Shown: piece after piece, positions 1 to 35,286 of the stretch
Layout of the letters: the number at the start of each line of letters is the position of its first letter
Position numbering within the stretch: position 1 is the stretch's first letter
Virus record (IMG/VR): IMGVR_UViG_3300030328_002082
Coordinates: 1,010 to 36,295 of that record
Direction: 5' to 3' (one strand)
DNA length: 35,286 nt
Source of the DNA: a virus
Program-made: the position numbers and the translations under genes
The notes under the pieces: generated by a model
Database searches by the model: none
Seen by the model: only the letters and a program-made list of their open reading frames with translations
Told to the model about the DNA's origin: nothing

Positions 1-151
1 AACAAAAAGAGTAAAAGCACCAACAGGATTTCATTGGATGAAGTCTGGTACAAAAGTGAAGTTAATGAAACACACTGGTAAATTTAAACCTCACACAGAT
101 GCAAGCTTATATGCTAGTTTTGATGTTCAAAAAGTACATAAAAAGAAATAA
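1..151 (+). CDS. Small basic phage protein, 5' end missing
   Basis: An open frame enters from the left edge (reading from base 2) and stops at TAA 149-151, leaving 49 visible residues. The fragment begins TKRVKAPTGFHWMKSG and is rich in Lys and His, with the pattern KLMKHTGKFKPH in the middle and a lysine-rich end. I have a general memory of short proteins of this kind (VKAPxGYHWMK...LMKH.GKFKPH) in uncultured marine phages, with no known role. The charge suggests nucleic acid or virion contact, but that is inference. No start codon is visible, so total length is unknown. The next gene starts 25 bases downstream in the same direction, so it probably belongs to the same transcript. Confidence 0.6.
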   Translation, partial: TKRVKAPTGFHWMKSGTKVKLMKHTGKFKPHTDASLYASFDVQKVHKKK

Positions 152-175
152 AGAATTAAAAGAAAAATATAAATT

Positions 176-394
176 ATGCCAATATTTAGTAAAAACAAAG
201 GGTTTAAAATGAAAAACAAGGGGAATTTTGATTTTGGATCAAAAAATCAAGGCCTGAACAAAGCAAAGAAAAAAGCTAGAGTAACAGTAGCAAACAAGAT
301 ATTTATGGAAGACGCAAGTCATGAGTCACTTATGAGTAAAGGTAAAAAACTCCACCAAGCTTTTAAAGAAATTCAAGGATATACAGATTACTAA
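176..394 (+). CDS. Hypothetical small basic protein (72 aa)
   Basis: This is a 72-residue, strongly basic protein with Lys-rich stretches (KNKGFKMKNKG and KAKKKARV, residues 7-36). A more helical C-terminal half contains MSKGKKLHQAFKEIQGY. I see no membrane segment, signal peptide or known motif. The ATG at 176 follows an A/T-rich leader with no Shine-Dalgarno. An internal ATG at 209 is a possible alternative start giving 61 residues. It lies 3 bases before the holin candidate and is co-directional with the late genes, so it is likely a minor virion or lysis-region protein. Function is not recognised. Confidence 0.7.
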   Translation: MPIFSKNKGFKMKNKGNFDFGSKNQGLNKAKKKARVTVANKIFMEDASHESLMSKGKKLHQAFKEIQGYTDY

Positions 395-397
395 AGT

Positions 398-784
398 ATG
401 CTAGGTAAAATATTTTCAGGTGGAGCTGCAGAGCTAGTAAAGGGCGTTGGGAGTGTAATAGATAATCTACACACTAGTGGTGAAGAGAAATTGGCTGCAG
501 AAAACAAGATAAAAGAATTAATAGCCAACTATGAAGTTGAGATGGAAAAGAACATTACATCTCGCTGGAAAGCAGATATGAATAGTGATTCATGGCTAAG
601 TAAAAATGTTCGACCACTAGTATTAATATTTTTAGTAGTATGTACAATGCTACTTATATTTATTGATGCTGGTAAACTTAACTTCAACGTAAAAGATTCT
701 TATGTAGACCTTTTGCAATTAGTATTAATAACAGTGATCGGTGCTTATTTTGGCGGACGATCATTTGAAAAAAGAAAAAAATAA
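398..784 (+). CDS. Putative holin (3TM / GTA-holin-like family)
   Basis: This 128-residue protein resembles the family of phage and gene-transfer-agent holins (GTA_holin_3TM type). An N-terminal amphipathic segment (residues 1-25) is followed by a charged helical region (25-60). The family-like stretch WKADMNSDSWLSKNVRPL leads into the first hydrophobic helix (about 72-90). A second helix (about 101-119) ends in GAYFGGRSFEKRKK, a basic cytoplasmic tail. Such proteins oligomerise in the inner membrane and time lysis. No endolysin is seen in the window, so the lysis partner would have to lie elsewhere. The downstream gene begins at the base after the TAA, which suggests translational coupling. 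An alternative is a small membrane protein of another function, but the RPL-helix and YFGGRS pattern fits holins well. Confidence 0.72.
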   Translation: MLGKIFSGGAAELVKGVGSVIDNLHTSGEEKLAAENKIKELIANYEVEMEKNITSRWKADMNSDSWLSKNVRPLVLIFLVVCTMLLIFIDAGKLNFNVKDSYVDLLQLVLITVIGAYFGGRSFEKRKK

Positions 785-1498
785 ATGAATTCAAAATATT
801 TTAACATAACAGTAAAACCTGACATGACAGGTCAAAATGCTGTAACAGCTTTTGCTGATGACGACGTAATGTTTGACTGGTCATCATTTTTAGTACCAAA
901 AGGTGGTGCTAGACTTGTTGCTGTAACAGCTCTTGTAAGAGGTGTGGATATAGTGAGACAAGAACAACCAATGGATGTTTACTTTGCAAAAGCTACAAGT
1001 GCTGGTAATGCACCAACTACTTTAGGTACAGTTAATGGTACTGCAGCTGGTGTTGGGTACTTTAATGAATTGCTAGGTTGCTTAAATATTCCCGCTACTG
1101 ATTATAGAGATGGTTTAGACAATGCATCAGTGTCACATACAAATACAGTTGCAACAGGGGCTGGTATTGTAATGGATGACGTAACACCTTCAAAAGGATA
1201 TAATACTTATTACTTAGGTGTAATAGCTAAAGGTGCTTTTGATTTTGGTACAGGAGTACTTGCTAACGACGCTGTCTCTGTAGCAGACGTATCATTTAAT
1301 GTCGACGGTAATGCTGCGGCAAAAGCTTTTGCTATAGGTGATGTACTTGTAGACAATGGCAACGCTGCTATTGGAACTGTAAAATCTCTTACTAATACAG
1401 TTATAACGCTTGAAAGCGGTTGCACAGAAGCTGTAGCAGACAATGACGAAATAGTACCTAAAAATCCTATTACGTTTATACTGCACTTTGAAAGATAA
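785..1498 (+). CDS. Probable virion surface/decoration protein (237 aa)
   Basis: A 237-residue protein rich in Ala, Gly, Val, Asp and Thr, with alternating hydrophobic residues typical of beta-rich virion proteins. There is no signal peptide or membrane helix. The N-terminal part (residues 1-70) includes DDDVMFDWSSFLVPKG and RLVAVTALVRG. Residues about 170-225 form a small repeat-like beta module (AFAIGDVLVDNG...GTVKSLTNTVITLES), similar in style to modules in capsid and decoration proteins. The end PITFILHFER is a pattern I associate with marine phage structural proteins. It starts directly after the holin stop codon. A head decoration or minor capsid role is inference from composition and context. 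A receptor-binding or fibre component is an alternative. Confidence 0.7.
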   Translation: MNSKYFNITVKPDMTGQNAVTAFADDDVMFDWSSFLVPKGGARLVAVTALVRGVDIVRQEQPMDVYFAKATSAGNAPTTLGTVNGTAAGVGYFNELLGCLNIPATDYRDGLDNASVSHTNTVATGAGIVMDDVTPSKGYNTYYLGVIAKGAFDFGTGVLANDAVSVADVSFNVDGNAAAKAFAIGDVLVDNGNAAIGTVKSLTNTVITLESGCTEAVADNDEIVPKNPITFILHFER

Positions 1499-1532
1499 AT
1501 AAATAAATTAAATTAACTTAAATTAAATAAAA

Positions 1533-1820
1533 ATGGCAAAAAGAAAAACAGGAACACCTAAGGTGGAAAACCTTAGACCTACAAATATTAATGACGAACA
1601 GTTAGAAAAAGTACAACAAACTGTTAAACTTATAAATGGACTACACTCGGAAATCGGTATGTTAGAAGGCAGAAAGCACACAATGCTTCACTCGCTATCT
1701 CAAGCTCAAAGTCTAATGAAAGAAATTCAAGAAGAACTTGAGAAAGAATATGGTAAAGTGGATATTAATGTGGCTGATGGTAGTATTAAATATATCGAAG
1801 ATGAGCAAGCTGATTCGTAA
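1533..1820 (+). CDS. Small coiled-coil phage protein (95 aa)
   Basis: This 95-residue protein has a basic N-terminus (MAKRKTGTPK). A long helical, heptad-like stretch follows at about residues 20-73 (EQLEKVQQTVKLINGLHSEI, then MLHSLSQAQSLMKEIQEELE). It ends with a short polar tail carrying VDINVADGSIKY. The pattern EEYGKVDIN..DGxIKY is one I recall from small marine phage proteins of unknown function just upstream of terminase genes. The leader (1499-1532) is almost pure A/T with no Shine-Dalgarno. The end of the gene overlaps the next start by 20 bases. A virion assembly, scaffold-like or chaperone role is possible but not shown by the sequence. Confidence 0.75.
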   Translation: MAKRKTGTPKVENLRPTNINDEQLEKVQQTVKLINGLHSEIGMLEGRKHTMLHSLSQAQSLMKEIQEELEKEYGKVDINVADGSIKYIEDEQADS

Positions 1821-2022
1821 AATATCTATAGGTAAAGATTATAAGAATGACGCCATGCACTATGCCGTTGGGCAAGAAGTGTATGGTGGTCATACTATAT
1901 GCGACATTTTAGAAGAAGACGACAAGTTTAGTGTTTATATTAAAAAAGGTGATGATATTTTACCTTGGAAAGACTTTAACAAAAACATGGCTGTATCTGT
2001 AGAATATAATTTACAATACTAA
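1801..2022 (+). CDS. Hypothetical protein (73 aa), MSKLIRKISIGKDY family
   Basis: The frame is open from 1738, but I choose the ATG at 1801. The upstream extension translates to a Trp/Met-rich stretch that is only the shadow of the preceding gene, whereas MSKLIRKISIGKDYKNDAMH begins the plausible protein. The product is 73 residues and mixed alpha/beta in character, with GQEVYGGHTICDILEEDD and a later IKKGDDILPWKDF. I recall similar short proteins in marine flavobacterial phages next to the GroES-like gene, without a known function. It overlaps the preceding gene by 20 bases and the following gene by one base (TAATG), which indicates coupled translation within the late operon. Confidence 0.7.
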   Translation: MSKLIRKISIGKDYKNDAMHYAVGQEVYGGHTICDILEEDDKFSVYIKKGDDILPWKDFNKNMAVSVEYNLQY

Positions 2023-2603
2023 TGAAGAGCGTTTACAACTTTGTTGTAACGCCTATAGGAGAAAGATATAACAATTCTAAAAAAGTAGGCGAAAGCAATC
2101 TTATATTAAACACAGAGATATACAACCATCAATATATAAATAGAAAAGCTAAAGTATTAAGTGTACCTATAATTGGTGATACAGATATTAAGGTTGGAGA
2201 TATAGTAATAGTCCATCATAATGTTTTTAGAAGATGGCATAATGTTTTAGGACAAGAAAAAAATAGTAGAAGCTATTTTAATGAAAAAACTTATTTAATT
2301 ACTAGCGATCAAATCTATTTATATAAAAGAAACAATAAATGGAAAGCTCAAGAAGGATATTGTTTTGTTCAACCTATAAAATCTACGAATAAATTAAACG
2401 TAGAAGTCGAAGAACCCTTAAAAGGCATTGTAAAATACACTGATGGTGCCGTTGACATTAATCAGGTTATTGGGTTTAGACCTGGTTCAGAATATGAATT
2501 TATAGTAGATGGTAAAAAACTATATAGAATATTATCAAATTTTATTACAATTATATATGGACATCAAAAAAACGAAGAAGAGTATAATCCAAGCTGGACA
2601 TAA
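2022..2603 (+). CDS. Tandem GroES-like co-chaperonin
   Basis: The 193-residue protein reads as two chaperonin-10 (GroES) folds in a row. Domain 1 (about 5-102) has a family-like opening strand (NFVVTPIGERYN). A loop ending in a hydrophobic triplet LIL (27-29) sits where GroES has its GroEL-binding IVL. A strand AKVLSVP, the hallmark VGDIVIVHHNVFRRW (58-72) and a closing YLITSDQIYLYK (91-102) follow. Domain 2 (about 112-182) repeats the order with CFVQPI, LKGIVKYTDG, a shorter core strand EYEFIVDGKKLYRIL and a closing FITIIYG. GroES-type proteins cap the host GroEL chamber, as T4 gp31 does for capsid folding. Its position just ahead of terminase and capsid genes suits that role. The second domain lacks a clear mobile-loop triplet and may be structural. 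The fold assignment is by pattern, not search. Confidence 0.75.
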   Translation: MKSVYNFVVTPIGERYNNSKKVGESNLILNTEIYNHQYINRKAKVLSVPIIGDTDIKVGDIVIVHHNVFRRWHNVLGQEKNSRSYFNEKTYLITSDQIYLYKRNNKWKAQEGYCFVQPIKSTNKLNVEVEEPLKGIVKYTDGAVDINQVIGFRPGSEYEFIVDGKKLYRILSNFITIIYGHQKNEEEYNPSWT

Positions 2604-2832
2604 AGCAGTTGAAGAATTAATTAAAGTAGCTAAAGAAGCTATTGTAGATTCAGACGATGATATATCAGCTGATAGATTAAAGAATGCTGCTGCTACAAAA
2701 AAGCTAGCTATATTTGATGCTTTTGAAATATTGAATAGAATTCAAGAAGAAGAAGATTTATTAAATAATAAACCTAAACAAGAGGAAGAGGTAAGAGTTT
2801 TTAAAGGTTTTGCAGAAGGTAGGTCTAAGTAA
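2557..2832 (+). CDS. Putative terminase small subunit (91 aa)
   Basis: I choose the ATG at 2557 (MDIKKTKKSIIQAGHKAVEE) over 2509, because the upstream extension only shadows the end of the GroES-like gene. The 91-residue product is mostly helical. A basic N-terminus is followed by GHKAVEELIKVAKEAIV, then SADRLKNAAATKKLAIFDAF (about 37-56), a charged helix RIQEEEDLL and a short basic tail. It is immediately upstream of, and overlaps by one base (TAATG), the large terminase gene, the usual place for the small subunit that binds DNA for packaging. No classical helix-turn-helix is obvious, and the length is short for the family, so the call leans on context. It overlaps the preceding gene by 47 bases. 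Confidence 0.55.
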   Translation: MDIKKTKKSIIQAGHKAVEELIKVAKEAIVDSDDDISADRLKNAAATKKLAIFDAFEILNRIQEEEDLLNNKPKQEEEVRVFKGFAEGRSK

Positions 2833-5045
2833 TGTACGAGCAAAATTTATATAGTATTGTTGAACCTATAAAAAAGACTACTATAAGTAGACTTAATAAA
2901 GGTAAAAAGTGGAAGTACGGTTACAACAAAGAACATGATATTGTTGTTATATCTAAAACTGGTCAAATAGGTGAGATATACGAAATACAAAATTTTCAAA
3001 TAGCGCTCCCTAAAGCTAGTAATGTGTATAGCAACAAAGAAAAAAAGTGGAAACAATTTGAATATCCTAAAGAACTTAAAAGGTTAAAAAGTATATTTGA
3101 TTGGAAAGCTTACCCGGAAGAAAACAAAGCTCAGTGGTATGATTATATAGACGAAGAGTTTAGACGTAGAGAAGAAGGTTTTTGGTTTAACAACTCTGGA
3201 GTACCAACATATATGACTGGTACGCATTACATGTACCTGCAATGGAGTAAAATTGATGTAGGCGCGCCGGATTTTAGAGAAGCCAATAGATTATTCTATA
3301 TATTTTGGGAGGCTTGTAAGGCAGATAAAAGATGTTATGGAATGTGTTATCTTAAAAATAGACGTTCTGGATTTTCTTTTATGTCATCAGCTGAAACAGT
3401 TAATCAAGCTACAATATCTACTGACTCAAGATTTGGAATACTATCTAAAACTGGAGCTGATGCAAAGAAAATGTTTACTGATAAAGTTGTACCTATATCA
3501 ATTAATTATCCTTTTTTCTTTAGTCCTATCCAAGACGGTATGGATCGTCCAAAATCTGAGCTTGCGTATAGAGTTCCAGCTAGTAAGTTTACTAGAAAGA
3601 AAATTACAACTAACGAAAAGTTAGAAGATATACAAGGTTTAGACACAACTATAGATTGGAAGAATACTGGTGATAATAGTTATGATGGTGAAAAACTACA
3701 ATTACTAGTACATGATGAAAGTGGAAAATGGGAAAGACCCGATAATATATTAAATAACTGGAGAGTTACAAAAACATGTTTACGGTTAGGTAGTAGGATC
3801 ATAGGTAAATGTATGATGGGCTCAACATCAAACTCATTAGACAAAGGTGGAGAAAACTTCAAAAAATTATATAACGCATCCGACGTTACTAAGCGAAACA
3901 GAAATGGACAAACAGCGTCTGGACTATATTCTCTTTTTATCCCAATGGAGTGGAACTACGAAGGATTTATTGACGAGCACGGAAGCCCAGTCTTCAATAC
4001 TCCGGATAATGAAGTCTTTGACCCCCATGGAGAGTTAATAGATATAGGTGTTATAAATCACTGGCAAAACGAGGCTGATGGTTTAAAAGGAGATCAAGAT
4101 GCTTTAAATGAATTTTATAGACAATTCCCAAGAACTACAGAGCACGCGTTTAGAGATGAAACAAAAAATAGTATATTTAATCTAGTAAAAATATACGAAC
4201 AAATAGATTATAATGAGGAAATGTCTAGAACCTTAGGTATTTCAAGAGGTAATTTTCAATGGGTAAATGGTGTTAAAGATACTCAAGTAATATTTTATCC
4301 AGACCCTAAAGGTAGATTCAAAATAAGTTGGACACCTCACCCAGATATGCAGAATAAAATTATACTTAAAAACGGTATTAAATATCCTGCAAATGAACAC
4401 ATGGGTGCTTTTGGATGTGATAGTTATGATATATCAGGAACTGTTGATGGGATTGGATCTAAAGGCGCTCTTCACGGTTTAACAAAATTTAGCATGGAAG
4501 ATGCTCCAGCTAATACGTTTTTCTTAGAGTATTTAGCTAGACCACAAACTGCGGAAATGTTTTTTGAAGATGTTTTAATGGCATTAGTATTTTATGGAAT
4601 GCCAATACTCTGTGAGAATAACAAACCACGTTTGTTGTATTACTTAAGAAGAAGAGGTTATAGGGGGTTTAGTATGAATAGACCTGATAAGATATGGAAT
4701 AAACTATCTGTAGCAGAAAAAGAAATAGGAGGTATACCAAACTCAAGTGAAGATATAAAGCAAGCCCATGCTGCCGCGATTGAGATGTATATCCAAAACC
4801 ATGTAGGTATGGGTCAAGATGGAACATTTGGTAATTGTTATTTTAATGAATTGTTAAATGATTGGGCAAGATTTGATATAACAAAAAGAACAAAGCATGA
4901 TGCGTCTATAAGTTCTGGTTTAGCTATAATGGCTAACAATAGACATCTTTACGCTCCAAATGCTAAAATAGAAAAACCACAACTAAATATAAGTATTGCT
5001 AAATATACAAACAAAGGCAGTACATCAAAATTAATTAAAAAATAA
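2832..5045 (+). CDS. terL: Terminase large subunit (ATPase-nuclease)
   Basis: This is the 737-residue DNA-packaging motor and headful/cos nuclease. The N-terminal ATPase shows a deviant Walker A, KNRRSGFS (175-182), whose Lys is at the first position, as in lambda gpA (KSARVGYSK). Walker B is LQLLVHDE (289-296), with the catalytic Asp-Glu at its end. A coupling-type motif GSTSNS lies at 330-335. The C-terminal RNase H-like nuclease shows FGCDSYDISG (D530, D533), PILCENN (E595) and KHDAS (D690), consistent with three acidic metal sites. The length is somewhat larger than the typical 450-650 residues because of an N-terminal region of about 100 residues before the ATPase core. It is co-translated with the small subunit candidate (TAATG) and followed after 2 bases by the portal gene. 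I am confident of the family. The packaging strategy cannot be read from the sequence. Confidence 0.93.
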   Translation: MYEQNLYSIVEPIKKTTISRLNKGKKWKYGYNKEHDIVVISKTGQIGEIYEIQNFQIALPKASNVYSNKEKKWKQFEYPKELKRLKSIFDWKAYPEENKAQWYDYIDEEFRRREEGFWFNNSGVPTYMTGTHYMYLQWSKIDVGAPDFREANRLFYIFWEACKADKRCYGMCYLKNRRSGFSFMSSAETVNQATISTDSRFGILSKTGADAKKMFTDKVVPISINYPFFFSPIQDGMDRPKSELAYRVPASKFTRKKITTNEKLEDIQGLDTTIDWKNTGDNSYDGEKLQLLVHDESGKWERPDNILNNWRVTKTCLRLGSRIIGKCMMGSTSNSLDKGGENFKKLYNASDVTKRNRNGQTASGLYSLFIPMEWNYEGFIDEHGSPVFNTPDNEVFDPHGELIDIGVINHWQNEADGLKGDQDALNEFYRQFPRTTEHAFRDETKNSIFNLVKIYEQIDYNEEMSRTLGISRGNFQWVNGVKDTQVIFYPDPKGRFKISWTPHPDMQNKIILKNGIKYPANEHMGAFGCDSYDISGTVDGIGSKGALHGLTKFSMEDAPANTFFLEYLARPQTAEMFFEDVLMALVFYGMPILCENNKPRLLYYLRRRGYRGFSMNRPDKIWNKLSVAEKEIGGIPNSSEDIKQAHAAAIEMYIQNHVGMGQDGTFGNCYFNELLNDWARFDITKRTKHDASISSGLAIMANNRHLYAPNAKIEKPQLNISIAKYTNKGSTSKLIKK

Positions 5046-5047
5046 AT

Positions 5048-7471
5048 ATGGCAGAGTCTGTTATAAATAGTTATTTTCCAAGCCAAGTCGTAAGTGATTT
5101 GGAAAAGTTGAGTTATGATTACGGTTTAAGAATAGCTAAAGCTATAGAAACTGAATGGTTCAATCAAGATAGAGGTGTTAATAGGTATCATACTAATAAA
5201 AATAATTTTCATAATCTTAGATTGTACGCTAGAGGTGAACAATCAATACAAAAATATAAAGATGAATTGTCTATAAACGGTGATTTATCTTATCTTAATT
5301 TAGACTGGAAACCAGTACCTATTATACCTAAGTTTGTAGATATAGTTGTAAATGGTATTGCAGAGAGAACTTGGGATGTTAAAGCCTTTTCTCAAGATCC
5401 ATTTGGCGTAGAAAAACGTACAAAATACATGGAGTCTATATTATTAGACATGGAAACTAAAAATATAAACGACTATGTAGCTAGTGAGATTGGATTAAAT
5501 CTTTATCAAAATGATCCAGAAACACTACCTGATAGTAAAGAAGAGCTAGAGCTTCACATGCAACTTACCTATAAACAAGCTGTAGAGATTGCTGAGGAAC
5601 AAGCAATAAACGTTTTAATGGAAGGTAATAAATATGAGTTGATTAAAAAACAATTTTATTATGATCTTACAGTTTTAGGTATTGGTGCTGTAAAAACTTC
5701 ATTTAATACATCTGAAGGTGTTGTTATAGATTATGTTGACCCAGCAAACTTAGTTTATTCTTATAGTGAATCACCATATTTTGACGATATATATTATGTA
5801 GGTGAAGTAAAAAGCGTTTCAATAAATGAATTAGCTAAGCAGTTTCCGTATTTAAAGAATGATGAATTAGAAGATATTGTAAAAAACAAAGCTCATCATG
5901 CTAAAAATTATCATGGTGGACTAACTAACTCTAGAGAAATAGACAATAATACTGTTCAAGTTTTATATTTTAATTATAAAACTTATATGAATGAAGTTTA
6001 TAAAACAAAAGAAACGGGTAGTGGTGCTGAGAAAATAATAGAAAAAGATGACACTTTTAATCCTCCAAAAGATAAGGAAGGTGGTTATGCAAAACTAGAA
6101 AGATCTATAGAATGTCTTTATGATGGTGCTTTAATATTAGGTACAAATAAATTACTTAAGTGGGAAATGGCAAAAAACATGATGCGTCCTAAAAGTGATT
6201 TTACTAAAGTCAAAATGAACTACGCGATTTGTGCACCTAGAATGTACAAAGGAAAAATTGAATCTTTAGTAAGACGTGTTACTGGTTTTGCTGATATGAT
6301 ACAATTAACACATTTAAAACTACAACAAGTATTATCAAGAATGGTTCCAGATGGAGTTTATTTAGATGCTGATGGTCTTGCTGAAATAGATTTAGGTAAT
6401 GGTACTAATTACAATCCACAAGAAGCGCTAAACATGTTCTTCCAAACAGGATCTGTAATAGGTAGATCATTTACTTCTGAAGGTGACATGAATCCTGGTA
6501 AAGTACCAATACAAGAAATACAATCAGGATCTGGCGGTAACAAAATGCAAAGTTTAATTCAAACTTACAACTATTATCTACAAATGATAAGAGATACAAC
6601 CGGATTAAATGAGGCTAGAGATGCGACTACACCTGATAAAAATGCTTTAGTTGGTGTTCAAAAATTAGCAGCTGCAAATAGTAATACAGCAACAAGACAT
6701 ATATTACAAGGTGGATTGTTCTTAACTACTGAGGTTGCAGAATGTCTTTCGCTTAGAATATCTGATATTATTGAGTATTCTCCAACAGCTGATGCTTTTG
6801 TACAAGCTATAGGTGCTCACAATGTTGGTGTATTAGAAGAGTTAAAAGAATTACATCTATATGATTTTGGAATATTTATAGAACTAGCACCGGATGATGA
6901 GGAAAAAGCTATGCTTGAAAACAATATACAAATGGCTCTTCAACAACAATTAATAGAGTTAGCAGATGCTATTGATCTTAGAAATATTAAAAACGTTAAA
7001 CTAGCTAATCAATTACTTAAGATACGTAGAGAAAAGAAATTAGCTAAAGATCAAGCTAATCAAGAAAGAAATATTCAAATGCAGTCTCAAGCTAATATTC
7101 AAGCTCAACAAGCGGCGGCGCAAATGGAAATGCAAAAAAATCAAGCTAATATAGAGATTGAAATGCAGTTAGAGCAAATGAAAGCTCAACTTGATGCGCA
7201 AAAACAAGCGCAAGAAGTTAACTACAAAAAAGAGTTAATGGAGCTCGAGTTTAATTTTAACATGCAATTAAAGCAAGCTGAAGTTACAGCTGTACAAGGA
7301 AAAGAAAAAGAAAAAGAAGATCGTAAAGATAAAAGAACTAAAATCCAAGCAACTCAACAAAGTGAAATGATTGAACAAAGAAATAGTGGAAAACCACCTA
7401 AAAACTTTGAGTCAGCAGGTAATGATACTTTAGGGGGAGGTTTTGATTTAGGATCTTTTGACCCAAGGTAA
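5048..7471 (+). CDS. Portal protein
   Basis: The 807-residue protein forms the dodecameric ring at one capsid vertex through which terminase drives DNA. The N-terminal part has the pattern NNFHNLRLYARGEQS and PKFVDIVVNGIAER (about 52-107), typical of portal clip/wing regions in podovirus-type portals. The central region includes YYDLTVLGIGAVKTSF and VDPANLVYSYSESPYFDD. Further on are the helical hallmark RRVTGFADMIQLTHLK and RDTTGLNEARDATTPDKNAL, a stretch seen in P22/T7-type and crAss-like portals. From about residue 617 to 775 the chain becomes a Gln/Ala/Lys-rich coiled coil, probably a barrel-like C-terminal extension into the head, followed by a Gly-rich tail. Its position between terminase and scaffold candidate supports the call. 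Confidence 0.9.
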   Translation: MAESVINSYFPSQVVSDLEKLSYDYGLRIAKAIETEWFNQDRGVNRYHTNKNNFHNLRLYARGEQSIQKYKDELSINGDLSYLNLDWKPVPIIPKFVDIVVNGIAERTWDVKAFSQDPFGVEKRTKYMESILLDMETKNINDYVASEIGLNLYQNDPETLPDSKEELELHMQLTYKQAVEIAEEQAINVLMEGNKYELIKKQFYYDLTVLGIGAVKTSFNTSEGVVIDYVDPANLVYSYSESPYFDDIYYVGEVKSVSINELAKQFPYLKNDELEDIVKNKAHHAKNYHGGLTNSREIDNNTVQVLYFNYKTYMNEVYKTKETGSGAEKIIEKDDTFNPPKDKEGGYAKLERSIECLYDGALILGTNKLLKWEMAKNMMRPKSDFTKVKMNYAICAPRMYKGKIESLVRRVTGFADMIQLTHLKLQQVLSRMVPDGVYLDADGLAEIDLGNGTNYNPQEALNMFFQTGSVIGRSFTSEGDMNPGKVPIQEIQSGSGGNKMQSLIQTYNYYLQMIRDTTGLNEARDATTPDKNALVGVQKLAAANSNTATRHILQGGLFLTTEVAECLSLRISDIIEYSPTADAFVQAIGAHNVGVLEELKELHLYDFGIFIELAPDDEEKAMLENNIQMALQQQLIELADAIDLRNIKNVKLANQLLKIRREKKLAKDQANQERNIQMQSQANIQAQQAAAQMEMQKNQANIEIEMQLEQMKAQLDAQKQAQEVNYKKELMELEFNFNMQLKQAEVTAVQGKEKEKEDRKDKRTKIQATQQSEMIEQRNSGKPPKNFESAGNDTLGGGFDLGSFDPR

Positions 7472-7476
7472 AACTA

Positions 7477-7503
7477 TTTATTAATTATTATATTATATTA
7501 TGG
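7477..7503 (+). promoter_or_regulatory. A/T leader element, copy 1
   Basis: The bases before the scaffold start contain TTTATTAA (7477-7484) followed by TATTATATTATATTATGG (7486-7503, including the ATG). The same two blocks in the same order precede the gene at 10244. It could be a promoter or a translation-enhancing A/T leader of the type used by Bacteroidetes, which do not rely on Shine-Dalgarno pairing. The sequence alone does not separate these. Confidence 0.4.
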
Positions 7504-8660
7504 AAGAAAATGAAGTAGTTGAAGAAACTACACAAGCAACTGAAGAAACAGTTGAAGAAACTAAACAACCAAATCTTAATGAAGATGGCGATTACGTCGT
7601 TGATTTAACTCAATCAAAAGAAGATGAAGGTAAAGAAGATAACCCTGACAACGAGGGAGTGGTTGCAGTCGATGATAATGCCGACGCCCCACAAGAACAA
7701 GAAGAAGTACAGTCGGAAGAACAAGCACAAGAACAACCAACTTTAGAAGAAGTAACAGAAGAAGTAAAAGAAGAAACTAGAGAATTGGCAGAAGAACTGC
7801 TTGACGCAACTGCAGAAAAACAAGAGCAAGGAATACCTTTGCCAGAGAATTTACAAAAAGTTGTAGACTTTATGGAAGAAACTGGTGGTACACTAGAAGA
7901 TTACGTAAATTTAAATCAAGATTTTTCTAAATATGACGACACAACAGTACTTAGAGAATATTATAAACAAACAAAATCTCACTTATCAAACGAAGAAATT
8001 GATTTTTTAATAGATGATTCTTTTTCATATGATGAAGAAGTAGATGAAGAAAGAGAGATTAGAAAGAAAAAAATAGCGTTAAAAGAGCAAGTTGCCAACG
8101 CTAAAAGCCACTTAGACGGGCAAAAGTCTAAATACTATGAAGAAATTAAAGCTGGTTCTAGGTTAACGCCTGAACAACAAAAAGCTATGGATTTCTTTAA
8201 TAGATATGAAAAAGAGTCTGAAGAAGAGACAAGAGTGATTAAACAACAGCAAGATACTTTTTTGAATCAAACTAACCAAGTTTTTAATAATGATTTCAAA
8301 GGTTTTGAATATCAAGTTGGAGACAAAAAGTATAGGTTTAATGTTAAAAATCCTGATGAAGTAAAAGATACTCAAAGCGACATAAATAATTTTGTTGGAA
8401 AGTTTCTAAACAAAAATTATGAAATGGAAGATGCTAAAGGTTATCATAAATCATTATTTACAGCAATGAACCCAGACGCTATAGCAAATCACTTTTACGA
8501 GCAAGGCAAGGCAGATGCTATGAAAAATAGTATTGCTAAATCTAAAAACGTTGACATGAACCCTAGACAGTCACATAAAGAGGTTAATGTTGATGGTATG
8601 AAGTTTAAAGTGCTAAGTGACGATACTTCTCCGACTTTTAAATTTAAAAAAACTAAATAA
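7500..8660 (+). CDS. Putative capsid scaffolding protein
   Basis: A 386-residue acidic, largely helical protein. Residues 1-100 are dominated by Glu, Gln, Thr and Asp (low-complexity and probably disordered). Residues 180-260 hold charged helices with coiled-coil character (EEREIRKKKIALKEQVANAK). The C-terminal 40 residues are basic (ending FKFKKTK). An acidic, extended protein with a basic capsid-binding tail directly before the capsid gene is the standard profile of phage scaffolds, which are removed before DNA packaging. I see no protease motif in it or in a neighbour. The ATG at 7500 follows a 28-base A/T-only-looking gap that shares a near-identical leader with the gene at 10244. Confidence 0.68.
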   Translation: MEENEVVEETTQATEETVEETKQPNLNEDGDYVVDLTQSKEDEGKEDNPDNEGVVAVDDNADAPQEQEEVQSEEQAQEQPTLEEVTEEVKEETRELAEELLDATAEKQEQGIPLPENLQKVVDFMEETGGTLEDYVNLNQDFSKYDDTTVLREYYKQTKSHLSNEEIDFLIDDSFSYDEEVDEEREIRKKKIALKEQVANAKSHLDGQKSKYYEEIKAGSRLTPEQQKAMDFFNRYEKESEEETRVIKQQQDTFLNQTNQVFNNDFKGFEYQVGDKKYRFNVKNPDEVKDTQSDINNFVGKFLNKNYEMEDAKGYHKSLFTAMNPDAIANHFYEQGKADAMKNSIAKSKNVDMNPRQSHKEVNVDGMKFKVLSDDTSPTFKFKKTK

Positions 8661-8681
8661 ATAATTTAAAACAAATTTAAA

Positions 8682-10163
8682 ATGGCAATTACAGCAGGAA
8701 GTAATTTGAATAGTGTTTTAGCTCCACAAAAGCAAACATTAGCATCAAATTATATCGATTTTACAGCCCAAGGAACAGCAGGATGGGCGCAACAATATTT
8801 ACCAGATCTTATGGAGAAAGAAGCTGAAGTTTTCGGACCGAGAACTATTTCAGGATTTCTTTCACAAGTAGGAGCTGAAGAGGCTATGACGTCTGACCAA
8901 GTAGTTTGGTCTGAACAAGGTAGACTACACTTATCATACATTGGTACGGTAAACACTGGAACTTCAGTTGTTACAATCGTTACTGATATTGATGGGAATG
9001 CATTAACTAGTACTCACGGTATAAGACTTAACGACCAAGTATTAGTAGCAACAGCAGAAGGAACAGCAAAATGTATCGTTACAGCTCACTCAGGTGCTAC
9101 TGTAACTTGTGTGCCTTATGAGCAAGAAAATTTAGATGATTTATCTGCTTTTTCTACAGAGTCAGCGGCTGCATGTACAGTATTAGTTTATGGTTCTGAA
9201 TTTAACAAAGGTGTTGAAGGACAAGGAAATTACGGTGGTATTTCTGCTTCTGGACCTAAAACTGTTAAACCAAGTTTCAAAAGCTTTACTAACAAACCAA
9301 TTATTATGAAGGATTACTATGAGATCTCAGGATCTGATGCTTCACAAATCGGTTGGGTTGAAGTTACTGGTGAAGAAGGACAAAGTGGTTACCTATGGTA
9401 TTTAAAAGCTGAAGGTGATACTAGAGCTCGTTTCACTGATTACTTAGAGATGACTATGTTAGAAGCAGAAAAAATCGTTTCTACATCTGTAGCTGTTGAT
9501 ACTATATTCGCAGGTGCTGCTGGTCTTGGAACTAACGCTGGTACTGAAGGTTTATTCGCAGCTATCGAAGATAGAGGTAACGTTACTACTGGTATTACTG
9601 GTGTTAACGCTGCTACTGATTTAGCTGAGTTTGATCTAATATTAGCTGAGTTTGATAAGCAAGGTGCTATTGAAGAAAACATGATGTTTGTTAACAGATC
9701 TACTAGCTTAGCTATGGATGACATGTTAGCTTCTATGAATTCTTACGGAGCTGGTGGTACTTCTTACGGAGTATTCAACAACTCTGAGAATATGGCATTA
9801 AATTTAGGTTTCTCTGGTTTCAGAAGAGGTTCTTATGACTTCTACAAGTCTGACATGAGATACTTAAATGACAAAGCTACAAGAGGTGGTATTAACGATA
9901 GAGATGCAGTAGCTCCGATTAGAGGGGTACTTATCCCAGCGGGTGTATCTTCTGTTTATGACCAACAACTAGGTAAAAACCTAAAGAGACCATTCTTACA
10001 CGTTCGTTACAGAGCTTCACAAACTGACGATAGAAGAATGAAAACTTGGGTAACTGGTTCAGTTGGTGCAGCTACATCTGATTTAGATGCAATGCAAATA
10101 AACTACTTATCTGAAAGATGTTTAATTACTCAAGGTGCTAACAATTTCATGTTAATGAAATAA
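8682..10163 (+). CDS. Major capsid protein (HK97-like)
   Basis: A 493-residue protein placed right after the scaffold candidate and just before a strong terminator, the usual position of the capsid gene. The N-terminal segment includes FTAQGTAGWAQQYLPDLMEK (27-46). A beta-rich insertion follows at about 88-172, where Ile/Val/Thr/Ala strands alternate (LNDQVLVATAEG, CIVTAHSGATVTCVPY). The core has NKPIIMKDYYEISGSDA and TRARFTDYLEMTMLEAEKIV (long spine-helix candidate at 247-266), and ends with beta strands (PFLHVRYRAS, MKTWVTGS). Codons ending in C (TTC, AAC, GAC) are visibly more frequent than in neighbours, fitting very high expression. No separate maturation protease is recognised nearby. 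The fold is inferred from context and pattern. Confidence 0.88.
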   Translation: MAITAGSNLNSVLAPQKQTLASNYIDFTAQGTAGWAQQYLPDLMEKEAEVFGPRTISGFLSQVGAEEAMTSDQVVWSEQGRLHLSYIGTVNTGTSVVTIVTDIDGNALTSTHGIRLNDQVLVATAEGTAKCIVTAHSGATVTCVPYEQENLDDLSAFSTESAAACTVLVYGSEFNKGVEGQGNYGGISASGPKTVKPSFKSFTNKPIIMKDYYEISGSDASQIGWVEVTGEEGQSGYLWYLKAEGDTRARFTDYLEMTMLEAEKIVSTSVAVDTIFAGAAGLGTNAGTEGLFAAIEDRGNVTTGITGVNAATDLAEFDLILAEFDKQGAIEENMMFVNRSTSLAMDDMLASMNSYGAGGTSYGVFNNSENMALNLGFSGFRRGSYDFYKSDMRYLNDKATRGGINDRDAVAPIRGVLIPAGVSSVYDQQLGKNLKRPFLHVRYRASQTDDRRMKTWVTGSVGAATSDLDAMQINYLSERCLITQGANNFMLMK

Positions 10164-10175
10164 GCACTTATTATT

Positions 10176-10220
10176 AAAAGGGGCGCCATACACGCAAATG
10201 TTCTGCGCCCCTTTTTTTTT
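10176..10220 (+). terminator. Rho-independent terminator after the capsid gene
   Basis: An 11-base perfect stem (AAAAGGGGCGC at 10176-10186 with GCGCCCCTTTT at 10205-10215) encloses an 18-base loop and is followed by a run of nine T (10212-10220). The stem is very G+C-rich against its surroundings. It lies 12 bases after the capsid stop codon. It probably ends or attenuates transcripts so that head genes are expressed above the downstream tail genes, as the T7 terminator after gene 10 does. Confidence 0.88.
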
Positions 10221-10247
10221 ATTAACTTATATTATATTATATTATGG
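10218..10247 (+). promoter_or_regulatory. A/T leader element, copy 2
   Basis: Directly after the terminator, TTTATTAA (10218-10225) and TATTATATTATATTATGG (10230-10247) recur as before the scaffold gene, with 4 instead of 1 base between them. Being just downstream of a terminator, it is a reasonable place for a new promoter driving the tail genes. A translational leader is the alternative. Confidence 0.4.
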
Positions 10248-11086
10248 CAAAAAAACAAAAAAAGGTTGTAGAACAACCACAAGTAGAAGTACCGGTTATG
10301 GAAACTCCAATAGTTGAAGCTCCAAGACCAAAAGTTAAAAGAACTCCTCACCCAGAAGATGGTTGGGAAATAAAAGATAGAAACTACTATTTAGTAGGCG
10401 AGAAATCACCTCTATCTTACTCCATGAGATCTTCAAATATTTTTTATTTTGACGAAGCTAAAGGCTACGAGAGAGAATTAAAATATACTGAAAATCAAAA
10501 AACATGTTTTGTTGATGAGTTTCCAGAAGGAAGTAAATCTAGGTTAGCACATATCATTTTTAGAAATGGACAATTACGTGTACCAAGAAACAAGCAAACT
10601 TTACAAAAATTATTATCACTATATCATCCCCATAATGGAAGATTATTTAGAGAACACAATCCAGTTAAAGTAGCTGCAAGTCAAATAGATTTATTAGAAT
10701 TAGAAATAGAAGCTTTAAACTCTGCTAAAAACTTAGATATAGACATAGCTGAAGCGGTAATGCGTGTTCAAGTTGGATCTAAGGTATCAGAGATGAGTTC
10801 TAAAGAACTTAAGAGAGATTTATTGTTATATGCTAAGAAAAACCCTCAGTTATTCTTAGATTTAGTTAACGATGAAAATGTTCAACTTAGAAACTTTGGT
10901 ATTAAAGCTACTGAATTAGGTATATTAATACTTTCACCAGATCAAAGAACATTTATGTGGGGTACTAATAAACGAAAACTAATGAACGTTCCTTTTGATG
11001 AACATCCATATTCAGCTTTAGCCGCTTGGTTTAAAACTGACGAAGGTATGGAAATTTATACAAATATTGAAAAACAATTAATGTAA
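10244..11086 (+). CDS. Hypothetical protein after the capsid gene (280 aa)
   Basis: I do not recognise a defined family. The N-terminal 35 residues are low-complexity (Lys, then Pro/Val/Glu: EQPQVEVPVMETPIVEAPRP). The rest looks globular. Residues 44-125 are rich in aromatic and charged residues (DRNYYLVGEKSPLSYSMRSS). Residues 140-215 are helical (QIDLLELEIEALNSAK, SSKELKRDLLLYAKKNPQLF). The C-terminus reads GTNKRKLMNVPFDEHPYSAL then AAWFKTDEG. A disordered tail plus compact body next to the capsid gene would suit a head-completion or vertex protein, and I have seen similar proteins in marine phage late regions. That role is inference. The gene is first after the terminator and shares its leader with the scaffold gene. 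Confidence 0.75.
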   Translation: MAKKQKKVVEQPQVEVPVMETPIVEAPRPKVKRTPHPEDGWEIKDRNYYLVGEKSPLSYSMRSSNIFYFDEAKGYERELKYTENQKTCFVDEFPEGSKSRLAHIIFRNGQLRVPRNKQTLQKLLSLYHPHNGRLFREHNPVKVAASQIDLLELEIEALNSAKNLDIDIAEAVMRVQVGSKVSEMSSKELKRDLLLYAKKNPQLFLDLVNDENVQLRNFGIKATELGILILSPDQRTFMWGTNKRKLMNVPFDEHPYSALAAWFKTDEGMEIYTNIEKQLM

Positions 11087-11091
11087 AAACC

Positions 11092-11132
11092 TTGTAGATG
11101 CAGTCGCTCTACGGGGCGATTGCAAACTACAA
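11092..11132 (+). other. Stable intergenic RNA hairpin without a T tract
   Basis: The arms TTGTAG (11092-11097) plus TGCAGTCGC (11099-11107) pair with GCGATTGCA (11116-11124) plus CTACAA (11127-11132). That gives 15 pairs with one G-U, an internal bulge (A against AA) and an 8-base loop TCTACGGG. An alternative 5-bp fold GTAGA/TCTAC (11094-11098/11108-11112) overlaps it. On the + strand it is followed by A-rich bases, not T, so it is not a standard terminator. RNA processing, mRNA stabilisation or leader control of the gene at 11145 is possible. Confidence 0.6.
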
Positions 11133-11144
11133 TAAAAAAATACT

Positions 11145-11822
11145 ATGGTTAATATAGATACGGTATATCAAAAAGTATTAGCAATTGCTAATAAAGAACA
11201 AAGAGGTTATATAACTCCACAAGAGTTTAATCTTTTTGCAGATCATGCTCAAATGGATATTTTTGAGCAATATTTTTATGATATAAATCAATTTGGACGC
11301 TTACCTGGAAATAGCACAGAGTATTCAGACATGTTAACACTACTAGAAGAAAAAATAGCTATATTTAAAAATATAAAATTATTATACTATCATTCACCTT
11401 ATTTTCAAAAACCACAAGAACTATATAGAGTTGGAAGTTTAGAAACTGGTTTTGGTGAGATAGAACAAATAAACCATAACGAATGGTTAAAAATAAAAAA
11501 CTCTCCACTAGCTAGACCTACTCTAAAACGCGCTGTCTATATAGATATGCCAAGAGGGTTTAGAATATATCCAACATTCACAAACAACGTTCACTGTCAT
11601 TATATTAGAAAACCAAAAAATATCCATTGGGGATATACTGTTGTTGGCGATCACGCCCTTTATGACGCAACACAATCAATTGACTTTGAATTACACCCTT
11701 CAGAAGAAAACAACTTAGTTATTAAAATATTAGCTTTAGCAGGTATTGCAATTGAAGACCCTAACTTATATCAAATAGCTACAACAGAAGATCAAAAAAA
11801 TATACAACAAGAAAAACAATAA
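11145..11822 (+). CDS. Putative head-tail connector/ring protein (225 aa)
   Basis: A 225-residue protein starting MVNIDTVYQKVLAIANKEQR, then YITPQEFNLFADHAQMDIFE (22-41), a pattern I know from connector or ring proteins in crAss-like and flavobacterial podoviruses. The N-terminal half is helical. Residues 90-160 are beta-like (ELYRVGSLETGFGEIEQINH, RPTLKRAVYIDM, GFRIYPTF). The C-terminal segment has FELHPSEENNLVIKILALAG and a Gln/Lys-rich tail. Its position between the capsid block and a second ring-like protein supports a role in closing the head or joining it to the tail. It is followed 3 bases later by the next gene, so the two are likely co-translated. The precise ring position cannot be assigned. 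Confidence 0.65.
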   Translation: MVNIDTVYQKVLAIANKEQRGYITPQEFNLFADHAQMDIFEQYFYDINQFGRLPGNSTEYSDMLTLLEEKIAIFKNIKLLYYHSPYFQKPQELYRVGSLETGFGEIEQINHNEWLKIKNSPLARPTLKRAVYIDMPRGFRIYPTFTNNVHCHYIRKPKNIHWGYTVVGDHALYDATQSIDFELHPSEENNLVIKILALAGIAIEDPNLYQIATTEDQKNIQQEKQ

Positions 11823-11825
11823 AAC

Positions 11826-13268
11826 ATGGGATTATTAGATAGGTATATACAAAAGTTTGATGCTACTACTGGTCAAGGTGAATTTATAGACTTAGGTTTA
11901 GATTCAAAAATATATTATGACGGTGGTGATGGCGTACAAAATAATGGTGGTAATTATGGTAATTATCAATTTACATCTTTAGAAGATATTATAAATTCTT
12001 TTATGGTTGCATATGTTGGTGAAGACAAAATAATAAGTAAGGTAAGAAGAACTGATGTTGCTTTTCACGCACAAAGAGCTTTAGCTGAATTAAGCTTTGA
12101 CACCTTTAAATCTATAAAATCTTTTGAAATAGAAGTTCCTTCTATATTAACAATGCCACTACCTCAAGATTATGTTCATTATGTTAAACTTTCTTGGGTT
12201 GACGACGCTGGTATATACCACCCTATTCACCCTAGCTCTAAAACAGGTAATCCAACAGCTTATCAACAAGAGTCTAATGGTAATTTAAAATTTGAAACTA
12301 ATACTTGGAAAGTTAATATACCAGGAGATCCTAATTTTGATCAATACATGGAGTATGGTATCACAAGATCATATGATTCTTTTGGAAATCCTATAACTTC
12401 TCCTAATGACTTTGTTTCTAAAACACCTTTGCCTCAGTTTACAAATGAAGTTAGAGCTACAATTGCTCAAAATGTTGCTGGTGGAGGTCAAAACATGATA
12501 TATGGCGTAAACATAAATCAAAATGCTAACCAAAATTATGGTATGAAAATAATGATGGACACAGATCCAGGTGGTTTAGCTGTTGGTATGAGTGTGTTTG
12601 GTCCTGGAATACCATTAGGAACAACTATAGAGGCTTTAGATGGTATTACTTCAGATACATATCCTGGAATAGCAATCCACACTACACATCCAGATTTTGA
12701 AGAATGGAAACTTAAAGACGCTGCTCTTCAACCAGCTATAAATCCAGCAAAACCACTAGTTACTGTTAATTCACAGCTTTATGGTAAAGAAATTATATTT
12801 GTAGACTTAAACAAACAATCTAATACCTGGAGTAATTACAAGTCACTTACACCTACAGATAATCAAAATAAATATGACGATGGTACTTATGATCTTGTAC
12901 ATGGCGAAAGATATGGTCTAGACCCTCAACACGCTCAAGTAAACGGTTCTTATTATATAGATGATAATACTGGTTTAATTCATTTCAGTTCTAATATATC
13001 AGGTAAAACTATTGTTTTGCAATATATAAGTGATAGTTTAGGTACAGATGGAGAAATGAGAGTTCATAAATATGCTGAAGAGGCGATGTATAAGTGTATA
13101 GCATACGCTATTTTATCTACGAGAGCTAATGTTCAAGAGTATATAGTCCGTAGATTTCAAAAAGATAAATTTGCATCAGTGAGAACTGCTAAGCTAAGAT
13201 TATCTAATTTAAAACTAGAAGAATTAACACAGATATTAAGAGGTAAATCTAAACATATAAAACACTAA
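11826..13268 (+). CDS. Tail tubular/connector protein with inserted beta module
   Basis: The 480-residue protein begins with a Gly/Asn-rich stretch, then TSLEDIINSFMVAYVGEDKI (50-69), RRTDVAFHAQRALAELSFDT (74-93) and LTMPLPQDYVHYVKLSW. It ends with LGTDGEMRVHKYAEEAMYKC (405-424), YAILSTRANVQEYIVRRF and LRLSNLKLEELTQILRGKSK. This two-ended pattern resembles tail tubular/head-closure proteins of crAss-like and related podoviruses (functional counterparts of T7 gp11 and P22 gp4). Residues about 200-340 look like an insertion. It contains GGLAVGMSVFGPGIPLGTTI (249-268), a beta module also present twice in the gene at 21179. The module may project from the tail surface. The assignment rests on pattern memory and order. 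Confidence 0.75.
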   Translation: MGLLDRYIQKFDATTGQGEFIDLGLDSKIYYDGGDGVQNNGGNYGNYQFTSLEDIINSFMVAYVGEDKIISKVRRTDVAFHAQRALAELSFDTFKSIKSFEIEVPSILTMPLPQDYVHYVKLSWVDDAGIYHPIHPSSKTGNPTAYQQESNGNLKFETNTWKVNIPGDPNFDQYMEYGITRSYDSFGNPITSPNDFVSKTPLPQFTNEVRATIAQNVAGGGQNMIYGVNINQNANQNYGMKIMMDTDPGGLAVGMSVFGPGIPLGTTIEALDGITSDTYPGIAIHTTHPDFEEWKLKDAALQPAINPAKPLVTVNSQLYGKEIIFVDLNKQSNTWSNYKSLTPTDNQNKYDDGTYDLVHGERYGLDPQHAQVNGSYYIDDNTGLIHFSSNISGKTIVLQYISDSLGTDGEMRVHKYAEEAMYKCIAYAILSTRANVQEYIVRRFQKDKFASVRTAKLRLSNLKLEELTQILRGKSKHIKH

Positions 13269-13271
13269 AGT

Positions 13272-16200
13272 ATGCCTGAAATCAAAAACACTTTCATGGC
13301 GGGGAAGATGAATAAAGACGCTGACGAAAGATTAGTGCCTAAAGGTGAATATAGAAACGCTATGAACATACAAGTCTCAACTTCAGAAGGATCTGATGTT
13401 GGTGCTGTTGAGAACTTACTTGGTAACATGCCATTGACGGACTTGTATATTGTTCCTTTTGATTCTAGATGTGTTGGTGCTATTGCTGATGAAAAAAATG
13501 ATTGTTTTTACTGGTTTGTTCAGCATAAAGATAAAGATTTAATACTAAAGTACCACAATGGAAACGTAATTCCTATTGTGGTAGATTTGTTTCCAAGCGA
13601 TCCTAAAAAAAGAATATTAGCTTTTCCTAAGAGAACTACAAACAACCTTATTACTGGAATAAATATAATAGATGATTTACTTTTTTGGACTGATGGTTCT
13701 AGTGAGCCTAAGAAGATAAATGTAAAGCTATGTCAACAAGGTACTGACGTTACAGGTTCTTATCACACAAAGCTAGTTGCCCCAAAAGCTAATATAACAA
13801 TCTCTAATAATATTTTGTTAAGAGAAGATCATATAACTGTTATAAAAAAATATCCATTAACACCGTTAACTTTAGAACCTAAATACACTAAAGTAATTAC
13901 TTCTGAAATAAGAAGTCAAAATCCATTTGCAGACCCTAATAATCCTGGGGATTTATTACCTGTTGGCGATATTGTTATTGCTGATTTTGATAATTTTGAA
14001 AATGGATCTGGGTATAGTGTAAATGATGAGATTTTACTATTAAACAGTAATGGTCAATTACCTACAAACTTTGATGTTAGAGTAAAAGTGGTTGAAGATA
14101 TTAGCGGTGGTGGTGGAACTAATCCTGGTAACCCAAGTGGTTATTCAAATGTTTATAAAATTCAAATATTATCTATAAACCCTAATACAACAACAGGAAA
14201 TCCAGGAGGTCTTATGTTTAAAGCTGAAAACGTTAACAAAGAAGAGTTAATGTTTGAGAAAAAATTTCCTAGATTTAGTTATAGATGGAGGTATCAAGAT
14301 GGAGAATACTCTTCTTTTGCGCCTTTTACTTCTGTTGTTTTTGAACCAGGAAAATTTTTATACGACACAAAGTCTGCGTTTAATAAAGGAATGGACAGAT
14401 ATTTAGTTGGTTTAAATTTAAGAAATTTTTTACCAGTAAACACTCCCCAAGATGTTGTACAAGTAGATATTTTATATAAAGATTCTCGTAGCCCAACTGT
14501 TTATATTGTTGATACGATAAAACCAAACGATAGAGAATCCATATCTATAGGAAATGCTGAAGAAAGTTATCTTGCTGAAAACTTTAACAATCCAGGTTTT
14601 AACATGTTTGGAAACCATTTGTTAAATTGTTGGGATGCAAATTCATTTGAACTAGAGTCAGATGTTATTTTTTCTACAACTCCAGAAAATCAACTGTCAA
14701 GACCTTGGGACCACGTTCCACGATTTGCCAAAGCTCAAGAGTTAAGTGCTAATAGACTTATATATGGTAATTATACTCAAAACTTTGATATTTTAGAAAA
14801 ACCTACTCTAGTATCTAAATACATAACTAGATACCCAGATAATATTAGATATAAACCTTTATTTCTAAACAATTATACAGATAGTTATATATTGCAAGAA
14901 GAAGACATAAGCCCAAGTTCAGATTTATATCTTTATGGTCAAAAATCGTTAAAGTCTATGAGAGAGTATCAAGTTGGAGTTACTTTTTTAGACAAGTATG
15001 GACGAGAAACACCTGTTTTTAGTGATGCAAAAGCTAGTTTTCAAGTAAAAAAGAAGCACGGTAAGTTTAAAACATCAATTGAAACTAGATTAACAAACGA
15101 TCCGCCTTATTGGGCAGAATACATGAAGTTCTATGTAAAAGAAACTGCAACTGAATATTATAATTTAGTTATGGATAGAATCTATGACGCTAAAGATGGT
15201 CATTTTTGGTTGTCATTTCCTTCGTCTGATATAAATAAGGTTCGAGAAGATAGTTATTTAATATTGAAGAAAGGCGAAAGCACTAACAGTATGATTATTG
15301 AAGAAGCTAAGTATAAGGTTATTGACATTAATAAGTCTGCTCCTGATTACATAAAGACAAAGGTAATAAGTGTTGGTTCTTCTGCTGGTAGTGAAACACC
15401 TACGTTAACACAGGGATCGCCAATAGTTATTAATCAAAGATATTTTGAGATTGATGAAGATACATGGGTTGGTAGTGGAAATGCAAAACTTAGTGAAATT
15501 ACAGAAAAATTAACTCTTGATTTTTCTACTACAACTCAAACTTCAAAAATATATGATATTGTTGCTGTAGATATTTTAGAAAATGGAGGAATAGACGGTG
15601 GTAGATCTTATAAAATTACTTTAGATAGAATAGTTGATACTGAAGACAAATGGATATATCCAAATTATCCAACAATTATTTCAGGTAGTTTACCAGATTT
15701 AGATTCATCAGTACAAATTAATATTTATAAAAATATAAAAGAAAATAGACCTGAATTTGATGGGAAATTTTTTGTTAAAATCTACGGAGACAGTGTTGTT
15801 AATCAACATTTACTATTAAATAGTGGTAGTGTTCAATATCAAGTTGACGCTAGAATAGACCCTTATTTATTCTTAGACAGCGACGCAACTTCCACGATTG
15901 TTGGGAGTAGTGGATATACTACCACTGGTTTTAACAAATCAGATACAATGAGTAGATGGAAACGTAATCTTGATGTTAGTGATCCATCTGACAATGTAAT
16001 GGATAGAGTTTGGTTTTTAGACAATGCTTACTATAAAGGATCGTTACCACTTAACTTTGGACCAAATGATGAGTTGAGCGATGAAGATACGTCTAGTGCT
16101 TATGGACAAGGGTTTCACCAAATAAATGGTAAGTGGTATATGGATATTTCTTACGGACAAATACATCAAGATGTTCACTATTCGCAGTACACATCTATTG

Positions 16201-18962
16201 GAGTTCACCATACTATTGAAACAAATGTGCCTTGGGATGGTGAAGGAGATGAAAAAGAACTACCTTCAAATTTAATAAAAGGATTAAAAGAAGCAGATAA
16301 ACTATGGGGCGTTGGTACTCCAGGTAATTCTTTTGACGCAGTACAAGCTGATGTTGTTTCAAAGCTAGTTAAAGGAACTAAATTTAGATTTGCTGGAGAT
16401 ACTAGTGGTGAGATATTTGAAATTGATGATGATCCAATAATTAAAAGATTATTTAACCATACTATGTGGTATCATGTTCAATCAGAGTTTGACGCTTGGG
16501 AAGATGAAGATTTTGATTTAGGTGATAACTGGAATGGCGATGAGTATGTACAATATAGAACTAGATTAGGAGCTTATGGAAACGCAAGTAATAGAAGATT
16601 AAGATATAAAATACCAATAGATAAAGATCCAAACTTAGCAACTATTAAACCTTACACAAACACTAACACCACCACTTTTACAGTGGCAGATAACAATACA
16701 CCATTTGGAATTGAATTTATTCAAGAAAAATACGTTAGAGGCGAAGCGTCAGTAAGTATGAATCCTGCTATTTGGGAGACAGAGCCAAAAGAAAGTGAAG
16801 GTTTAGATATTTATCACGAAGCTTCTCAAGCTTATCCTGTTAAAATAACTCCAGAAAATTCAGAGTTATATATACCAATAAATTCTATTGTTACTAGACC
16901 TGGTGGTGAAGATGCTATGCAAACCGGTGTTACAACTAGAGTTACTCAAGTAGAAGGTTTTAATGGAACTTCAGAAATATCATTGCGATTTAACGAAGAA
17001 ATAAGTCTTGCAATGGCAAATGTTAATATAAATGTACCTTTTAGATTTACAAAGGTAGATGGAAGTTTTGTTACGCTATATTTAGCTGATTTACCAACTG
17101 GACCTTTACCTCATTTCCCAGGAGTTCCACCATTTACATATGAATTTAAAACAGATATTGCAAAAAATCCTATAGGTCTAGATTGGTTTAATTGTTTTTC
17201 TTTTGGTAACGGTGTAGAGTCAAATAGAATACGAGATGATTTTAACCAGGTAACTTTAGATAAAGGACCTGTTGTATCTTCAACAATAGACAGTAACTAT
17301 GAAACGGAACATCGAACTAGTGGTTTAATATTCTCAGGAATATATAATTCAACAACTGGTGTTAATAATTTAAATCAATTTCTTATTACTGAAGGTATAA
17401 CAAAAGATTTAAATCCTTTTTACGGTAGTATACAAAAACTCTTTAGTAGAAATAATGATTTATTGGCTTTTTGTGAAGACAAAGTTTTAAGAATACTAGC
17501 AAACAAAGATGCCATGTTTAACGCTGATGGTAATCCTCAACTTTTATCTACAAATAGAGTTTTAGGACAAGCTATGCCTTTTGCCGGTGAATTTGGTATA
17601 TCTAAAAATCCAGAAAGTTTTGCTTCTGATGCTTTTAGAGTTTATTTTACAGACAAAACTAGATCAGCTGTATTAAGATTATCAATGGATGGTGTGACAG
17701 TAATATCTGATTACGGAATGTCTGATTGGTTTAGTGATAATTTAAAAAACAACAATCATTTAATAGGTAGTTTTGATAATGATAAAAACGAATACAACTT
17801 AACACTTGTTAATAGCGCTACAACAGTTTCTTTTGATGACGAAGTAAACGGTTGGTGTAGTTTTAAATCTTTTGTTACTGACTTTGGCGCTTTAAGTTTA
17901 GGTTCTGATTATTACACTTTTAACGAAGGACTAGGTTATAAACACCATGTAGAGCTTGATAAGCAAGGTAATCAAAATCCAAGAAATACTTTTTATGGAG
18001 TTTACACACCTTCTTCTGTTAGTGTTGTTTTAAATGACGAAGCAGGTGTAATTAAATCATTTAAGACGTTGGGTTATGAAGGCTCGCAGTCATATATAAA
18101 TCAAGAAACAACAGACGTAAGAACTGGTTTTTATAATTTAATACAAAAAGATGGTTGGAGCGTAGAGCATATCTCTACAGATAAACAAAAAGGCAATGTA
18201 TCTGAGTTTATAGAAAAAGAAGGTAAATGGTTTAACTATATAAAAGGAATTGATGTAGCAGAAAGCTTAGATATTAAAACTGATGAGTTTTCTTTTCAAG
18301 GAATAGGAAAAATATTAAACATGAGTGTAGATACTTCTCGTTATCATATAGAACCACCTGTAATTGTAAATGGTTGTATGGATCCAAATGCTAGTAACTA
18401 CAATCCTAACGCAACTCAAGATGATGGTAGTTGTGTTTATGTTCAACAAATACCTGGATGTACTGATCCAAACGCAAACAACTATAATCCACTAGCTACT
18501 TATGATGACGGAAGTTGTGTAATAGATATACCAGGATGTATGGATCCAAATGCTTCAAATTACAATCCTCTTGCTACAGTTGATGATGGTAGTTGTTTTT
18601 TAACTCCAATATATGGCTGTACTAATCCTAACGCAACAAATTATGATTCGACCGCAACAGTTGATGATGGTTCATGTATTTTACCGGTTCCTGGTTGTAC
18701 GGATCCTACTGCTGACAATTACAATCCTTTAGCTACATATGATGATGGTAGTTGTATATGGGCACCTCCTCCAGGTGGTCCTGGTGGTGGTACGGGCGGT
18801 GGAAATCCACAAGCAATTCCAGGTTGTATGGACCCTGCCGCTAATAATTACGATCCATTGGCAACTATAGATGATGGTTCGTGCACGTATACGCCAAACT
18901 CTTTAACAATACAAGATTCAAACGATCCAGATACTAGTTCACCTCCACCACCAAATTATTAA
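13272..18962 (+). CDS. P22 gp10-like tail stabilization protein with DDGSC repeats
   Basis: A 1896-residue protein. The N-terminus (MPEIKNTFMAGKMNKDADER, then LVPKGEYRNAMNIQVSTSEG) is the signature I associate with phage stabilization/tail accessory proteins related to P22 gp10, also found in crAss-like phages. A central beta-rich body runs to about residue 1680. Within it, at about 1390-1500, is a conserved-looking block (KLFSRNNDLLAFCEDKVLRI, DGVTVISDYGMSDWF). Residues 1701-1871 hold six copies of GCxDPxAxNYxxxATxDDGSC, with a Pro/Gly linker between copies 5 and 6, and the chain ends Pro-rich. The family usually has 470 residues in P22, so this is a heavily expanded form. It probably plugs the tail hub and presents the repeats outward. 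The gp10 call is moderate and the repeats are certain. Confidence 0.72.
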   Translation: MPEIKNTFMAGKMNKDADERLVPKGEYRNAMNIQVSTSEGSDVGAVENLLGNMPLTDLYIVPFDSRCVGAIADEKNDCFYWFVQHKDKDLILKYHNGNVIPIVVDLFPSDPKKRILAFPKRTTNNLITGINIIDDLLFWTDGSSEPKKINVKLCQQGTDVTGSYHTKLVAPKANITISNNILLREDHITVIKKYPLTPLTLEPKYTKVITSEIRSQNPFADPNNPGDLLPVGDIVIADFDNFENGSGYSVNDEILLLNSNGQLPTNFDVRVKVVEDISGGGGTNPGNPSGYSNVYKIQILSINPNTTTGNPGGLMFKAENVNKEELMFEKKFPRFSYRWRYQDGEYSSFAPFTSVVFEPGKFLYDTKSAFNKGMDRYLVGLNLRNFLPVNTPQDVVQVDILYKDSRSPTVYIVDTIKPNDRESISIGNAEESYLAENFNNPGFNMFGNHLLNCWDANSFELESDVIFSTTPENQLSRPWDHVPRFAKAQELSANRLIYGNYTQNFDILEKPTLVSKYITRYPDNIRYKPLFLNNYTDSYILQEEDISPSSDLYLYGQKSLKSMREYQVGVTFLDKYGRETPVFSDAKASFQVKKKHGKFKTSIETRLTNDPPYWAEYMKFYVKETATEYYNLVMDRIYDAKDGHFWLSFPSSDINKVREDSYLILKKGESTNSMIIEEAKYKVIDINKSAPDYIKTKVISVGSSAGSETPTLTQGSPIVINQRYFEIDEDTWVGSGNAKLSEITEKLTLDFSTTTQTSKIYDIVAVDILENGGIDGGRSYKITLDRIVDTEDKWIYPNYPTIISGSLPDLDSSVQINIYKNIKENRPEFDGKFFVKIYGDSVVNQHLLLNSGSVQYQVDARIDPYLFLDSDATSTIVGSSGYTTTGFNKSDTMSRWKRNLDVSDPSDNVMDRVWFLDNAYYKGSLPLNFGPNDELSDEDTSSAYGQGFHQINGKWYMDISYGQIHQDVHYSQYTSIGVHHTIETNVPWDGEGDEKELPSNLIKGLKEADKLWGVGTPGNSFDAVQADVVSKLVKGTKFRFAGDTSGEIFEIDDDPIIKRLFNHTMWYHVQSEFDAWEDEDFDLGDNWNGDEYVQYRTRLGAYGNASNRRLRYKIPIDKDPNLATIKPYTNTNTTTFTVADNNTPFGIEFIQEKYVRGEASVSMNPAIWETEPKESEGLDIYHEASQAYPVKITPENSELYIPINSIVTRPGGEDAMQTGVTTRVTQVEGFNGTSEISLRFNEEISLAMANVNINVPFRFTKVDGSFVTLYLADLPTGPLPHFPGVPPFTYEFKTDIAKNPIGLDWFNCFSFGNGVESNRIRDDFNQVTLDKGPVVSSTIDSNYETEHRTSGLIFSGIYNSTTGVNNLNQFLITEGITKDLNPFYGSIQKLFSRNNDLLAFCEDKVLRILANKDAMFNADGNPQLLSTNRVLGQAMPFAGEFGISKNPESFASDAFRVYFTDKTRSAVLRLSMDGVTVISDYGMSDWFSDNLKNNNHLIGSFDNDKNEYNLTLVNSATTVSFDDEVNGWCSFKSFVTDFGALSLGSDYYTFNEGLGYKHHVELDKQGNQNPRNTFYGVYTPSSVSVVLNDEAGVIKSFKTLGYEGSQSYINQETTDVRTGFYNLIQKDGWSVEHISTDKQKGNVSEFIEKEGKWFNYIKGIDVAESLDIKTDEFSFQGIGKILNMSVDTSRYHIEPPVIVNGCMDPNASNYNPNATQDDGSCVYVQQIPGCTDPNANNYNPLATYDDGSCVIDIPGCMDPNASNYNPLATVDDGSCFLTPIYGCTNPNATNYDSTATVDDGSCILPVPGCTDPTADNYNPLATYDDGSCIWAPPPGGPGGGTGGGNPQAIPGCMDPAANNYDPLATIDDGSCTYTPNSLTIQDSNDPDTSSPPPPNY
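18372..18884 (+). repeat. Six DDGSC repeats in the tail protein
   Basis: Six in-frame repeats of about 26-28 residues start at residue 1701. Each has Gly-Cys, then (T/M)(D/N)PxAxNY, then xATxDDGSC (first copy GCMDPNASNYNPNATQDDGS plus C). The two Cys of each copy could form a disulfide, and the Asp/Asn-rich loop resembles a calcium site. The spacer before the last copy is enlarged with PPPGGPGGGTGGG. DNA copies have diverged at third positions while the protein pattern is kept, suggesting selection rather than recent slippage. Confidence 0.9.
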
Positions 18963-18969
18963 ATAAAAT

Positions 18970-21177
18970 ATGTCACATAACAATACTACTCATAATTCTA
19001 ACAACAACTATAGCGTTGAAATAATTGTCGACCCTGATCTAAGTGGCGGGAGCGGTTCTGTTGTAAAATACAGTAGCTCAAGCAATAGTCCTTTTTATGA
19101 ACTAAAAATAATACCACCTCATACTGGAGTACCTGTATTAGCTGGTAATATAAGAATTGACGGAATTGATAGTGAGTGGAGCTATATAACTAATTTGCAC
19201 CCATACGGATCTACGTCTTGCACGCCTCATCCAACACCTCATGGAATATCTTCGCAAATTGCACATACATACATGTTTGGACCAGGAGGAACAAGTTGTT
19301 ATGCAACACCTCAATTTAATAATGGAAGTTATGATTTTCAAGGTCCTTATACTTTTACAAATGACGCGTATGTTAACGGTGCTTTTTTAACAGATTCTAA
19401 TCCTGTGACATGGAGTAAAATACATTTAATAGAAGTTTATAATAATGATTCTGGTGGATTTGACAATGATACTTTAAGCCCTGAAATAGCAGAAAATGAA
19501 AAAACATGGAACACTTGGAATACTAGTAAAAGCTCAATAACACTATCGCCATATCCTGCATATTTAAAAGCTTTTGTTTATGTTGTTTACGATCCAAATA
19601 TAGATATTGGGCATGGAAATAGTTTGTCATTAACACTAGATATTGACGAGGTAGCTCCTGTTACCGGGTGTATGGATCCTAGCGCTATAAACGGCACTTA
19701 CAATCCTAATGCAACTATAAGTGATTCTACTATGTGTCAATATGCAATACCTGAATATAGTGTTAGTGTTTCACCTTTAAATCCTCCTCCACCTGTAACC
19801 GCTACTGGACCATATACAAATATATTTTTAACTTCTGGATATGCAATTGCAAATGGCGCTAGTAATCTATATATAAATGTAGACGGTTCTAACCATTATA
19901 CAACACTTACAAATACTTATCAAGCCGGCGCAACAGTAAATGAGCTTGTTGTAATTGACATAACACCAGTTGTTCCTAATTTTGGTTTTGGAGCTTTTGA
20001 AGCTGTGTATGATTTTCCAGTTATAGCAAACCCGCCCGGTACTACTGGTGGTCCAAATGCCAATATATCATTAACAGCTGGTCATTCACAAAACCCTGCA
20101 AGTTGGGGAGACAGTAAAAATAATATAACCGGCGCAAGTATTAGACTTTTAAATACTGGTGACACTACTGTTAACGGCACAATAACAGTAAATGGAGAGC
20201 CTGAATACCAAGGAGACGGTAATCTTTCTTTATGGCACAATCAACTAGATCCAACAGGAGTACAGCCAACCCAAACAGTTTATTTTGGTAACAATGTACA
20301 AGCTGTTGACCCTGCTAATCCATCTACATTTATCACGCTAAATACTAGTGATATATTTATTGAAGAAAAATATTATCCAGTTGGAGATCCTCAAATGATC
20401 TTAAACACTGGTTACGAGTGGTTTCCTTATAAGTTAGAATTAAAACTACAATTAGATTTTGTTATGCCAGCGCATAATGTAGATATTAAACTAGATATAG
20501 ATCATAACACGGAAAACCAAGGAGATCCTAATTGGGTTAGTCCAGGTGGTCCACCTGTTTATGGTTGTACTGATCCAAACGCGTTTAACTATGATCCATT
20601 AGCTACAGATGACGACGGTTCATGTATACCTGTTATTTTAGGTTGTACTGACCCAAGCGCGTTTAATTATAATTCAAGTGCTAATACAGATGACGGGACG
20701 TGTGTACCTGTTATTTATGGATGTACTGATCCTTTAGCGGACAACTACGATTCATCAGCAAATACTGACGACGGAAGCTGTACTTATGGCGGCGGAGGTA
20801 GTGGCGGCGGCGGCGGAGGCGGCGGTGGCGGCTTTGGTGGTAGTGGTGGTGGAAAAATTGTTTGCAGTATGATGAATGATTTTTATGGTACTCCACCTAC
20901 TATGAACAAAGTATGGTTAAAACATAGTGCTAACATGAAAAACGCGAAAGTATATGCCTTAGGTTATCATACTATATTTTTGCCGCTTGTTAACTTTGCT
21001 AAAAAAGAAGGTAAGATTAATTATATAGTAAGAAAAGCTTTAGAAGAAATAGCTATTAATAGAACTTTAGACTTACAAGCAGAAATGGAAGGAACTAAAA
21101 GAAATACAAAAGGAAGAATATATAGATTTTTGTTAGAACCATTATGTTATTTAGTAGGTTGGATAAAATCAAATTAA
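18970..21177 (+). CDS. Tail/appendage protein with DDGSC repeats and conserved C-terminal domain
   Basis: A 735-residue modular protein with no signal peptide. Residues 1-230 and 255-530 are Ser/Thr/Asn/Gly-rich beta domains, and the latter ends FVMPAHNVDIKLDID, a pattern like the end of InlB-type B repeats. A degenerate repeat (TGCMDPSAINGTYNPNATIS, about 232-260) separates them. Three good GCTDP...DDGxC repeats follow at 532-604, then a nearly pure Gly linker (607-628). The last 107 residues begin KIVCSMMNDFYGTPP and contain GYHTIFLPLVNFAKKEGK, NRTLDLQAEMEGTKRNTKGR and FLLEPLCYLVG. I recall this C-terminal block at the ends of diverse marine phage tail proteins, with unknown function. It starts 7 bases after the gp10-like gene and shares its repeats, so both probably build one exposed structure. 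Receptor contact is inference. Confidence 0.75.
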   Translation: MSHNNTTHNSNNNYSVEIIVDPDLSGGSGSVVKYSSSSNSPFYELKIIPPHTGVPVLAGNIRIDGIDSEWSYITNLHPYGSTSCTPHPTPHGISSQIAHTYMFGPGGTSCYATPQFNNGSYDFQGPYTFTNDAYVNGAFLTDSNPVTWSKIHLIEVYNNDSGGFDNDTLSPEIAENEKTWNTWNTSKSSITLSPYPAYLKAFVYVVYDPNIDIGHGNSLSLTLDIDEVAPVTGCMDPSAINGTYNPNATISDSTMCQYAIPEYSVSVSPLNPPPPVTATGPYTNIFLTSGYAIANGASNLYINVDGSNHYTTLTNTYQAGATVNELVVIDITPVVPNFGFGAFEAVYDFPVIANPPGTTGGPNANISLTAGHSQNPASWGDSKNNITGASIRLLNTGDTTVNGTITVNGEPEYQGDGNLSLWHNQLDPTGVQPTQTVYFGNNVQAVDPANPSTFITLNTSDIFIEEKYYPVGDPQMILNTGYEWFPYKLELKLQLDFVMPAHNVDIKLDIDHNTENQGDPNWVSPGGPPVYGCTDPNAFNYDPLATDDDGSCIPVILGCTDPSAFNYNSSANTDDGTCVPVIYGCTDPLADNYDSSANTDDGSCTYGGGGSGGGGGGGGGGFGGSGGGKIVCSMMNDFYGTPPTMNKVWLKHSANMKNAKVYALGYHTIFLPLVNFAKKEGKINYIVRKALEEIAINRTLDLQAEMEGTKRNTKGRIYRFLLEPLCYLVGWIKSN
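20563..20781 (+). repeat. Three DDGSC repeats, second array
   Basis: Three consecutive repeats (GCTDPNAFNYDPLAT..., GCTDPSAFNYNSSAN..., GCTDPLADNYDSSAN...), each ending in DDG(S/T)C, lie just before the glycine linker. They are the same module as the six copies in the upstream gene. A fourth, eroded copy lies at about 19666-19740, with TYNPNATISDSTMC in place of the usual end. The spread over two adjacent genes suggests duplication or shared selection. Confidence 0.88.
20788..20853 (+). repeat. Glycine-rich linker, G-rich DNA island
   Basis: Residues 607-628 are almost all Gly with a few Ser and one Phe, encoded by GGC/GGA/GGT runs. It is one of the most G-rich stretches in an A+T-rich window and could form two-layer G-quadruplexes in the transcript. 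It separates the repeats from the conserved C-terminal domain and is probably a flexible hinge. Confidence 0.85.
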
Positions 21178-21178
21178 C

Positions 21179-22468
21179 ATGAAAGAAATAACTAATATAA
21201 TTATAGACACTATAGGATTAGCAGCTAAACAAAGCTCTAGAACCTATACTGTTATAGGAGATCCAGGTGCTACTTTTAGTTTAATAGCAATTAACGAAGA
21301 CGGGAATTATTATAATTTTCCTGAAAATACTGTTATAACAAATCCAGATACTGAATCGCTACCTACAGCGGCTTTTTCTTCTACACCAGCTAGATTAAAA
21401 CCAGTAACGCTAGGTAGTAGTGGTAGTTATAGTGGAAGTATTATTTTTCCTACAGTTTCAGATGACGATCATTATGATATAGTTTTTACAGCAGAAAAAC
21501 ATTATGACACAAAAATAGCAGATAGTTTTTTAGTTGACGACGTATATCATGTTCCAAGAATATATCAATATGTAGACACTACTGTTACTTTTTCTTTATC
21601 TTCTGCTGGTAGTAGTGGTAGTTATAATACTTTACCAAGCAACTACACCGCAGCAGGTACTGATGTAAAATCTGACAAACCAGCAGCAGCACAAACAATT
21701 TCAGTTTCATGGCCCGTAACGCTTAGTGCTAGTAATTTTGTAATAGCAAAACAACCTGAAATGATTGATTTTCAGTTTACAACAACTAAAACAACAAAGA
21801 CAGCTGGATCAAGTTCTACAGAATTAGAGTTAACAGATATAACAGGACTTTCTGTTGATATGGGTGTTTCTGGTACTGGTATAGCTAGTGATTCTGTTAT
21901 TACTAATATATATAGAGGTTTTAAAGATCAAACAAACTCTACATCAGTAAATCCTATTTATGTTGTACCTAAAGTAATTAGTGATGATGGAAAAAAGGTT
22001 GTGAATTCTACTGGTGGTACTGTAATAATTGACAAAGCGTCTACATTTGTTGTAGATAGAACAATAACTTTTACAGGTAAGGGTTCTACTGCAAGTGAAG
22101 CTTTTAACGAAACAATATTTGAAGTTTCTGATCTTGCTTTAGCAATAGACCCTGTGACAACAACTACTGATGCAGCTGTAGATAATAGCACAACAATAAC
22201 TATTGCAAGTACAGACGGTATAAAAGTAGCTGATACAGTTTTAATGACGGGTATAGGTGTAACAGCTACATCACCACATGTTGATGCTGTTAGTAGTGGC
22301 GTTAGTATAACTGCTAGTTCAGCGCAAACTTTAGAAAACGGGCAAACAATGACTTTTACGGGTAGTAGTAGATCTGCAACAATAACAGGAAGTATAAAAG
22401 TATTACAATATGGCCATAGCGATATGACATTAACATTAGCGCTAGATAACATTTTAACAGTAGAATAA
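21179..22468 (+). CDS. Beta-rich tail fibre/appendage protein (429 aa)
   Basis: A 429-residue Ser/Thr/Val/Ile-rich protein with few charged clusters, typical of fibre or baseplate-like beta proteins. It starts one base after the preceding stop. The N-terminal 130 residues (TYTVIGDPGATFSLIAINED, SGSYSGSIIFPTVSDDDHYD) look like an Ig-like or jelly-roll domain. Two copies of a small module follow, at 217-244 (ELTDITGLSVDMGVSGTGI) and 341-393 (TIASTDGIKVADTVLMTGIG). The same type of module is inserted in the connector protein at 11826. No enzyme motif or membrane helix is seen. I recall relatives in marine phage tail clusters only loosely, so I call it structural without a specific role. Confidence 0.72.
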   Translation: MKEITNIIIDTIGLAAKQSSRTYTVIGDPGATFSLIAINEDGNYYNFPENTVITNPDTESLPTAAFSSTPARLKPVTLGSSGSYSGSIIFPTVSDDDHYDIVFTAEKHYDTKIADSFLVDDVYHVPRIYQYVDTTVTFSLSSAGSSGSYNTLPSNYTAAGTDVKSDKPAAAQTISVSWPVTLSASNFVIAKQPEMIDFQFTTTKTTKTAGSSSTELELTDITGLSVDMGVSGTGIASDSVITNIYRGFKDQTNSTSVNPIYVVPKVISDDGKKVVNSTGGTVIIDKASTFVVDRTITFTGKGSTASEAFNETIFEVSDLALAIDPVTTTTDAAVDNSTTITIASTDGIKVADTVLMTGIGVTATSPHVDAVSSGVSITASSAQTLENGQTMTFTGSSRSATITGSIKVLQYGHSDMTLTLALDNILTVE

Positions 22469-22469
22469 T

Positions 22470-22856
22470 ATGGAAATAACATTAACATTTGATACTCAAT
22501 TAGTTTTAAATAGATCTTTACAAGTTGGAGATACTATTTGGTATGTTACGCCTTCTAGCGCGGGTGGGTATAATATAGCTGATACAAATGATGTGAAAAA
22601 ACTTGGTACTGTAGAATTTGTAAGTGATCAATATAGACAGTCAGAAATTAAAGTTAGTTTTTACCACGATCCATTAGATCCAAACGTTACGGCACCCGTA
22701 ATATCTAACACTGATTTTATTATGTTTTCTAAAAATAATAAAGCAAATTTAAGTGATTTAACGGGTTATTTTGCGGAAGCAAAATTTACAAACAACTCAA
22801 CAGAAAAAATAGAACTTTTCTCTATTGGCTCGGAAATTAAAGAAAGTAGTAAATAA
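22470..22856 (+). CDS. Small virion-associated protein (128 aa)
   Basis: A 128-residue, mostly beta protein. It starts MEITLTFDTQLVLNRSLQVG with GDTIWYV, and its start follows the preceding stop with one base between. The last 45 residues, DFIMFSKNNKANLSDLTGYF then AEAKFTNNSTEKIELFSIGS, match a C-terminal pattern I know from marine phage structural proteins (FMFSK...NxSxLxGYxAE...NNSxEKxELFSxxSE). The role there is unknown. It probably belongs to the tail appendage together with the three preceding genes, since it ends the run of closely spaced genes before a 40-base gap at 22857. Confidence 0.68.
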   Translation: MEITLTFDTQLVLNRSLQVGDTIWYVTPSSAGGYNIADTNDVKKLGTVEFVSDQYRQSEIKVSFYHDPLDPNVTAPVISNTDFIMFSKNNKANLSDLTGYFAEAKFTNNSTEKIELFSIGSEIKESSK

Positions 22857-22896
22857 CGCGTAAAAACTGTAATTATAAATAAATAAACAACAAAAT

Positions 22897-23700
22897 ATGT
22901 CAAGACAAGTTACCCCATTCAAATCTTTATCGCCTTTAAAAGGAACAAGGCGTGATTCAAAAAAAGCGTACGAAGAAGCTGGACGAAATCTCGAATCTAT
23001 GAAAAGTGACTTCATGAATTTACCTACTAGTAATTTAATGGAAGGATATAAGGATTATACGCAAGATTTAACAAATTTAGCCAAAAATTTAACGGTTGAT
23101 ACAACATCAACTGATAGACTTACAGATTTAAGCAATCGACAGTTAGGTAGCACACTTGATATAATGCAACAGAGTGGCGCTATAACTGGAGGTAGTATGC
23201 AGCGATTATACCAACAACAGCAAGACCAACAGGGAAATATAATGTCTGATCTATCTAGACAAGTTCAGCAAAACAAATTGATGGAAATACAAGGAGAGCA
23301 AAGTTTACAGCAACAAAAAATGCAAGGTAAAATGCAACAACAAGACATGATCTTGAAAGGAAAACAAGACGAAAGAAATCTATTGTATCAAAAATCACAA
23401 GGGTTAATGGCGCTAGAAGCTGGAACAAGAGATGCTGCTTTTGCTAGAGAACAATCTTATAGAAGTATGATTGCTAAGGCCCTTAGCGATAGAAGATTAA
23501 AAGAAAACATTTCTTTAATAGGTCAATCGGCTTCAGGAATTAACATTTACACGTTTGAGTATATTGACAAATCGTTTGGTGAAGGAAAATATCAAGGTGT
23601 TATGTCTGACGAAATACCAAGAGACGCTGTTATCAAAACCCCTAAAGGTTATGATATGGTTGATTATAGTAAGTTAGACGTTGAATTTATTAAAATATAA
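22897..23700 (+). CDS. Coiled-coil virion protein with S74-like C-terminal chaperone
   Basis: The 267-residue protein has a helical, Gln/Met-rich body (residues 20-190). NLTVDTTSTDRLTDLSNRQL precedes a stretch of QQQQDQQ and QQQKMQGKMQQQ, a pattern I know from a marine phage virion protein family. From residue 197 it carries SDRRLKENISLIGQSASGIN, then IYTFEYI, GKYQGVMSDEIP and a final DVEFIKI. This is the peptidase S74 / intramolecular chaperone (endosialidase-type) module. S197 and K202 correspond to the Ser-Lys dyad that cleaves the domain off after trimer folding, leaving about 196 residues. S74 domains usually follow beta-helical fibres, so its place after a coiled coil is uncommon. The start ATG follows a 40-base A-rich gap. 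The S74 call is strong and the role of the body uncertain. Confidence 0.8.
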   Translation: MSRQVTPFKSLSPLKGTRRDSKKAYEEAGRNLESMKSDFMNLPTSNLMEGYKDYTQDLTNLAKNLTVDTTSTDRLTDLSNRQLGSTLDIMQQSGAITGGSMQRLYQQQQDQQGNIMSDLSRQVQQNKLMEIQGEQSLQQQKMQGKMQQQDMILKGKQDERNLLYQKSQGLMALEAGTRDAAFAREQSYRSMIAKALSDRRLKENISLIGQSASGINIYTFEYIDKSFGEGKYQGVMSDEIPRDAVIKTPKGYDMVDYSKLDVEFIKI

Positions 23701-23703
23701 GAC

Positions 23704-25401
23704 ATGGTACAAATAGACGCAAACGCAATGTATAAAATAGGCTACTCCATGGGAGGAGGAGCTAGAGATAATACAATAAGAAATCAAACTATAGGTATTT
23801 TAGGAGGAATGGCACTTGAGATGATAGGTGGCGCTCTTAATACGCGTAGAGAATTAAGAAGCCAAAGCAATGCTACTTTAGCAAATGCTCAGTATGAAAC
23901 TGATCAACTTGGTGTTGTTGGACAAGGGCCAAACGCTATAGACGCTGCTTACAGCACTCAAATATTAAATGAACAAAGAAAAATATTAAAAAAAGCAAAT
24001 AATCAAATTGCATTTGGAATAAATACGGCTAAAGCTACTGCTAATAAACTTAAAGCAGAAAATACTATAAAAAGCCATGTTGAAGGTCTTAAGTATATCG
24101 ACAAACAAATGTCGGTATGGAATGGTATATATAAAGATGGCACGGTAGAGGTTGCTGACAAAGACGGAAAGATGATTAGAAGAAAAGTTAAGATTAATCC
24201 TGGTTCTAGCGCAACATCACAATCTTTAGGTGCTGCTTTTGCTGATGGTAGTATAGTTAATAGTTTGGATTTTAGAGATGGTAAATGGGGTGTAGTTAAC
24301 GAGTCTATAATACCAACTGCAGGAACACCAACTTCCACACCAACTTTTACACCACTTGAAGATATTCAACTTCCAGAACTTGATGAAAGTAGCGTTTTAC
24401 ATGACCATAAAAAAAGTTACTTATCAAAATATTACGATTTAGGTGGTAAAAGTAAAAATAAATTTGACCAAAACGATAGATCAACTTTACGAAAAGACTT
24501 ATATAATGATTACTCACAGATGAGTTATAACCAAATGTCGAGCACTTGGTTTGCTGGTTCTGGTACTGATTCAGATTCACCAGCACATCAATATATAACT
24601 CGAGCTGAAGGTTATACTTTTGCTGATGGGCAAACTTCAGTTATTGAAGATCCATTTAAAATACACGATGCTAATGGTAATGAAATTAGTGATGAAGAAA
24701 AGGCAAGAAAACTACAGCTTTACACAGCCGCGATGGAGGACTTAAAAATGCAAGATTTAGATGGTGGTGATAAATTAGATTGGTTTATAGATAACTATGC
24801 CATGAATGAGATAGAATCAGAGTTTAACAAAGGCTTTGGTGACAAACAAGGCAAAGGAGGTGGTGGTAAAGGATCAAAAACTGATTTAGGAAGATACTTA
24901 AATATAAACAATACATATTCTAATGATGCTGTTGTTCGTGGTTATATGGATGATATTGCAAATGGTGATAGTGTTGTGTTTAAAGATGGTAACGGACAAT
25001 CGCAAGAATATAAACCAACTGAAGACGGTGGCTACATGTCCCCTGATGGTAAAAAAATTAGCAAAGATAGACTGGCTAAAATAATGGGACTACCAAAATG
25101 GAATTACGGTAGCGTAGATGTTGGGGGCGGTGACGGTGATATAAATGCTGGTAATATAACTAATGAAGATTTATCAGGTGATAGAGGTCAAGTAAGAAAT
25201 AAATTATTAAAAAAGCTAGGCGAAAACTTTACAATTGAAAGAAATTGGGTGTTTGGAAAAGATATTGAAATTAAACACAAATCTGAAAAAGGAGAAGAAG
25301 GAGGTAAATTACAGATAGGATTTAACCTAGGAGATGCTGATGCTAGGGAAAAAATTAACAAAATAATACAAAAAGCTAATAATCCAGTTACACTACCGTA
25401 A
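23704..25401 (+). CDS. Putative internal virion/ejection protein (565 aa)
   Basis: A 565-residue protein whose start is 3 bases after the S74 gene. Residues 1-50 contain Gly/Ala/Met-rich amphipathic segments (YKIGYSMGGGARDN, IGILGGMALEMIGGALNTRR) that could insert in a membrane. Helices follow at 85-130 (ILNEQRKILKKANNQIAFGI). The middle is Pro/Thr-rich (about 205-225: TAGTPTSTPTFTPLEDIQLP). Later parts hold a charged helix (DEEKARKLQLYTAAMEDLKM), a Gly/Lys linker near 385 and a mixed C-terminal domain. I see no enzyme motif. Membrane-active N-termini and position immediately before the giant protein suggest a protein ejected with the DNA, comparable in place to T7 gp14/gp15. No family is recognised. 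Confidence 0.7.
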   Translation: MVQIDANAMYKIGYSMGGGARDNTIRNQTIGILGGMALEMIGGALNTRRELRSQSNATLANAQYETDQLGVVGQGPNAIDAAYSTQILNEQRKILKKANNQIAFGINTAKATANKLKAENTIKSHVEGLKYIDKQMSVWNGIYKDGTVEVADKDGKMIRRKVKINPGSSATSQSLGAAFADGSIVNSLDFRDGKWGVVNESIIPTAGTPTSTPTFTPLEDIQLPELDESSVLHDHKKSYLSKYYDLGGKSKNKFDQNDRSTLRKDLYNDYSQMSYNQMSSTWFAGSGTDSDSPAHQYITRAEGYTFADGQTSVIEDPFKIHDANGNEISDEEKARKLQLYTAAMEDLKMQDLDGGDKLDWFIDNYAMNEIESEFNKGFGDKQGKGGGGKGSKTDLGRYLNINNTYSNDAVVRGYMDDIANGDSVVFKDGNGQSQEYKPTEDGGYMSPDGKKISKDRLAKIMGLPKWNYGSVDVGGGDGDINAGNITNEDLSGDRGQVRNKLLKKLGENFTIERNWVFGKDIEIKHKSEKGEEGGKLQIGFNLGDADAREKINKIIQKANNPVTLP

Positions 25402-25402
25402 T

Positions 25403-28400
25403 ATGTCAAAATACAAATACAAAGGTACAGATTTTACTGAGGAAGATGTTATGAAAGCAGCTGGCAATGCCAACTTGTCTTTTGACGATTATGTAAATAA
25501 ACATAAGTTAGAGTTCGTTGAAGATGAAGTTGCTCCTGATGCTGCGTTAGAAAATGTGCGTGAGAAAAAAGTTCCAGAATTTAAAAGTTCACACATATCA
25601 CTAGAAGATCTTACTGTGGATCATGGAAATGGAATGTGGGGTGGATTTTTTAATGTTGAAAAAAATGTTTTAAAAAGCTTAACAGATCATTATAAGGGTA
25701 GTGGTGTTAGTATGAAGGGCGTTACTGGTGGTATTGATGAAATAGAAATAAAAAATAAAGCAGGAGATACAGAAAGATTTGCAATACCTTCTACTTTTAA
25801 TAAGTTCACGTGGCAAATTGGTGGTACTGATGAAATGTATGATTTTCATAAAAAAATAACTGACTTTATAGCCGCAGGTAATAAAAATATAGATCCAGAA
25901 TTAGAAAAACAACAAAGAAATATTGAGGCTGAAATTCTTGAAACACTTGACAATACTCAAGCTATGAGGAATTTTATTCCAGATTTTACTGGCAATTGGG
26001 AGGCTATTGAGAGTGACGATGATGAAGAGAAAAAGACTCTAATGGCTAGTCTTCAAAAACAATTTGGAGAAGGTACTGACGCCTGGTATGGTGAAAATAT
26101 AAATTTTGTGTTTGATGGTGATTATTCAAAGTTATCAGAAACAGATTATCAATTTGCACTTGACAAGATTATATCGTTAAAAGCATCAGAACAAAGGATT
26201 AAAAAAGCAGAAGCAAAACGATTATTAGAAGAAACATATCTTCCTTCGGAAGATTTTAAAGCAGAGTTGCACGCTAATAGAGATCAAGAGATTATTAGTA
26301 AGATGGCGCCTGAAGAAAAGAAGTTAGTAGGACTGTTTAAGCAATATGAAGATTTAATTGGGGTGGAAGGTGTAGAGGCTAGAGAAAAAAGAGAAAGTCT
26401 TGAAAAGCAAATGAAAGTTGCAAGAAAAAACCTAGGTAATATTTTCGATCAAAGAAGATATACAAACCAAGCATTTGTTTTAGATTTAAATGGTAACTAT
26501 ATAGATCCCCTTAGACAAGGTTCTCTTCCACAGGTTACTATTACTGAAGAAGAATACGAGGCTAATAAATCACTTCTTGAGCAAAAGACACAAGGGCGTA
26601 GAGATGTTATAAGAGATCTAAGCAACACTAATCACGAGAAAATGTATGTTAGTGATAAAGAGGGTGAAAAGGTTGATAAGGTTGTTATAAACGATAAATC
26701 TGTATTTAAAAGTTTAATAAGAGATCACAATATAAAACCTATTGGTAAAACAGAAAAAGGATATATATTTGAACTCCCAAGAAGTTTGTCAGCAAATCAC
26801 TATAATTATATAGTAAAAGGAGATGGATTTGACATGTGGAAAGATGGCTTGAGTGGTGTTGGTGAGAAGGCCGTTACTGGTGGTAAAGCACGATTCATAT
26901 TCCCAAAAGAATTAACAGGAGATGAAAGTTATCCAGATTTCCAAAGTCCAGATGGTCATTTTGGTTTATTAGAGTTTGACAAAGATCAAACATTTAGTGG
27001 TAAAGAAGTTAGTCTTGGTATAAATCCTTTAATCCCTGGTTTTGTTGGTGGTTGGTGGGATCAAGATGAATATGCAGATAATGATTTGTCTAAAGAATAT
27101 AAAAGAGAATTAAAAGCCTGGAGAGACGAAAGAAAAGCTTTAGTTAACGACAGAAAAGTGCTTAACGATATGCATCTTTTAAACATTGACCCAGGATCAA
27201 ACACTCTAAGTATCTCTATTGATCTTGACGAGGGAACTGCGGGTGAAAGCGATTTTAGTCTTGACTTCATACCACAAGGAGTAGGTTTATTATACGAAGG
27301 TTTTGGCCATACTTTAGGTTTTGATTCTGACGCACAAGATGATTTAAACTTGTGGAGCGCTAGGGCTTCTAACGATGCTTTAGATTCTTTTGCATATAGT
27401 AGTGGTTTTGAATTAAATGCTGAGCAAAAAGAAAGAGTTAAAAGAACTGGTGCTTATAAAGTTTTTGAAGGTGTTGTAGGGTTTGTGCCTGCCATTATAG
27501 AGTTTGCAGCTATTGAATATGCCACCGCAGGTTTTGGTACTGCCACTGGTCTTACTAGACTTGGGACTAGGTTAACTACTTCTTACAAAATGGGTGATAA
27601 AGGTAGGAAGATTTCAACCGCCCAAATGGCTAATAAAATAGGTTACAAAGGTAAACTAAGCGATACTAAAGCTCTTGATGAGGCAATTATGAGATGGAAC
27701 TTGACTAGCAAGTCAAAAGTAAGTCCATATTTTCCAGGTGTAAAAGGTGCGGCCCCAGGAATAGTAAAAGGAGCTGGGAGAACTACAACGCAATCCGCTA
27801 TGTTTCACGGTTTTCACATACTAAAAGAAGAAGCTAAAATGGCGATTGCTTTTGAAGATGATTATAAAATAGGTATGGGTGCTGGTTTTTATATAGCTGG
27901 AGCTTCGTTACCTAGGTTTTCATTTGGAAGAGAATCAGCGTTTGGTCAAAGATCTGTAGCTACTTTAAACGCAGGGCTTACGATGGGAAGAAGTGGTCTT
28001 GCGGGAGCAACAGGTACTGTAGCCGCTGCAAATCTAGAAGCTTTTATTGAAGATATAAGAGGTAGAACTACTTACGGTAAATATTTATCAGAAACCTATG
28101 ATGATTTAAGCGAAACAGGACAACAGGGCTTGATTGATTTCTTTACGTTTATGCTTGTTGGTAGAGGTAAAGGTCTTACTAGACAAGATTTTAAAAGTAT
28201 TAAAAAGTTAGATAGACTTGAAAGAGAATCTGGTGTATTATTAAAGATTTTAGAAACACAAAAAAGAAACAACACGGGTACTTACAAATCAAACAGAGAT
28301 CTTTGGAATAGAAAATATGAAAAATACAAAGATTTAAACAAGCATGTGCAGATAACTTTAAATAGAATAGATAACAATTCTAAGTGGGCTGATACGTCAA

Positions 28401-31400
28401 CTAGAAGAAAAATAGTTGAACGATCTTCTAGGAATTCTGAAAACGTTATTAGGCAAATACCGGGAATGGAAAATTTTAAAATTAAAATAAAAGATAATAA
28501 TAGAGATTTCCAAAATAAAGATGCAGTTGCCGAGTTTAATAGTAAAAACGAAGTGTTTTTAGATCTTAGCAGAATAGATAAGGGAAGTTTACCACACGAG
28601 ATGGGACACGTAGTTTTTAAAGCTTTATTTAGAAATAACCCTGAGGTAACAAAAATGTTTGTTAGAGAATTAAAAAGTTCTTTTAAAGATGCTGAGTTTC
28701 CAAGTGAGGTTAAAAAACTTGTAGATGGAAAACTTGTTGGCACTGGTGTAATGAAAAAAATGACTCTTGAAGAGTATATTAAAAATGAATATCAAGAAAA
28801 GAAGTTTGAAAATATAAAACCAGAAGAGTTTATTACTTATACAATAGAGTTGTTAGCACAAGGAAAACATTATACTAAACTTGTTGACAGTGGCGCTTTT
28901 ACAAATTTAAAACAAAGGATAAATAGATTTAGTAACGAAAGAAACGGAAAAGATATATTTTCAACTAGCGATAGTAAACAACAATTAATTAACTTTTTAG
29001 CAAATTTTGGTAAGTCTATACAAAAAGGTAGTTTAACACTAGAACAAGTAGGTATGTTCAAGCAGTTTGCGACAAAAATTGGAAACAAAAAAGTTGACAT
29101 TACTGAGCTGTATAAAGAGCCAATAGAAAAAGACAGTAGAACTGAATCAGAAAAAACTACAGCTGATGCTGCTAAAAAGTCTACAAAAATATTAAGAGAT
29201 AAAATAGAAAATATTTACGTGTCTAACATTGCTGGTAAAACCGGAGATGAAAAAAGAAAAGCTATTGAAGACTTTTTAATGGGTAAAAATGCTAAAAAAG
29301 GTACGCCAGCATATGAGTTCGAAATAAGAAGCAGAAACCCTAAAGCTAACGATGCTAAAATAAAAGAGTTAATAGAAAAAGGACCTGGAAGAATAAAAAC
29401 AGAAGCACACTTTGACGCTATAATTATGGATGCTTTAAATAAAAAATATCCAGATTTAACGTTTGCACAAAAGAAAAGCTTATTCTATGAGTTAAAACAC
29501 GATCCGTATTTAGCTAACAAACAAGCTAAAAAAAGAGGTGTAGTTGAAGCTATAATGGATTACAAAGAAGGTAAAAGCAAAGATTTAGCTTCTTGGGTTA
29601 TGGCTAACTTACTGGGGTCTCCTGAAGCTGGTGGTTTTTCTCGTATGCATGAAATTATAAAGGGCGAAAGAAGAGAGGGTAGAGTTGGGAATATTGAAAT
29701 CCCAGGTATGTTTAGAAAAAGTATAACAGAAGAAAAAGGTGTTGGAGTTAGTGAAAAAGAGCTTGGAACAGTTACACAGCAACAACAACGTTCAGCTGAA
29801 AAAGTTTATACTGGTAAAAAAATAAAAATTGCAGAAGATCTTAAACTTAAAGACGCAGAAGTTGAAGCCGGTAAAAGAGTTATAGGAGAATATATGGAGC
29901 AAGCTCCATTAAAAGATTTTACATATAAAAAAATTGGAGAAGCAGTTATGCCAATTCTTAGACCTATTGTTGAAAGAGCATTTAAACGTGATGCTGAATT
30001 TTATAAAAGATTTAATGAAAAAGGATTGAGAGATCCTTATGTTCAAGAAGTTATAAAGGCGAATAGAAGAGATTTATTTGACCATGCTAAAACTTTCTTT
30101 CACTCTATACCAGAGCAAATGTCTAAAATGACGGCTGAAGTTACTGGAGCTATGGGGACATTTGGTGCTTTGTACACTCCAACGGGTAAAAGACTGCAGT
30201 GGTCAGAAATGCCAGTCTGGATGGAGTTGTCAAAAAGTAAAAAAGCTTCAGGCCCACCAATATTTGAAAAAAGAAAAGTTTTTAATGAAACAGAACTTAA
30301 AAAGGCACTTTTAGATTTTATGTATACTAACCCTAAAACTGGCAAGCCGTTAAGAACAGAACAGGTTAATAAAAGAATTGAAAGAGGACTTGATTTTATG
30401 ACAAACTCAATGGGTATACAGTTTGCAAAAGACTTAATAGATACTCCTGGTTTTAGAGAAATGATATTAGCTAAAGAAGGTGCTGGTAAAATGATAAGTA
30501 GAGAAAAGTTAATGGAACTTGACAAGCAAAAGGTTCATGACAAAGTTAAAGAACAATTAAGAGATGCCCTACCACAAGCTTTAGCTACTAAAAAAATACT
30601 TGGAAGTAAAGACCTTGCTGCATATGAAAGGTATGCTGATTATTTTGCTAGTAAAAATTTAGATTGGACATGGGAAAACATTAGAAAAGCTCACGCGGAG
30701 AATTATTCATTTCAAAGTTTAGATGTAAAGCTTTTTTATGAGACTGTTCTTAAACCTTTTGGATTAGGTAAAGGAGAATTAAACTTTGACGCTATGTTAC
30801 CTGTGGAGCTTATAGTAGATCCCAAGAAAATAAGTAAAAAACCAGTTAGGCAAATTGCTGAGTGGGCAGAACTACCTGCAATGTTGAAAAAACTAGGTCT
30901 AAGTGAATTTGATGTAAACGCTATAATTACTTCAACTGCTAAACAAATGGCAAACAAAGATTTTATAGATGACTATTACAAAAGCAAAGAGGGTATACTA
31001 AGAGTTGTTGCAAGCAAACTTCCACAATCAATTGTTGAAAGCGCTGCGTTTAGGTATCAGTTTGGGCAAGGTGTAGACGGTATAGCGCCTCGTGTTGGTG
31101 ATCTTCAAAGACAATCTTGGAGCAAGAAAAAAGGTAAAATGGTAAATAGAGGTTTAAATAAAGCTGCTTTTAATAAATTAATGAAAGATGGTAATATTAA
31201 AGGTATACCTGATGCTAAATATTTAAAAAGTTTACCTACAAAAACCGCGGCTCAGAGACAACAAAAAGCCGAAATAGCTAAAGCTTTAAAAAGCTTTAAA
31301 ATTACAGATAACAAAGATTTAAAAGCAGAGTTAGTTAAAGAGTTAAATAAAAAAGAATATAGCGATATATTAACAAACACTAATAAACAGCTAAAACTTA

Positions 31401-34400
31401 AAGAACATTTAAGAAAATTTTTAGGTTTAGACAAGGGTGCTGAGATTGCTAATCAAAAAGTTTTAGAGCTTTTCAATTTTGCTGTTAAAGACTTTTATCT
31501 AGGCGCTAAAAATAAAACAACGGCTTTAAACCAAGTTGTATTTCACTTGCAATCTCAAACAAATATAGGTAGAGGTTTTTCAAGAGGAGCAGCTACACAT
31601 ATGGATGTTAGCATGGAAGCTCAAGCGTTAGGTAAACTTCTTAGAAGTGAACATGGTCTTCAGTTGATTAACTTTAATACAAACTTTTTAGTGGATGTTT
31701 TAGTAAATGGGAAAAATCCAAAAACATTTGAAAAAAATTATAAAGAATACGCTAATATATACAGGCAAGGTGTTATAACGGAAAAAGTAAGAGAAAGTGT
31801 TGATTACGTTTATATTGATGGAAAAAGAGTAGTTGCAAATACAAGTATACCAGAAGGCTATACTTTTAGCCACCCAGCGTCTGCTACTTATATAAAAACA
31901 ATGGATGTTGCTAACAAACAGCTTTATTTAGGAGAAGGTGCTTTAACTAAAGGACAACAAATAACTCACAACTTAGCGATAGGTAATATAAAGAAAATTA
32001 CTCAACAAGCTGGCTTTGCAATACCTACAAAAGGTATTACCAAGAGTCAAATGGTTAAAAATCTACGTACTACTGATAAGGCTATGGCTTTAGGTAGAAT
32101 GAAGGATAAAAAGAAAAGAGGCATGAGCACTTTTGACTTTGATTATACTGTTGGTATTAGCGAGAACTTTGTATTTGCAACTAAAGGGAAAGAAAAAAGA
32201 AAAATATCATCAGCTGAATGGCCTTTTGTTGGTGATAAGTTATTGGCTGAGGGTTGGAAAATGGACTTTAGTGATTTTAATAAAGTTACAAAAGGAAAAC
32301 CTGGGCCTTTAATGCAAAAGCTTAAAAATCAAATAAAAAAGTTTGGATCAGACAACGTTTATATATTAACGGCTAGAGCGCCTGAAAGTCAAAAAGCAAT
32401 ACATGATTGGTTAAAAAGTGAGGGCGTTAATATTCCATTAAAAAATATCACTGGTTTAGGTAATAGCACTGGAGAGGCAAAGGCCATGTGGATGTTAGAA
32501 AAGTTTAGTGAAGGATATAACGATATGTACTTTGTAGATGACGCTCTGCCAAACGTTAAAGCCGTGAGAGAAGTGCTAGATCAATTAGATATTAAGTCTA
32601 AGGTGCAGCAAGCGTTACCAACAAAAAAGATTTTAAGTGATAACTTTAATAAGATTATAGAAGATGTGTATAGCATTGGAGCTGAAAAACAATATTCTGG
32701 TGCAAAAGCAAAGTTATTAGGTGAAAGAAAGTGGACAAAGTCTTTTATAACACCGGCAAATCAAGATTTTGCTGGATTGTTAAGAAATTTCGTGGGTAAA
32801 GGTAAAAAAGGTGAAGAGCATTTAAAGTTTTTTGACGAAAACTTACACAAGCCTTTTGCGAGAGCTTATAACAATCTCAATACAGCTAATCAAAATACAG
32901 TTGGTGATTTTAAAGCTTTAGCTAAAAACTTTCCAAAAGTTAAAAAAGATTTAAATAAAAAAATTCCTGGTTCTCCTTGGACTTACGATCACGCTGTTAG
33001 AGTTCACAGGTGGACAAGGGCTGGATTTAAAGTACCAGAGCTTTCAAAAACTGATATTGCTGAGTTAAATAAGTTTGTTGAACAAAATCCTGAATTGTTA
33101 GAGTTTTCAGAACAATTAGGTAGTTTAACAAAATTAGAAAAAGGATATGTAGAGCCAGGAAGAGATTGGGTGGCTGGATCTATAATGAGTGATTTAGCAC
33201 GTATAGTTACTAGCGTAAATAGAAAAAGAGAACTAGCGGAGTTTATGGAAAATAGAGAGGCTATTTTTGGCACTTGGAATAATGGTAAATTAGAGGGTGC
33301 TAATATAAATAAAATAGAGGCTACTCAAGGTCCTAAATTTAGAGAAGCACTAGAGGATATATTGTGGAGAATGGAAACTGGTAGTAATAGACCTACTGGT
33401 AAAAACGCAGTAGTAAATGCTCATATGGATTTTATAAACGGAGCTGTTGGAACAACAATGTTTTTAAATTCTAGATCTGCAATGTTACAAAGTTTGTCTA
33501 CTTTTAACTATATAAACTGGAGTTTTAATAATCCAGCAATGGCAGGTAAAGCTTTTGCTAATCAAGCACAATACTGGAAAGATTTTAAAATGATAATAAC
33601 CTCTGATATGTTAAGACAAAGAAGAGGTGGTTTAAGATATAACGTCCAAGAAGCTGAATTAGCTCAATCGGCTGCTCGAGGTAGAGAAAACTGGAAAAAA
33701 GGAGATGTTATTGGTATTGGTAAAAGCACAATAGCTTACTTGCTTAAAAAAGGATTTTTACCTACACAAGTAATGGATAGTTTTGCAATATCAGCTGGTG
33801 GTGCTACTTTTTATAGAAATAGAGTTAATGATTTAATTAAAAAAGGCGCTACTAAAGTTGAAGCTGAGAAACAAGCTTGGTTAGAATTTCAAGAAAAAAC
33901 AGAAGTAGCACAGCAGTCTTCTAGACCAGATTTAATTTCTCAAAACCAAGCAGCACCAACTGGTAGACTTGTTTTAGCGTGGGCAAACACGCCTATGCAA
34001 TATGGTAGAATACAAGAAAAAGCTGTTAGAGACTTTATAAATAGAAGGGGTAGTCAAGCGGAAAATGTATCAAAAATATTATATTACGGAGGTATACAAT
34101 CCGCTGTGTTTGCAGGTTTACAAAACGCATTGTTTGCATTTGCTTTAGACGAAGAAGGTGACATGGCTAAAGGAGATCCTCAAATCCCTGAAAAAGAAAG
34201 AAGGGACAAAGCATTATATCAAAGAACATGGAGAGCTGCTAACACCGTATTAGATAGTCAGTTAAGAGGTATAGGTATTCCAGGCGCGGTAGTTGGTACT
34301 TTAAAAAACATGGCGCTTGAATTCCACGCACAAGATAAAAAAGAATATAACCAAGACTATGGTAAAGTAGGTTTACAAGCCGTGAGTTATTCTCCACCAA

Positions 34401-34759
34401 TTGGAGCAAGGGTTAGAGATATTGTTGGTGTTGGAAATACTTGGAAATGGAATAAAGATGCTATAATGAGTATGAACTTTTTTGATTTAGACAACCCTGG
34501 TTTAATGGCTGCAGCTACAACAGTTCAAGCAACAACCAATCTTCCAACCGAAGCAACTCTTCAGAACGTAAACAATTTAAGAGAGGCTGCTGATTGGAGA
34601 AATCAATGGTGGCAAAGAGTGTTTTCTGCAATAGGTTTTGCTCCTTGGGATATTGGTACTGAAAACGAAAGATATGAAAGAATAAAAAAGAAAGCAAAAA
34701 AACAAAGAAAAAAGAAAAATAAAAGATCAAAAAGTACATTTAAAATGCTAGATTCCTAA
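25403..34759 (+). CDS. Giant polyvalent-type virion protein with metallopeptidase and HAD domains
   Basis: One uninterrupted 3118-residue frame, starting one base after the preceding stop. Residues 1-680 are charged and mostly unassigned. A hydrophobic stretch lies near 690-715 (GFVPAIIEFAAIEYATAGFG). HEMGH at 1065-1069, within LPHEMGHVVFKALF, plus EEFITYTIE at 1141-1149, reads as an HExxH metallopeptidase. At 2245-2249 DFDYT starts a HAD phosphatase set, with YILTAR (T2323), K2360 and YFVDDALPN (D2379, D2380). The last 700 residues are helical and Gln/Arg-rich. They include SSRPDLISQNQAAPTGRLVL and WANTPMQYGRIQEKA, a pattern I know from large polyvalent proteins of marine phages. A membrane-like helix lies near 2900-2920. 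Such proteins are thought to be packaged and injected. Catalysis is not proven, and the intact HExxH and DxDxT residues make it plausible. Confidence 0.88.
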   Translation: MSKYKYKGTDFTEEDVMKAAGNANLSFDDYVNKHKLEFVEDEVAPDAALENVREKKVPEFKSSHISLEDLTVDHGNGMWGGFFNVEKNVLKSLTDHYKGSGVSMKGVTGGIDEIEIKNKAGDTERFAIPSTFNKFTWQIGGTDEMYDFHKKITDFIAAGNKNIDPELEKQQRNIEAEILETLDNTQAMRNFIPDFTGNWEAIESDDDEEKKTLMASLQKQFGEGTDAWYGENINFVFDGDYSKLSETDYQFALDKIISLKASEQRIKKAEAKRLLEETYLPSEDFKAELHANRDQEIISKMAPEEKKLVGLFKQYEDLIGVEGVEAREKRESLEKQMKVARKNLGNIFDQRRYTNQAFVLDLNGNYIDPLRQGSLPQVTITEEEYEANKSLLEQKTQGRRDVIRDLSNTNHEKMYVSDKEGEKVDKVVINDKSVFKSLIRDHNIKPIGKTEKGYIFELPRSLSANHYNYIVKGDGFDMWKDGLSGVGEKAVTGGKARFIFPKELTGDESYPDFQSPDGHFGLLEFDKDQTFSGKEVSLGINPLIPGFVGGWWDQDEYADNDLSKEYKRELKAWRDERKALVNDRKVLNDMHLLNIDPGSNTLSISIDLDEGTAGESDFSLDFIPQGVGLLYEGFGHTLGFDSDAQDDLNLWSARASNDALDSFAYSSGFELNAEQKERVKRTGAYKVFEGVVGFVPAIIEFAAIEYATAGFGTATGLTRLGTRLTTSYKMGDKGRKISTAQMANKIGYKGKLSDTKALDEAIMRWNLTSKSKVSPYFPGVKGAAPGIVKGAGRTTTQSAMFHGFHILKEEAKMAIAFEDDYKIGMGAGFYIAGASLPRFSFGRESAFGQRSVATLNAGLTMGRSGLAGATGTVAAANLEAFIEDIRGRTTYGKYLSETYDDLSETGQQGLIDFFTFMLVGRGKGLTRQDFKSIKKLDRLERESGVLLKILETQKRNNTGTYKSNRDLWNRKYEKYKDLNKHVQITLNRIDNNSKWADTSTRRKIVERSSRNSENVIRQIPGMENFKIKIKDNNRDFQNKDAVAEFNSKNEVFLDLSRIDKGSLPHEMGHVVFKALFRNNPEVTKMFVRELKSSFKDAEFPSEVKKLVDGKLVGTGVMKKMTLEEYIKNEYQEKKFENIKPEEFITYTIELLAQGKHYTKLVDSGAFTNLKQRINRFSNERNGKDIFSTSDSKQQLINFLANFGKSIQKGSLTLEQVGMFKQFATKIGNKKVDITELYKEPIEKDSRTESEKTTADAAKKSTKILRDKIENIYVSNIAGKTGDEKRKAIEDFLMGKNAKKGTPAYEFEIRSRNPKANDAKIKELIEKGPGRIKTEAHFDAIIMDALNKKYPDLTFAQKKSLFYELKHDPYLANKQAKKRGVVEAIMDYKEGKSKDLASWVMANLLGSPEAGGFSRMHEIIKGERREGRVGNIEIPGMFRKSITEEKGVGVSEKELGTVTQQQQRSAEKVYTGKKIKIAEDLKLKDAEVEAGKRVIGEYMEQAPLKDFTYKKIGEAVMPILRPIVERAFKRDAEFYKRFNEKGLRDPYVQEVIKANRRDLFDHAKTFFHSIPEQMSKMTAEVTGAMGTFGALYTPTGKRLQWSEMPVWMELSKSKKASGPPIFEKRKVFNETELKKALLDFMYTNPKTGKPLRTEQVNKRIERGLDFMTNSMGIQFAKDLIDTPGFREMILAKEGAGKMISREKLMELDKQKVHDKVKEQLRDALPQALATKKILGSKDLAAYERYADYFASKNLDWTWENIRKAHAENYSFQSLDVKLFYETVLKPFGLGKGELNFDAMLPVELIVDPKKISKKPVRQIAEWAELPAMLKKLGLSEFDVNAIITSTAKQMANKDFIDDYYKSKEGILRVVASKLPQSIVESAAFRYQFGQGVDGIAPRVGDLQRQSWSKKKGKMVNRGLNKAAFNKLMKDGNIKGIPDAKYLKSLPTKTAAQRQQKAEIAKALKSFKITDNKDLKAELVKELNKKEYSDILTNTNKQLKLKEHLRKFLGLDKGAEIANQKVLELFNFAVKDFYLGAKNKTTALNQVVFHLQSQTNIGRGFSRGAATHMDVSMEAQALGKLLRSEHGLQLINFNTNFLVDVLVNGKNPKTFEKNYKEYANIYRQGVITEKVRESVDYVYIDGKRVVANTSIPEGYTFSHPASATYIKTMDVANKQLYLGEGALTKGQQITHNLAIGNIKKITQQAGFAIPTKGITKSQMVKNLRTTDKAMALGRMKDKKKRGMSTFDFDYTVGISENFVFATKGKEKRKISSAEWPFVGDKLLAEGWKMDFSDFNKVTKGKPGPLMQKLKNQIKKFGSDNVYILTARAPESQKAIHDWLKSEGVNIPLKNITGLGNSTGEAKAMWMLEKFSEGYNDMYFVDDALPNVKAVREVLDQLDIKSKVQQALPTKKILSDNFNKIIEDVYSIGAEKQYSGAKAKLLGERKWTKSFITPANQDFAGLLRNFVGKGKKGEEHLKFFDENLHKPFARAYNNLNTANQNTVGDFKALAKNFPKVKKDLNKKIPGSPWTYDHAVRVHRWTRAGFKVPELSKTDIAELNKFVEQNPELLEFSEQLGSLTKLEKGYVEPGRDWVAGSIMSDLARIVTSVNRKRELAEFMENREAIFGTWNNGKLEGANINKIEATQGPKFREALEDILWRMETGSNRPTGKNAVVNAHMDFINGAVGTTMFLNSRSAMLQSLSTFNYINWSFNNPAMAGKAFANQAQYWKDFKMIITSDMLRQRRGGLRYNVQEAELAQSAARGRENWKKGDVIGIGKSTIAYLLKKGFLPTQVMDSFAISAGGATFYRNRVNDLIKKGATKVEAEKQAWLEFQEKTEVAQQSSRPDLISQNQAAPTGRLVLAWANTPMQYGRIQEKAVRDFINRRGSQAENVSKILYYGGIQSAVFAGLQNALFAFALDEEGDMAKGDPQIPEKERRDKALYQRTWRAANTVLDSQLRGIGIPGAVVGTLKNMALEFHAQDKKEYNQDYGKVGLQAVSYSPPIGARVRDIVGVGNTWKWNKDAIMSMNFFDLDNPGLMAAATTVQATTNLPTEATLQNVNNLREAADWRNQWWQRVFSAIGFAPWDIGTENERYERIKKKAKKQRKKKNKRSKSTFKMLDS

Positions 34760-34761
34760 AT

Positions 34762-35286
34762 ATGAAAAAACTAATTACAATACTATTAATAACACTTGTT
34801 TCTTGCGCAACTCCAAAAGATTGTTGTTCGCAGGTAAACTTAAAAAAATATTTTAAATTTGCCACGTTTTATGCAGCTGCAAATGGCGGTACATCTATAT
34901 CAGATGTAGAAATGTTTTCTGTTGCCAACGGTTTAGAAACTACTACAGTTAAAACTCCATATGATTATAATTTATCTTTAGGTATACGTAAGATAGCTAG
35001 GTTTGGTTATGAAAATAGAGCACAAACTTTTTACGATGGTACTGAAGACTCTTGGTCAGACGGTGCTAACGTAGGTAAATCACGTGGTCTAGAGTTTTTA
35101 TTTGAATTAGATTACAAGAGACAACAAGGTAATGAATATTTAGATCAGCATCACTTTATAAGATTTGTAGATAACAAATATATATTGAAGGGTGAGTATT
35201 TAGAAGATGGCTTTGCAGACATTAAATACTTTGAAACATCAGAGAGATATAGATATAAAGCTAATGACAAATTGTCCTTTAATGCT
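34762..35286 (+). CDS. Exported/lipoprotein-like phage protein, 3' end missing
   Basis: The frame opens with ATG 34762 and remains open to the window edge (175 codons). The start MKKLITILLITLVSC is a signal sequence whose LVSC fits a lipobox with Cys15. A SPI-type cut after the following CSQ is the alternative, since relatives I recall have a plain signal peptide ending SFSQ before VNLKKYFKF. The mature part reads NLKKYFKFATFYAAANGGTS, then NLSLGIRKIARFGYENRAQT and GFADIKYFETSERYRYKAND. That is a beta-strand-rich, aromatic pattern compatible with an outer-membrane or surface barrel-like protein. It starts 2 bases after the giant gene. A surface role such as blocking superinfection is inference. 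The end of the protein lies beyond the window. Confidence 0.8.
   Translation, partial: MKKLITILLITLVSCATPKDCCSQVNLKKYFKFATFYAAANGGTSISDVEMFSVANGLETTTVKTPYDYNLSLGIRKIARFGYENRAQTFYDGTEDSWSDGANVGKSRGLEFLFELDYKRQQGNEYLDQHHFIRFVDNKYILKGEYLEDGFADIKYFETSERYRYKANDKLSFNA

Follow-up and report, generated by a model that had tools for sequence, protein, structure and literature searches.

MPTase domains, of which 12 clades have been published, have been described in polyvalent phage proteins (Iyer et al. 2017, PMC5512222), with a list of functional options that corresponds to those weighed here and includes attack on host proteins or on a rival element; the same work, in the part of its text available, predicted that giant proteins ejected by phages contain peptidase domains. 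Residues 2130 to 2448 of the N4 vRNAP were named an MPTase there and the vRNAP was given as packaged unprocessed, and the available portion of a preprint on the N4 structure names a C1 domain with an HExxH motif; this much was already known. For ejection proteins in general, the accessible text of PMC8954989 gives the order gp14-like, gp15, and then the larger gp16. A limited literature search on giant virion peptidases brought up as relevant the work on polyvalent proteins and on N4 and a paper on a tail-tape RNA polymerase. The available parts of the Cellulophaga and North Sea flavophage papers say nothing about the giant protein, and the accessible text of Iyer et al. and of the N4 preprint yielded neither the flavophage-like family nor the payload exchange nor the cysteine pattern reported here.

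Organization of the locus and retrieval of relatives

The window, a stretch of 35,286 nucleotides of viral DNA (positions 1,010 to 36,295 of IMG/VR record IMGVR_UViG_3300030328_002082), contains a structural module that runs from the terminase and portal genes on to the gene for a giant protein, as in MW202828, elemo, and phi38:1. The giant gene (25403 to 34759, plus strand, as are the other trio genes and all features of the giant protein given here) starts with ATG, encodes 3118 amino acids, and is the third and largest of a presumed ejection trio. The three genes ahead of the gene at 34762 encode proteins of 267 amino acids (22897 to 23700), 565 amino acids (23704 to 25401), and 3118 amino acids, so that the giant gene comes last and is largest after two smaller genes, as in the gp16-like order; the corresponding N4 set, gp52, gp51, and gp50, measures 150, 644, and 3500 amino acids. 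The first two members of the trio were identified by size and order alone, and the 267-amino-acid protein had a weak S74 chaperone match that did not reach the cut-off; such a match would fit a tail fibre and argues against an ejection role for this protein.

In the giant protein, a hydrophobic segment that may contact a membrane was located by hydropathy at amino acids 687 to 711 (27461 to 27535). The core of a gluzincin-type peptidase domain, as delimited by alignment A2 and the structural model, covers amino acids 1017 to 1186 (28451 to 28960), and a conserved C-terminal module, through which relatives were retrieved, covers amino acids 2189 to 3118 (31967 to 34759). With the C-terminal 518 amino acids of the giant protein as the query, 56 related viral contigs were obtained. 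This was the only query that succeeded against the viral contigs, the peptidase region by itself having found no relative there. No relative was found by tblastn against the named phages with the peptidase region, with the giant protein (2999 of its 3118 amino acids), or with its C terminus, nor by tblastn with the domain of relative L028 or by a scan of genome contigs.

Conservation of the HExxH motif

An earlier note on this DNA had pointed out an HExxH motif in the giant protein, and the motif is real and not a chance match. The open reading frame (ORF) reads ...NEVFLDLSRIDKGSLPHEMGHVVFKALF... with H1065, E1066, and H1069 in the sequence HEMGH (amino acids 1065 to 1069, codons 28595 to 28609), which is the single HExxH of the giant ORF and the sole one among the 19 window ORFs scanned. 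Since such a motif arose in 3.4% of shuffled versions of the giant protein (n = 5000), its presence there is by itself only suggestive. Exactly one HExxH was present, though, in 50 of 55 giant ORFs (the window and 54 relatives, leaving out L006, which is truncated, and L056, which is in the wrong frame) versus 0.36% of 11,000 shuffles. Counted over all 56 related contigs, the longest ORF carried exactly one HExxH in 49; the remaining seven without it were L006 (truncated), L056 (broken frame), L012, L027, L038, L045, and L046.

We aligned the domain of the window with those of 46 of the 49 HExxH-bearing relatives, three having been dropped because their segment duplicated another. The 47 sequences formed 15 groups at 40% identity, and the only invariant columns were H1065, E1066, H1069, and E1142; the first three were fixed by the search pattern used for selection, whereas E1142 (codon 28826 to 28828) was not selected for. 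The last of these residues lies in the sequence EEFITYTIE (amino acids 1141 to 1149), in which the third zinc ligand had been proposed to be E1142 or E1149. E1142, as glutamate in 47 of 47 sequences, is likely to be that ligand, whereas E1149 was less constant (E or D in 46 of 47); E1141 was glutamate in 37 of 47. H1065, H1069, and E1142 are the likely zinc ligands and E1066 the likely general base. By profile alignment, L056 had HD in place of HE, L027 had HExxxH, L045 and L046 had Q for the first histidine, L012 retained the flank only, and L038 gave no match; the sites in these six relatives look like variant or decayed forms.

Predicted fold of the domain

Two AlphaFold2 models, both only modestly confident, support the suggestion that the motif lies in a helix-like context. 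In the model of the 170-amino-acid domain, built with 47 sequences (pLDDT 69.3), strands were placed at residues 10 to 14, 27 to 29, and 34 to 38, followed by a helix at 44 to 60 that bears HEMGH and a helix at 124 to 136 that bears E1142 (170-amino-acid numbering). The third strand of this predicted sheet, assigned by DSSP on the model, corresponds to amino acids 1050 to 1054 of the giant protein (28550 to 28564) and directly precedes the motif helix.

When the model was compared by VIA-align with 113 chains preselected by Foldseek, chains of M34-fold toxins came out on top (rows 1 to 15, Z 3.9 to 5.8). The best Z of 5.8 is below the level that the tool calls safe and was reached with a model of pLDDT 69, the top four rows align outside the toxin catalytic domain, and chains of the catalytic domain reached a Z of at most 4.7. 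Lower rows included PprI (Z 3.3) and selecase (Z 3.0), along with unrelated helical proteins at up to 3.7. The toxins, PprI, and selecase are gluzincins or share the M34 fold. A Foldseek search with the trimmed domain model gave no solved match at E 0.001, and the matches of a first run with a 280-amino-acid model were dominated by long helices. In the Foldseek viral library no row reached E 0.001; the best row was an unnamed protein (E 1.5e-3), and a structural protein of elemo was among the weaker ones (E 0.43). Among the best 25 of 56 weak Pfam families matched by the 47 domain members there was no polyvalent MPTase-type model, nor did Pfam give one for the giant protein of the window; Peptidase_M78 was matched by at least 2 of the 47 members (best E 0.016) among the Pfam matches listed.

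The VIA-align result and the model fit a gluzincin, below the level of proof. Taken with the conservation of E1142 as a likely third ligand, they agree with the gluzincin-type assignment made in the earlier note: the domain is very probably a genuine gluzincin-type peptidase domain, and it is likely to be catalytically active as a peptidase.

Comparison with described phage proteins

The window domain resembles the polyvalent MPTases, as these are described in the available text of PMC5512222, in an HExxH helix, a later helix with a glutamate, and a predicted three-stranded sheet. Both families also have a variable insert between the helices, lie within very large phage proteins of several domains, and include HExxxH variants. 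Profile comparison of the N4 MPTase region with the window family gave P values of 1.7e-5 (alignment A1) and 2.3e-4 (A2), versus 0.35 for the reversed control and 0.23 for the best of 40 column-shuffled controls. When HExxH was masked, the N4 match weakened to P 0.01, which indicates that most of the signal came from the motif region; the A1 alignment spans the domain, with the third glutamate of N4 (in NEFMAW) out of register.

The likeness to N4 gp50 extends to giant size, to the absence of cysteine, and to the gene's place at the end of an ejection set in which protein size increases from small through medium to large. The window protein differs from gp50 in having no polymerase domain (neither Pfam nor PHROGs gave a polymerase family anywhere in the giant protein at E values of 1 or below) and in its C-terminal module, for which homology to N4 C2 was ruled out (hhalign P 0.26). 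T7 gp16 and P22 gp16, compared on these points alone, are similar in their position after smaller ejection genes and in lacking cysteine, but the window protein is much larger than either, and it has a peptidase where T7 gp16 carries a transglycosylase (PMC8954989, in the text available).

Among the flavophages, elemo gp18, phi38:1 gp101, and phi46:3 gp120 are encoded last or almost last in the structural module and, like the giant protein of the window, contain no cysteine. Elemo, a phage of Flavobacterium sp. BAL314, has in gp18 one HExxH with a clear match to the peptidase profile (E 4.8e-11 when two sequences were searched). HExxH is absent from phi38:1 gp101 and phi46:3 gp120, which occupy the same or nearly the same place in these cultured flavophages. 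The flavophage large proteins and the environmental giants share an upstream hydrophobic domain, the profile of which did not match the window protein. No homology was detected between the C-terminal module and the C termini of the phi38:1, phi46:3, and elemo proteins (P 0.09 to 0.19), and the comparison with MW202828 gave P 9e-4 (reversed control, 0.097). The MW202828 podovirus giant protein (L061, 741 to 12320) contains two HExxH motifs, at amino acids 1615 and 2500, and the N4-like polymerase of Sulfitobacter phage EE36phi1 (L076) has, in addition to the expected HExxH at amino acid 2556, a second one at 1332.

Absence of cysteine from the giant protein and its neighbors

The giant protein contains no cysteine in 3118 residues, and the 267- and 565-amino-acid proteins of the trio have none either. 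In the giant gene and the four genes preceding it (21179 to 34759), there were 0 cysteines in 4512 codons (stops counted), where the composition of the remaining 14 ORFs of the window predicts 36.7. Cysteine was likewise absent from 54 of the 56 related ORFs; with L006 and L056 dropped, the 54 remaining giants had 8 cysteines in 151,683 residues (6 in L005 and 2 in L012), compared with 798 in 98,264 for the other ORFs of the relatives' loci. The upstream ORFs in these loci, which should include the neighboring ejection genes, were also cysteine poor (179 in 55,878).

The same difference was seen between ejection proteins and other virion proteins of T7 (1 cysteine in 2261 residues versus 18 in 2869), P22 (0 in 1309 versus 31 in 3646), and N4 (0 in 4294 versus 42 in 6312), the other virion proteins being selected sets and not every gene, with T7 gp6, gp6.7, and gp7.3 left out. 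Trios of phi38:1 (0 in 2440 versus 10 in 3911), elemo (0 in 4346 versus 23 in 4866), and MW202828 (1 in 4805 versus 54 in 5344), which were picked by position after the cysteine pattern of the giant protein had been seen, behaved alike. The ejected-protein lists for T7, P22, and N4 were taken in part from the available text of PMC12633501 and PMC8954989. Since T7 gp9, P22 gp8 and gp26, and N4 gp56 and gp57, which are other virion or scaffold proteins, are cysteine free too, a lack of cysteine hints at ejection but does not prove it. We found no printed statement on the lack of cysteine in ejection proteins in the limited open-licence literature available, and the word "cysteine" had 0 matches in the ejection-protein review and in the N4 preprint.

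Unfolded passage through the oxidising periplasm may underlie this lack of cysteine. Gene order and cysteine content both support delivery into the host, and by analogy with the known ejection proteins the giant protein is likely to be ejected. It would then be the largest of the ejection proteins of this phage, which is marine and short-tailed and probably has a host among the Bacteroidota. The cysteine pattern, if widely true, would allow proteins delivered into cells by phages to be recognized simply from their sequence, and it would point to a physical constraint of periplasm crossing.

Proposed exchange of the N-terminal payload

Median identity was 67% for the C-terminal module and 22% for the peptidase domain (990 pairs from 45 sequences), and the N-terminal 2000 or so amino acids, the payload, were often unalignable between relatives in which the C-terminal module and the upstream gene could be aligned. 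In L030 and L029, the DNA was 93% identical upstream and 90% identical over the last 3 kb, and the first 2000 amino acids of the giants were nearly wholly unalignable at the DNA level, except for 494 bases. L007 and L037, and L013 and L014, are further pairs of near relatives that, like L029 and L030, have alignable flanking DNA and an almost wholly different N-terminal part of the giant protein.

The payload comparison covered 52 loci (L006, L025, L039, L056, and the window left out), and its pairs are not independent of one another. In 205 pairs the C termini aligned over at least 80% at an identity of at least 80%, and 157 of these had less than 25% of the payload aligned; when at least 60% coverage of the upstream 1.2 kb was also required, the figure was 99 of 138. 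HExxH was present in both members of 79 of these 99 pairs with alignable flanks and nonalignable payload. At the protein level, similarity still reached 23 to 29% in parts of some payloads, with one stretch at up to 59%, so that either long-separated variants have been exchanged or divergence has been extremely rapid. The close likeness of the flanks leads us to favor exchange of the payload.

Possible roles of the peptidase domain

Self-processing, trimming of virion parts, and attack on a host factor after injection are the roles that the earlier note had suggested. Like T7 gp16 or N4 gp50, the giant protein would be packaged, threaded through the tail, and refolded in the host, and a cut in cis by its peptidase after ejection would then release parts of the payload from the carrier and from what lies on the membrane side. 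That the peptidase is delivered with the DNA and acts on its own protein in this way is a plausible reading, to which we lean with some hesitation. Such cleavage would explain why a peptidase is found in each of the differing payloads, and that a peptidase keeps recurring while the rest of the payload changes points to a function in the service of the carrier; the position of the domain between the hydrophobic segment and the C-terminal module also fits. The main rival is an effector that, after injection, cuts proteins of the host or of a rival element, the change of payload reflecting an arms race. We consider it rather unlikely, although the low identity of the peptidase compared with that of the C-terminal module (22% versus 67%), the unalignable payloads between phages with alignable flanks, and the relatives that do without HExxH are all in its favor and the available text of Iyer et al. 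lists the option (PMC5512222); a slot for effectors might well house other activities too, yet almost every payload has a peptidase, and no host target is known.

Alternatively, the peptidase might process the giant protein or further components of the virion during assembly, while the phage is still inside the cell. A precedent is P1 DdrB, reported to be cut to about 76 kDa before packaging in a step attributed to its MPTase, but the N4 protein, whose domain is similar, enters the virion uncut, evidence against cleavage within the particle (both PMC5512222, available text). The positional equivalents of phi38:1 and phi46:3 without HExxH further indicate that assembly in the wider group does not need the peptidase, and we regard this role as very unlikely. 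Nor is it probable that the domain is a metal-binding or structural remnant devoid of peptidase activity or that it serves some other HExxH chemistry: altered sites do occur in some family members and the accessible part of the N4 preprint mentions HExxH in radical SAM-associated enzymes, but a remnant would not need the four key residues that were constant in 47 of 47 sequences from 15 groups at 40% identity. The confidence that we attach to each step of the cis-processing reading (domain, ejection, activity, and cis-processing) is a matter of judgement, not of computation.

More broadly, the largest ejection protein may be a polymorphic delivery vehicle, an idea that we put forward as plausible but somewhat less likely than not. 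In it, a conserved C-terminal carrier would be joined to an N-terminal payload cassette of about 2000 amino acids that is swapped between close relatives, each cassette bringing its own zinc peptidase for release; ejected proteins would be under near-absolute selection against cysteine, probably through their unfolded crossing of the oxidising periplasm, so that absence of cysteine would mark ejected phage proteins generally. The changing payload and the recurring peptidase amount to natural experiments on what such peptidases cut, since phages can be compared that share alignable flanks and differ in payload, or that have intact as opposed to altered sites.

Other features of the locus

Motifs suggest a second, HAD-like enzyme domain in the giant protein, at about amino acids 2244 to 2400 (32132 to 32602, limits approximate), which contains FDFDYT and ILTAR and has weak Pfam DUF2608 matches; the HAD-phosphatase name follows from these two motifs. 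The motif pair was common to 48 of the 56 related giant ORFs, and DUF2608 was matched, weakly to fairly, in all three giant proteins tested. Elsewhere in the window, a match to a GroES-like co-chaperonin family (PHROG E 2e-16) was found at 2022 to 2603, shortly upstream of the terminase gene.

Follow-up and report, generated by a model that had tools for sequence, protein, structure and literature searches.

The sequence analysed here (the window, 35,286 nucleotides of a 37.7-kb IMG/VR record) comes from a marine phage that is uncultivated and, to judge from its genes, related to the crAss-like phages of Bacteroidota. The gene that closes its virion cluster encodes a giant protein of 3118 residues (25403..34759, plus strand, as are the features of this protein given below), and within this protein lies a HAD phosphatase domain, delimited by an AlphaFold2 model, structural matches and conservation to residues about 2240-2402 (32120..32608). 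The explanation that best accounts for the evidence as a whole is that an intact HAD enzyme resides in a probably ejected giant protein and serves a 3' end-healing role, a reading to which we assign a probability of about 0.5.

The preliminary description had placed a complete HAD motif set at 32126-32635, with the residues D2245, D2247, T2249, T2323, K2360 and D2379/D2380; translation of the ORF reads STFDFDYT...YILTAR...EAKA...YFVDDALPNV over this interval and bears out every one of them. Motif I (DFDYT, 32135..32149) contains the nucleophile D2245 and the acid/base D2247 and follows the pattern DxDx[TV] as D2245-F-D2247-Y-T2249, immediately after the first core strand. Motif II (LTAR, 32366..32377) supplies T2323 and R2325, motif III the lysine K2360 (32480..32482), which is invariant in 158 aligned rows and pairs with K258 of T4 PseT, and motif IV the acidic pair D2379 and D2380 (32537..32542), all of them ordered at the ends of strands or helices. 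The claim of correct order and spacing also held, since a search for the full pattern, including the hydrophobic strands, hits the real protein once and none of 5000 shuffled versions. Position 2248 (32144-32146) is a Tyr in the window, whereas 98% of the relatives carry a Glu there (DFDET). The alternative that DFDYT marks the active site (DFDxD type) of a crAss RNA polymerase was dropped, as HAD motifs II-IV and the structural model decide the matter.

An alignment of 66 sequences served as input to the AlphaFold2 model of the domain, which has a mean pLDDT of 84. Modeling of residues about 2225-2415 had been proposed at the outset as a check, and the Rossmann-like HAD core is indeed present. 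In model numbering, motif I sits at the end of strand 11-16, motif II at the end of strand 90-94, K2360 within helix 128-140 and the DD pair after strand 145-150, while strands 27-32 and 35-40 form a β-hairpin flap (residues 2256-2269; 32168..32209). Comparison of the model with PDB structures returned 184 chains with Z ≥ 8, with HAD proteins in the top rows. The best three matches are all Pnkp phosphatases, headed by T4 polynucleotide kinase-phosphatase (5uj0, Z 12.8, rmsd 2.4 over 127 aligned residues) and followed by 4xru (Z 12.1) and 1ltq (Z 11.9); the fourth, a capsule polymerase (Z 11.4), is on a par with numbers two and three. A plain Foldseek search of the PDB was weak (best E 0.007, to the HAD effector Ceg4), and the same search of viral models (BFVD) gave strong matches. 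The nearness of the phosphatase domain to Pnkp is seen in structure, at Z 12.8, whereas the HAD profile has no significant match to the T4 Pnkp phosphatase (E 0.05, probability 1%), though the two are in register over motifs II-IV. Family scans gave modest scores, with DUF2608 and HAD-IA each reaching 3e-6 in the best member, in addition to matches to HAD-IIIC and to phrog_415 'polynucleotide kinase' (3e-4). Scans of the whole chain against Pfam and PHROGs returned nothing trustworthy. A match of the HAD profile to ResA, a thiol-disulfide oxidoreductase, among PDB sequences (E 0.045 over 40 residues) was set aside as chance, as it covers a single strand-helix unit devoid of motifs. The sequence and the model together make it almost certain that the window encodes a HAD fold with a complete active site.

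The seven catalytic residues are invariant in 81 sequences (80 relatives and the window), for which the chance is about 2e-5, given that 47 of the 215 columns are invariant. The C-terminal region led to 78 further loci, in which T2323, K2360, D2379 and D2380 are retained in all aligned rows, and motif I is intact in every row where it is alignable; it seems absent from some rows because an inserted kinase, described below, shifts it ~200 residues further upstream. Of 64 complete relatives, only 3-20% can be aligned to residues 1-2200 of the giant protein, while coverage from about 2250 to 3050 is 97-98% and identity reaches 85% near HAD motifs III-IV and about 45% over the final 650 residues, a profile that defines the HAD domain and the C-terminal region as the conserved core of the protein. 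A search with the C-terminal region alone returned at least 595 loci. Eighty loci were scanned for the HAD domain (78 from the C-terminal search, plus L088 and L089, which a search with HAD had found), and 78 have it in the same ORF; L158 ends at a contig edge and L167 lacks the domain, which leaves 78 of 79 untruncated loci with HAD. The C-terminal region of L167 (L167:562-8073) is shortly preceded by a second HExxH-type site (HELQH).

That nearly all relatives conserve the HAD domain along with the C-terminal region, and that one relative dispenses with HAD, could be taken to mean that the fold is retained as a structural module of an ejection protein and that catalysis is irrelevant. This is highly improbable, as the catalytic residues are invariant wherever aligned (158 sequences) while other core positions vary, which is enzyme-like rather than scaffold-like. 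The earlier view that all acidic residues are kept and catalysis is plausible can be put more firmly: catalysis by the HAD domain is very likely, because the predicted fold contains all catalytic residues and these are strictly conserved in hundreds of relatives.

Outside metagenomes, a sequence search of 50,697 named phages with the HAD domain and C-terminal region found no match, and no cultured phage with the HAD domain is therefore recognised. Profiles of both parts likewise found no match in the giant proteins of phi38:1, phi46:3, Gundel_1, elemo and MW202828, for which reason only a shared gene position, and not homology, is claimed for the giant proteins of named phages. A search of genome contigs with HAD yielded two loci, L088 and L089, labelled as Maricaulis and Sphingobacteriales MAGs, the Maricaulis one probably being mis-binned; both look like phage contigs binned into MAGs and hence reveal no host. 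In one Flavobacterium elemo phage a small gene of its own (gp48, L083:12771-13124) bears the annotation HAD hydrolase, but the HAD profile does not match it.

Several relatives carry a second enzyme inside the phosphatase. A search of 17 long relatives with the AAA_33 kinase family found three with a kinase within the giant gene, directly before the remaining HAD domain, in the order motif I (WDFDDTLATTKSGVRA), P-loop kinase (GGAGSGKS...) and the HAD remainder from the flap on. The nested kinase comprises ~200 residues and leaves both active sites intact; it is inserted where the flap hairpin turns, which is the usual site of C1 caps in HAD proteins. Most of 157 giant proteins scanned have some 70-90 residues between motifs I and II (about 74 being usual), but in ten the spacing is exactly 277, and a search with the kinase unit recovered at least 119 related contigs with a nested kinase. 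The loci in which the nested kinase was noted are L120, L129, L141, L094, L099, L138, L143, L147, L155, L164 and L172-L251. Eighty of the contigs from the search were kept, and 70 of the 80 have the spacing of 277, all with GxxGSGK; seven of the remaining ten carry the kinase at the same site behind a motif I of DLDxT or DADDT. In L249, which belongs to the window's own HAD subfamily (VDDALPN), the kinase-unit match is longer than in the others, and the insertion may be longer or different. An assembly error is very unlikely as the origin of the nested kinase, because it recurs in independent metagenomes with intact frames.

The nested kinase is characterized by the P-loop GxxGSGK, a conserved Asp and an RNxxRxER lid. 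It matches the phrog_505 polynucleotide kinase at 1e-10, and its profile aligns with T4 PseT at a probability of 96.5% (E 1e-9), where K15, D35, D85, R122 and R126 of the T4 enzyme pair with K42, D62, D117, R155 and R159 of the kinase unit; in this alignment T4 R38 has no equivalent. The nearest free-standing homologue is found in the Methylophilales phage Melnitz (L254:1477-2776), where it is followed by a separate gene for a nucleotidase-type HAD (DMDGV...IDDKPDN), a similar pair in the form of two genes. On the tree of HAD cores, kinase-bearing rows occupy three places kept apart by well-supported branches, a distribution that suggests either several gains or an old insertion that was lost repeatedly. 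The window falls inside a large clade lacking the kinase; no P-loop kinase was found in its own protein, as in most relatives, and since it has no 5'-kinase domain it is not classified as a Pnkp.

The preliminary description had listed nucleotides, 5' or 3' ends of nucleic acids and host phospho-signals as conceivable substrates. Among these, nucleic-acid ends are best supported by the sequence and model comparisons, because relatives nest a Pnkp-like kinase and the Pnkp phosphatase is the nearest fold; the nearest HAD fold and the kinase profile match represent the two halves of Pnkp, found independently of one another. An end-healing phosphatase acting on nucleic-acid ends thus comes close to an even chance. 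The main rival is a small-molecule substrate, with the HAD domain being an injected phosphatase of nucleotides, sugar phosphates or host alarm or defence nucleotides and the nested kinase being of zeta or nucleoside type. HAD-IA and nucleotidase profiles also match the domain weakly, the kinase exceeds the cut-off of Zeta_toxin as well as that of AAA_33, PezT is the solved protein closest to it in sequence, and the published survey of polyvalent proteins predicts that such proteins contain enzymes directed against nucleotide signals (PMC5512222). Set against this, Pnkp structures top the fold list, the kinase profile matches the Pnkp kinase across its catalytic residues, and the small hairpin cap would leave the active site open, as suits large substrates; we consider a small-molecule role less likely than end healing. 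It is very unlikely that the domain targets phosphoproteins or transfers phosphate within the virion, for example in regulating assembly or ejection: its position is fixed beside the conserved C-terminal region and 4 of 66 members match a protein phosphatase profile of the NIF/FCP1 type, but these matches are weak and rare, and the nested nucleic-acid-type kinase would be left unexplained.

For an end-healing phosphatase, the kind of end may be suggested by accompanying ligases. An ATP-dependent DNA ligase exceeds the cut-off in 11 of the 17 long relatives, the three kinase-bearing ones among them, while neither a separate RNA ligase nor RtcB was found in any of the 17, the sole RNA_ligase match being the DNA ligase itself. 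Removal of 3' phosphates at DNA ends is therefore weakly favoured, with RNA ends as second choice; the support is weak because DNA ligases are common in phages.

The virion genes of the window include a crass muzzle, a mark of Crassvirales-type virions. The large terminase subunit (2832..5045; phrog_6681, E 4e-167; 63% identity to MW202828 and 45% to elemo phages), the portal protein (5048..7471; phrog_6547, E 5e-154), a virion structural protein (8682..10163; phrog_13704, E 7e-98) and a crassvirus-type muzzle protein (13272..18962; PF25731 at E 4e-12 and PF25729 at E 2e-10, both above the cut-off), all on the plus strand, precede the giant gene, which is the last of the series. Upstream of the terminase lie a holin (398-784; phrog_3427) and a GroES-like protein (2022-2603; phrog_13932). 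The Flavobacterium elemo phages share 45% identity in the terminase and 42% in the portal, and Cellulophaga and Tenacibaculum phages are more distant. The genes at the position corresponding to that of the giant gene, gp101 of phi38:1 and gp18 of elemo, are both annotated as structural proteins.

Two further parts of the giant protein bear on its fate. The C-terminal region (residues 2415-3118; 32645..34756), which is kept in all relatives, is modeled as all helical (pLDDT 78.5); its fold matches viral proteins annotated as PolyVal ADP-ribosyltransferase, large polyvalent protein and MuF C-terminal, as well as a protein of a crAss-like virus and a structural protein of Gundel_1, all at E ≤ 1e-4 with 10-14% identity. 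Against the PDB, nothing exceeded Z 4.5 (PhiM1 ejectosome 4.5, T7 gp15-gp16 4.1), values too low for interpretation, and no Pfam LPD domain was matched in the giant protein or the relatives scanned. One relative (L018:3269-14140) has about 500 additional residues beyond the conserved C-terminal region. Further upstream lies a zincin motif, HEMGH (residues 1065-1069; 28595..28609), with a probable third ligand in E1142 (28826..28828); HExxH is found in 20 of 21 relatives in the same alignment columns and the Glu in 19 of 21 rows. The whole site (28595-28828) is retained in 19-20 of the 21 despite a mean column identity of 15%, and within residues 1-2200 it is the single recognisable site common to the relatives, individual members of which have a glucosaminidase or GH108 domain in their N-terminal part.

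Ejection of the giant protein with the DNA is likely because the gene is the last of the virion operon, the C-terminal fold matches proteins annotated as polyvalent, a zinc-peptidase site is present and the phage has a muzzle. The protein's place in the virion and its carriage into the host, which the preliminary description had assumed, are inferred from gene position, C-terminal fold and zinc-peptidase partner.

In the mechanism that we propose, the giant protein would exit the virion together with the DNA during infection and may then be cleaved into pieces by its own zinc-peptidase site. Once released, the HAD domain, with D2245 as nucleophile and Mg2+, would remove 3' phosphates from nucleic-acid ends in the manner of the phosphatase half of T4 Pnkp, while in related phages the P-loop kinase nested in the flap would supply the 5'-phosphorylating half, and ends left by breakage or by nucleases on the incoming phage DNA (or on host RNA) would become ready for ligation. 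More tentatively, marine phages may inject an end-healing enzyme within a giant ejection protein, with several lineages nesting the 5'-kinase in the flap of the 3'-phosphatase as an inside-out Pnkp, and the incoming genome or cleaved host RNA might be repaired before phage gene expression. Virion-carried enzymes act before phage genes are read and thus reveal the host defences that are met first. In hundreds of uncultivated marine phages of the crAss-like kind, the HAD domain is the most conserved piece of a giant protein that otherwise changes fast, which strongly hints that entry requires end repair or the removal of a phosphate signal, and the nested kinase offers a direct handle on the HAD substrate.

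Among known proteins, the homologues A0A218ML07, A0A218MMX7, A0A218MLT5 and A0A7S9STY3 (UniProt, modeled in BFVD) are close, with 47-59% identity in the HAD domain and 38-43% in the C-terminal region; they are uncharacterised, and one bears a kinase name. The giant protein resembles the polyvalent proteins of Iyer et al. (2017; PMC5512222), which are giant, multidomain and encoded beside virion genes, with a zincin-like site and a variable N-terminal part, and which are proposed to be co-injected with DNA and processed by zincins. It likewise combines a zincin site and a HAD domain in a chain of 3118 residues, to which individual relatives add a glucosaminidase, GH108 or kinase; it is encoded downstream of terminase, portal, structural and muzzle genes, and its helical C-terminal fold matches PolyVal-annotated proteins. 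Unlike in polyvalent proteins, the HAD domain here is a fixed part of the core rather than a variable one, and Pfam LPD is not matched; the main text of the survey, which covers 131 domains, names no HAD or Pnkp-like domain (PMC5512222). In its very large size, its place in the virion gene block and its occurrence in a phage with a crass muzzle, the protein is similar to the C1/C2 and RNA polymerase proteins of phicrAss001 (PMC10172136), although scans of Pfam and PHROGs found no RNA polymerase match in it; N4 gp50 likewise combines an HExxH subdomain with a C-terminal domain that is large and helical (PMC12633501). The HAD domain has no counterpart in the accounts of crAss-like and N4 cargo proteins given there (PMC10172136, PMC12633501), and the crassvirus atlas describes cargo proteins and muzzle with no HAD domain in those descriptions (PMC10172136). 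Work on jumbo phages has described HADs of the Pnkp and Swiss-army-knife types as free enzymes of RNA repair, and the open-access literature yielded no virion-borne or nested Pnkp. A HAD domain as a core part of probably ejected giant proteins thus appears to be undescribed, as does, as far as searched, the two-enzyme architecture of a kinase nested in a phosphatase. T4 Pnkp (PseT) is a free enzyme of 301 residues in which the kinase precedes the phosphatase, whereas the phosphatase of the window lies inside a 3118-residue protein and the kinase of its relatives is nested within the phosphatase and lacks the equivalent of R38. The two systems nevertheless have in common a HAD phosphatase with DxD, [ST]xR, Lys and DD motifs, for which the T4 enzyme provides the nearest solved fold, and, in some relatives of the window, a P-loop kinase that shares its catalytic pattern with the T4 kinase and lies in one chain with the phosphatase.
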